Part shown: positions 1 to 64,000 of the stretch, in pieces
How positions within the stretch are numbered: the first letter of the stretch is position 1
Layout: every line of letters begins with the position of its first letter
NCBI GenBank assembly: GCA_032622095.1
Contig: CP136065.1
Coordinates: forward strand, 242,895,530-242,959,529
Length of the DNA: 64,000 nt
Direction: 5' to 3'
Source: Siphonodentalium dalli
Taxonomy: Eukaryota; Mollusca; Scaphopoda; Gadilida; Siphonodentaliidae
Notes under the pieces: model-generated
What the model was told of the DNA's origin: nothing
Seen by the model: the letters and a program-made list of their open reading frames with translations, nothing else
Databases searched by the model: none
Position numbers and translations under genes: made by a program

Positions 1-335
1 TATATATATATCCGGTACCCCAACTGACCACTATATAGGTGGCAGTTTTGGCTGTTGGAATACCATCTCTGTATATATATGAAGGAGTGTGTGCTTTCGT
101 TTTATTCCTGTGTTACAAGTTCCTTGGGGTCTAGTAGACATGATAGATTCATGTCGGGGTCATCATCCTCAAAGAATTCCAAAGAGAGGCTCCTTTAGAA
201 ATCAGTACCGCAACTTCCAAATATATATATATATATATACAGCCGGTACCCCAACTGACCAGTATATAGGTTCAATATATATATTCATAATTAACTGGAA
301 AATGGAAGTGGGGCTATTGCGAAAATATCTAGATA

Positions 336-3300
336 GTGGAGATAGCACAATTACAAGCTGATATATTTAGTAGAATGGTGCAACCTGTTTCCAATCGGAA
401 ATGGTGCATATACATTATGTTGGTGGCCATGAATGGCAAAAAATGGTCAAATTTGACAAAATTAATCACGGTCACCATATCGGAGAGCTCAATCACGCGT
501 TATTCAGTAACCACAACAAATAATTGCGTAATTTAACGCTAAATGGTGGAACTTGTTGGATATATATGTGTTTTTTTCCAGAATTACTGACAAATTGGAC
601 CCACAATACAACTTAAAACAGTCATTTACGGTATATAACAGCTGGTTGCCATTGATACAGAGACCCACATAGCCACCCCAACTCGTACTAGGAACGATCT
701 AGACCAAGAACATGTCCCATGTGCAGAAGGGATGTTATGTTACACCAGCGATATAGATTTACGGGATATTAGTCTTGTTGAGAAAACGGTACCCCCAACT
801 GCCGCCTGGATATATATAAATATATATATATCCGGTACCCCAACTGACCACTATATAGGTGGCAGTTTTGGCTGTTGGGGTACCATCTCTGTATATTTAT
901 GAAGGAGTGTGTGCTTTCGTTTTATTCCTGTATTACAAGTTCCTTGGGGTCTAGTAGACATGATAGATTCATGTCGGGGTCATCATCCTCAAAGAATTCC
1001 AAAGAGAGGCTCCTTTAGAAATCAGTACCGCAACTGCCAAATATATATATATATATACAGCCGGTACCCCAACTGACCAGTATATAGGTTCAATATATAT
1101 ATTCATAATTAACTGAAAAATGGAAGTGGGGCTATTGCGAAAATACCTAGATAGTGGAGATAGCACAATTACAAGCTGATATATTTAGTAGAATGGTGCA
1201 ACCTGTTTCCAATCGGAAATGGTGCATATACATTATGTTGGTGGCCATGAATGGCAAAAAATGGTCAAATTTGACAAAATTAATCACAGTCACCATATCG
1301 GAGAGCTCAATCACGCGTTATTCAGTAACCACAACAAATAATTGCGTAATTTAACGCTAAATGGTGGAACTTGTTGGCTATATATGTGTTTTTTCCCAGA
1401 ATTACTGACAAATTGGACCCAAAATACAACTTAAAACAGTCATTTACTGTATATAACAGCTGGTTGCCATGGATACAGAGACCCACATAGCCACCCCAAC
1501 TCGTAATAGGAACGATCTAGACCAAGGACATGTCCCATGTGCAGAAGGGATGTTATGTTACACCAGCGATATAGATTTACAGGATATTTGTCTTGTTGAG
1601 AAAACGGTACCCCAACTGCCGCCTAGATATATATAAATATATATATATCCGGTACCCCAACTGACCACTATATAGGTGGCAGTTTTGGCTGTTGTGGTAC
1701 CATCTCTGTATATATATGAAGGAGTGTGTGCTTTCGTTTTATTCCTGTATTACAAGTTCCTTGGGGTCTAGTAGACATGATAGATTCATGTCGGGGTCAT
1801 CATCCTCAAAGAATTCCAAAGAGAGGCTCCTTTAGAAATCAGTACCGCAACTGCCAAATATATATATATATATACAGCCGGTACCCCAACTGACCAGTAT
1901 ATAGGTTCAATATATATATTCATAATTAACTGAAAAATGGAAGTGGGGCTATTGCGAAAATACCTAGATAGTGGAGATAGCACAATTACAAGCTGATATA
2001 TTTAGTAGAATGGTGCAACCTGTTTCCAATCGGAAATGGTGCATATATATACATTATGTTGGTGGCCATGAATGGCAAAAAATGGTCAAATTTGACAAAA
2101 TTAATCACAGTCACCATATCGGAGAGCTCAATCACGCGTTATTCAGTAACCACAACAAATAATTGCGTAATTTAACGCTAAATGGTGGAACTTGTTGGCT
2201 ATATATGTGGTTTTTTTCCAGAATTACTGACAAATTGGACCCAAAATACAACTTAAAACAGTCATTTACGGTATATAACAGCTGGATGCCATGGATACAG
2301 AGACCCACATAGCCACCCCAACTCGTAATAGGAACGATATAGACCAAGGACATGTCCCATGTGCAGAAGGGATGTTATGTATACACCAGCGATATAGATT
2401 TACGGGATATTTGTCTTGTTGAGAAAACGGTACCCCAACTGCCGCCTAGATATATATAAATATATATATATCCTGTACCCCAACTGACCACTATATAGGT
2501 GGCAGTTTTGGCTGTTGGGATACCATCTCTGTATATATATGAAGGAGTGTGTGCTTTCGTTTTATTCCTGTATTACAAGTTCCTTGGGGTCTAGTAGACA
2601 TGATAGATTCATGTCGGGGTCATCATCCTCAAAGAATTCCAAAGAGAGGCTCCTTTAGAAATCAGTACCGCAACTTCCAAATATATATATATATATACAG
2701 CCGGTACCCCAACTGACCAGTATATAGGTTCAATATATATATTCATAATTAACTGGAAAATGGAAGTGGGGCTATTGCGAAAATATCTAGATAGTGGAGA
2801 TAGCACAATTACAAGCTGATATATTTAGTAGAATGGTGCAACCTGTTTCCAATCGGAAATGGTGCATATACATTATGTTGGTGGCCATGAATGGCAAAAA
2901 ATGGTCAAATGTGACAAAATTAATCACGGTCACCATATCGGAGAGCTCAATCACGCGTTATTCAGTAACCACAACAAATAATTGCGTAATTTAACGCTAA
3001 ATGGTGGAACTTGTTGGCTATATATGTGTTTTTTTCCAGAATTACTGACAAATTGGACCCAAAATACAACTTAAAACAGTCATTTACGGTATATAACAGC
3101 TGGTTGCCATGTATACAGAGACCCAAATAGCCACCCCAACTCGTAATAGGAACGATCTAGACCAAGGACATGTCCCATGTGCAGAAGGGATGTTATGTTA
3201 CACCAGCGATATAGATTTACGGGATATTTGTCTTGTTGAGAAAACGGTACCCCAACTGCCGCCTAGATATATATAAATATATATATATCCGGTACCCCAA

Positions 3301-6300
3301 CTGACCACTATATAGGTGGCAGTTTTGGCTGTTGTGGTACCATCTCTGTATATATATGAAGGAGTGTGTGCTTTCGTTTTATTCCTGTATTACAAGTTCC
3401 TTGGGGTCTAGTAGACATGATAGATTCATGTCGGGGTCATCATCCTCAAAGAATTCCAAAGAGAGGCTCCTTTAGAAATCAGTACCGCAACTGCCAAATA
3501 TATATATATATATACAGCCGGTACCCCAACTGACCAGTATATAGGTTCAATATATATATTCATAATTAACTGAAAAATGGAAGTGGGGCTATTGCGAAAA
3601 TACCTAGATAGTGGAGATAGCACAATTACAAGCTGATATATTTAGTAGAATGGTGCAACCTGTTTCCAATCGGAAATGGTGCATATACATTATGTTGGTG
3701 GCCATGAATGGCAAAAAATGGTAAAATTTGACAAAATTAATCACAGTCACCATATCGGAGAGCTCAATCACGCGTTATTCAGTAACCGCAACAAATAATT
3801 GCGTAATTTAACGCTAAATGGTGGAACTTGTTGGATATATATGTGTTTTTTTCCAGAATTACTGACAAATTGGACCCAAAATACAACTTAAAACAGTCAT
3901 TTACGGTATATAACAGCTGGTTGCCATGTATACAGAGACCCAAATAGCCACCCCAACTCGTAATAGGAACGATCTAGACCAAGGACATGTCCCATGTGCA
4001 GAAGGGATGTTATGTTACACCAGCGATATAGATTTACGGGATATTTGTCTTGTTGAGAAAACGGTACCCCAACTGCCGCCTAGATATATATAAATATATA
4101 TATATCCGGTACCCCAACTGACCACTATATAGGTGGCAGTTTTGGCTGTTGTGGTACCATCTCTGTATATATATGAAGGAGTGTGTGCTTTCGTTTTATT
4201 CCTGTATTACAAGTTCCTTGGGGTCTAGTAGACATGATAGATTCATGTCGGGGTCATCATCCTCAAAGAATTCCAAAGAGAGGCTCCTTTAGAAATCAGT
4301 ACCGCAACTGCCAAATATATATATATATATACAGCCGGTACCCCAACTGACCAGTATATAGGTTCAATATATATATTCATAATTAACTGGAAAATGGAAG
4401 TGGGGCTATTGCGAAAATACCTAGATAGTGGAGATAGCACAATTACAAGCTGATATATTTAGTAGAATGGTGCAACCTGTTTCCAATCGGAAATGGTGCA
4501 TATACATTATGTTGGTGGCCATGAATGGCAAAAAATGGTCAAATTTGACAAAATTAATCACGGTCACCATATCGGAGAGCTCAATCACGCGTTATTCAGT
4601 AACCACAACAAATAATTGCGTAATTTAACGCTAAATGGTGGAACTTGTTGGATATATATGTGTTTTTTTCCAGAATTACTGACAAATTGGACCCAAAATA
4701 CAACTTAAAACAGTCATTTACGGTATATAACAGCTGGTTGCCATGTATACAGAGACCCAAATAGCCACCCCAACTCGTAATAGGAACGATCTAGACCAAG
4801 GACATGTCCCATGTGCAGAAGGGATGTTATGTTACACCAGCGATATAGATTTACGGGATATTTGTCTTGTTGAGAAAACGGTACCCCAACTGCCGCCTAG
4901 ATATATATAAATATATATATATCCGGTACCCCAACTGACCACTATATAGGTGGCAGTTTTGGCTGTTGGGGTACCATCTCTGTATATATATGAAGGAGTG
5001 TGTGCTTTCGTTTTATTCCTGTATTACAAGTTCCTTGGGGTCTAGTAGACATGATAGATTCATGTCGGGGTCATCATCCTCAAAGAATTCCAAAGAGAGG
5101 CTCCTTTAGAAATCAGTACCGCAACTGCCAAATATATATATATATATACACAGCCGGTACCCCAACTGACCAGTATATAGGTTCAATATATATATTCATA
5201 ATTAACTGAAAAATGGAAGTGGGGCTATTGCGAAAATACCTAGATAGCGGAGATAGCACAATTACAAGCTGATATATTTAGTAGAATGGTGCAACCTGTT
5301 TCCAATCGGAAATGGTGCATATACATTATGTTGGTGGCCATGAATGGCAAAAAATGGTCAAATTTGACAAAATTAATCACAGTCACCATATCGGAGAGCT
5401 CAATCACGCGTTATTCAGTAACCACAACAAATAATTGCGTAATTTAACGCTAAATGGTGGAACTTGTTGGCTATATATATGTGTTTTTTTCCAGAATTAC
5501 TGACAAATTGGACCCAAAATACAACTTAAAACAGTCATTTACGGTATATAACAGCTGGTTGCCATGGATACAGAGACCCACATAGCCACCCCAACTCGTA
5601 ATAGGAACGATATAGACCAAGGACATGTCCCATGTGCAGAAGGGATGTTATGTATACTCCAGCGATGTAGATTTACGGGATATTTGTCTTGTTGAGAAAA
5701 CGGTACCCCAACTGCCGCCTAGATATATATAAATATATATATATCCGGTACCCCAACTGACCACTATATAGGTGGCAGTTTTGGCTGTTGTGGTACCATC
5801 TCTGTATATATATGAAGGAGTGTGTGCTTTCGTTTTATTCCTGTATTACAAGTTCCTTGGGGTCTAGTAGACATGATAGATTCATGTCGGGGTCATCATC
5901 CTCAAAGAATTCCAAAGAGAGGCTCCTTTAGAAATCAGTACCGCAACTTCCAAATATATATATATATATATACAGCCGGTACCCCAACTGACCAGTATAT
6001 AGGTTCAATATATATATTCATAATTAACTGGAAAATGGAAGTGGGGCTATTGCGAAAATATCTAGATAGTGGAGATAGCACAATTACAAGCTGATATATT
6101 TAGTAGAATGGTGCAACCTGTTTCCAATCGGAAATGGTGCATATACATTATGTTGGTGGCCATGAATGGCAAAAAATGGTCAAATTTGACAAAATTAATC
6201 ACGGTCACCATATCGGAGAGCTCAATCACGCGTTATTCAGTAACCACAACAAATAATTGCGTAATTTAACGCTAAATGGTGGAACTTGTTGGATATATAT

Positions 6301-8531
6301 GTGTTTTTTTCCAGAATTACTGACAAATTGGACCCACAATACAACTTAAAACAGTCATTTACGGTATATAACAGCTGGTTGCCATTGATACAGAGACCCA
6401 CATAGCCACCCCAACTCGTACTAGGAACGATCTAGACCAAGAACATGTCCCATGTGCAGAAGGGATGTTATGTTACACCAGCGATATAGATTTACGGGAT
6501 ATTTGTCTTGTTGAGAAAACGGTACCCCAACTGCCGCCTGGATATATATAAATATATATATATCCGGTACCCCAACTGACCACTATATAGGTGGCAGTTT
6601 TGGCTGTTGGGGTACCATCTCTGTATATATATGAAGGAGTGTGTGCCTTCGTTTTATTCCTGTATTACAAGTTCCTTGGGGTCTAGTAGACATGATAGAT
6701 TCATGTCGGGGTCATCATCCTCAAAGAATTCCAAAGAGAGGCTCCTTTAGAAATCAGTACCGCAACTGCCAAATATATATATATATATACAGCCGGTACC
6801 CCAACTGACCAGTATATAGGTTCAATATATATATTCATAATTAACTGAAAAATGGAAGTGGGGCTATTGCGAAAATACCTAGATAGTGGAGATAGCACAA
6901 TTACAAGCTGATATATTTAGTAGAATGGTGCAACCTGTTTCCAATCGGAAATGGTGCATATACATTATGTTGGTGGCCATGAATGGCAAAAAATGGTCAA
7001 ATTTGACAAAATTAATCACAGTTACCATATCGGAGAGCTCAATCACGCGTTATTCAGTAACCACAACAAATAATTGCGTAATTTAACGCTAAATGGTGGA
7101 ACTTGTTGGCTATATATGTGTTTTTTTCCAGAATTACTGACAAATTGGACCCAAAATACAACTTAAAACAGTCATTTACGGTATATAACAGCTGGTTGCC
7201 ATGGATACAGAGACCCACATAGCCACCCCAACTCGTAATAGGAACGATCTAGACCAAGGACATGTCCCATGTGCAGAAGGGATGTTATGTTACACCAGCG
7301 ATATAGATTTACGGGATATTTGTCTTGTTGAGAAAACGGTACCCCAACTGCCGCCTAGATATATATAAATATATATATATCCGGTACCCCAACTGACCAC
7401 TATATAGGTGGCAGTTTTGGCTGTTGTGGTACCATCTCTGTATATATATGAAGGAGTGTGTGCTTTCGTTTTATTCCTGTATTACAAGTTCCTTGGGGTC
7501 TAGTAGACATGATAGATTCATGTCGGGGTCATCATCCTCAAAGAATTCCAAAGAGAGGCTCCTTTAGAAATCAGTACCGCAACTGCCAAATATATATAAA
7601 TATATATACAGCCGGTACCCCAACTGACCAGTATATAGGTTCAATATATATATTCATAATTAACTGAAAAATGGAAGTGGGGCTATTGCGAAAATACCTA
7701 GATAGTGGAGATAGCACAATTACAAGCTGATATATTTAGTAGAATGGTGCAACCTGTTTCCAATCGGAAATGGTGCATATATATACATTATGTTGGTGGC
7801 CATGAATGGCAAAAAATGGTCAAATTTGACAAAATTAATCACAGTCACCATATCGGAGAGCTCAATCACGCGTTATTCAGTAATCACAACAAATAATTGC
7901 GTAATTTAACGCTAAATGGTGGAACTTGTTGGCTATATATGTGTTTTTTTCCAGAATTACTGACAAATTGGACCCAAAATACAACTTAAAACAGTCATTT
8001 ACGGTATATAACAGCTGGTTGCCATGGATACAGAGACCCACATAGCCACCCCAACTCGTAATAGGAACGATCTAGACCAAGGACATGTCCCATGTGCAGA
8101 AGGGATGTTATGTTACACCAGCGATATAGATTTACGGGATATTTGTCTTGTTGAGAAAACGGTACCCCAACTGCCGCCTAGATATATATAAATATATATA
8201 TATCCGGTACCCCAACTGACCACTATATAGGTGGCAGTTTTGGCTGTTGTGGTACCATCTCTGTATATATATGAAGGAGTGTGTGCTTTCGTTTTATTCC
8301 TGTATTACAAGTTCCTTGGGGTCTAGTAGACATTATAGATTCATGTCGGGGTCATCATCCTCAAAGAATTCCAAAGAGAGGCTCCTTTAGAAATCAGTAC
8401 CGCAACTGCCAAATATATATATATATATATACAGCCGGTACCCCAACTGACCAGTATATAGGTTCAATATATATATATATTCATAATTAACTGAAAAATG
8501 GAAGTGGGGCTATTGCGAAAATACCTAGATA
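336..8531. repeat. Displaced satellite block: three monomers repeated 7 monomers apart
   Basis: Monomers anchored at 336, 1154 and 1971 match those at 6069, 6886 and 7705, an offset of about 5,733 bp. The first pair shares rare variants: GACCCACAATAC instead of GACCCAAAATAC, and ACTAGGAACGATC followed by CCAAGAACATG. The third pair shares the 4-bp TA gain. The next monomers (2794 and 8532) do not match, so the shared block is about 2.4 kb. Confidence 0.7.
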
Positions 8532-11500
8532 GTGGAGATAGCACAATTACAAGCTAATATATTTAGTAGAATGGTGCAACCTGTTTCCAATCGGAAATGG
8601 TGCATATACATTATGTTGGTGGCCATGAAAGGCAAAAAATGGTCAAATTTGTCAAAATTAATCACAGCCACCATATCGGAGAGCTCAATCACGCGTTATT
8701 CAGTAACCACAACAAATAATTGCGTAATTTAACGCTAAATGGTGGAACTTGTTGGCTATATATGTGTTTTTTTCCAGAATTACTGACAAATTGGACCCAA
8801 AATACAACTTAAAACAGTCATTTACGGTATATAACAGCTGGTTGCCATGGATACAGAGACCCACATAGCCACCCCAACTCGTAATAGGAACGATCTAGAC
8901 CAAGGACATGTCCCATGTGCAGAAGGGATGTTATGTTACACCAGCGATATAGATTTACGGGATATTTGTCTTGTTGAGAAAACGGTACCCCAACTGCCGC
9001 CTAGATATATATAAATATATATATATCCGGTACCCCAACTGACCACTATATAGGTGGCAGTTTTGGCTGTTGTGGTACCATCTCTGTATATATATGAAGG
9101 AGTGTGTGCTTTCGTTTTATTCCTGTATTACAAGTTCCTTGGGGTCTAGTAGACATGATAGATTCATGTCGGGGTCATCATCCTCAAAGAATTCCAAAGA
9201 GAGGCTCCTTTAGAAATCAGTACCGCAACTGCCAAATATATATAAATATATATACAGCCGGTACCCCAACTGACCAGTATATAGGTTCAATATATATATT
9301 CATAATTAACTGAAAAATGGAAGTGGGGCTATTGCGAAAATACCTAGATAGTGGAGATAGCACAATTACAAGCTGATATATTTAGTAGAATGGTGCAACC
9401 TGTTTCCAATCGGAAATGGTGCATATATATACATTATGTTGGTGCCCATGAATGGCAAAAAATGGTCAAATTTGACAAAATTAATCACAGTCACAATATC
9501 GGAGAGCTCAATCACGCGTTATTCAGTAACCACAACAAATAATTGCGTAATTTAACGCTAAATGGTGGAACTTGTTGGCTATATATGTGTTTTTTTCCAG
9601 AAATACTGACAAATTGGACCCAAAATACAACTTAAAACAGTCATTTACGGTATATAACAGCTGGTTGCCATTGATACAGAGACCCACATAGCCACCCCAA
9701 CTCGTAATAGGAACGATCTAGACCAAGGACATGTCCCATGTGCAGAAGGGATGTTATGTTACACCAGCGATATAGATTTACGGGATATTTGTCTTGTTGA
9801 GAAAACGGTACCCCAACTGCCGCCTAGATATATATAAATATATATATATCCGGTACCCCAACTGACCACTATATAGGTGGCAGTTTTGGCTGTTGTGGTA
9901 CCATCTCTGTATATATATGAAGGAGTGTGTGCTTTCGTTTTATTCCTGTATTACAAGTTCCTTGGGGTCTAGTAGACATTATAGATTCATGTCGGGGTCA
10001 TCATCCTCAAAGAATTCCAAAGAGAGGCTCCTTTAGAAATCAGTACCGCAACTGCCAAATATATATATATATATATACAGCCGGTACCCCAACTGACCAG
10101 TATATAGGTTCAATATATATATATATTCATAATTAACTGAAAAATGGAAGTGGGGCTATTGCGAAAATACCTAGATAGTGGAGATAGCACAATTACAAGC
10201 TAATATATTTAGTAGAATGGTGCAACCTGTTTCCAATCGGAAATGGTGCATATACATTATGTTGGTGGCCATGAAAGGCAAAAAATGGTCAAATTTGTCA
10301 AAATTAATCACAGCCACCATATCGGAGAGCTCAATCACGCGTTATTCAGTAACCACAACAAATAATTGCGTAATTTAACGCTAAATGGTGGAACTTGTTG
10401 GCTATATATGTGTTTTTTTTCCAGAATTACTGACAAATTGGACCCAAAATACAACTTAAAACAGTCATTTACGGTATATAACAGCTGGTTGCCATGGATA
10501 CAGAGACCCACATAGCCACCCCAACTCGTAATAGGAACGATCTAGACCAAGGACATGTCCCATGTGCAGAAGGGATGTTATGTTACACCAGCGATATAGA
10601 TTTACGGGATATTTGTCTTGTTGAGAAAACGGTACCCCAACTGCCGCCTAGATATATATAAATATATATATATCCGGTACCCCAACTGACCACTATATAG
10701 GTGGCAGTTTTGGCTGTTGTGGTACCATCTCTGTATATATATGAAGGAGTGTGTGCTTTCGTTTTATTCCTGTATTACAAGTTCCTTGGGGTCTAGTAGA
10801 CATGATAGATTCATGTCGGGGTCATCATCCTCAAAGAATTCCAAAGAGAGGCTCCTTTAGAAATCAGTACCGCAACTGCCAAATATATATAAATATATAT
10901 ACAGCCGGTACCCCAACTGACCAGTATATAGGTTCAATATATATATTCATAATTAACTGAAAAATGGAAGTGGGGCTATTGCGAAAATACCTAGATAGTG
11001 GAGATAGCACAATTACAAGCTGATATATTTAGTAGAATGGTGCAACCTGTTTCCAATCGGAAATGGTGCATATATATACATTATGTTGGTGCCCATGAAT
11101 GGCAAAAAATGGTCAAATTTGACAAAATTAATCACAGTCACAATATCGGAGAGCTCAATCACGCGTTATTCAGTAACCACAACAAATAATTGCGTAATTT
11201 AACGCTAAATGGTGGAACTTGTTGGCTATATATGTGTTTTTTTCCAGAAATACTGACAAATTGGACCCAAAATACAACTTAAAACAGTCATTTACGGTAT
11301 ATAACAGCTGGTTGCCATTGATACAGAGACCCACATAGCCACCCCAACTCGTAATAGGAACGATCTAGACCAAGGACATGTCCCATGTGCAGAAGGGATG
11401 TTATGTTACACCAGCGATATAGATTTACGGGATATTTGTCTTGTTGAGAAAACGGTACCCCAACTGCCGCCTAGATATATATAAATATATATATATCCGG

Positions 11501-11824
11501 TACCCCAACTGACCACTATATAGGTGGCAGTTTTGGCAGTTGGGGTACCATCTCTGTATATATATGAAGGAGTGTGTGCTTTCGTTTTATTCCTGTATTA
11601 CAAGTTCCTTGGGGTCTAGTAGACATGATAGATTCATGTCGGGGTCATCATCCTCAAAGAATTCCAAAGAGAGGCTCCTTGATATATCAGTACCGCAACT
11701 GCCAAATATATATATATATATATATATATATACAGCCGGTACCCCAACTGACCAGTATATAGGTTCAATATATATATTCATAATTAACTGAAAAATGGAA
11801 GTGGGGCTATTGCGAAAATACCTA
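8532..11824. repeat. Two-monomer higher-order repeat (2 copies, ~1,646 bp)
   Basis: Monomers anchored at 8532 and 10178 share GCTAATATATTTAG, GAAAGGC, TTTGTCAAAATT and CACAGCCACC variants. Monomers at 9351 and 10998 share GGTGCCCATG, GTCACAATATC and CCAGAAATACTG. The pair repeats with a period of 1,646-1,647 bp. Confidence 0.85.
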
Positions 11825-14279
11825 GATAGCGGAGATAGCACAATTACAAGCTGATATATTTAGTAGAATGGTGCAACCTGTTTCCAATCGGAAATGGTGC
11901 ATATACATTATGTTGGTGGCCATGAATGGCAAAAAATGGTCAAATTTGACAAAATTAATCACAGTCACCATATCGGAGAGCTCAATCACGCGTTATTCAG
12001 TAACCACAACAAATAATTGCGTAATTTAACGCTAAATGGTGGAACTTGTTGGCTATATATGTGGTTTTTTTCAGAATTACTGACAAATTGGACCCAAAAT
12101 ACAAGTTAAAACAGTCATTTACGGTATATAACAGCTGCTTGCCATGTATACAGAGACCGAAATAGCCACCCCAACTCGTAATAGGAACGATCTAGACCAA
12201 GGACATGTCCCATGTGCAGAAGGGATGTTATGTTACACCAGCGATATAGATTTACGGGATATTTGTCTTGTTGAGAAAACGGTACCCAAACTGCCGCCTA
12301 GATATATATAAATATATATATATCCGGTACCCCAACTGACCACTATATAGGTGGCAGTTTTGGCTGTTGGGGTACCATCTCTGTATATATATGAAGGAGT
12401 GTGTGCTTTCGTTTTATTCCTGTATTACAAGTTCCTTGGGGTCTAGTAGACATGATAGATTCATGTCGGGGTCATCATCCTCAAATAATTCCAAAGAGAG
12501 GCTCCTTTAGAAATCAGTACCGCAACTTCCAAATATATATATATATACAGCCGGTACCCCAACTGACCAGTATATAGGTTCAATATATATATTCATAATT
12601 AACTGGAAAATGGAAGTGGGGCTATTGCGAAAATACCTAGATAGCGGAGATAGCACAATTACAAGCTGATATATTTAGTAGAATGGTGCCACCTGTTTCC
12701 AATCGGAAATGGTGCATATACATTATGTTGGTGGCCATGAATGGCAAAAAATGGTCAAATTTGACAAAATTAATCACAGTCACCATATCGGAGAGCTCAA
12801 TCACGCGATATTCAGTAACCACAACAAATAGTTGCGTAATTTAACGCTAAATGGTGGAACTTGTTGGCTATATATGTGGGTTTTTTCCAGAATTACTGAC
12901 AAATTGGACCCAAAATACAACTTAAAACAGTCATTTACGTATATAACAGCTGGATGCCATGGATACAGAGACCCACATAGCCACCCCAACTCGTAATAGG
13001 AACGATATAGACCAAGGACATGTCCCATGTGCAGAAGGGATGTTATGTATACACCAGCGATATAGATTTACGGGATATTTGTCTTGTTGAGAAAACGGTA
13101 CCCCAACTGCCGCCTAGATATATATAAATATATATATATCCGGTACCCCAACTGACCACTATATAGGTGGCAGTTTTGGCTGTTGGGATACCATCTCTGT
13201 ATATATATGAAGGAGTGTGTGCTTTCGTTTTATTCCTGTATTACAAGTTCCTTGGGGTCTAGTAGACATGATAGATTCATGTCGGGGTCATCATCCTCAA
13301 AGAATTCCAAAGAGAGGCTCCTTTAGAAATCAGTACCGCAACTTCCAAATATATATATATATATACAGGCGGTACCCCAACTGACCAGTATATAGGTTCA
13401 ATATATATATTCATAATTAACTGGAAAATGGAAGTGGGGCTATTGCGAAAATATCTAGATAGTGGAGATAGCACAATTACAAGCTGATATATTTAGTAGA
13501 ATGGTGCAACCTGTTTCCAATCGGAAATGGTGCATATACATTATGTTGGTGGCCATGAATGGCAAAAAATGGTCAAATTTGACAAAATTAATCACGGTCA
13601 CCATATCGGAGAGCTCAATCACGCGTTATTCAGTAACCACAACAACTAATTGCGTAATTTAACGCTAAATGGTGGAACTTGTTGGCTATATATGTGTTTT
13701 TTTCCAGAATTACTGACAAATTGGACCCAAAATACAACTTAAAACAGTCATTTACGGTATATAACAGCTGGTTGCCATGGATACAGAGACCCAAATAGCC
13801 ACCCCAACTCGTAATAGGAACGATCTAGACCAAGGACATGTCCCATGTGCAGAAGGGATGTTATGTTACACCAGCGATATAGATTTACGGGATATTTGTC
13901 TTGTTGAGAAAACGGTACCCCAACTGCCGCCTAGATATATATAAATATATATATATCCGGTACCCCAACTGACCACTATATAGGTGGCAGTTTTGGCTGT
14001 TGTGGTACCATCTCTGTATATATATGAAGGAGTGTGTGCTTTCGTTTTATTCCTGTATTACAAGTTCCTTGGGGTCTAGTAGACATGATAGATTCATGTC
14101 GGGGTCATCATCCTCAAAGAATTCCAAAGAGAGGCTCCTTTAGAAATCAGTACCGCAACTGCCAAATATATATATATATATACAGCCGGTACCCCAACTG
14201 ACCAGTATATAGGTTCAATATATATATTCATAATTAACTGGAAAATGGAAGTGGGGCTATTGCGAAAATACCTAGATAG

Positions 14280-17200
14280 CGGAGATAGCACAATTACAAT
14301 CTGATATATTTAGTAGAATGGTGCCACCTGTTTCCAATCGGAAATGGTGCATATACATTATGTTGGTGGCCATGAATGGCAAAAAATGGTCAAATTTGAC
14401 AAAATTAATCACAGTCACCATATCGGAGAGCTCAATCACGCGATATTCAGTAACCACAACAAATAGTTGCGTAATTTAACGCTAAATGGTGGAACTTGTT
14501 GGCTATATATGTGGTTTTTTTCCAGAATTACTGACAAATTGGACCCAAAATACAACTTAAAACAGTCATTTACGTATATAACAGCTGGATGCCATGGATA
14601 CAGAGACCCACATAGCCACCCCAACTCGTAATAGGAACGATATAGACCAAGGACATGTTCCATGTGCAGAAGGGATGTTATGTATACACCAGCGATATAG
14701 ATTTACGGGATATTTGTCTTGTTGAGAAAACGGTACCCCAACTGCCGCCTAGATATATATAAATATATATATATCCGGTACCCCAACTGACCACTATATA
14801 GGTGGCAGTTTTGGCTGTTGGGATACCATCTCTGTATATATATGAAGGAGTGTGTGCTTTCGTTTTATTCCTGTATTACAAGTTCCTTGGGGTCTAGTAG
14901 ACATGATAGATTCATGTCGGGGTCATCATCCTCAAAGAATTCCAAAGAGAGGCTCCTTTAGAAATCAGTACCGCAACTTCCAAATATATATATATATATA
15001 CAGCCGGTACCCCAACTGACCAGTATATAGGTTCAATATATATATTCATAATTAACTGGAAAATGGAAGTGGGGCTATTGCGAAAATATCTAGATAGTGG
15101 AGATAGCACAATTACAAGCTGATATATTTAGTAGAATGGTGCAACCTGTTTCCAATCGGAAATGGTGCATATACATTATGTTGGTGGCCATGAATGGCAA
15201 AAAATGGTCAAATTTGACAAAATTAATCACGGTCACCATATCGGAGAGCTCAATCACGCGTTATTCAGTAACCACAACAAATAATTGCGTAATTTAACGC
15301 TAAATGGTGGAACTTGTTGGCTATATATGTGTTTTTTTCCAGAATTACTGACAAATTGGACCCAAAATACAACTTAAAACAGTCATTTACGGTATATAAC
15401 AGCTGGTTGCCATGGATACAGAGACCCAAATAGCCACCCCAACTCGTAATAGGAACGATCTAGACCAAGGACATGTCCCATGTGCAGAAGGGATGTTATG
15501 TTACACCAGCGATATAGATTTACGGGATATTTGTCTTGTTGAGAAAACGGTACCCCAACTGCCGCCTAGATATATATAAATATATATATATCCGGTACCC
15601 CAACTGACCACTATATAGGTGGCAGTTTTGGCTGTTGTGGTACCATCTCTGTATATATATGAAGGAGTGTGTGCTTTCGTTTTATTCCTGTATTACAAGT
15701 TCCTTGGGGTCTAGTAGACATGATAGATTCATGTCGGGGTCATCATCCTCAAAGAATTCCAAAGAGAGGCTCCTTTAGAAATCAGTACCGCAACTGCCAA
15801 ATATATATATATATATATACAGCCGGTACCCCAACTGACCAGTATATAGGTTCAATGTATATATTCATAATTAACTGAAAAATGGAAGTGGGGCTATTGC
15901 GAAAATACCTAGATAGTGGAGATAGCACAATTACAAGCTGATATATTTAGTAGAATGGTGTAACCTGTTTCCAAGCGGAAATGGTGCATATGCATTATGT
16001 TGGTGGCCATGAATGGCAAAAAATGGTCAAATTTGACAAAATTAATCACAGTCACCATATCGGAGAGCTCAATCACGCGTTATTCAGTAACCACAACAAA
16101 TAATTGCGTAATTTAACGCTAAATGGTGGAACTTGTTGGCTATATATATGTGGTTTTTTTTCCAGAATTACTGACAAATTGGACCCAAAATACAACTTAA
16201 AACAGTCATTTACGGTATATAACAGCTGGTTGCCATTGATACAGAGACCCACATAGCCACCCCAACTCGTAATAGGAACGATATAGACCAAGGACATGTC
16301 CCATGTGCAGAAGGGATGTTATGTATACTCCAGCGATATAGATTTACGGGATATTTGTCTTGTTGAGAAAACGGTACCCCAACTGCCGCCTAGATATATA
16401 TAAATATATATATATCCGGTACCCCAACTGACCACTATATAGGTGGCAGTTTTGGCTGTTGTGGTACCATCTCTGTATATATATGAAGGAGTGTGTGCTT
16501 TCGTTTTATTCCTGTATTACAAGTTCCTTGGGGTCTAGTAGACATGATAGATTCATGTCGGGGTCATCATCCTCAAAGAATTCCAAAGAGAGGCTCCTTT
16601 AGAAATCAGTACCGCAACTGCCAAATATATATATATATATACAGCCGGTACCCCAACTGACCAGTATATAGGTTCAATATATATATTCATAATTAACTGG
16701 AAAATGGAAGTGGGGCTATTGCGAAAATACCTAGATAGCGGAGATAGCACAATTACAATCTGATATATTTAGTAGAATGGTGCCACCTGTTTCCAATCGG
16801 AAATGGTGCATATACATTATGTTGGTGGCCATGAATGGCAAAAAATGGTCAAATTTGACAAAATTAATCACAGTCACCATATCGGAGAGCTCAATCACGC
16901 GATATTCAGTAACCACAACAAATAGTTGCGTAATTTAACGCTAAATGGTGGAACTTGTTGGCTATATATGTGGTTTTTTTCCAGAATTACTGACAAATTG
17001 GACCCAAAATACAACTTAAAACAGTCATTTACGTATATAACAGCTGGATGCCATGGATACAGAGACCCACATAGCCACCCCAACTCGTAATAGGAACGAT
17101 ATAGACCAAGGACATGTCCCATGTGCAGAAGGGATGTTATGTATACACCAGCGATATAGATTTACGGGATATTTGTCTTGTTGAGAAAACGGTACCCCAA

Positions 17201-19196
17201 CTGCCGCCTAGATATATATAAATATATATATATCCGGTACCCCAACTGACCACTATATAGGTGGCAGTTTTGGCTGTTGGGATACCATCTCTGTATATAT
17301 ATGAAGGAGTGTGTGCTTTCGTTTTATTCCTGTATTACAAGTTCCTTGGGGTCTAGTAGACATGATAGATTCATGTCGGGGTCATCATCCTCAAAGAATT
17401 CCAAAGAGAGGCTCCTTTAGAAATCAGTACCGCAACTTCCAAATATATATATATATATACAGCCGGTACCCCAACTGACCAGTATATAGGTTCAATATAT
17501 ATATTCATAATTAACTGGAAAATGGAAGTGGGGCTATTGCGAAAATATCTAGATAGTGGAGATAGCACAATTACAAGCTGATATATTTAGTAGAATGGTG
17601 CAACCTGTTTCCAATCGGAAATGGTGCATATACATTATGTTGGTGGCCATGAATGGCAAAAAATGGTCAAATTTGACAAAATTAATCACGGTCACCATAT
17701 CGGAGAGCTCAATCACGCGTTATTCAGTAACCACAACAAATAATTGCGTAATTTAACGCTAAATGGTGGAACTTGTTGGCTATATATGTGTTTTTTTCCA
17801 GAATTACTGACAAATTGGACCCAAAATACAACTTAAAACAGTCATTTACGGTATATAACAGCTGGTTGCCATGGATACAGAGACCCAAATAGCCACCCCA
17901 ACTCGTAATAGGAACGATCTAGACCAAGGACATGTCCCATGTGCAGAAGGGATGTTATGTTACACCAGCGATATAGATTTACGGGATATTTGTCTTGTTG
18001 AGAAAACGGTACCCCAACTGCCGCCTAGATATATATAAATATATATATATCCGGTACCCCAACTGACCACTATATAGGTGGCAGTTTTGGCTGTTGTGGT
18101 ACCATCTCTGTATATATATGAAGGAGTGTGTGCTTTCGTTTTATTCCTGTATTACAAGTTCCTTGGGGTCTAGTAGACATGATAGATTCATGTCGGGGTC
18201 ATCATCCTCAAAGAATTCCAAAGAGAGGCTCCTTTAGAAATCAGTACCGCAACTGCCAAATATATATATATATATATACAGCCGGTACCCCAACTGACCA
18301 GTATATAGGTTCAATGTATATATTCATAATTAACTGAAAAATGGAAGTGGGGCTATTGCGAAAATACCTAGATAGTGGAGATAGCACAATTACAAGCTGA
18401 TATATTTAGTAGAATGGTGTAACCTGTTTCCAAGCGGAAATGGTGCATATGCATTATGTTGGTGGCCATGAATGGCAAAAAATGGTCAAATTTGACAAAA
18501 TTAATCACAGTCACCATATCGGAGAGCTCAATCACGCGTTATTCAGTAACCACAACAAATAATTGCGTAATTTAACGCTAAATGGTGGAACTTGTTGGCT
18601 ATATATATGTGGTTTTTTTTCCAGAATTACTGACAAATTGGACCCAAAATACAACTTAAAACAGTCATTTACGGTATATAACAGCTGGTTGCCATTGATA
18701 CAGAGACCCACATAGCCACCCCAACTCGTAATAGGAACGATATAGACCAAGGACATGTCCCATGTGCAGAAGGGATGTTATGTATACTCCAGCGATATAG
18801 ATTTACGGGATATTTGTCTTGTTGAGAAAACGGTACCCCAACTGCCGCCTAGATATATATAAATATATATATATCCGGTACCCCAACTGACCACTATATA
18901 GGTGGCAGTTTTGGCTGTTGTGGTACCATCTCTGTATATATATGAAGGAGTGTGTGCTTTCGTTTTATTCCTGTATTACAAGTTCCTTGGGGTCTAGTAG
19001 ACATGATAGATTCATGTCGGGGTCATCATCCTCAAAGAATTCCAAAGAGAGGCTCCTTTAGAAATCAGTACCGCAACTGCCAAATATATATATATATATA
19101 CAGCCGGTACCCCAACTGACCAGTATATAGGTTCAATATATATATTCATAATTAACTGAAAAATGGAAGTGGGGCTATTGCGAAAATACCTAGATA
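14280..19196. repeat. Three-monomer higher-order repeat (2 copies, ~2,459 bp)
   Basis: Monomers anchored at 14280, 15097 and 15920 recur at 16738, 17556 and 18375 with a 2,458-2,459 bp offset. Shared variants include TTACAATCTG and GGTGCCACC (first), ACGGTCACC with AAATATCTAG (second), and GGTGTAACC, CCAAGCGG and TTCAATGTATA (third). The first two types also occur at 12,643 and 13,462, 1,635 bp earlier. Confidence 0.85.
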
Positions 19197-22100
19197 GTGG
19201 AGATAGCACAATTACAAGCTGATATATTTAGTAGAATGGTGCAACCTGTTTCCAATCGGAAATGGTGCATATACATTATGTTGGTGGCCATGAATGGCAA
19301 AAAATTGTCAAATTTGACAAAATTAATCACGGTCACCATATCGGAGAGCTCAATCACGCGTTATTCAGTAACCACAACAAATAATTGCGTAATTTAACGC
19401 TAAATGGTGGAACTTGTTGGATATATATGTGTTTTTTTCCAGAATTACTGACAAATTGGACCCACAATACAACTTAAAACAGTCATTTACGGTATATAAC
19501 AGCTGGTTGCCATTGATACAGAGACCCACATAGCCACCCCAACTCGTAATAGGAACGATCTAGACCAAGAACATGTCCCATGTGCAGAAGGGGTGTTATG
19601 TTACACCAGCGATATAGATTTACGGGATATTTGTCTTGTTGAGAAAACGGTACCCCAACTGCCGCCTGGATATATATAAATATATATATATCCGGTACCC
19701 CAACTGACCACTATATAGGTGGCAGTTTTGGCTGTTGGGGTACCATCTCTGTATATATATGAAGGAGTGTGTGCTTTCGTTTTATTCCTGTATTACAAGT
19801 TCCTTGGGGTCTAGTAGACATGATAGATTCATGTCGGGGTCATCATCCTCAAAGAATTTCAAAGAGAGGCTCCTTTAGAAATCAGTACCGCAACTACCAA
19901 ATATATATATATATATACAGCCGGTACCCCAACTGACCAGTATATAGGTTCAATATATATATTCATAATTAACTGAAAAATGGAAGTGGGGCTATTGCGA
20001 AAATACCTAGATAGTGGAGATAGCACAATTACAAGCTGATATATTTAGTAGAATGGTGCAACCTGTTTCCAATCGGAAATGGTGCATATACATTATGTTG
20101 GTGGCCATGAATGGCAAAAAATGGTCAAATTTGACAAAATTAATCAGTCACCATATCGGAGAGCTCAATCACGCGTTATTCAGTAACCACAACAAATAAT
20201 TGCGTAATTTAACGCTAAATGGTGGAACTTGTTGGCTATATATGTGTTTTTTTCCAGAATTACTGACAAATTGGACCCAAAATACAACTTAAAACAGTCA
20301 TTTACGGTATATAACAGCTGGTTGCCATGGATACAGAGACCCACATAGCCACCCCAACTCGTAATAGGAACGATCTAGACCAAGGACATGTCCCATGTGC
20401 AGAAGGGATGTTATGTTACACCAGCGATATAGATTTACGGGATATTTGTCTTGTTGAGAAAACGGTACCCCAACTGCCGCCTAGATATATATAAATATAT
20501 ATATATCCGGTACCCCAACTGACCACTATATAGGTGGCAGTTTTGGCTGTTGTGGTACCATCTCTGTATATATATGAAGGAGTGTGTGCTTTCGTTTTAT
20601 TCCTGTATTACAAGTTCCTTGGGGTCTAGTAGACATGATAGATTCATGTCGGGGTCATCATCCTCAAAGAATTCCAAAGAGAGGCTCCTTTAGAAATCAG
20701 TACCGCAACTGCCAAATATATATATATATATATATACAGCCGGTACCCCAACTGACCAGTTTATAGGTTCAATATATATATTCATAATTAACTGAAAAAT
20801 GGAAGTGGGCTATTGCGAAAATACCTAGATAGTGGAGATAGCACAATTACAAGCTGATATATTTAGTAGAATGGTGCAACCTGTTTCCAATCGGAAATGG
20901 TGCATATATATACATTATGTTGGTGGCCATGAATGGCAAAAAATGGTCAAATTTGACAAAATTAATCACAGTCACCATATCGGAGAGCTCAATCACGCGT
21001 TATTCAGTAACCACAACAAATAATTGCGTAATTTAACGCTAAATGGTGGAACTTGTTGGCTATATATGTGTTTTTTTCCACAATTACTGACAAATTGGAC
21101 CCAAAATACAACTTAAAACAGTCATTTACGGTATATAACAGCTGGTTGCCATGGATACAGAGACCCACATAGCCACCCCAACTCGTAATAGGAACGATCT
21201 AGACCAAGGACATGTCCCATGTGCAGAAGGGATGTTATGTTACACCAGCGATATAGATTTACGGGATATTTGTCTTGTTGAGAAAACGGTACCCCAACTG
21301 CCGCCTAGATATATATAAATATATATATATCCGGTACCCCAACTGACCACTATATAGGTGGCAGTTTTGGCTGTTGTGGTACCATCTCTGTATATATATG
21401 AAGGAGTGTGTGCTTTCGTTTTATTCCTGTATTACAAGTTCCTTGGGGTCTAGTAGACATGATAGATTCATGTCGGGGTCATCATCCTCAAAGAATTCCA
21501 AAGAGAGGCTCCTTTAGAAATCAGTACCGCAACTGCCAAATATATATATATATATACAGCCGGTACCCCAACTGACCAGTATATAGGTTCAATATATATA
21601 TTCATAATTAACTGAAAAATGGAAGTGGGGCTATTGCGAAAATACCTAGATAGTGGAGATAGCACAATTACAAGCTGATATATTTAGTAGAATGGTGCAA
21701 CCTGTTTCCAATCGGAAATGGTGCATATACATTATGTTGGTGACTATGAAAGGCAAAAAATGGTCAAATTTGACAAAATTAATCACAGCCACCATATCGG
21801 AGAGCTCAATCACGCGTTATTCAGTAACCACAACAAATAATTGCGTAATTTAACGCTAAATGGTGGAACTTGTTGGCTATATATGTGTTTTTTTCCAGAA
21901 TTACTGACAAATTGGACCCAAAATACAACTTAAAACAGTCATTTACGGTATATAACAGCTGGTTGCCATGGATACAGAGACCCACATAGCCACCCCAACT
22001 CGTAATAGGAACGATCTAGACCAAGGACATGTCCCATGTGCAGAAGGGATGTTATGTTACACCAGCGATATAGATTTACGGGATATTTGTCTTGTTGAGA

Positions 22101-25100
22101 AAACGGTACCCCAACTGCCGCCTAGATATATATAAATATATATATATCCGGTACCCCAACTGACCACTATATAGGTGGCAGTTTTGGCTGTTGGGATACC
22201 ATCTCTGTATATATATGAAGGAGTGTGTGCTTTCGTTTTATTCCTGTATTACAAGTTCCTTGGGGTCTAGTAGACATGATAGATTCATGTCGGGGTCATC
22301 ATCCTCAAAGAATTCCAAAGAGAGGCTCCTTTAGAAATCAGTACCGCAACTTCCAAATATATATATATATATACAGCCGGTACCCCAACTGACCAGTATA
22401 TAGGTTCAATATATATATTCATAATTAACTGGAAAATGGAAGTGGGGCTATTGCGAAAATATCTAGATAGTGGAGATAGCACAATTACAAGCTGATATAT
22501 TTAGTAGAATGGTGCAACCTGTTTCCAATCGGAAATGGTGCATATACATTATGTTGGTGGCCATGAATGGCAAAAAATGGTCAAATTTGACAAAATTAAT
22601 CACGGTCACCATATCGGAGAGCTCAATCACGCGTTATTCAGTAACCACAACAAATAATTGCGTAATTTAACGCTAAATGGTGGAACTTGTTGGCTATATA
22701 TGTGTTTTTTTCCAGAATTACTGACAAATTGGACCCAAAATACAACTTAAAACAGTCATTTACGGTATATAACAGCTGGTTGCCATGGATACAGAGACCC
22801 AAATAGCCACCCCAACTCGTAATAGGAACGATCTAGACCAAGGACATGTCCCATGTGCAGAAGGGATGTTATGTTACACCAGCGATATAGATTTACGGGA
22901 TATTTGTCTTGTTGAGAAAACGGTACCCCAACTGCCGCCTAGATATATATAAATATATATATATCCGGTACCCCAACTGACCACTATATAGGTGGCAGTT
23001 TTGGCTGTTCTGGTACCATCTCTGTATATATATGAAGGAGTGTGTGCTTTCGTTTTATTCCTGTATTACAAGTTCCTTGGGGTCTAGTAGACATGATAGA
23101 TTCATGTCGGGGTCATCATCCTCAAAGAATTCCAAAGAGAGGCTCCTTTAGAAATCAGTACCGCAACTGCCAAATATATATATATATATATACAGCCGGT
23201 ACCCCAACTGACCAGTATATAGGTTCAATATATATATTCATAATTAACTGAAAAATGGAAGTGGGGCTATTGCGAAAATACCTAGATAGTGGAGATAGCA
23301 CAATTACAAGCTGATATATTTAGTAGAATGGTGCAACCTGTTTCCAAGCGGAAATGGTGCATATACATTATGTTGGTGGCCATGAATGGCAAAAAATGGT
23401 CAAATTTGACAAAATTAATCACAGTCACCATATCGGAGAGCTCAATCACGCGTTATTCAGTAACCACAACAAATAATTGCGTAATTTAACGCTAAATGGT
23501 GGAACTTGTTGGCTATATATATGTGTTTTTTTTTCCAGAATTACTGACAAATTGGACCCAAAATACAACTTAAAACAGTCATTTACGGTATATAACAGCT
23601 GGTTGCCATTGATACAGAGACCCACATAGCCACCCCAACTCGTAATAGGAACGATATAGACCAAGGACATGTCCCATGTGCAGAAGGGATGTTATGTATA
23701 CTCCAGCGATATAGATTTACGGGATATTTGTCTTGTTGAGAAAACGGTACCCCAACTGCCGCCTAGATATATATAAATATATATATATCCGGTACCCCAA
23801 CTGACCACTATATAGGTGGCAGTTTTGGCTGTTGTGGTACCATCTCTGTATATATATGAAGGAGTGTGTGCTTTCGTTTTATTCCTGTATTACAAGTTCC
23901 TTGGGGTCTAGTAGACATGATAGATTCATGTCGGGGTCATCATCCTCAAAGAATTCCAAAGAGAGGCTCCTTTAGAAATCAGTACCGCAACTGCCAAATA
24001 TATATATATATATACAGCCGGTACCCCAACTGACCAGTATATAGGTTCAATATATATATTCATAATTAACTGAAAAATGGAAGTGGGGCTATTGCGAAAA
24101 TACCTAGATAGTGGAGATAGCACAATTACAAGCTGATATATTTAGTAGAATGGTGCAACCTGTTTCCAATCGGAAATGGTGCATATACATTATGTTGGTG
24201 GCCATGAATGGCAAAAAATTGTCAAATTTGACAAAATTAATCACGGTCACCATATCGGAGAGCTCAATCACGCGTTATTCAGTAACCACAACAAATAATT
24301 GCGTAATTTAACGCTAAATGGTGGAACTTGTTGGATATATATGTGTTTTTTTCCAGAATTACTGACAAATTGGACCCACAATACAACTTAAAACAGTCAT
24401 TTACGGTATATAACAGCTGGTTGCCATTGATACAGAGACCCACATAGCCACCCCAACTCGTAATAGGAACGACCTAGACCAAGAACATGTCCCATGTGCA
24501 GAAGGGGTGTTATGTTACACCAGCGATATAGATTTACGGGATATTTGTCTTGTTGAGAAAACGGTACCCCAACTGCCGCCTGGATATATATAAATATATA
24601 TATATCCGGTACCCCAACTGACCACTATATAGGTGGCAGTTTTGGCTGTTGGGGTACCATCTCTGTATATATATGAAGGAGTGTGTGCTTTCGTTTTATT
24701 CCTGTATTACAAGTTCCTTGGGGTCTAGTAGACATGATAGATTCATGTCGGGGTCATCATCCTCAAAGAATTTCAAAGAGAGGCTCCTTTAGAAATCAGT
24801 ACCGCAACTGCCAAATATATATATATATATACAGCCGGTACCCCAACTGACCAGTATATAGGTTCAATATATATATTCATAATTAACTGAAAAATGGAAG
24901 TGGGGCTATTGCGAAAATACCTAGATAGTGGAGATAGCACAATTACAAGCTGATATATTTAGTAGAATGGTGCAACCTGTTTCCAATCGGAAATGGTGCA
25001 TATACATTATGTTGGTGGCCATGAATGGCAAAAAATGGTCAAATTTGACAAAATTAATCAGTCACCATATCGGAGAGCTCAATCACGCGTTATTCAGTAA

Positions 25101-27384
25101 CCACAACAAATAATTGCGTAATTTAACGCTAAATGGTGGAACTTGTTGGCTATATATGTGTTTTTTTCCAGAATTACTGACAAATTGGACCCAAAATACA
25201 ACTTAAAACAGTCATTTACGGTATATAACAGCTGGTTGCCATGGATACAGAGACCCACATAGCCACCCCAACTCGTAATAGGAACGATCTAGACCAAGGA
25301 CATGTCCCATGTGCAGAAGGGATGTTATGTTACACCAGCGATATAGATTTACGGGATATTTGTCTTGTTGAGAAAACGGTACCCCAACTGCCGCCTAGAT
25401 ATATATAAATATATATATATCCGGTACCCCAACTGACCACTATATAGGTGGCAGTTTTGGCTGTTGTGGTACCATCTCTGTATATATATGAAGGAGTGTG
25501 TGCTTTCGTTTTATTCCTGTATTACAAGTTCCTTGGGGTCTAGTAGACATGATAGATTCATGTCGGGGTCATCATCCTCAAAGAATTCCAAAGAGAGGCT
25601 CCTTTAGAAATCAGTACCGCAACTGCCAAATATATATATATATATATATACAGCCGGTACCCCAACTGACCAGTTTATAGGTTCAATATATATATTCATA
25701 ATTAACTGAAAAATGGAAGTGGGGCTATTGCGAAAATACCTAGATAGTGGAGATAGCACAATTACAAGCTGATATATTTAGTAGAATGGTGCAACCTGTT
25801 TCCAATCGGAAATGGTGCATATATATACATTATGTTGGTGGCCATGAATGGCAAAAAATGGTCAAATTTGACAAAATTAATCACAGTCACCATATCGGAG
25901 AGCTCAATCACGCGTTATTCAGTAACCACAACAAATAATTGCGTAATTTAACGCTAAATGGTGGAACTTGTTGGCTATATATGTGTTTTTTTCCACAATT
26001 ACTGACAAATTGGACCCAAAATACAACTTAAAACAGTCATTTACGGTATATAACAGCTGGTTGCCATGGATACAGAGACCCACATAGCCACCCCAACTCG
26101 TAATATGAACGATCTAGACCAAGGACATGTCCCATGTGCAGAAGGGATGTTATGTTACACCAGCGATATAGATTTACGGGATATTTGTCTTGTTGAGAAA
26201 ACGGTACCCCAACTGCCGCCTAGATATATATAAATATATATATATCCGGTACCCCAACTGACCACTATATAGGTGGCAGTTTTGGCTGTTGTGGTACCAT
26301 CTCTGTATATATATGAAGGAGTGTGTGCTTTCGTTTTATTCCTGTATTACAAGTTCCTTGGGGTCTAGTAGACATGATAGATTCATGTCGGGGTCATCAT
26401 CCTCAAAGAATTCCAAAGAGAGGCTCCTTTAGAAATCAGTACCGCAACTGCCAAATATATATATATATATACAGCCGGTACCCCAACTGACCAGTATATA
26501 GGTTCAATATATATATTCATAATTAACTGAAAAATGGAAGTGGGGCTATTGCGAAAATACCTAGATAGTGGAGATAGCACAATTACAAGCTGATATATTT
26601 AGTAGAATGGTGCAACCTGTTTCCAATCGGAAATGGTGCATATACATTATGTTGGTGACTATGAAAGGCAAAAAATGGTCAAATTTGACAAAATTAATCA
26701 CAGCCACCATATCGGAGAGCTCAATCACGCGTTATTCAGTAACCACAACAAATAATTGCGTAATTTAACGCTAAATGGTGGAACTTGTTGGCTATATATG
26801 TGTTTTTTTCCAGAATTACTGACAAATTGGACCCAAAATACAACTTAAAACAGTCATTTACGGTATATAACAGCTGGTTGCCATGGATACAGAGACCCAC
26901 ATAGCCACCCCAACTCGTAATAGGAACGATCTAGACCAAGGACATGTCCCATGTGCAGAAGGGATGTTATGTTACACCAGCGATATAGATTTACGGGATA
27001 TTTGTCTTGTTGAGAAAACGGTACCCCAACTGCCGCCTAGATATATATAAATATATATATATCCGGTACCCCAACTGACCACTATATAGGTGTCAGTTTT
27101 GGCTGTTGTGGTACCATCTCTGTATATATATGAAGGAGTGTGTGCTTTCGTTTTATTCCTGTATTACAAGTTCCTTGGGGTCTAGTAGACATGATAGATT
27201 CATGTCGGGGTCATCATCCTCAAAGAATTCCAAAGAGAGGCTCCTTTAGAAATCAGTACCGCAACTGCCAAATATATATATATATATACAGCCGGTACCC
27301 CAACTGACCAGTATATAGGTTCAATATATATATTCATAATTAACTGAAAAATGGAAGTGGGGCTATTGCGAAAATACCTAGATA
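17556..27384. repeat. Six-monomer higher-order repeat (2 copies, 4,914-4,915 bp)
   Basis: Six successive monomers (anchors 17556, 18375, 19197, 20014, 20832, 21653) recur in order at 22470, 23289, 24111, 24928, 25747 and 26568. Diagnostic shared variants are AAAAAATTGTCAAA (third), a 3-bp loss giving TTAATCAGTCACC (fourth), CAGTTTATAGG and TTCCACAATTACTG (fifth), and GTGACTATGAAAGG (sixth). The copies are almost identical by eye, so this is the most recent amplification in the array, or an assembly duplication. Confidence 0.88.
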
Positions 27385-29847
27385 GTGGAGATAGCACAAT
27401 TACAAGCTGATATATTTAGTAGAATGGTGCAACCTGTTTCCAATCGGAAATGGTGCATATATATACATTATGTTGGTGCCCATGAATGGCTAAAAATGGT
27501 CAAATTTGACAAAATTAATCACAGTCACAATATCGGAGAGCTCAATCACGCGTTATTCAGTAACCACAACAAATAATTGCGTAATTTAACGCTAAATGGT
27601 GGAACTTGTTGGCTATATATGTGTTTTTTTCCAGAATTACTGACAAATTGGACCCAAAATACAACTTAAAACAGTCATTTACGGTATATAACAGCTGGTT
27701 GCCATGGATACAGAGACCCACATAGCCACCCCAACTCGTAATAGGAACGATCTAGACCAAGGACATGTCCCATGTGCAGAAGGGATGTTATGTTACACCA
27801 GCGATATAGATTTACGGGATATTTGTCTTGTTGAGAAAACGGTACCCCAACTGCCGCCTAGATATATATAAATATATATATATCCGGTACCCCAACTGAC
27901 CACTATATAGGTGGCAGTTTTGGCTGTTGTGGTACCATCTCTGTATATATATGAAGGAGTGTGTGCTTTCGTTTTATTCCTGTATTACAAGTTCCTTGGG
28001 GTCTAGTAGACATGATAGATTCATGTCGGGGTCATCATCCTCAAAGAATTCCAAAGAGAGGCTCCTTTAGAAATCAGTACCGCAACTGCCAAATATATAT
28101 ATATATATACAGCCGGTACCCCAACTGACCAGTATATAGGTTCAATATATATATTCATAATTAACTGAAAAATGGAAGTGGGGCTATTGCGAAAATACCT
28201 AGATAGTGGAGATAGCACAATTACAAGCTGATATATTTAGTAGAATGGTGCAACCTGTTTCCAATCGGAAATGGTGCATATACATTATGTTGGTGACTAT
28301 GAAAGGCAAAAAATGGTCAAATTTGACAAAATTAATCACAGCCACCATATCGGAGAGCTCAATCACGCGTTATTCAGTAACCACAACAAATAATTGCGTA
28401 ATTTAACGCTAAATGGTGGAACTTGTTGGCTATATATGTGTTTTTTTCCAGAATTACTGACAAATTGGACCCAAAATACAACTTAAAACAGTCATTTACG
28501 GTATATAACAGCTGGTTGCCATGGATACAGAGACCCACATAGCCACCCCAACTCGTAATAGGAACGATCTAGACCAAGGACATGTCCCATGTGCAGAAGG
28601 GATGTTATGTTACACCAGCGATATAGATTTACGGGATATTTGTCTTGTTGAGAAAACGGTACCCCAACTGCCGCCTAGATATATATAAATATATATATAT
28701 CCGGTACCCCAACTGACCACTATATAGGTGGCAGTTTTGGCTGTTGTGGTACCATCTCTGTATATATATGAAGGAGTGTGTGCTTTCGTTTTATTCCTGT
28801 ATTACAAGTTCCTTGGGGTCTAGTAGACATGATAGATTCATGTCGGGGTCATCATCCTCAAAGAATTCCAAAGAGAGGCTCCTTTAGAAATCAGTACCGC
28901 AACTGCCAAATATATATATATATATATACAGCCGGTACCCCAACTGACCAGTATATAGGTTCAATATATATATTCATAATTAACTGAAAAATGGAAGTGG
29001 GGCTATTGCGAAAATACCTAGATAGTGGAGATAGCACAATTACAAGCTGATATATTTAGTAGAATGGTGCAACCTGTTTCCAATCGGAAATGGTGCATAT
29101 ATATACATTATGTTGGTGCCCATGAATGGCAACAAATGGTCAAATTTGACAAAATTAATCACAGTCACAATATCGGAGAGCTCAATCACGCGTTATTCAG
29201 TAACCACAACAAATAATTGCGTAATTTAACGCTAAATGGTGGAACTTGTTGGCTATATATGTGTTTTTTTCCAGAATTACTGACAAATTGGACCCAAAAT
29301 ACAACTTAAAACAGTCATTTACGGTATATAACAGCTGGTTGCCATGGATACAGAGACCCACATAGCCACCCCAACTCGTAATAGGAACGATCTAGACCAA
29401 GGACATGTCCCATGTGCAGAAGGGATGTTATGTTACACCAGCGATATAGATTTACGGGATATTTGTCTTGTTGAGAAAACGGTACCCCAACTGCCGCCTA
29501 GATATATATAAATATATATATATCCGGTACCCCAACTGACCACTATATAGGTGGCAGTTTTGGCTGTTGTGGTACCATCTCTGTATATATATGAAGGAGT
29601 GTGTGCTTTCGTTTTATTCCTGTATTACAAGTTCCTTGGGGTCTAGTAGACATGATAGATTCATGTCGGGGTCATCATCCTCAAAGAATTCCAAAGAGAG
29701 GCTCCTTTAGAAATCAGTACCGCAACTGCCAAATATATATATATATATATACAGCCGGTACCCCAACTGACCAGTATATAGGTTCAATATATATATTCAT
29801 AATTAACTGAAAAATGGAAGTGGGGCTATTGCGAAAATACCCAGATA
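26568..29847. repeat. Two-monomer higher-order repeat (2 copies, ~1,640 bp)
   Basis: Monomers anchored at 26568 and 28206 share GTGACTATGAAAGG. Those at 27385 and 29025 share GGTGCCCATG and GTCACAATATC. This pair overlaps the end of the six-monomer repeat, so a later, shorter duplication used one of its members. Confidence 0.75.
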
Positions 29848-30308
29848 GTGGAGATAGCACAATTACAAGCTGAAATATTTAGTAGAATGGTGCAACCTGT
29901 TTCCAATCGGAAATGGTGCATATACATTATGTTGGTGGCCATGAAAGGCAAAAAATGGTCAAATTTGACAAAATTAATCACAGTCACCATATCGGAGAGC
30001 TCAATCACGCGTTATTCAGTAACCACAACAAATAATTGCGTAATTTAACGCTAAATGGTGGAACTTGTTGGCTATATATGTGTTTTTTTCCAGAATTACT
30101 AACAAATTGGACCCAAAATACAACTTAAAACAGTCATTTACGGAATATAACAGCTGGTTGCCATGGATACAGAGACCCACATAGCCACCCCAACTCGTAA
30201 TAGGAACGATCTAGACCAAGGACATGTCCCATGTGCAGAAGGGATGTTATGTTGCACCAGCGATATAGATTTACGGGATATTTGTCTTGTTGAGAAAACG
30301 GTACCCCA

Positions 30309-30626
30309 ACTGCCGCCTAGATATATATAAATATATATATATCCGGTACCCCAACTGACCACTATATATGTTGCAGTTTTGGCAGTTGGGGTACCGGCAG
30401 TTGGGGTACCGGCAGTTGGGGTACCATCTCTGTATATATATGAAGGAGTGTGTGCTTTCGTTTTATTCCTGTATTACAAGTGCCTTGGGGTCTAGTAAAC
30501 ATGATACACTCATTTCGGGGTCATCATCCTCAAACAATTCCAAAGAGAGTCTCCTTTAGAAATCGGTACCCCAACTGCCTGAAATATATATATATACAGC
30601 CGGTACCCCAACTGACCAGTATATAC

Positions 30627-30629
<3 letters not shown>
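30309..30629. repeat. Diverged terminal satellite monomer with 15-bp triplication
   Basis: The last partial monomer is more diverged than any interior one, as expected at an array edge. At 30,381-30,425 the unit GGCAGTTGGGGTACC occurs three times in perfect tandem; interior monomers have a single related copy (GGCTGTTGTGGTACC or similar). The recognisable satellite stops where the long TA run begins. Confidence 0.9.

Positions 30630-30688
<59 letters not shown>
30630..30688. repeat. (TA)n microsatellite at satellite/Helitron junction
   Basis: A pure TA run of about 29 dinucleotides lies directly between the last satellite monomer and the broken helicase reading frame. It is much longer than the TA runs inside the monomers (usually 8-14 repeats). 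Confidence 0.97.
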
Positions 30689-30691
<3 letters not shown>

Positions 30692-30710
30692 TCTTTCTGT
30701 AAAAAGATGC
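30689..30710. other. 8-bp stem hairpin at the Helitron breakpoint
   Basis: GCATCTTT (30,689-30,696) pairs with AAAGATGC (30,703-30,710) across a 6-nt loop. It sits exactly at the edge of the TA run and overlaps the last readable codons of the helicase, so it may simply be coding sequence. I do not claim it is a Helitron terminal hairpin. Confidence 0.5.
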
Positions 30711-31150
30711 AGAGCATGTTTTGGATAATTTTCACAGTTCGGATCTATGATTTGATTTTCGATGCATTTCATGTCATTATCAGTCATTTCATTTGTTCTG
30801 TGTCGATTTAGGAGTTTCAAGTCATCCTTCTGACGCATTATTTCTGTGAGTTCAAACAAGGAGAAGAATTATCTCCATCTGTTTTGGCTTGCTTTCTGTG
30901 GTCCTAATGATATAAATCATTAAAAATCCAAGAATCCCAAACAGGACTCAACTGGTATAAGTCACCGAAGGCTGTGATCTTTTTTACCCCCAAGGGTATT
31001 TTTGTGCCAGTAAGTTGATGTAAGCGATCATCAATAAAATTTAGCAGATTGTTGCCAACCATACTGATTTCATCAATAAGTATCCAGGAAAGACTGTTTA
31101 ATTTTACTCTGAATGTACTAAGTTCATCACATGTCATAGGATTTATATTT
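30690..31150 (-). pseudogene. Helitron fragment: Walker B to truncated helicase end
   Basis: SWILIDEISMVGNNLL is the Walker B/DEISM motif, followed by FGDLYQLSPVWDSW. A frameshift and a TAA near 30,873 precede FELTEIMRQKDD and LLNRHRTN, standard late Helitron helicase motifs. HALHLF is the last recognisable helicase block before the TA run at 30,688. The C-terminal helicase motifs expected after it are missing. Confidence 0.9.
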
Positions 31151-32605
31151 TGATTGAAATTTTTTTTTTAAAGCAGAGGTTATAGTGACACTATTGATGT
31201 TAAATGCAGCTTTTCCTGTAAAAGCACAAAGAAGAATTCGTATATCATCAACGTTTTCACCAGTAATTGAACTCAGTTGTCTATGTAATCCTTGGTAAAG
31301 TGCTTTAATAAGTACAGAGTTTCCAACACCAGCTGAACCACATACAAAGGTATACATTGGTTCATCTTTTGTTTTATACCACTGAAGTGCATGATTGAAA
31401 AATTCTCTTTGCTTTGTATTGAGTTTTATAAGTAGTTGGTGGTAATCACTCTCAGGTATTCTAACTGGATTTGGGATAACTGTTGGAATAGAAGGAAACC
31501 CAAGTTCAGTTGCAATATCATAATGTCTGTGTTCAGTTATTCTACCAGGGTTGAAATAAACAACTTTTTCTGCTTCTGTTGGGTTTTGTGAATTGTCATC
31601 TGCTTCTTTTTGTTGGATATTTGTGATTAGTTGGTCATAAGCAGATAACTCATGTTCAGCTAGTTCTTGAGCAATATCTATTGCAAAAGCATTATGTTCA
31701 TATTCTTTGCATTTATAATCAATAGTTGATTGTATTGTTTGGTAATCAGTCTGGTAGGTTTCAAACCCGCCAAAGAGATCAGCCGATTCATCTCTCCAGG
31801 GAAAGAATAACATAAAGTTTTCTCTGTAGTGATTTTCTGCGTTTGTTTTGATATTGAATCTAACATATCTTATCACTTTTGATCTTTTCCCTTTACGTAT
31901 TTGCATTCCATTTTTCAGTTTGATAATTATACTGCCAGCATCAAAATCATCATCAATATTATCAAGATCAGAATGATCAAATTTGTCATTATTTTCAACA
32001 GTTTGATCAATGTTGTCCTCGGTTTCTTCTTTGCTCACATTTTCAGTGTTTTTAGGATAGATAATGTCATACTCTGCCAAACATATTCTTTCCATTACTC
32101 GAGGTCGTTTTGAGTATCTTTGAAATATATTTGTGCATTCAACATCTGTCGAATCGAGTGGGAGCTCATCCAGAAGATATTTTGGTTTCATCAGTACTAA
32201 TCTTTCTTCATGGGGTGGTGTGCTGATGAACACAACATCCATGGAAGATCGTGTAAGTGGCATTTGGAGTGTTAAATAAGCTGCCTCTTGTGCACTTATT
32301 ACAACACAGTTTGAGAAGATATTTCCAATATGTCTAACTTGTCTTTTCAAATCCATGTTTCCATCTCTAGCTTCTTTTGTAGCATTATTGAGTGTTGTTG
32401 ACATACCAGATTGAGACTTTGATATGTATGAAACTATGTACATAGCACAAGCATAAGGATCACAAATGTATTGTAAGTCCATGTTAGCTTGACAAGCATA
32501 TAAGAGGGATTCGTTGAAAGGATTTATTCTCACTTCTGATGGTTGTCGTTTTATGAAGACTTTTGATCCAGATAAAGAGCTTCGTATACACTTTATGTAT
32601 TCATC
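31127..32605 (-). pseudogene. Helitron fragment: catalytic tyrosine helix and helicase Walker A
   Basis: The longest open stretch (468 codons from 32,533; the frame extends upstream to 32,605). YICDPYACAMYIVSYISKS carries the catalytic tyrosine motif of Helitron Rep. Then come the conserved NCVVISAQEAAYL block, an acidic spacer, the YVRFN and PWRDE blocks, and the helicase start. Walker A reads GSAGVGNSVL; the usual GKS is GNS because codon AAC at 31,319-31,321 replaces Lys. This should abolish ATP hydrolysis in any helicase of this family. TGKAAFNINSV follows, then the frame breaks in an A9 run near 31,165. Confidence 0.92.
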
Positions 32606-33371
32606 TTAACTCATTTCAATAATGTTATGCAAAAAATCTTCAAATTTGATATTCATTTCATTTTTATTTTTGTCCATTTTCACTTGGATTTCTTTATATT
32701 GCTTCCGATAATCTTCAACATTTTGTTCTAGATGTGTTAGAATCATTGTTTTTGGCATAGGTGGGAGAGGGAAGCCAAAACGGCAGATAGCGTTCTGCTT
32801 CTTTCGACAAGTTTTTGTGGGTTTGTGTTCCTGAAGTTTGATAAGGCTTTCCAAAGTATTATCTGCACTAGAGCAAGTCAAGTGTTTGTCAACAAATGAG
32901 ATTACGTCATTAATATTGTTTTTGTCATATATAGGAGCACCATCTATCCATATCAATGAATGTATGTGGCCACTACCTCGATTTTGGAACTCTGTTCTTT
33001 GATATGTATCGACCAATTTACCAATTGGTGTGTGAGGACTTTTAAGCACAGTATTGATAAATTATTGGACTCTGTTACCAAAGTAACGAGCACATGTTAT
33101 AGGATCTTTTTGAATGAGTTTTGTTTTATCTTCCCAAGTTATTTTGTCAATATCATTACAATTAATATTTTTCCACCAAGTTCAGATAAAGTCTTTAATA
33201 AAGGTTTCCAATGAGTATCAGCAACACTTAGTGACATGAACCATGTCGGTAAGCCTAATTGTCTTATCATGGCAAACACTTCTTTCTTTTTAGCTACAAG
33301 ATAACCTGGCGAGTTTCTCAACTGTTTGAATATATATCCTTCATCTAATTGGACTAGGTCATAAATTGTTT
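32606..33371 (-). pseudogene. Helitron fragment: Rep N-domain and HUH motif
   Basis: LRNSPGYL and MIRQLGLPTWFMSLSVAD mark the Helitron N-terminal domain. A frameshift near 33,150 leads to KDPITCARYFGNRVQ, an in-frame TAA at 33,062-33,064, then FINTVLKSPHTPIGKLVD and YQRTEFQNRGSGHIHSLIWI. The HIH pair is the metal-binding HUH motif of Rep and is intact. CRFGFPLPPMP, another hallmark, follows. The fragment ends at a TAA (32,606-32,608). Confidence 0.9.
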
Positions 33372-34187
33372 TTGATTTCTAATTTGAGCAGCTGTAATTG
33401 TTTTTCCTTAATTTTACATTTTCTCATTGCAAGCCACACTTTATCACTTATTTGTTTCATTTGTAATGTTTTAAGTTTGAAAAATATATTTGGTACACAT
33501 TGAGCAGCTCGTCTATCAGCCCCTCTTAGTTCCCATTTGACAATGTCGCTGTAATGAACTTTTACAAGTCTCTCATAGTTTTCTATTCATGTTTGACCAC
33601 ATAATATTGTTGGAAAGCAAAGAGTTTCAGCATTTGTTTCCTGATAGAGACTAACTGGGTGTTGTCCCTCACCAGGAGCAAACGTGTAAACATTATCACA
33701 TTTGTTAGCCATACAGATATCTTCAACAAGTGTATCTGGATTTCCAGCAGATGTCTCGTTAGTATCAATTTCACTGAAGTGGTCAGAATCAGAGTCATTT
33801 GATCTGTCTTCTATGTTGTGTGAGGTCAGATTTTCAGTGTTATTAGTTTGTGGTGTAGTGGTATTTGCTGCCGTAATTTCATCAAGACTATCCTCTTTGT
33901 TGTTTATATTACTGATCCAGTCATTATTTATCGATATTTCAGAATCTGTGTAAAGGTTGCTGTTTGACATGAGCCATTGCAACATTTTCAGTATAATCAC
34001 TTTTTTTGTTGGATATTCTCTTTTTAAGCTTGACTGGCACTATGAAATGTTCATCAAGTGGTCTTGGAAGGGAATTTACAGTTGGCTGTATATCAACTGG
34101 TACATTGACAAAATTACCTTTTAATGAGTATTGTCTCCCAGAGGGAAGTTTTGCATAAAAGGTATACGTGGACAAATTAATCTTTCC
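33372..34187 (-). pseudogene. Helitron fragment: GNFVNVPVD to KWELRGADRR region
   Basis: The first part (34,187-33,990) contains LPSGRQYSLKGNFVNVPVD and PTVNSLPRPLDEHF, a highly conserved Helitron block. A frameshift near 33,990 leads to LQWLMSNSNLY, an acidic Asn/Asp-rich linker, then YTFAPGEGQHPVSLYQ and a TGA at 33,587-33,589. The same frame continues through YERLVKVHYSDIVKWELR and GADRRAAQCVPNIFFKLK. The TGA sits where Arg is common, so a CGA to TGA change by CpG decay is plausible. Confidence 0.85.
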
Positions 34188-34737
34188 TCAACTTACCTCA
34201 AGAGTTGTAAGGTTCAATTCATCAGGTATTTCAACCCACTTCTTCCCATTAGTAACTGATAATTTTGGAACTTTATTCTTTTTAACTGAGTTCAAGCATG
34301 TGTGACATATCCATTCAAGATTATCATGTGATTTAAGACCAGTAAAATATTGTATGTTTTCAGGTGTGGATTGGCTGATTGGTTTGACACTTCTATGGAA
34401 CCATGGCTGTGTGCAACAAGTACAGATATACACAGGACCAAAAGAAATGGTTTGATTAAAAACTTTCAATACATTCTTAGAGTGTTGAACCATACCTTTT
34501 TCGGTTATATAATTGTTTCTCTTTTCTGACAAAGGTATCAGTCTTGACGCAGTTTTTGTTATTTTGTCTGACAATTTATCTCCTTCATACACATTATTTG
34601 TTTGTCTATGTCTTTTCTTTCCTAATCTTTCTTTTTCCTTTTGAATAGTACTGTCTCTTGACAGATTGATTGACAAACAACGGTAACCCATATTGACATT
34701 GTCGCTGGGACCCAATTTTTGGAAGAACGAAGACACC
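34188..34737 (-). pseudogene. Helitron fragment: N-terminal Cys-rich region
   Basis: About 182 residues. A basic, charged N-terminus (KEKERLGKKRHRQ near residue 34) is followed by Cys at residues 105, 107 and 108 and WICHTC near 142-146, a probable zinc site. It ends LNLTTLE, then GAG-GTAAGT and a TGA. GTAAGT is a good splice donor, so a small intron is possible, but the same frame reopens downstream and a stop mutation is simpler. The frame stays open a few codons upstream of the GTG at 34,736, so the true start is not fixed. Confidence 0.85.
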
Positions 34738-34942
34738 CATCCAAATTATACCTATCAGAATATATAATCAATTATAGAAGTTATTACATGTATATATCAA
34801 CTAGTATTATATGGCTTATATATGGAAATTTCCACTTTAGAAAGAAAAGTAGTTTATAAACAATTGTCTATGTTAGTGTGTGTATAACAAATATTGTGTA
34901 AATTTCAGCTTTACACCAGGGAGTAAATAAGTATTTTGTTTC

Positions 34943-35116
34943 GCATAGCAAAATGCTATGCAAATCAGAAAACAGACAAACGAATCAGTCAATTTGAATA
35001 TATGCAATTGAAAACTTGATCTAGTTCATTAAAATTGTACAGTTGATAGCAAAATGCTATAGGAATTATTAAATTGTAAAACAAAATTCAATATTTGATT
35101 AGCAAAATGCTAATCA
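34943..35116. other. Triad of palindromic hairpins, copy A
   Basis: Three inverted repeats share the core TAGCAAAATGCTA: GCATAGCAAAATGCTATGC (34,943-34,961, 8-bp arms), ATAGCAAAATGCTAT (35,046-35,060, 6-bp arms) and a 21-bp one at 35,096-35,116 (9-bp arms, TGATTAGCA / TGCTAATCA). The outer arm bases differ between hairpins but stay paired within each. Confidence 0.85.
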
Positions 35117-36602
35117 ATACCAATTATTGTATGTCCTACTTAACACTCTACTGTGGGTATAAATTTCTACTGTTGGCATAAATGTTCAAAGGTAATTTCA
35201 TGGGTTAAACATTTTTACCGATAGTAATAAATCCCTTCTCTACATTACAATGCAATATATATTTAGGGCCAACAATTTGTAGATTCAAACCAGCTGTATC
35301 CCTTTGAGTAAACCTGTGTTTACAAGTGAAAATTCTGATAATTTGTAATTTTGAGCTGACTTAAGGTTTGAACTTCTGACTTGCAAGATAGAAAATGGGA
35401 CACATTTCATCATCTTTATCTCACAATTGGGAACCATGAATTAAAGTTGCATTGGTTAAATTGAAGAAATGGAGATGAAATTTTCATATGAAGGAATATA
35501 TTAGTCGTCCTGACAGAGGAGTTGTTTGGAACCTTCCAAATAACAGCACTTGGATAGCAATCAATGAGTGCCTGATGTTTATCCTGATCATGATACTTAA
35601 AATACACATATAAAAATTATTATGTTGTTAATGCCTTCAAGCTATAAGCAGTAATGAGGATGAGATGTCAAGATGTGGGGATCCTGGATTTATCATCTGT
35701 ACCGCACACAAAACTAGTTTATGCCATAACATATTAATCACAGGTTTACTCAGACTCCTTGAATTAATGAACAAGCCTGCGTGCGTAATTAAACTAACAA
35801 TATTATTTGAAAAGTGAAAAGGTGCTGAAGAAATACTTTCTCATCAAAGAACTTGAAGAAATCGAACAACAATGTTAATAGCACAAACAATGAAAATACA
35901 ACTGTCAGACTACAGAACATCAATCGCAGATGAAACACAGATCAAATATTAAGCCAAAACTTAGAAGTGAACACTAATCCTAAATATAAGAACGTCTGTA
36001 GAACCTTCAAGAGCAAAACACAACAAATCAAAACATAGAAGTGAACACTTATCCTAATATAAGAATGTCTGTAGAACCTTCAAGAGCAAAACATAACAAC
36101 CTGCTTTGATGAAATTTTAACACCATATAGCTGCCTGAATGTAAGATTCAAGCTTATGTCCATTGACATGAGCTATTCCAAACAGAGACATGTAATTAAT
36201 ATTAGTCTCTAACTTATCTGACATGGTTTATCAGATTAAAATGTGAATGCACCTAGTGGTCAACAACAATAATAAACAGATAGTGTTTTCCTCTGCTTGT
36301 AGATGTGTTAAAACACAGATGTGTCACTGCCACACCATTTTAATTAATCATCTGTGAGAGAATGTAAATATAAGGTGCTGAGATAATCATCCATGAATTA
36401 TTCTGGCATGGGCAGGCAATGGGCACCTTATGATTATGTCAATGTATAAGTTCAATTTAATTACTGCGGGTTTAGGAATAGAATTACTGATATCAAGTAA
36501 GGAGATACTGATAAGCTGATGATGATAATATTTGTTCTTTCTTTATGAGTTTGATGGGATATAACAACATTAGAAGGAAACAAGAGGTACGCTGTCGCAT
36601 GG

Positions 36603-37450
36603 CATTTGCCCCCGACCGTAGCAATTCGGATTAAGCATGGACGAAACTGCGGATATCCGAGGAGGTCTATAAAGAAGTTCGTACAATCATCACTTCTAGA
36701 AATTCCGGAAACCCCCAAAAAAAAGCGATCCGGAAACCCCAAAACAAGCGAAAATTATAATTTTCTAAGTTGAAAAAAGGGCCATAACTCTGGCAAAAAT
36801 CAGATCATACCCAAATTCGCACATGACATGTATTTTCATATAACTGATGCACAAAAATACGGGATTTGCAATCATACCACTAAAGCACACGTTATCATCT
36901 GGAAACCCAAAAAACAAGAGAAAAATTGAATTTTCTAAGTAAAAAAAGGGCCATAACTCTGGTGAAAATGGGTGGACGAAACCCGCGCTATGCATGTAGC
37001 TGTTCCCCCATGCTGCTCTATCGCCATACCAAATATCAGCTAAATCTGCCTAGCGGTTGCTGAACAATAATGCAAAATGTTTGTGCGGACGGACAAAATT
37101 GAATTTTCTAAGTCAAAAAGAGCCATAACTCGGGTGAATATGGGTGGACGAAACCCGCGCTATGCATGTAGCTGTTCCCCCATGCTGCTCTATCACCATA
37201 CCAAATATCAGCTAAATCTGCCTAGCGGTTGCTGAACAATAATGCAAAATGTATGTACGGACGGACAAAATTGAATTTTCTAAGTCAAAAAAGGGCCATA
37301 AGTCTGGTGAAAATGGGTGGACGAAACCCGCGCTATGCATGTAGCTGTTCCCCCACGCTGCTCTATCACCATACCAAATAAATGTTTGTACGGACGTACG
37401 GACGGACGGAGACTATATACCCGCCGACTTCAAGTCGGGGGCATAATAAA
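36603..37450. mobile_element. MITE-like non-autonomous element, copy A
   Basis: Ends pair as short terminal inverted repeats: TTGCCCCCGAC at 36,606 and GTCGGGGGCATAAT at 37,435. A 3' hairpin (GCCGACTTCAAGTCGG) lies inside the right end, preceded by ACGGACGGACGG. The interior has four ~172-175 bp tandem units beginning near 36,778, 36,948, 37,119 and 37,294, each with GGGCCATAACTC or a variant. There is no coding capacity. Similar elements are, as I remember, very common in bivalve genomes. Confidence 0.7.
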
Positions 37451-37702
37451 TGGGGATATCACATCAATATTAATAAAGATAACTTGAAAAAAGGGGCCAT
37501 AAATATGAACATTGATTGCAGGAAAAATAAAGGAACTTGACAATAAAATACAAAATTTTCAATCTGAATACCAGTCATCCAAGAACCCTCCATTCTTTAG
37601 AAAGAAAAGTAGTTTATAAACAATTGTCTATGTTAGTGTGTGTATAACAAATATTGTGTAAATTTCAGCTTTACACCAGGGAGTAAATAAGTTTTTTGTT
37701 TC

Positions 37703-37876
37703 GCATAGCAAAATGCTATGCAAATCAGAAAACAGAAAAACGAATCAGTCATTTTGAATATATGCAATTGCAAACTTGATCTAGTTCATTAAAATTGTAC
37801 AGTTGATAGCAAAATGCTATAGGAATTATTAAATTGTAAAACAAAATTCAATATTTGATTAGCAAAATGCTAATCA
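37703..37876. other. Triad of palindromic hairpins, copy B
   Basis: The same three hairpins at 37,703-37,721, 37,806-37,820 and 37,856-37,876, unchanged in stems and loops relative to copy A even though flanking bases have changed. Confidence 0.85.
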
Positions 37877-39288
37877 ATACCAATTATTGTATGCCCTACT
37901 TAACACTCTACCGTGGGTATAAATTTCTACTGTTGGCATAAATGTTCAAAGGTAATTTCATGGGTTAAACATTTTTACCGATAGTAATAAATCCCTTCTC
38001 TACATTACAATGCAATATATATTTAGGGCCAACAATTTGTAGATTCAAACCAGCTGTATCCCTTTGAGTAAACCTGTGTTTACAAGTGAAAATTTTGATA
38101 ATTTGTAATTTTGAGCTGACTTAAGGTTTGAACTTCTGACTTGCAAGATAGAAAATGGGACACATTTCATCATCTTTATCTCACAATTGGGAACCATGAA
38201 TTAAAGTTGCATTGGTTAAATTGAAGAAATGGAGATGAAATTTTCATATGAAGGAATATATTAGTCGTCCTGACAGGAGTTGTTTGGAACCTTCCAAATA
38301 ACAGCACTTGGATAGCAATCAATGAGTGCCTGATGTTTATCCTGATCATGATACTTAAAATACACATATAAAAATTATGATGTTGTTAATGCCTTCAAGC
38401 TATAAGCAGTAATGAGGATGAGATGTCAAGATGTGGGGATCCTGGACTTATCATCTGTACCGCACACAAAACTAGTTTATGCCATAACATATTAATCACA
38501 GGTTTACTCAGACTCCTTGAATTAATGAACAAGCCTGCGTGCGTAATTAAACTAACAATATTATTTGAAAAGTGAAAAGGTGCTGAAGAAATACTTTCTC
38601 ATCAAAGAACTTGAAGAAATCGAACAACAATGTTAATAGCACAAACAATGAAAATACAACTGTCAGACTACAGAACATCAATCGCAGATGAAACACAGAT
38701 CAAATATTAAGCCAAAACATAGAAGTGAACACTAATCCTAAATATAAGAATGTCTGTAGAACCTTCAAGAGCAAAACATAACAACCTGCTTTGATGAAAT
38801 TTTAACACCATATAGCTGCCTGAATGTAAGATTCAAGCTTATGTCCATTGACATGAGCTATTCCAAACAGAGACATGTAATTAATATTAGTCTCTAACTT
38901 ATCTGACATGGTTTATCAGATTAAAATGTGAATGCACCTAGTGGTCAACAACAATAATAAACAGATAGTGTTTTCCTCTGCTTGTAGATGTGTTAAAACA
39001 CAGATGTGTCACTGCCACACCATTTTAATTAATCATCTGTGAGAGAATGTAAATATAAGGTGCTGAGATAATCATCCATGAATTATTCTGGCATGGGCAG
39101 GCAATGGGCACCTTATGATTATGTCAATGTATAAGTTCAATTTAATTACTGCGGGTTTAGGAATAGAATTACTGATATCAAGTAAGGAGATACTGATAAG
39201 CTGATGATGATAATATTTGTTCTTTCTTTATGAGTTTGATGGGATATAACAACATTAGAAGGAAACAAGAGGTACGCTGTCGCATGGC

Positions 39289-39962
39289 ATTTGCCCCCGA
39301 CCGTAGCAATTCGGATTAAGCATGGACGAAACTGCGGATATCCGAGGAGGTCTATAAAGGAGTTCGTACAATCATCACTTCTAGAAATTCCGGAAACCCA
39401 AAAAAAAAGCGATCCGGAAACCCCAAAACAAGCGAAAATTCTAATTTTCTAAGTTGAAAAAAGGGCCATAACTCGGGCAAAAATCAGATCATACCCAAAT
39501 TCGCACATGACATGTATGTTCATATAACTGATGCACAAAAATACGGGATTTGCAATCATACCACTAAAGCACACGCTATCATCTGGAAACCCAAAAACAA
39601 GAGAAAAATTGAATTTTCTAAGTAAAAAAAGGGCCATAACTCTGGTGAAAATGGGTGGACGAAACCCGCGCTATGCATGTAGCTGTTCCCCCATGCTGCT
39701 CTATCACAATATCAAATATCAGCTAAATCTGCCTAGCGGTTGCTGAACAATAATGCAAAATGTTTGTACGGACGGACAAAATTGAATTTTCTAAGTAAAA
39801 AAAGGGCCATAAGTCTGGTGAAAATGGGTGGACGAAACCCGCGCTATGCATGTAGCTGTTCCCCCACGCTGCTCTATCACCATACCAAATAAATGTTTGT
39901 ACGGACGTACGGACGGACGGAGACTATATACCCGCCGACTTCAAGTCGGGGGCATAATAAAT
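39289..39962. mobile_element. MITE-like non-autonomous element, copy B
   Basis: Same terminal inverted repeats and 3' hairpin as the element at 36,603, but with three internal GGGCCATAA units (39,462, 39,630, 39,806) instead of four. Unit loss within the tandem core explains most of the length difference between the two large duplicates. Confidence 0.7.
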
Positions 39963-40099
39963 GGGGATATCACATCAATATTAATAAAGATAACTTGAAA
40001 AAAGGGGCCATAAATATGAACATTGATTGCAGGAAAAATAAAGGAACTTGACAATAAAATACAAAGTTTTCAATCTGAATACCAGTCATCCAAGAAGCC

Positions 40100-40850
40100 T
40101 CCATACCAAATATAAGCTAAATAGTCCTGATGGTTCTTGAGATCATTTAAGAATAAATTACTATGACGGGAAAGAGTTATTTATGTCCCTGGTTCTGCCT
40201 TTATTTAACCCATTGACCCCATTTGAACAAATCTCCATACCAGTCACCTTGGGAACATCCACACAACATATGAATCCATTCAGTCCTATGGATCGGGAGA
40301 ACAGTATATTTCAATTCCAAGAAGTGCTGAAAGACGAATGGCTAGATGAAGGGACGGGTGGATGGACGATGGACGAGGAGTGTTTACTATAGCTCCAATT
40401 TCCATTTATAATTTTTTTTTTTAATTGAGCAATGAATTCAATGTAGAATTTTTTTTCTAAGAGTTAAGTCCCTGGCTCCGCCCATATTTAACTCAGTGAT
40501 CTCATTTGAACAAATCTGAATCTCAGTCGTGTATGGACTCTCTATACCAAATATAAGCTAATTAGGCCCAATGGTTTTTGAGAAGAAAGTGATTTCAGAA
40601 TTACCATGGAGGGAAAGAGTTATGGCCCTGGTTTCGCAACTATCTGACTTGGAGACCTCATTTTAACAAATATGATTAACAGTTACCTAGGGAACATCGA
40701 CAAAAAAATATGAATCCATTCGGTCCTATGGAATTTTAGATGTTCAAAGAATTGTTGACGGACGGACGGATGGACGGACGACGGACGAGGAGTGATGGAT
40801 GACTATAACTCCACCGGAGACTTCGTCTCATGTGAGCTAAAAGATATGAA
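40100..40850. repeat. Two diverged ~440-bp related elements
   Basis: CCAAATATAAGCTAA occurs at about 40,106 and 40,546. Each copy continues with GGGAAAGAGTTAT, CCCTGG, ATTTGAACAAATCT-like text, ATGAATCCATTC and a GGACGGACGG-type run near its end. The second finishes with CCGGAGACTTCGTCTCATG, a short hairpin, then GAGCTAAAA. They look like old copies of a non-coding element family related to the one just upstream. Confidence 0.65.
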
Positions 40851-40872
40851 GAGATACGTGATTCATTTACCT

Positions 40873-41310
40873 CAAGTATGTTTTGATAATATACATATAC
40901 GCCTAAGTAGGGGTTCTGGATAATTGGATATAATCTTCTCCGTACTGCAAAGTGTTCCAGAATTTTACATCCACGGGATAACACAACGTTACGAAGTCCG
41001 TATAACCACTGCACAATGATCGTTGGACATGCATCAGCCCGTCTATGGTACTTCTATATGCACAATATAACTGTGCTGACGTGGCACAGTCTATTCCAGC
41101 ATCAAGAACTGCGTAGTAACTGAATGTGGCACATATAACGCTCTTTATACTATTACAATAATGCGAAACGCTCTTTAATGCTACGCCACAGGTCACCATA
41201 TTGTTTATTTTTCGCACATTATGTATCGTGGGAACCATTATATGCGTGTTGGTAGACCGAAATGATAAATTGCGGATACTTCTTCTTTTTCCGTTACAGT
41301 CCACCATCAA
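40873..41310 (-). CDS. Unrecognised ORF, possible exons (weak)
   Basis: A 135-codon ORF starts at 41,310 on the minus strand with Cys-containing segments such as NMVTCGVALKSVSHYCNS. Upstream, CATATATTAG at about 41,330 could be an acceptor. An overlapping frame ends at CTTGAG-GTAAAT (donor near 40,872). I recognise no domain. In AT-rich non-coding DNA an ORF this long can occur by chance, so coding status is unproven. Confidence 0.2.
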
Positions 41311-42316
41311 CTTGCTGGTGATTATGACTAATATATGTTGGCAACGACTGGCGATAATTTCTCTTCAAGATTAGGGTTTGTAATAATATAATTGTAATTG
41401 ATTTGATTTGAATTTGAATTTGGAAGTCATGATTAGTTGATTGGATTCTTTACGGGTCGAATGGGTTTTCTGGGACGTCCAGCATGGATTTAGTTGGTTC
41501 ATCATCCTGGTCCTGAACTCATCGACTGGAATGATGGTGACTATTTCAGTTGGTATAGCATTCCATTCACTTGTCAGGTCTGGGTGAACCTGAAATGTAG
41601 CTACTATTAGCTAGAACTAGCTATTATTGCTCGTTCTGGCTATTAAAAATCGGTCTGCATTGGGTTTGTGTGAATGCCTGATGTAAACAAGATTTTTCCG
41701 AATGTCAACCACCACCGAATCTGATTCGGCAGATTGAATAACGGATTTAGACGAAGATTTCCGAAACTCTGAGTCCAACTTTTTATCGGAAAATAGACTA
41801 AAAGACCAGAGAATTCAGCTTAACTATATTTATAATGTGAGTATTTTAATAACCGCCTGTTATTCATCTTTTTGTGTCAGAATCTTCAGCCCATGGTCTG
41901 ACAATATTCGCCATTTTGATCAAGATATATCACGTGATTTAAATGACCAATCGAATTTAAGAAATAAGATTTTAATCGATATTACTCCTACTTACCTCGT
42001 CGGTTTAAAAAACTACGGAAAGCCGATTCGTTATACAATACAGTTTTAAATAATTACACTCTAATTCGGATATTAATTAATACACAGAGACAACAAAGTG
42101 TGCATTGGATGTTTAAAGGCAGGAACAAAAGCATTCGTTGCTATAACCTGGAATAGATTATTGCTATGAGATACAAATTGTCGAAATGGCAATGATTTGC
42201 ACACGTGGGTGACGATAATGACATTCCTCTTGAATAATGTATTGATATATTAGCAAAGAAATACTATTGAAGCAGTTATATGATAAATTGATGAAAATAT
42301 TTATATATTGTAGATC
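41311..42316. other. Gene-free stretch upstream of the DUF6589-like gene
   Basis: No convincing coding sequence. A perfect minus-strand splice donor (GACGAG-GTAAGT) lies at about 41,996 and a short palindrome TAGCTAGAACTAGCTA near 41,611. TATTGTAG just before 42,314 could be an acceptor for an untranslated first exon of the plus-strand gene. Confidence 0.4.
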
Positions 42317-42509
42317 ATGTCAGGGAAGCGAGGAAGACCGACAACGGTTGGCACATGCGGTTGCAATAAGCATGAAGAATTTACCAGTTCATTGGCAACT
42401 CCATCGTATGTAGTAGAAAAGATCACCAGCGGAAGAATTAAAAAGAAGATCATCAATGTGCTGAAACAACATGGCCATATCACTGCACACCAGCTGTTTC
42501 TGTGTACAG
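42317..42509 (+). CDS. DUF6589-like gene exon 1
   Basis: Begins ATG-TCA-GGG (MSGKRGRPTTVGTCGCNKH) with a GRP motif resembling an AT-hook and a CxC pair. It ends at ACAG-GTAAGT, a near-perfect donor, phase 1. The last codons and exon 2 give FLCTGCAAYAEEN. Confidence 0.75.
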
Positions 42510-45500
42510 GTAAGTGCTGTTTTTTTGACACACATTAATTACTTTTGATACATGTGAGCATAATGACTGGTTATCATCTTAAGTAGCTAACTAAATGGGT
42601 AGCTTTTGTGAGTCAAACATTATGAGTACCTGCATTTACAATAGAACCCAAGTCCCTCCCCCAATCAACGACGCTACTGTTCCAGGCCATATCAACGGAA
42701 ATTACGATTACAGTTGTGTGACATTAAATATACCGGTAAATAATTAGTTGTCAACTTATATGTTTGTAATGTTTCACTTTAATATATTTCTCTTTTTTTA
42801 TTTTTGCATTAAATAGGTTGTGCCGCATATGCAGAAGAAAACTTGCTGGGAGAGATTACATCCGAAGCAATGATGGTGGATACCGACCAAACTACGATGC
42901 CAAGCGTAGTGACAAGAATCCGAGAATGCGACGATTCCGAGGTTTGTTCAGTAGTGTCTAAATAATGTCACCAAAAAGCATAGCATCTCAATTGAGTTAT
43001 TTCAGTTGTGCATACTGAGAAAAATACGGATGCATGTGCCTATAATTGAAGCAGATGTCGTTAACAATAAAAATTCCACTATTCCACAAACTGACATATA
43101 AAGAGTAACTATAGCTACCCCCTGTGGTATACTGTATATTGTTATGCATTAATGGCATACAACTGTATATAGGGATACTATTTCCATGTAAAATTTGATA
43201 TAGGTTTGTGGTTTTCGTTGATAAGGTATTCAATTGTGGTAGAGCACAGGGGTGGGTCTTCAGTGAACCATCATGCTATATCACAAACATTTGTGGGGCT
43301 CTGAGTCCAAACATCATTCTGGCATGGTCTATGGAAACACTAAGCCTACCTTAAAAGTCTTCTATATATTTATTCGTCCTCATTTATCAAACGGAACACA
43401 TCGACAGTCACACAATTACGACCGATGGTTCAAATATTATGATGTATTTATCTTTTGTTTCAGATAACCGATATAGCAGCAGCTCTTGGCGAACGCCTGT
43501 CTGGTTCTGTGTTTGAAGACACTAAAAATCTGCGTCATCGAGCAGATGATATTAAGTTGATGATCGAACCGAAGCACTTTCTTGCAGCAGCAAACCAAGC
43601 CATCATAGCCTTTTTGGCAGCAGTAACGGCGGTCAACATCAACAGTCGGGAAACTCCACCGAAAAAACTCTTATCTCTGGCGCTGGCGTATGATCAAATC
43701 TTGTACACAGGATCCCTCAATTTTATAGGTTGAATGCAAATAATCATCGAGAAAACGCATTGCTTGATACACGAGTGGTGAGCCGGCTACATATGGGATT
43801 AATGTATAACCCCGTATTCAACATGTTATGCCAATGAAGTAGCCATCACCATAATGTAACCAATTGCATGACAGTTTAAAAACAAAATGCTGATAAAATG
43901 TCCAGACAAAATTGTGTCCATGGACAGACGGATTGAATGGACAGACGGACGAACTAACTGAACATTATTATCTTCACGTGCAGTACAATACATAGAGTAG
44001 AATGTAATTTCTACATGTGTAATTGTGGAAGCTAACCAGCGTTGTATTCATACAAGATTTGTCTATATGCTCTTTTTCAGGTCCTATATCTTTCTTCATC
44101 ACAATCATAACATATTTCGTCACTGCAAGCAAAACATCAACATCAACATCAACATCAGCGCACCAATCAGACCATCAGCAGCGTACAAGTCAATCTTGAA
44201 ATGGTTTAACATTTTATCAGCCAAACCACTGCCAACACCACAAGAAGGATCTGTGATAACATTTGTGGACAACAACCAGGTCGTTGGAAAGCGCTGGAAG
44301 GTTTCAGCTGATTCTAAGGCAGAAGTCAGCGTCACCACAACTCTCGTCCACTTCATCCCGAATTTTCAACTCAACATGCAATTCAATATCGACCTCTCTC
44401 CAGCACATTGGCTAAATTTTAAAAACTTTAACTCCATTCGCAAACTTCCATCTGTCAACACTACCTGCCGATCCATTATTTCATCTTTCCGAAACAAGTT
44501 TCTATCTGAGCGCATTGCGGCTGTACATCGTGACCAACGACACAACAACGGTTTATACACAGACAGCATCGATGCATCGATCATCAGTGACCCATCAGCC
44601 GCAGACTTGCCGCACTCCGATCAACCCACCGACCCTTATGCCGAAGTACCAGAGTTTCACCAGCCACCACCTCAGGTAATCCTAGGAGATCCGATAATGC
44701 TAAATCCGTCACCCCACCAGTCGATCATGGATGTACTACAGGAAATCCAACTCCGCCTGTTAACACATCGATCGTGGACAATTGTTGGTGGTGATGGTGT
44801 TCCATTTCTCGCCATCTGTAAATTGATCGACACTATATATAAATGTCCAATATGTCAGGAACTCATTAACGGAGAAGAGACGTGCAACAAGCACCTGAAA
44901 TCTTCTCACGACACCTCCATTGCCAAAGACATCATCACTCATCATCGTTGCTTCAGAGCAACATCATCCCAGTAGCGGGGCTCGGCCACTTGGAAATTAA
45001 CACATTACGCCTGCTTTTCCGACTGCTGTGGGATGTTATTCTGGTGGACCTGGCGAAGATGCTCGGCTTTAACTCACCAAAGGCGTTAGCAACTTGCCGA
45101 GCTGCTTCCAATCATCACAAGTCTTGGCAGATACTGCAGATCTTTCTTCATGGTACAGCTGACGAACTCCTTCCTTTCTGCCGTTTTTGTCTAACACGCT
45201 GCATACCACCAACACTAGAGAACTACAACCAATGGATCAACACAGTAAGAAACCCTAACTATGCCTTTATGAACGAAAACGTCTTGGAGTATATCTATAC
45301 GCTCCATCTGTTCCGCTCTGCCGTCCGTCGAAATAATTCTGTTCTGATCAACCTCACAAAACTGAAACTATCACCTCTCTTCTATGGCACATTCCATCCA
45401 CACTATCAGGAACTTCTGCTGCGGGAACGAATGACCATCGCACAAGCGCCAACAGATGTCTCCACCTTTCTGATCAAAACCCAATCGATGAGTGTCTCTG

Positions 45501-48500
45501 GACATCCCAGCCAAGGCGAAGATGGTGAATTCATCCTTGAAAGCAGAAATCGACGGATTAAAATGTGTTTGCCACCGGGTGTGCCCGACGAACGTAGATG
45601 GGTGAGAGCATCGAGGACCTTTGATGTGGTGGAAGAGGTGAATATAATTATCTTACAAAACGTCGCTCATCTACTAACTTCACAACGTATGTCACTAATA
45701 TGTGCTTCTTGGTACAATCACGAGGTTTGCACCACAATCACCAACTGCTCGCAATACTATCTAGAGATCACTGTTTTTCTGCCGGTAAATTCAGCCATCT
45801 GCAGGTCTTGAACGCACATCAGTATTATTTCTAGGTCAGTTTTCGACTGAATTTGTACAATGCTATTATTTAACAACCAATACGCGAATATCAAAGAAAC
45901 CATGAGCCGTAGTAAATGCGTGGCATAGCTCGCTGCAAACACCATGACAGGCTTTAACGCTGCCATAATAAATACGATGAAATTCAGCAAGTTCAACGGA
46001 GGTCGGCGTGTATTGTGTAAGATATACTGCATAAGTTCAGAATCTCCATTGGCAATCATAATCGTGCTATTGATTGTGTGTTCCGATCAAATTTGATTAC
46101 GACATTCACAATTCTACATAATAATAGTAATATTGAACCAACCACGTTTTTTTCCATAAGAACGCTGAGACACACGACTGTGGATGGAATATCCGCATAG
46201 GAACTAACCCGTGCGCTTCCTCACATTGTGTATGTGTGAAGTGGAAGTATCATCATCATCAACAGCAATAATAACAATAATGATAACAATAATAATACTA
46301 ACAACAACAACAACAACAACATCATCATCAACACAACAGAATGATCAGGATCACCAACGAAGTCTACACAACCAAATCCATTGCTATTGGAAAACATCAT
46401 TTGCAAAAAGAGTAAAGATGAACTACTAGAAACATTTATTGTTTTGCATCATACAACAGATGCCGATGGTATCTGCACGCCCAATTGATTTTATTTCTGA
46501 TGACTTTATGGTCACCGAAGATTCCCACGCAGCCCGAGTGTACCCACTTATTGCACCCCGTCATACCACGGCACTCTAGCCACACCCACCAATGTTTTTG
46601 TCCGCTGGTGTGTCGTGTGTTACCCCACACATCTTGCAGTCGTGGTAACCACTTAGCTCATGTTCTTCGGCCTCAGTCTGTGTCTTCTCTGCGAAGTGTT
46701 TAATGGTGGGATCGATTGGACCAATCTGCAATTACAGTAATGTTCAAATCATTACACATTAATACATAAAAAACATGAGGGAATTCATAATTTCAAATAT
46801 TATTAATTTGCTCATTGGGTGAGGACGGTGGAGCGTTGGTGTTTATGGAGTACATCCGAACTCGTCTTCCCTTTACAGCAAATGAAATGAAATATATATT
46901 ATCGGTTGAGTGACAGCTACCTAAATATTAGTTAGTATGAATGTTTATAATAAGACTATGGTTCAAACTTACAGACGCTGACGTTGATGGCCCTGCCGTA
47001 CCTGGAGCAGATGGCTCGGGTGTGACGGGATCAGTTGTCGGTGATGATGCGTCTGTTATTGTTGAATTAAGAACATGTAAACATGTGGATAATTAATTGT
47101 TGCGCACTAGTGTTTTCCATTGACTACAATTCCTGATACATCATCATTTTCTACAAATTATATGAACAAATACCAGAGGAATTCCTATCATTTGCTTGCC
47201 TAATAACCACACTGGTCAATGGTTACAATCCGTGTGAAGAAATATACGGTGAAAATAGATACATTAATAACTATACCTGCTCATCCCTGTTTAATTTGTC
47301 CATATCTATCCGTGCATGTGTGAAGCAACTACTGCCTTTTGGTGTGCATTCCTGTAATATACAAAGAGTTCAGTTTAACTCGGATTGCCAAAACTTTTGA
47401 GAGTTAAATTGTTGTTAATTACCAATATAAGCATGCATATCACCACAGTTCTAGTATACAATTGTGCATTATACTAACCTTGAAAACCTCCGCCCATTCA
47501 ATGGTGCCCAATGGTAACTTCTGCCAGACGGCACCCGCAATGAGAGAAAAACTTCGCTGCCAGTCATGACAGCAAGCTCGAAGGCCTTCAAGAACAAAGC
47601 CATAATTATATTGCAGTATTACAATGAAAACACATAAGGGTTAACTCAGATCAAACATTTTGAATGTGTGCCATACTTTTGTGGAAAAGAGTCTACTCTA
47701 TAAAATAATAAGCATGTCCATGTCACATAATGCTCACTGTTATGTTCACTTTAACAAAATATCGTTTAACACTAATCACATACTTATAATTTTGGTACAG
47801 GCAATGAAGACTTTCAAGGGGAGGATATGTGGCAGGAACTCCATCGACATTTTCGATTTACCATCTGAGAATGACGGTGTCATTGAGTTTGAAATGGATG
47901 ATGATGCCGACAGTGAAGATTTGCCAACCATCAGAACTGAAAGCCAGCATCAAGTTCGTCAGAGGCCCATTGCTCGAGAGGTATCTATGTTTGTCACAAA
48001 TAGTTATTCTCGAACTGGTGCCTATTGGTAATGCCATGCTAACCCTAGAGGCTATATGTTAGTTATGTATATAATATATATAACATTATGATTTAACTTA
48101 ACTACACATATAACATGATTTTTGTGTGGTATTATTAATGCGATAATATTATATCACGTAGTCTAGCATTTCACTCTCCCCTTCAGAACATTGGAACGAT
48201 TAATTTGTATGCCAGCCATTGGATATCTATTTTGTAATTCTCCCTTGCCATGTCGAAGAATATTATCTTTTCCTTATTCTCTTTAGTCGATTATCAATGT
48301 CAAATCCATAAGGGTGAGTATGTGCTCATGACCATTGACCATACAAAGACTTAGAATATCAAAAATAACAAACCACATTTACATACATTTCACAGCAATT
48401 TACAATTAGGTATGTATTTCGCAAATTAGGTTCTTCGATGGAGACAGGAACTGAGGAAGACTGGATACCTACTCAACGATCCACAATCCAGACTACCTCA

Positions 48501-49548
48501 TACAAGTATGGGCGGTGTGGAACTGAGTAGCCAGTTGGAGCATTTCAACAACTTTTGCTCCGACTCCATGTCTTCCTACTATTCAAACTCCATCGAGAAA
48601 GCCAAATTCGGCATGCCAGACAGCAATGGGACTCTGACCATCACTCAAGAGGAAGAAGAGGCTGCAAAAGATATTTGCAATAAGAAGAAACCGGAATTGG
48701 TCAAGATGGCGACACCAATCTTGAAACAGATGCGAATGAGTGGGTATGTCGAGGAAAGCTATGGGATGAAAGTCAGATGGGATCAGGGAGTGAAACGGGC
48801 ATTAAAAAAAGACTTGGTGCTCTTCGTTAAAGATTTGCAGGAGATGGTGAAGGAGCAGCAATTAAGGGTAGATGAGCATATGCGCCAGATGTGTCCTGGG
48901 CAGAGGTGAGTTTTCAGTGTCATTGAACAAGTCCATTAGTAATAATACATGAGACATACGATCAGTTCTGTCTATCAATCTTATATAGTAAATGTTTATG
49001 ATGTCCCATCTGTGTATAGTTGTCAAGTAAACACATGGTGGAGTCCGCAATTTCTCATATATGTTTTGTAAAGTCCAGAAAACTTAAAAAAATATTTGGG
49101 AGTTTAATCAGACTTACTTTAATAAATATGGTATCTTTCCTCCCACTGAGCTGGTTATTTCGTTTTTCATTCTTGGCCACAAATTTCACTGGTATTTCCC
49201 CCCTGTGGTGTTCGACGGCCCTAGAAGACTGCCCCACTTGGTTTTTGCCCTGGTTAAATTTCGGGTGTACATCTAGTAAGCGACTCTGATATGGAGAAAT
49301 ATTAAGTATCAACATTGAACATCATCATAGTTTACACACGTTTCTACATGTAAGAAAACATCATTTAAATTCTCACTCCAACCTCTTTTACCCCAAAACA
49401 CATTGATTGTATCTTTTACTATACAATTCGTTCTCTTAAATGTCTCGTAGACAAGAAAAAGGACGCATATTGATATGTTTACACTACCACTGTTTTCAGT
49501 AAATTAAATATTTTTTGTCGTTACAGCTTTCCATACATCGCAGAATGA
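42317..49548 (+). CDS. DUF6589-like protein gene, seven exons, two frame breaks
   Basis: Seven exons with GT-AG junctions join in phase: 42,317-42,509, 42,817-42,941, 43,464-43,728, 44,081-45,637, 47,801-47,980, 48,430-48,905, 49,527-49,548. The total is 2,818 nt; two missing bases in exon 4 would give an exact 940 codons including stop. Ordered motifs match an uncharacterised invertebrate protein family that I believe is filed as DUF6589: CxC near the N-terminus, NFIG-PISF at an exon join, FVDNNQVVGKRW, a C2H2 finger, GLGHLEIN, HHKSWQILQ, VRRNN, GHPSQGEDGEFILES and LPPGVPDERRW. FVDNN, GGDGVP and GHLE supply acids (44,268, 44,793, 44,993) that could be a DDE triad; that is inference. Function is unknown. 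Intron 4 and the 3' introns hold exons of an opposite-strand MADS gene. The apparent one-base deletions could be decay or assembly error. Confidence 0.7.
42817..42941 (+). CDS. DUF6589-like gene exon 2
   Basis: The acceptor follows a T-rich tract (TTTTTGCATTAAATAG). It enters in phase 1, encodes CAAYAEENLLGEITSEAMM and MPSVVTRIRECDDSE, and exits in phase 0 at GAG-GTTTGT. Confidence 0.72.
43464..43728 (+). CDS. DUF6589-like gene exon 3
   Basis: The acceptor is TTTTGTTTCAG. It encodes ITDIAAALGERLSGSVFED and a likely helical AAANQAIIAFLAAVTAVN segment. It ends LNFIG at ATAG-GTTGAA (phase 1), so that GPISFF continues in exon 4. Without this splice the frame stops at TGA 43,732. Confidence 0.72.
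44081..45637 (+). CDS. DUF6589-like gene exon 4 (core domain, two -1 frame breaks)
   Basis: The acceptor is CTCTTTTTCAG. The exon is read as GPISFFITIITYFVTASKT, then shifts frame around the ACATCA repeat (44,140-44,190) into SILKWFNILSAKPLPTP and FVDNNQVVGKRWKVS. A C2H2 finger (CPIC, 12 residues, H, 4, H) lies at 44,845-44,905. A second shift near 44,920-44,965 leads to AGLGHLEINTLRLLF and the rest of the domain. Both shifts move the frame as a single-base deletion would. The donor is GAAGAG-GTGAAT, phase 0. No nonsense substitutions occur within the read frames. Confidence 0.75.
45757..46059 (-). CDS. Unrecognised 100-codon hydrophobic ORF
   Basis: An ATG-started minus-strand ORF with two hydrophobic stretches (LLNFIVFIMAALKPVMVFAA and LLRLMVSLIFAYWLL) that could be membrane helices. 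It lies in intron 4 of the plus-strand gene, downstream of the MADS gene. No homology recognised; chance ORF is possible. Confidence 0.2.
   Translation of the reverse strand: MIANGDSELMQYILHNTRRPPLNLLNFIVFIMAALKPVMVFAASYATHLLRLMVSLIFAYWLLNNSIVQIQSKTDLEIILMCVQDLQMAEFTGRKTVISR
46245..46345. repeat. Trinucleotide-rich microsatellite
   Basis: Interrupted runs of ATC, AAT and AAC triplets in intron 4 of the plus-strand gene. ORFs predicted across it are low-complexity and not coding. Confidence 0.9.
46435..46440 (-). terminator. Possible polyadenylation signal AATAAA
   Basis: AATAAA on the minus strand (TTTATT on plus) overlaps the stop codon of the PHD-like exon. Overlap with the stop is unusual and would give a very short 3' UTR, so it is only a candidate. 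Confidence 0.3.
46436..46725 (-). CDS. MADS gene exon 5: PHD-like zinc finger, one frame break
   Basis: The acceptor is TGTAATTGCAG. The first frame reads IGPIDPTIKHFAEKTQ and ends in a CKMC knuckle (YHDCKMCGVTHD). After a slip at the A5 run in GGACAAAAACATTGG the second frame reads HWWVWLECRGMTGCNKWVHS, GCVGI and NWACRYH. Together they give C-x2-C, C-x5-C, H-x2-C and C-x2-H in PHD order, with a wide second knuckle. The stop TAA (46,436-46,438) overlaps AATAAA on the same strand. Confidence 0.55.
46436..49315 (-). CDS. MADS-domain protein with PHD-like finger, five exons, minus strand
   Basis: Exons on the minus strand: 49,285-49,118 (or from ATG 49,315), 47,585-47,479, 47,351-47,277, 47,052-46,973, 46,725-46,436. 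The first two join in phase 0 into a full MADS domain: RGEIPVKFVAKNEKRNNQL, SGRKDTIFIK, then AFELAVMTGSEVFLSLR and PSGRSYHWAP. This aligns without gaps to the SRF/MEF2 pattern (SxRK, KAxELxxxTGxxV, GxxYxxA). MADS domains bind CArG-type DNA as dimers. A Ser/Thr/Pro linker leads to a PHD-like zinc finger. Between exons 2-3 and 3-4 and inside exon 5 the frame slips as if one base were missing each time, so this is either a decaying gene or a mis-called one. Animals normally have only SRF and MEF2; this sequence matches neither closely. Confidence 0.65.
46973..47052 (-). CDS. MADS gene exon 4 (probable linker)
   Basis: The acceptor is CAATAACAG, the donor is GCGTCT-GTAAGT. One frame gives a low-complexity linker, DASSPTTDPVTPEPSAPGT then AGPSTSAS, and leaves in phase 0, which fits exon 5 exactly. 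Its entry phase (1) does not fit exon 3 (0), again by one base. Confidence 0.45.
47277..47351 (-). CDS. MADS gene exon 3 (probable)
   Basis: The acceptor is ATATTACAG, the donor is GAGCAG-GTATAG. Its only open frame encodes ECTPKGSSCFTHARIDMD and KLNRDEQ, entered in phase 0, whereas exon 2 exits in phase 2. If splicing is literal the protein would stop after RNAHQKAVVASHMHG. A missing base near the junction would restore the longer product. Confidence 0.45.
47479..47585 (-). CDS. MADS gene exon 2: C-terminal half of MADS domain
   Basis: After TTTGTTCTTGAAG it reads AFELAVMTGSEVFLSLR, VPSGRSYHWAPLNGRRFS and ends at CAAG-GTTAGT in phase 2. The join with exon 1 gives IFIK-AFEL, the exact place where SRF has MKKAYEL. 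It forms the dimerisation strand and turn of the MADS fold. Confidence 0.72.
47801..47980 (+). CDS. DUF6589-like gene exon 5
   Basis: Exactly 60 codons from TTTTGGTACAG to GAG-GTATCT, phase 0 on both sides. It encodes AMKTFKGRICGRNS, then an acidic stretch (FEMDDDADSEDLP). Its assignment to this gene rests on matching phase and order; it also lies inside intron 1 of the minus-strand MADS gene. Confidence 0.6.
48430..48905 (+). CDS. DUF6589-like gene exon 6
   Basis: 158 codons plus 2 nt. Begins VLRWRQELRKTGYLL after AAATTAG, continues MGGVELSSQLEHFNNF, a GTLTITQEEEEAA segment and a long charged helical C-terminus. It ends CAGAG-GTGAGT, a strong donor. The open frame, charge pattern and strong donor all support coding. 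Confidence 0.65.
49118..49285 (-). CDS. MADS gene exon 1: N-terminal half of MADS domain
   Basis: Reads HPKFNQGKNQVGQSSRAVEH, then RGEIPVKFVAKNEKRNNQL and SGRKDTIFIK, ending at AAA-GTAAGT, a perfect donor, phase 0. TTTCTCCATATCAG before 49,285 could be an acceptor; otherwise the ATG at 49,315 in the same frame is the start. Basic residues and the RK pair correspond to the DNA-contacting helix of MADS proteins. Confidence 0.7.
49527..49548 (+). CDS. DUF6589-like gene exon 7 (terminal)
   Basis: A pyrimidine-rich acceptor (TTTTTTGTCGTTACAG) followed by C-TTT-CCA-TAC-ATC-GCA-GAA-TGA. With the AG left from exon 6 it encodes SFPYIAE and stop. It is too short to be certain. Confidence 0.4.
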
Positions 49549-49900
49549 GCAACGATATGCACCCCGCACGTGAATGCGCGTGATTCTGCGATAATCCGGT
49601 ACGTTTTGCACACGGGCCTTTCCATGATGGACGTAAAAATGATTTTTGTGCAAGTTTCAGGAAAGAATATCTTGTAAAACTGAAAGACTTCGGCTTGCTG
49701 ACTCCCGAAAGTGCAAGGTTTCGCTCACAAAAGTTTTATATTATCTAAATTTACTAGTGTTTTAGTCCCAAAAGTTATATTTGACTCATATTTTGTGCAA
49801 TTTTTTGCGTCTTCAGGAAATTTCCAAACCTACCATTGCCACAGGCCAAGTTAAAATGTGACTCTGGTAGCCCGGAAATCAACTGAACCGTGATTTGATA
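49549..49900. other. Gene-free stretch after the DUF6589-like gene
   Basis: No convincing ORF, repeat or polyadenylation signal. It may hold the 3' UTR of the plus-strand gene. Confidence 0.4.
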
Positions 49901-50170
49901 GTCTAAAACCAAACCGGCTCCCTGGACTGACTCTAAAACCAAACCGGCTCCCTGGACTGACTCGAAACCAAACCGGCTCCCTGGACTGACTCTAAAACCA
50001 AACCGGCTCCCTGGACTGACTCGAAAACCAAACCGGGCTCCCTGGACTGACTCGAAAACCAAACCGGCTCCCTGGACTGACTCTAAAACCAAACCGGCTC
50101 CCTGGACTGACTCGAAAACCAAGTCGGCTCCCTGGACTGACTCGAAAACCAACCCAGCTCCCTGGACTGG
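49901..50170. repeat. 30-bp minisatellite, 9 units
   Basis: Nine tandem units of the form CTCGAAAACCAAACCGGCTC followed by CCTGGACTGA. Variation is mainly T/G in CTCTAAAA versus CTCGAAAA, with one-base indels at 49,963 and 50,037. Minus-strand ORFs here translate the repeat in several frames and are not genes. Confidence 0.97.
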
Positions 50171-50934
50171 CAGGAACAAACCAATGTAAAGAGTCCACTG
50201 CTAACTGATAATCTTTCGGTTATTTGCGGGTCAACAGAAATAGTTAGGATAGTAGAATGGCTAATATTTCTTCCGTTATAGAAAGGTTTAATCAAATGAT
50301 AAATGTATACGTAAATTATAGGGTAATCGATTTAACCTTGAAATTCACTCAGTGTCAATTAAGGTTGTAATTAATTAATATGATTTCCCGGTAGGCATTA
50401 CGATTCATATGTTTTAGAATGGTAGAAAATAGTATTATTCGTAACTGAAAAATACATATTAGTTCTTCTATTACGATCATAGTTTTGATGAAACATAAAT
50501 ATTCAATGCATAAAGTGTTAGACAATACTTATGAAACTTTGCAGTTTGCAGAGGATCAAACTTGTTATCTGACTCGTGGAATGTAATCCGGAAAATGGCT
50601 GCGCACGCGTAAAGCGTTCAACTTTCACTGACTACTGTATACATATGGCTGATAATAAAACACAATACTAGTAATAGCTGATAAGCCAACCCATCACTAT
50701 TCAGTAATGTAATACTAATTTCGACCATTCTAAAACATGAATCGGCATGCCTTTTAAGACACAAAAGAACAAAGCTGCTTGTATCACAGTGAAAACTCAA
50801 ATGTATGTACATGTAAAAGTAAAACATCTTATGGCATACGTTTTGGTAACATGTAAGGCGTGAAATTGTCCAGTCACTTGTAAACACAGTTTTTGTTTTA
50901 ACAGGTGAATCCGTACATTACGACAATACAGTAC

Positions 50935-51305
50935 CAGTCAGAAGAAGTGGTATATTGAGGTGCGCCTTTATTGCGATATTGAGCGCGCTTAATTATAGCG
51001 CAATACCAAAATTCTGTCGTGCCTACAATTGCGATATTAAGCGCGCTAAATTTCATAAATTACGATAGTGTATATTTATATTAGATAAATAATGTGCATA
51101 TGGTGTACATATAGTGTACATATAGCATTTACAACTATAATAATACACACATCTAAAACATTGTCTCTATTTATGCAATAAACAATATAGAAGCAATAAT
51201 TTGATTTAAATGTCACAATTTTGAGCGCAATATGTCGCAATATTAAGCTCGAAATATTGCGATATTAAGCTCAAAATATTGCAATAATACCACGCGCTTA
51301 TAACC
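50935..51305. mobile_element. MITE-like patch with repeated GCGATATTAAGCGC motifs
   Basis: GCGATATTGAGCGCGCTT (50,974) and GCGATATTAAGCGCGC (51,031) face TATTAAGCTCGAAATATT and GATATTAAGCTC near 51,240-51,275. The outer GGTATATTGAGGTGCGCC and AATAATACCACGCGCTTA are roughly inverted. The CG-rich ends around an AT-rich core suggest a small, old inverted-repeat element; boundaries are uncertain. Confidence 0.4.
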
Positions 51306-51587
51306 TACAACGAAATCCGCGGGCCGTCACCTGCAGAAAGATTTGAATGGCCCTCATACGACCAAAGCACGTACGATATGGGACTCATGCTTTCTGACAA
51401 TGGAATTTCACGTTTTGCATGTGATAAAGTACCGTTTCTCACGATGTATGAAACAAATCTGCAATGCGTGGTTACCATTCCGGATAAATTCGAGAAAAGT
51501 ATCAACGAAAAAGTCTCCAAACTTCCCATAAACAACAAGATGTTAAATCTATATCTATATTGGCGAATGTCTGTCTGTGTTCTATAG
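51306..51587 (+). CDS. Unrecognised exon-like ORF
   Basis: One plus frame is open from before 51,306 to TAG 51,587 and reads YNEIRGPSPAERFEWPSYDQ, STYDMGLMLSDNGISRFACD then KVPFLTMYETNLQCVV. Composition is protein-like (balanced, Trp/Cys present, no low complexity) and unlike the flanking repeats. No family is assigned and no clear splice sites bound it. Confidence 0.3.
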   Translation, partial: YNEIRGPSPAERFEWPSYDQSTYDMGLMLSDNGISRFACDKVPFLTMYETNLQCVVTIPDKFEKSINEKVSKLPINNKMLNLYLYWRMSVCVL

Positions 51588-51609
51588 AAATTCACATGGG
51601 ACCATCTAG

Positions 51610-52460
51610 ATGGCACCAAAGAGTTTAACAGGGGTAACTTTTTACGCGAAAGATAATGGTGCGGGTTAGAATTTTCTAAAGTGACGCCATTGTTGTCAGG
51701 GGCAAAAAATGTGGTTTAAATATGTCAAGACGGGCACCCTTCGAGGCAGGGATGCGCGGAAGGTGAGAGGGGCACCAAAGTAGATAAAATAATTTTTGCG
51801 CCGATTTCCACCAAATTTTCCCACGATATAAGGAATCTAATTGTGTGACTTAAAGACACCTAATTGGTGTCAATTGATGAGAGATTGGGGTGGGATGGAC
51901 ACTAAATTTTATAAGAATTGGCTTAGTCCCCTATTGCCACCAAACATATACAAAATCATCCCCATGGTATGAGGAGTCTAATGGCGTGGCTTAAAGCTGT
52001 CAAAAAATGGCGTAATTCGAGTCAGGGGTGCACTGAAATGGAGAGGGGCACCAACATTGATACCCAATATTATTAGTGCCAATTTCCACCAAATTGATAC
52101 AAATTCTTATCCATGCTTCAGGGAATATAATTGTGTGATTTAAAGACGCCATGTTTGTGGTGTTTGTGTGAGAGGTGGTGTGGGGTGGTTGGGCATAACA
52201 TTTGATAAAAAAAATTATTTAGGCGCCGATTAGCACCAAACTTATACATATTAGGAGTCTAATTGAGTGGTTTAAAGATGTCAAAAGTGGCGCCGTTCAG
52301 GTCATTAATGCGGAGTGGAGTTGCACCAAATATATTTAGCACTAATTTCCACCACACCAAATTCATGCACGTTCTTCTCTAATGATACGATGAATTAAAT
52401 CACAATTGGTGTTGTTTGGGTCCTGGATGACGAGAGGAGATGCACTATCATTTGGAAGAT
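51610..52460. repeat. Degenerate ~140-bp tandem repeat
   Basis: About five to six diverged units, each with a TTTCCACCAAA-type block (51,797, 51,930, 52,073, 52,223, 52,340), then AATCTAATTGTGTGACTTAA-like text and a GGGGTGGG-type stretch. Units differ in length from about 117 to 150 bp. No coding sequence. Confidence 0.65.
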
Positions 52461-52479
52461 TGTTCTATTCGCGGATATT

Positions 52480-53070
52480 CACCAACGTTATACAGTTATC
52501 TCCCAGGCCATCTCCGTATCGTTACGTGCGCTCGCGCAACAGTATGGCGATCAGACAGATTCGTTCGTAGCTTGGTGTCACACACCATGACGTCACCAAG
52601 AACGACGTAAAACCTCGTGGCGTTCTGACATTTTTACTGTGCCGCGTTTTTGCTATGTTTATTTTATGTGTTGTTTTCGATTATTTGTTTGTCGTCGATA
52701 TCGCCATTTGTCAGGATTCCCTGTTTCTATATTTAAAACTGGCATGCTCGTAGTGAGCCTCGATTTCAATGTTTTCTCCCAGGTCAAAATACGTCAGAGT
52801 TATGACAAAAATAGATCAATCTACATTTTCTCCATCAGAACTCTACATCAAAGAGTCTATAGACTCCTTCGGGACCTACATAGACTTCTTCATTTGGGTA
52901 TTTTTACTTATAATTGGGAAGTTTTATCATTTTTGGTTCGTGCGAAGACCCCTTATTATCGTGCGGGAAAAGAGAGACATTCAAAACGCGATTTCGTAAT
53001 TCGACGCAATAGGCTGAATAGCCTAACCTTCAGCCGAGTTCCGGGTCAAATACGACGAATGACGTAACAC
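52480..53070 (+). promoter_or_regulatory. GC-richer patch with CRE site and weak exon-like ORFs
   Basis: A palindromic TGACGTCA (CREB/ATF site) lies at about 52,588-52,595, with ACGTAAAA and ATGACGTAAC nearby. Downstream, CTCCCAG (52,783) followed by an open frame (MTKIDQSTFSPSELYIKESI) and TTTGG-GTATTT could be an exon. A 142-codon frame from 52,639 overlaps it and starts with GTG. Neither frame is recognised; this could be a promoter and first exon, or chance. Confidence 0.2.
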
Positions 53071-55825
53071 AAAACAAAACGCATTTGTTGACACAAACAC
53101 CGTTTGAAGAGTTTATTATTACATAAAATGATCGTTATTGATTAATTATTGATTAATTATTGATATTTATTGTTGCATATTGGCTGCTATCAATATTTAC
53201 ACAAGTAGTAGTAATTATTTCTTATAATTGCTCCTTTGGTCAACTTTGACTATCGGAAAATGAAAATATGCCGCTGAAAAAAATGTAATCGATATTAAAG
53301 TCTCATCCTTTCGGCAACATGGAATTGGTTTTAATTACTTAAATGATTATTATAGTAATTTGCCTTTTATCTGTGATGAAATGAGAAATGGAAATTGTCT
53401 TTTTTTGCTAACATTAAATTAAATTAAATAAATTAAGTAAAATACAGTGAAATTATTTTTTAAATTATTGTTTATTACATTTTTGCGGACGTTGGCATCT
53501 CTCTGAGTGCATTCTAGTTCTAAGGAGTGTTTGGCGTTCAAAGTTCAAAATATCGACAAATGGTGACCGAATTAAGTCACTTGAACAATTATATCTTCTT
53601 ATCTGTCATATTCATATGGGGTGGGAATCAAGGCATTCATATAAAGAGCGAGCAAACCAGATACATAGAAGAAAGTGTTAACAGTATATTTATCATTCTG
53701 TTATATATATAGATTCTGTTTAAGAGATACATATATTCTTGTAAACCGAGGGACCTTGAACCATCAGAGGATTGAATATTAGAATGGTTCATGTTTATAC
53801 TATAACACAATTGAGTCTGCCCCATTCAATATAGTTTCCACAAAAAAGTTACAATTTGTCAAGAGATATGGAAATGTATAGAAGGCCTGTTCAACAATAG
53901 TTGTCACAGTGTGCTGTCATATATAATTTCTTCTGAGATAAAAGAAAACGCAGTCAGTGGTACATGACTTTTCGGGATCCTCCAATACTGACATCTGACA
54001 AGGTTATATCTGCCCTATACTGAGGATTTCTTTCATTTTTTGGAACAGACTCATCGTCTAACAAACAATCTCAAAATATCGCTCTGTGTCGGGCACATGT
54101 AGCTGGTATACTTGCATAGCAACATTTCTTTTAAACTGAGAATAATTAGCCCGTATGTAGCACCATGAACAGAGGAGCACCCGGACATTTCTTTAAAACA
54201 TCTGTATCTTCTTGGAGATATGATAACCAGGGTTCTCAAAATCTTAGTCTAGCCCACTAGATTGATTGATACATATCTGTAAAACCCAATTGTCGTCTTT
54301 TATTTCTGTGTTTATGATGTTCATGTTTCACGTTATAACGTCTGAAGTATGCGCCGTTGTAAATAAATAAATTCTTCTTTAATAGTGGGACAGATTAATT
54401 GCGATAAACAAAATTACAATCTCTCCGATCTGACAAGGTGAGCCACTACTTACATTCCATGTGTAAGAATCATGTTTTGTTATGCTATTTGGATATACAA
54501 TTTATGAGAATATGTAATAAACACTTTGAGCAAGATAATCCTCTATTTCCACCAACGCCGGGTAACCCTGCTAGTGAGCAATAAAACCATTTCTTATCAA
54601 CTAAGAATATATACGGAAATTCGTGACCAGAAGTAAAATGACGTTGTAAATTCAACTTTCGACAGATACATGTAGATGTATTGTGTGAAATGGATATGCA
54701 ACTATTAGGGGAGGAGTTCAACAACCTTTATAGTAACATGTGAATATTATGTAGAAAAGTCACCTTTAGACAACAGTGACCACATTCCTCTATCCATATA
54801 TGAAATAACGAATATTGCATAATGGTACATTTGGAATATCTGTGAACACTTAATTAAACAACACATATATCTCAATTGAAAATTTCAGAGCGCGCATCGC
54901 AGTTGCCATGATTTTGTAAAAGCTTGTCGTCAAGCGATCCTCTTGCATCCAAGTCTTCACAAGCATCTGAATATCTCCGTCTCTTAAATTTCAGTATATC
55001 TTGTTATATTAAATGTGGATGCATGTCTCCTCCAGGTCCTATTGGCCATTCTTTATTGTGTTTGGCACCAAGTAACACCAGGAAGGACTAGAATATATTT
55101 ATGATGGTGCCATATACAATAGCACTAAACAGTACTTGTAGATTCCAGATGTCATTGAACCACTCACGCGTGCACAAACGTTCTCGTAAGTTCAGATACA
55201 CCACGGTATGTGTAGTTTGTACCATACATATGTTGTGCCCAAATTGTTTTGCACACTTCTTGTCCAATGTTAACCTGAATAAGTTTCTGAAGAGAAGAAT
55301 AATTTATCTATTATAATAGTGACTTAGATAATTTAATTATAATTATGATTGTAACTATGTGTGGCCCTTCAAGTCATTTGAAATAAAATTAATAATCATG
55401 GGTGGTAAACAACACCGATTGTGTGACTCTCCGGATAACGTTACATCTATTTTTAAGTTGATAATAACCACTCTTTTTTTGCACAGTACATGGCCATGAT
55501 ATCTGTGTTTGACAGGTATACACACAATAATAAATACTAATATAATAATATTATTATGAATAATCCAGCCTTGGATATAATAAGCAACACCGTTTAGAAC
55601 CTTCATTTATCAGACATAGCACAATTACATATTTTCATAACGCAAATAAAACATATTTAAATAATAAAAGTCTTATTTAAATCGAATAAATCGATTTTTT
55701 TTATTTACTTTAAGAAAAAAACGGGAGTCCCGCTGATACGGAACGCTCTTTATTGCTCATATTTGCCCATTAAAGTCGTTTGAGGTCAACGGCATATATC
55801 CCATGATAATTCGCGGGTCAACAAA
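53071..55825. other. No recognisable feature
   Basis: AT-rich sequence with short ORFs only, none with convincing splice sites or composition. Possible unrecognised repeats or intron. Confidence 0.5.
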
Positions 55826-56113
55826 TTACAGGTGAACCGAGTGGTGACGCACCACCTCAGTATTTTTCACGACGCTGTTGAACTCATTAAAACATGTCGC
55901 GAATTGATCGAAAATTGCACACCTTACACTGTTAAAAAATATCGGCAATTTTACGTAACCAAATTCTGGTAAATTTAAGCCAGAACTATATTCCGTAAAA
56001 TTACTGGTCACTGTAATGACAATTTCTACAGTTCCGCTCAAGTGATTTGTAAAAGAGTCGGCGATTTTAGCGGTAGTTTGATCCAAACGTCCTTCGCTGA
56101 CGAAAACAAACAT
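55826..56113 (-). CDS. Unrecognised 95-codon ORF, left arm
   Basis: A minus-strand ORF beginning MFVFVSEGRLDQTTAKIADS, later LPEFGYVKLPIFFNSVRC and AIFDQFATCFNEFNS. The same start is present on the right arm at 63,974 (plus strand), where the first nine codons match before the window ends. GTTTTCGTCAG before the sixth codon also resembles a splice acceptor, so this may be an exon. No family recognised with confidence. Confidence 0.35.
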   Translation of the reverse strand: MFVFVSEGRLDQTTAKIADSFTNHLSGTVEIVITVTSNFTEYSSGLNLPEFGYVKLPIFFNSVRCAIFDQFATCFNEFNSVVKNTEVVRHHSVHL

Positions 56114-57423
56114 CGGTTTATTTGGTATGTTTTGTTCGTTGACAAGGGCTGGAGACGTGTTGTGGGCGAATTTTAGGCTTGTTTGGCAACAAACAGGCGA
56201 TATTTACATTTACATAGGAACCAGGGCAGCATTACACATGTATATATCACAGTCGCCGCTAAACCGTCCTTTCGACATTATTAAGGACAAGGAATTCACT
56301 ACATCTAACAACATTCACAGCAAGATGTAAGATCTTTAAATCAAATAACTGTAAATCAAAACACAAGCCGATCATCGAGGAGGGGGTATTAACAAACTTT
56401 GGAAATAGTGATTGTTCACCTGAAGTTATGTTGGAAGCCAACTTGTTTTACCTGTGCTACTACTTCGGACGCAGGGGACGGGAAGGATGGCCATTGATGA
56501 TAAAGGGTTCCTTCTTCACTGCTCATGATGCTGATGGAAAGGAAAGTATCCGGGTGATAACTGCCAGATCTAGTCTAAACAATATATTATTTTAACTAAA
56601 AAGGACAAAATTACAAAAAATACACAGATATTACATATAATTATTAAATGTTAAAAAGAGGAATGGGCAACAAGCTTGGGGGATTTTGTTAAGTCCTATC
56701 CTCAACAATGATCTGAACAACAGTTAAACGCCGTCATTGTGCGCATCGAAACGCTCCTTTTCACGCCGCCAAGAATAAACGATCTTTAACATACCCGTAA
56801 CACCCACCACGGTCGTCTTGTTTCCTATGTATACGGTTGGTTGTGATATGGTAACATTCAGATAACTCCTTTGTCGTTCGTGTCATCTGCATACCATACG
56901 TTGGCACGAGGGTTAAAATAAATATAGGTCGTGTCTAATTCCCTTCATACACGAACAAATAATATTCCGATCACCGAATAGCAAATAGACCCGATCTTCT
57001 CCATACGTGTCTTTATGCGTAAAAACGCTCTTTTTTCTACGGCGATAATAATAAATCTCTTTAATACTTCAAACTACTGTGACCATCTTGGTTTCCCGTT
57101 TGACTGCACACTTTGCTGTGTGTGATATCGTAGCATTGCGATTTTTCTTGCCGTTCTTGTGATTGTTTACATAGCACATTATAACGTGGGTTGAAATAAA
57201 TAGTATTTGTCTGTTGCCCCTCCATTAAGTTGCAAGAACCTATACTGCGCGAGCCACATGTTTTATTTCCGACCGACCGTCATTCTTTATATAAAACTAG
57301 ATGGTTCACCAGGGGTGGTCCTTGTCATGTGTATAGCACCGACTGGAACGTGTGCGTTGAACTGGCTAATTATAAATTATACAATGTAATGGCCGAGTCT
57401 ATGGATTGATTTCCCACCAACTG
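56087..57423. repeat. Inverted duplication, left arm
   Basis: Reverse-complement partner of 62,337-64,000. Matching landmarks include GGTATGTTTTGTTCGTT, GCTTGTTTGGCAACAAACA, GTATCCGGGTGATAACTGCC, GTTACGGG-type blocks, CGACCGACCGTCATTC and TTTCCCACCAACTG. The partner of the last base of the window is 56,087, so the homology probably continues left into the ORF at 55,826 and right beyond the window. Substitutions are scattered; one large length difference is the insertion in the right arm. Confidence 0.93.
56259..56526 (-). CDS. Two-exon 54-codon ORF, left arm
   Basis: Exon 1 (56,526-56,452) is 25 codons starting MSSEEGTLYHQWP, ending at CACAG-GTAAAA. Exon 2 (56,348-56,259) starts after TTGATTTACAG and reads LFDLKILHLAVNVVRC, SEFLVLNNVERTV and stop. 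Both joins are phase 0. The right arm carries the same structure with no indels (63,231-63,499), five substitutions in 165 nt, four of them amino-acid changing. Function unknown; the low fraction of silent changes gives no sign of purifying selection. Confidence 0.45.
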
Positions 57424-57509
57424 AATGAATCCCTGAGAAGTTAGACCTCCATGACCTCCAAAACAATTGAACTCTCCATACAAAATAAAGTAGCAATGGG
57501 GAATGTTAA

Positions 57510-57937
57510 ATGTCCTACATGTTTCATTTAACGTCCGCTCTTAAAATTGTGCGGGAAACTGTTCGCGCCACCGTAAATGAAGATGCAAAAAGACATGCTC
57601 TATTTTCCGTAGAAAATTCCGTTAGAGTTCCGCTAAGATCAACAATCGCAAATCGTGACGAAACAATTGAACTTTCCATAAAAGGTATATCCACAACATT
57701 TGTGCGTTCATTAAAGAAAAACTGGTCAAGATGAGAGTCGCCAAGCAGAGAAGTGTTGACGGAGTTGGACTAATTTCAGTTAAATATATTGAAAGCAAAA
57801 ATAAAGTAGCATTGGGGAATGTGAAGTGTCCCACCTGTTTCATATACGTCCGCTCTCTGAGAAGCCGGAAGTTTAAATGGCCGATGTGTGGTTCTCGAGT
57901 CCAAACGGACACGAGCAGGGAGGCCCACCACGTGTGA
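57510..57937 (+). CDS. Overlapping ORFs with a CPTC motif (weak)
   Basis: Two frames overlap at ATGAG (57,731). The first ends LSIKGISTTFVRSLKKNWSR; the second contains ALGNVKCPTCFIYVRSLRSR and KWPMCGSRV. The NVKCPTCF text also occurs out of context near 57,505, so part of this ORF is itself repeated. A broken zinc-finger gene is possible. Confidence 0.25.
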
Positions 57938-58110
57938 CAATTCCTGTTCTCCATTGGCTTCAGACTCGAAAACGTCACAACCTTCGGGTATTTAAGCTCG
58001 AGGTTTTTCTCTGAAATTTCATTATTGTCTACCGCTTTCCAGGGTATCAAACTTTACCTAATTTTGGTAGGTTCAGAAATAACTAATTTCGATTTCTACC
58101 GGAATTCCAA

Positions 58111-58498
58111 ACCGGTTAAAACGTAGAAATTGGAAACTGAACATTTCAAGACTGAAACTTCCAAATACTTAGGAATGGGAAACGGAACATTTCAAATCTA
58201 AAATAGTTGGGAATTGGAAATGGAACATTACGAGTTTAATATTGAATAATTAGAAATGGGAAGCGGAACATTCCAAAATTGAAACTTCGGAATGGGAAAC
58301 GGAACATTGATTGTTTAGAGATGGGAAACGGAACATTATAGATCAGAATTTATAATTTAACATAATTTAATTCGACAATGAGAAATTAACTGATATATTA
58401 TAGAAATGGGAACGTTTAATATAAGTTTCATATAATGCTTCAATGATTGGACATTTCTGTGCATTCAAAGGTTGCATATTGTATTATACCTGAATAAA
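58111..58498. repeat. Direct repeat copy 1 with GGAAACGGAACATT motif array
   Basis: Starts ACCGGTTAAAACGTAG and ends TATTATACCTGAATAAAG. It contains six GGAAACGGAACATT-type motifs at spacings of about 25-50 bp (variants GGAAACTGAACATT, GGAAATGGAACATT, GGAAGCGGAACATT). Confidence 0.9.
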
Positions 58499-58513
58499 GA
58501 CCTTGAATTTACC

Positions 58514-58762
58514 ATGCCAATCTGGGATAATCGTGGTATGAAGTGCAAGGTCGGAGGTCGTATCACACCAATATATACCAAACCAGGTGATTTCTTCAGG
58601 CATTGGAATGCCATTCACTGTTCAGAGTCATCGATATCCATATGTGATGGGTGCGGAAAGAAATTTGGCCGGAAGTTCGCGTTACAGAGGCACCAGAGTA
58701 CAACCATTCATGCGGGGATTACAGTCGTTACAGTTGTTAACATTCGATCCCTGATAAGTTAG
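58514..58762 (+). CDS. Small C2H2 zinc-finger ORF
   Basis: 82 codons from an ATG in a good context (TACCATGCC). It begins MPIWDNRGMKCKVGGRITP. One classical C2H2 finger is visible: ICDGCGKKFGRKFALQRHQS then TTIH (C-x2-C-x12-H-x5-H). A preceding degenerate half (KCKVGG ... FFRHWNAIH) looks like a finger missing its second Cys. It probably binds nucleic acid. It sits between two direct repeats of about 390 bp; no donor or upstream exon is seen. Confidence 0.55.
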   Translation: MPIWDNRGMKCKVGGRITPIYTKPGDFFRHWNAIHCSESSISICDGCGKKFGRKFALQRHQSTTIHAGITVVTVVNIRSLIS

Positions 58763-58798
58763 ACCTCAATGACCTCCAAAACAATTGCACTTTCCGTA

Positions 58799-59199
58799 AC
58801 CGGTTAAAACGTAGAAATTGGAAACGGAACATTTCAACACTGAAACTTCCAAATACTACGGAATGGGAAACGGAACATTTCAAATCTAAAATAGTTGGGA
58901 ATTGGAAATGGAACATTGCGAGTTCAATATTGAATAATTAGAAATGGGAAGCGGAACATTCCAAAATTGAAACTTCGGAATGGGAAACGGAACATTTCGA
59001 GTTAAATGTTGATTGTTTATAAATGGGAAACGGAACATTATAGATCAGAATTTATAATTTAACATAACTAAAGTCGACAATGAGAAATTAACTGATAATT
59101 CTAGACATTGGAACGTTTAATATAAGTTTCATATAATGCTTCAATGGTTGGACATTTCTGTTCATTCAAAAGTTGCATATTGTATTATACCTGAATAAG
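58799..59199. repeat. Direct repeat copy 2 with GGAAACGGAACATT motif array
   Basis: Same boundaries and six motifs as copy 1, about 690 bp downstream; copy 2 has a few bases (CGAGTTAAATG) that copy 1 lacks. The motif is close to the interferon-response type GAAANNGAAA, but this may be chance. Confidence 0.9.
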
Positions 59200-59480
59200 G
59201 ATCGTTCAGTATTCACTTTTCAAATCACCCCTGGGAGTGAGAACCAACCGTCCTGGGTGCAGCCCTTAAGACCACACCAGGGTAGCGGTCCTATTACACT
59301 ACCATAAACCGTTTTGATATTATTGTTGTGCACTAAATGTATCTTATCTTCCTTACTATATTTGGTAATTATAATGTCGTTTAAATATGCGCATGGTCCG
59401 CTTAGCTGAATGTAGCTAGCGAAGAGTAACGGTGCTGCCTGTTGTAAGAATAGTGTTATTTAGGGCCGGAAGAGTATTAG

Positions 59481-62239
59481 ACCATGGGATGAAAATCCTA
59501 GGACGCTTGTAGAAAAAAGTTTGTCTGCAACTGTTAGGGTACTACAAGAACTTTATATTTTCATAGCAAGATTGTTTTCTTGTAACAGATTGTAAAATGT
59601 TCTGGTTTCGGGAGTTGCACATTCGCGAGAAAAACATGTTTTTGTTAGCCATTTTCGTGTACATTCTCACTAAAATATGATTTTTTTTACTGTTTATTAT
59701 TACAAGTTAATTGAGACAATTTGGTGATTATTCTAAATGGAATATGACGAAATCTTTCAATAAACACGAAAAGCACAAACAGAACGGCATATTTACGCCC
59801 AGAATGACATTTTGAATATTAAATTCCCCCGAATGGCGCCTGACGTTCGATGAAATAGAGTTACTGTTCTTGACGTTACATGCATTCCACCGGCGAATAG
59901 TGTTATTCCTCTGGGCGTCACGTGTATTTAACGGAATATCTACGCTGAAATTGCATCGACTTGAGGGTCAGTAAATGTTTTGGTATAAATATGAAATTAA
60001 TAAAAACAAAATTATGTGTGGATATACAATTTTAACTAACATTGGGGTGCATTATTTCGCTCATAAAATAATAAAGGCCAATATAGTACCGGGTACGTGT
60101 TCTCAAAATCCGCGGCCTTGACTTCGATCATATATACAGTTTAACTGAACAAATGGTATAGTTTTACAATTTTGATGGCGCAAAACTTTCTCGGGACACA
60201 TTTTGTCGCCATGCATATAGCCTTATAGACCCAGACAATCATACTATTCAAGTTTATTTTAAATTATATGGTGAAAAGTGCATGTGCAGATATTCCGTTG
60301 AGAACTTGAGTGCTACATGTATTCGTGTCCGATATCGTGACCACCGTGCGCTCGCCACAGGACATGGTCGTATATTTAGTAGATTTTAGCTACATGTGTA
60401 GACTTATCTCAAACGCCGAATACATGCACATACAGGTTATATGGGCTTGTCGGAATGATTAATGCCCGTCATAATTGTCACTGAAAAATCATGCGATATG
60501 TCCAACATTGTTCACGAAATAATAAAAAACTAGCATATATATAACAATATATATAAATGCATCGATATGGACGTCACTATAAAGTGTGTTTATTTAGTTC
60601 ACCTTAGAATTACATACTAATACATCTCCCTTGACCTCGAGATATCAAACATTCCCAAACTCTTTAAAACTTAATAATTTTGTATATCTTTATTTCCATT
60701 TAAAACAAAACAACTTTCAAACTGATTGGTCAATATTCGAATCTATTTTCTGGCTGAAATGTCAAATTACTTCTGTTGGTTCGGGTATGCATGGAATGTT
60801 CAACGTTGAACATTTTGACCAAAGTTAGGACTACCCGGTCGCCACGCTCATGCATGCAGTGCCTCAACTTGTTTTAAAATTTCGCCAGGTAATACCCCGC
60901 CATTATAATTCGCGACTTGCATTTATGATCCAATAAACAGTCAAATACAAATATCGTATACTTTGTTTTATATGAGGTCATTCCATGAAGAGTTATATTA
61001 TTATAGCATGTTTTGAAATAACTTTTCATGCGCGGTATATATATCATCATCATGATGTAGTCAGCCATGTGTAACTGCTATATGTCGGTATAGTGGACAA
61101 GATATTACATGTGCATAAACTTGCACGAACTGTTCAGTATATAAATAACTTAGTAAAAATAAATAAACAAAAATAAAAAACATGGAATTTCCAGAATTGT
61201 TATCTGCACGCCAAAATATAGAGGCTTATTTGACTCGGACACATGCCCTCCAAGAGTTGTACTGAACTAGAACCTATCATTTTCGTCTCCGTAAAAACGG
61301 TACATAACAGCATGCATGGACATATTCCTTAAACTTTTCACGCCTGCATAAATCACATCGTGGACTACATTGTATATACGCATATTTAAACACCTCGCAT
61401 ATTTAAGGGGAAAATTGCAAGTAGAGATCTACAAAACTAGTTAGTTGAAAATTATCACATGAACGAATTAATAGCTTAAGTTCATATGATATTTGATTGT
61501 AAAAGATAATTAACGGAAAACATAACGATAAATACGAACCCATCATCATCGTGTTTGAAAAGTTCAACTTATGTATAGGCCTATATATATATAGACTTAT
61601 GCACACCAGACACTAAATGAAATGGTCGGCTGGCACTCTGTATCTGGTAAATATTCGGAAAGATATTATGGATTAATATAATGTCTGCCCTATCTCTGAA
61701 AAACAGTGCCATTATCGGTGGAATAGAATAAAGAGAAAGTGCCGCGTGAAGTAAAATTAGTTTCCCGTTAAGACCTGGCGTAATACTAATTTTCCGGACA
61801 ATCGCGCGCTTGGTTTCGCTTCCGATTCCAGAAATTCAATTAATCGGAATGGCACGTGTAATTGATGTAATTTTTGTTGTGACTTTAATCTGTTTCTTGA
61901 TTTGAAACTATATCGGGTTTATGTATTGTATAACTTCCTGGTAAAGAGTTGATTGTTTTTGGAGGAATCCATTTACAATGAATGCATATCTATCGACCTT
62001 TGATATTATTGACAGAATGCGTCTAAATAACGGAATATTACGACGGAACGAACCGCCTGCACCGGCGGTATATTTTTCAGATAAACTTTTGCTCTTCATT
62101 CGAAAATGTGCAACTCCCGAGGCCAGAACATTTGCGAAATATGTTTATTGACACGTAACCTTCCAACATTTACCAAAATTATGTAGTGCCTCAAAAGTTG
62201 CAGAGCAATGACAGCTTAGGATTTTCATCCCATGGTCTA
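59481..62239. other. Central spacer of the inverted duplication
   Basis: Inverted similarity weakens inward: 59,480-59,640 pairs with 62,100-62,240 (CCATGGGATGAAAATCCTA and CGGGAGTTGCACATT shared with gaps). From about 59,640 to 62,100 I see no coding sequence, repeat or RNA gene. Confidence 0.5.
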
Positions 62240-62556
62240 AACATAACACAGAATGGCGAGGGTGGTTTGGACTATATAAAGAGCGTTTAGTATTATCGCC
62301 ATATAAAAAGAGTGTTCAGTGTTAGTAAAAGTTATACAGTTGGTGGGAAATCAATCCATAGACTCGGCCATTACATTGTAGAATTTATAATTAGCCAGTT
62401 CAACGCACACGTTCCAGCCGGTGCTATACACATGACAAGGACCACCCCTGGTTAAGCATCTGATTTTATATAAAGAATGACGGTCGGTCGAAAATAAAAC
62501 ATGTGGCTCGCGCAGTATAGGTTCTTGCAACTAATGGAGGGGCAACAGCCAAATAC

Positions 62557-63030
62557 TATTTATTTCAACCCACGTTATAATGTGCTATGTAAACAATCAC
62601 AAGAACGGCAAGAAAAATCGCAATGCTACGATATCACACACAGCAAAGTGTGCAGTCAAACGGGAAACCAAGATGGTCACGGTAGTTTGAAGTATTAAAG
62701 ATATTTATTATTATCGCCGTAGAAAAAAGAGCGTTTTTACGCATAAAGACACGTATGGAGAAGATCGGGTCTATTTGCTATTCGGTGATCGGAATATTAT
62801 TTGTTCGTGTATGAAGGGAATTAGACACGACCTATATTTATTTTAACCCTCGTACCAACGTATGGTATGAACATGACACGAACGACAAAGGAGTTATCTG
62901 AATGTTACCATAGCACAACCAACCTTATACATAGGAAACAAGACGACCGTGGTGGGTGTTACGGGTATGTTAAAGATCGTTTATTCTTGGCGGCGTGAAA
63001 AGGAGCGTTTCGATGCGCACAATGACGGCG
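62557..63030. repeat. Diverged ~276-bp tandem sub-repeats within the arm
   Basis: TTTATTTCAACCCACG (62,557) and TTTATTTTAACCCTCG (62,835) begin two diverged units. Each ends with a TTTATTNTT-GGCG-GAAAA-GAGCGTTT block (about 62,705 and 62,980). A third weaker block lies near 62,273. The left arm has the mirror image. Confidence 0.65.
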
Positions 63031-63230
63031 TTTAACTGTTGTTCAGATCATTGTTGAGGATAGGACTTAACAAACCCCCCAAGCTTGTTGCCCAGTCCTC
63101 TTTTTAACATTTAATAATTATATGTAATCTCTGTGTATTTTTGTAATTTTGTTCTTTTTAGTTAAAATAATATATTGTTTAGACTAGATCTGGCGGTTAT
63201 CACCCGGATACTTTCCTTTCCATCAGCATC

Positions 63231-63499
63231 ATGAGCAGTGACGAAGGAACACTTTATCATCAATGGCCACCCTTCCCGTCCCCTGCGTCCGAAGTAGTAG
63301 CACAGGTAAAACAATTTGGCTTCCAACATAACTTCAGGTGAACAATCACTATTTCCAAAGTTTGTTAATGCCCCCCTCCTCGATGATCGGCTTGTGTTTT
63401 GATTTACAGTTATTTGATTTAAAGATCTTACATCTTGCTGTGAATGTTGTTAGATGTAGTGAATTCCTTATCCTTAATCATGTCGAAAGGACGGTTTAG
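63231..63499 (+). CDS. Two-exon 54-codon ORF, right arm
   Basis: Exon 1 (63,231-63,305) starts MSSDEGTLYHQWP and ends CACAG-GTAAAA. Exon 2 (63,410-63,499) follows TTGATTTACAG and reads LFDLKILHLAVNVVRC, SEFLILNHVERTV, stop. Compared with the left arm the changes are D/E, P/S, I/V and H/N plus one silent. The two copies point away from each other, 6.7 kb between start codons. Confidence 0.45.
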
Positions 63500-63580
63500 C
63501 GGCGACTGTGATATATACATGTGCAATGCTGCCCTGGTTCCTATGTAAATGTAAATATCGCATGTTTGTTGCCAAACAAG

Positions 63581-63912
63581 GGGTCACATGACCGATCACC
63601 TGACTGCCACGAAATATGAGAACATTAAAAATATATATCATTCCTATGGACTCAATTCTAAGCGAGAAAATAAATATTAGTGTAGTGCTTACTTACCATG
63701 GATGTTTAAAATAAATATTAGTGTAGTGCTTACTTACCATGGATGTTTAAAATAAATATTAGTGTAGTGCTTACTTGCCATGGATGTTTAAAATAAATAT
63801 TAGTGTAGTGCTTACTTACCATGGATGTTTAAAATAAATATTAGTGTAGTGCTTACTTACCATGGATGTTTAAAATAAATATTAGTGTAGTGCTTACTTA
63901 CCATGGATGTTT
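63581..63912. repeat. Insertion in right arm with 41-bp minisatellite
   Basis: Absent from the left arm. Starts GGGTCACATGACCGATC (palindromic GGTCA-CA-TGACC) and contains six 41-bp units (phased at 63,680, 63,721, 63,762, 63,803, 63,844, 63,885) with AGTGTAGTGCTTACTTACC and ATGGATGTTTAAAATAAAT. Read on the minus strand every unit has ATG-GTAAGT, a perfect splice donor; one unit has TTGCC instead. Confidence 0.92.
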
Positions 63913-63973
63913 AAAATTCGCATACAACACGTCTTCAGTCCTTGTTAACGAACAAAACATACCAAATAAATCG

Positions 63974-64000
63974 ATGTTTGTTTTCGTCAGCGAAGGACGT
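63974..64000 (+). CDS. Start of the right-arm copy of the 55,826 ORF (partial)
   Basis: Nine codons, MFVFVSEGR, identical to the left-arm ORF, then the window ends. It lies downstream of the 54-codon ORF in the same orientation, as on the left. Confidence 0.35.

Follow-up and report, generated by a model that had tools for sequence, protein, structure and literature searches.

The locus at positions 41575-49903 of the window (the 64,000-nucleotide stretch of the Siphonodentalium dalli genome that was analysed) is best explained overall as the dead remains of a cut-and-paste DNA transposon, with two interlocked genes on opposite strands, a reading that we consider very probable. It had been proposed in a preliminary description of this DNA that the two genes have evolved, or moved, as a unit, and this is borne out by the same interleaved pair at other loci, where it is accompanied by terminal inverted repeats and 5-bp target duplications. 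The features are the following (L numbers denote related loci).

41575-49903, no strand assigned: transposon copy, left end intact and right end truncated, delimited by matches of other copies and by end alignment
41575-41639, plus strand: left terminal inverted repeat (CAGGTCTGGG...), inner limit approximate, right partner missing in the window copy
42317-42509, plus strand: exon 1 of the transposase-like gene, running from a start codon to a GT donor; 97% match in L021, 40% in L024
42817-42941, plus strand: exon 2, phase-consistent with exons 1 and 3; match in L021
43464-43728, plus strand: exon 3; matches in L021 to L029, some weak
44081-45637, plus strand: exon 4, with the motifs FxDNNQV, GxDGxP and GHxE (open reading frame list and family alignment A1); frame broken in the window copy
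about 46436-46731, minus strand: last exon of the MADS-PHD gene, PHD-like finger; frame broken in the window copy; profile matches in 16/16 loci
about 46973-47052, minus strand: linker exon, borders uncertain; match in L021 only
47277-47351, minus strand: linker exon; identity 69% in L024 and 91% in L021
47479-47585, minus strand: exon for the C-terminal half of the MADS domain; frame broken in the window copy; profile matches in 6/16 loci
47801-47980, plus strand: exon 5; matches in L021 and L024
48430-48905, plus strand: exon 6; profile match in 16/16 loci examined
49118-49285, minus strand: exon for the N-terminal half of the MADS domain; profile matches in 15/16 loci
49527-49548, plus strand: last exon (exon 7), short, ending in TGA; acceptor and phase read; the last exon of L022 lies at the corresponding position
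49563-49625, minus strand: probable first coding exon, from a start codon, a phase-0 donor and a similar stretch in L024
49905-50169, no strand assigned: 30-bp tandem array (TRF), outside the element, occupying the expected site of the right terminal repeat

With these coordinates, the minus-strand exons from 46436 to 47585 lie in plus intron 4 (i.e. between plus exons 4 and 5), plus exons 5 and 6 lie in a MADS intron, and the MADS N-half exon lies in plus intron 6, which confirms the mutual interleaving that had been described. Given the likely minus exon at 49563-49625, the last plus exon would also fall within a minus intron. It had further been claimed that splice phases support each gene model separately, apart from one-base slips. 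The exon coordinates agree with those given before, and the plus-gene introns of the window copy have AG/GT borders. The copy is decayed, and both of its genes are broken (plus exon 4 and the minus exons at ~47.5 kb and for the PHD-like finger are each read in different frames).

The MADS assignment of the minus-strand gene is supported by L022, a young element whose two genes keep open, phase-consistent frames across the exons found and whose transposase occurs in five near-identical copies. On its own, the MADS C-half exon of the window matches Pfam SRF-TF at 3.6e-4, below the cut-off, while the spliced L022 protein reaches 27.8 bits (1.6e-6) against a cut-off of 26, through a match that crosses the junction of the very two exons flanking the plus exons. 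SRF 1hbx is matched as well, with an E-value of 0.013, and the donor of the MADS N-half exon is conserved in all 14 loci tested. The C-half is recognised in only 6/16 loci, so that elsewhere it is by their order and by homology that N-half and PHD-like finger are assigned to a single gene. For the finger itself the scores remain below the cut-off, both in the window exon (Pfam PHD, 6e-4) and in the spliced L022 protein (20.7 bits, E-value 4e-4, cut-off 24). By eye, its cysteine and histidine spacing is PHD-like. No Kelch match was found in the spliced protein; the partner is MADS-PHD. Between L022 and L028, synonymous sites are saturated or nearly so (pS 0.74 to 0.95), whereas dN stays between 0.12 and 0.40 in each of the compared exons of either strand, including a PHD exon that is itself frame-broken in L028. 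The comparison with this one relative indicates purifying selection on all compared exons of both strands.

A mechanism can be proposed in which the plus-gene protein would act as a DDE-type transposase that binds the element ends, excises the element and inserts it at a target with a 5-bp stagger. The minus gene would provide a MADS-PHD partner, which may bind DNA as a dimer, probably at sites of two-fold symmetry that lie within the terminal repeats in several families, and may read or tether chromatin, thereby helping or regulating transposition. The exons of each gene would be removed as intron from the pre-mRNA of the other. Dyads are present near positions 24 and 43 of the repeats in several families. 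In a test on seven left ends (2000 mononucleotide shuffles, any gap 0-5), the share of shuffles reaching the observed count was 0.0305 for the window, 0.0015 for both L022 and L024, 0.0005 for L025, 0 for L027, 0.15 for L026 and 1.0 for L023, in which none was seen; the repeats of L023 and L041 have no such dyads. The CTA-N3-TAG in the repeats is only a hint of a MEF2-like site, and binding of the MADS protein to the terminal repeats is a guess based on symmetry.

MADS and PHD are regulatory domains, and the interlocked layout implies overlapping antisense transcription units. It could be that the element is real but that MADS-PHD represses or silences transposition, with the antisense overlap of the pre-mRNAs acting as a copy-number brake. 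We consider this unlikely; the conservation of the MADS-PHD protein between families fits a helper at least equally well.

The family alignment A1 of the transposase-like gene contains conserved D, D and E, and we infer a DDE-type enzyme, which would have an RNase H-like fold, with candidate residues in FxDNNQV, GxDGxPY and PGxGHxE. A PDB profile comparison of the family returned zinc fingers only (E-value 0.1 or worse) and no transposase match. The preliminary description had named the two genes as MADS and DUF6589-like. The first name stands, while the second is reduced to a remote resemblance: PF20231 (DUF6589) matches in 5/8 relatives with E-values of 3e-5 to 2e-3, all below the cut-off, the best score among the eight being 23.3 bits against a curated 27 bits. 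In four of these five the GHxE region falls near profile positions 130-160; the fifth is L024, whose best-matching part aligns to another region of the profile. An hhalign comparison of the family (with shallow profiles) to six genuine DUF6589 proteins encoded in this genome gave an E-value of 0.6, the reversed control giving 0.33. Membership of DUF6589 is not accepted, given the scores below cut-off and the negative outcome of that shallow comparison.

No known domain crosses the junction of exons 4 and 5, so that the C-terminal plus exons could form a separate gene. There would then be three genes, i.e. a transposase core, this C-terminal gene and MADS-PHD, with the interleaving taking place between the last two. 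Core and C-terminal exons are never contiguous (0/16 loci), and exon 5 of the window has ATG as its second codon, both of which would fit such a split. Against this, all 15 loci tested have an in-phase GT donor at one fixed point where the conserved core ends, and the exon after the core in L022 opens with a phase-matched acceptor and lacks an initial ATG, which makes three genes improbable.

That the two-gene locus is a mobile element is supported by its ends. It is interspersed, occurring at many genomic places with the same ends, and the less damaged relatives have CAGGTC(T/G)GG ends and inverted repeats, with a length of ~7.4 to 8.5 kb where both ends were read. Among the nine loci L021-L029, seven showed terminal inverted repeats, perfect over 56-58 bases in L021 and ~240 bp long at 99.6% in L022. 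The 5-bp target duplications are perfect in 10/11 elements with both ends read (4/5 in the window family and 6/6 in six other families, those of L023 and L027 being read by eye from the flanks); the remaining element (C8:8.97 Mb) has mismatched flanks. As for the window copy, matches start within 41568-41575 in seven copies and the right part of other copies stops at 49903 (14/15) or 49900 (1/15). When aligned with 7 left and 13 right ends, the window copy turns out to have lost its right terminal repeat, ending at 49903 against the 30-bp array, which is absent from the corresponding place in the 13 other right ends examined. No inverted repeat was found at this end among the longest 25 of 47 pairs. 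A Helitron- or Crypton-like element lacking inverted repeats was considered and dropped, as the other copies do have them. The searched viral contigs and prokaryote genomes yielded no confirmed relatives.

The window copy has its left flank in common with a copy ~472 kb away. Segmental duplication of a pair of host genes would explain this shared flank, but the remaining copies sit in unrelated surroundings and show sharp ends with inverted repeats and 5-bp duplications, and together with the recurring layout this makes such a pair so improbable that it can be considered ruled out. That two unrelated mobile elements merely happen to be nested here, a reading to which the multi-copy state of both genes might point, has a practically negligible probability and is ruled out by recurrence across loci, since order, strands and interleaving come back in families that are 35-40% identical in their transposase.

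The suggested search for the same interleaved order elsewhere was run, and the layout was found in 13 of 16 loci (chosen ones, not a random sample, and including the window), spanning transposases as low as 35% identical. Interleaving at this frequency exceeds chance. The other three loci are plainly tail-to-tail and nested among interleaved ones on the transposase tree, which suggests two losses of interleaving; L042, L043 and L045 rule out that it is universal. A wider search with L022-type queries, which did not list non-interleaved families, gave 59 rows for the MADS N-half, of which 32 (two of them being one locus) had all parts and were interleaved without exception; the 27 rows lacking a part were left uncounted. 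The interleaving is old. It looks ancestral in this group, with two apparent losses, and is accordingly tolerated and long-lived rather than essential.

Our best call is that the element represents a new lineage, and possibly a new superfamily, of cut-and-paste transposons. The ends of hAT elements often start with CAG. In the Pfam scan of eight relatives, no hAT family was listed. The 5-bp target duplications are shared with hAT5, according to the sections available of PMC12730594. The Academ superfamily, which includes AcademH and AcademX (partial texts of PMC10045372 and PMC10799480), is similar in being made up of DNA transposons that encode another protein besides the transposase. It differs in its target duplications, given in the available part of PMC10045372 as 3-4 bp for AcademX and 9-10 bp for AcademH, against 5 bp here, and in its partner, which is a helicase or nuclease instead of MADS-PHD; neither was present among the Pfam matches of the sequences scanned, namely ten pieces of the window, eight core ORFs and two spliced proteins. 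At three loci of the same genome, true DUF6589 genes have a DEAD/RecQ-like helicase ORF on the opposite strand some kilobases downstream. These loci resemble AcademH as it appears in the partial texts, and we infer that the AcademH transposase is DUF6589 (a word not found in the literature searched), to which the transposase of the present element is remotely similar. Transib-type RAG1-like/RAG2-like transposons have in common with it two genes, 5-bp duplications and a PHD-finger partner, as far as the available parts of PMC4411706 and PMC7204232 go, but RAG2 is Kelch-PHD. Those same parts mention neither a MADS domain nor interleaving, and give the gene order as convergent for RAG1-like/RAG2-like (PMC7204232) and head-to-head for the sea urchin RAG locus (PMC4411706). 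Relative to the MADS-box factors SRF and MEF2, the similarity lies in the SRF-TF match above cut-off in the spliced L022 protein, and the difference in the MADS domain being transposon-encoded and followed by a PHD-like finger. No MADS-encoding transposon was recognised in the literature searched, mostly at listing level. The chances are about even that this is a new superfamily, defined by CAGGTCKGG ends, 5-bp duplications and a MADS-PHD partner, in which mutual interdigitation is ancestral and long conserved.

Mutually interleaved genes are usually treated as rare single-locus accidents. Here, the same interlocked pair travels as a single unit and has persisted through deep divergence, with apparently independent reversions to the simple arrangement. 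Anyone annotating a single copy would take it for two unusual host genes, which is a warning for annotation. A MADS-domain protein also joins the set of partner proteins that transposons carry. If the reading as a new superfamily is true, a simple exchange could not separate the two genes of this mobile unit without breaking both. It becomes possible to ask why interlocking persists, whether because it is compact, because it protects the genes from being separated or because each gene controls the other through antisense.

The preliminary description held that two spliced genes, a plus-strand DUF6589-like gene and a minus-strand MADS gene, are mutually interlocked, and this is borne out by the exon positions in the window, where the exons it lists have proper AG/GT borders. 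The plus gene is transposase-like and remotely similar to DUF6589 (PF20231); the minus gene (MADS-PHD gene) has its MADS domain divided between an N-half and a C-half exon, followed by a PHD-like finger. In the 2.23 Gb genome (9 contigs; the window starts at 242,895,530 on contig C5), window 42301-49600 as query matched long copies at other sites, most of them 87-98% identical, along with weaker pieces down to 67%. The matches start within window 41568-41575 in 7 copies; among the 15 further copies that cover the right part, 14 end at 49903 and one at 49900. When 7 left and 13 right ends were aligned, the other copies proved to extend ~80 bases further, into a sequence that repeats the left end in inverted orientation, the outermost CCTG being reached in 12 of the 13 right ends (the exception being family copy L017; the right end of another, L004, has an internal gap). 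Since a 30-bp tandem array stands in place of this inverted repeat in the window, the window copy is truncated. Both its genes are disrupted by frame changes, while open versions of the corresponding stretches are present in other genomic copies. The transposon and its left flank (window ~39605-49903) recur ~472 kb away (C5:242.463-242.473 Mb, ~96%), from which it follows that this copy was also duplicated by segmental duplication. The window holds the following repeats:

1-30000: satellite-like array, repeat distances 817 and 823 bases, higher-order spacing near 2458 and 4915 bases
30000-42000: direct repeats, spacing ~2.5 to 2.76 kb
36922-37380: 172-bp tandem repeat
41575-49903: transposon copy, with interleaved plus-strand and minus-strand genes
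50377-51293: another interspersed repeat, 82-87% identity to ~40 scored places
63667-63917: 41-bp tandem repeat, 6 copies, 99%

The window-family element is a transposon. Of the five family copies for which both ends were retrieved, four show perfect 5-bp flanking duplications (ATTAT, ATAAC, TTTAT, GTATA); in the remaining one (C8, 8.97 Mb) the flanks are mismatched. Six other families with both ends carry GTTTC, ATTAA, GTTAT, TTAAA, ATATA and GTTAT (for L023 and L027 the script gave four-base matches only, and ATTAA and ATATA were read from the flanks by eye), which amounts to 10 of 11 elements with both ends, a count that leaves out L026, L029 and L041-L046, whose two ends were not both obtained. 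All seven inverted-repeat pairs detected without using the motif start with CAGGTC(T/G)GG.

The same interleaved gene pair, for which a search in related genomes had been proposed, was encountered at 13 of 16 loci of this genome (the window and the related element loci L021-L029 and L041-L046; picked from genome-search matches, hence not random, few, and including close pairs), where part profiles gave the order core (+), PHD (-), C-terminal exons (+), MADS N-half (-). Three loci (L042, L043, L045) have PHD after the C-terminal plus exons, a plain tail-to-tail layout; the profile search of L045 did not find the MADS N-half, and the C-half was recognised in 6 of the 16 loci. The transposase-core tree (LG+G4, ultrafast bootstrap; midpoint-rooted) pairs L043 with L041 (support 100) and L042 with L045 (100), the latter pair adjoining the interleaved L025 (100). 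By parsimony, given a midpoint root without outgroup and 16 loci, interleaving would be the older state, lost twice. A genome-wide check with L022-type queries, which is blind to divergent families breaking the order, gave 59 MADS N-half rows, of which 37 are followed by a MADS or PHD exon no more than 8 kb downstream. For 32 of the 37, C-terminal plus exons also occur on the opposite strand at a distance of up to 8 kb, and in every case (32/32 rows, 31 loci) they lie between the N-half and the downstream exon. Transposase and MADS exon matches of several families cluster on contig C6 (~67.4-71.8 Mb).

Both genes were read in L022 (C1, 249.07 Mb), a young element of ~7.4 kb with inverted repeats of ~240 bp at 99.6% identity, whose family has moved recently, as its transposase exists in five nearly identical copies. 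Its plus gene consists of a 705-codon open frame running into a GT donor, followed in order by exons IRKNIEEQ..., ITRPVQAIG..., ESMQCKTK... and EPIIEDQ...PLESD-stop. The phases of its introns (0, 0, 1, 1; read by eye) are consistent throughout. The minus exons (one ending ...RTLFKS, LNEICTQTG...HGVE, and one ending ...CPKHR-stop) are all phase 0; a start exon was not identified in L022. The joined minus protein matches SRF-TF (1.6e-6; 27.8 bits against a cut-off of 26) over a stretch that spans the boundary between two exons, and PHD below cut-off (4e-4), its best PDB match being SRF (0.013). The plus gene has its C-terminal exons in the very intron by which the MADS domain is interrupted.

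In-phase GT donors lie at the same place at the transposase core end in 15/15 loci tested (L045 left out) and at the MADS N-half exon end in 14/14 (L044 and L045 left out). The cores of L022 and L028 share 64% amino-acid identity, and synonymous differences between these elements have reached saturation or come close to it (pS 0.74 to 0.95), against a dN of 0.12 to 0.40 in each exon compared on both strands (the frame-broken PHD exon of L028 in two pieces). Together with a dN/dS of 0.078 for the L023 and L029 cores, this is read as purifying selection acting on both strands.

Weak DUF6589 matches occurred in five of the eight relatives first scanned; a shallow profile comparison with six true DUF6589 proteins of this genome was negative, and a PDB search gave no transposase match. 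The motifs FxDNNQV, GxDGxPY and PGxGHxE are conserved and point to a candidate D, D, E triad. In L023 and L027, which do not have the C2H2 finger that other members of the core alignment carry between the last two motifs, these are ~30 residues apart (own count). All three true DUF6589 loci read (L030-L032) have an opposite-strand DEAD/RecQ-type helicase ORF some kilobases downstream (called by Pfam for L030 and L032, by eye for L031), and are possibly AcademH-type elements, which fits AcademH as mentioned in PMC10799480 and PMC10045372. Membership of Academ is not accepted for the MADS-PHD element, because its duplications are 5 bp, compared to 9-10 bp in AcademH and 3-4 bp in AcademX (according to PMC10045372), and because the element proteins scanned include no helicase or nuclease. 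A distant common origin of the two is possible.

With regard to the minus protein, inverted repeats of several families contain dyads around positions 24 and 43, whose arms vary between families; they are absent from the L023 and L041 repeats, and L026 has a number that shuffled sequence often reaches as well. As a hint, such dyads would be accounted for if a protein that binds as a dimer, for instance one of MADS type, recognised them. CTA-N3-TAG resembles the MEF2 site. The nearest functional analogue is the RAG-like transposon, with its PHD-bearing partner and 5-bp duplications (PMC4411706, PMC7204232). None of the entries returned by the literature search was recognised as this element, a prior Repbase entry being possible, and there is an even chance that the element deserves superfamily rank.
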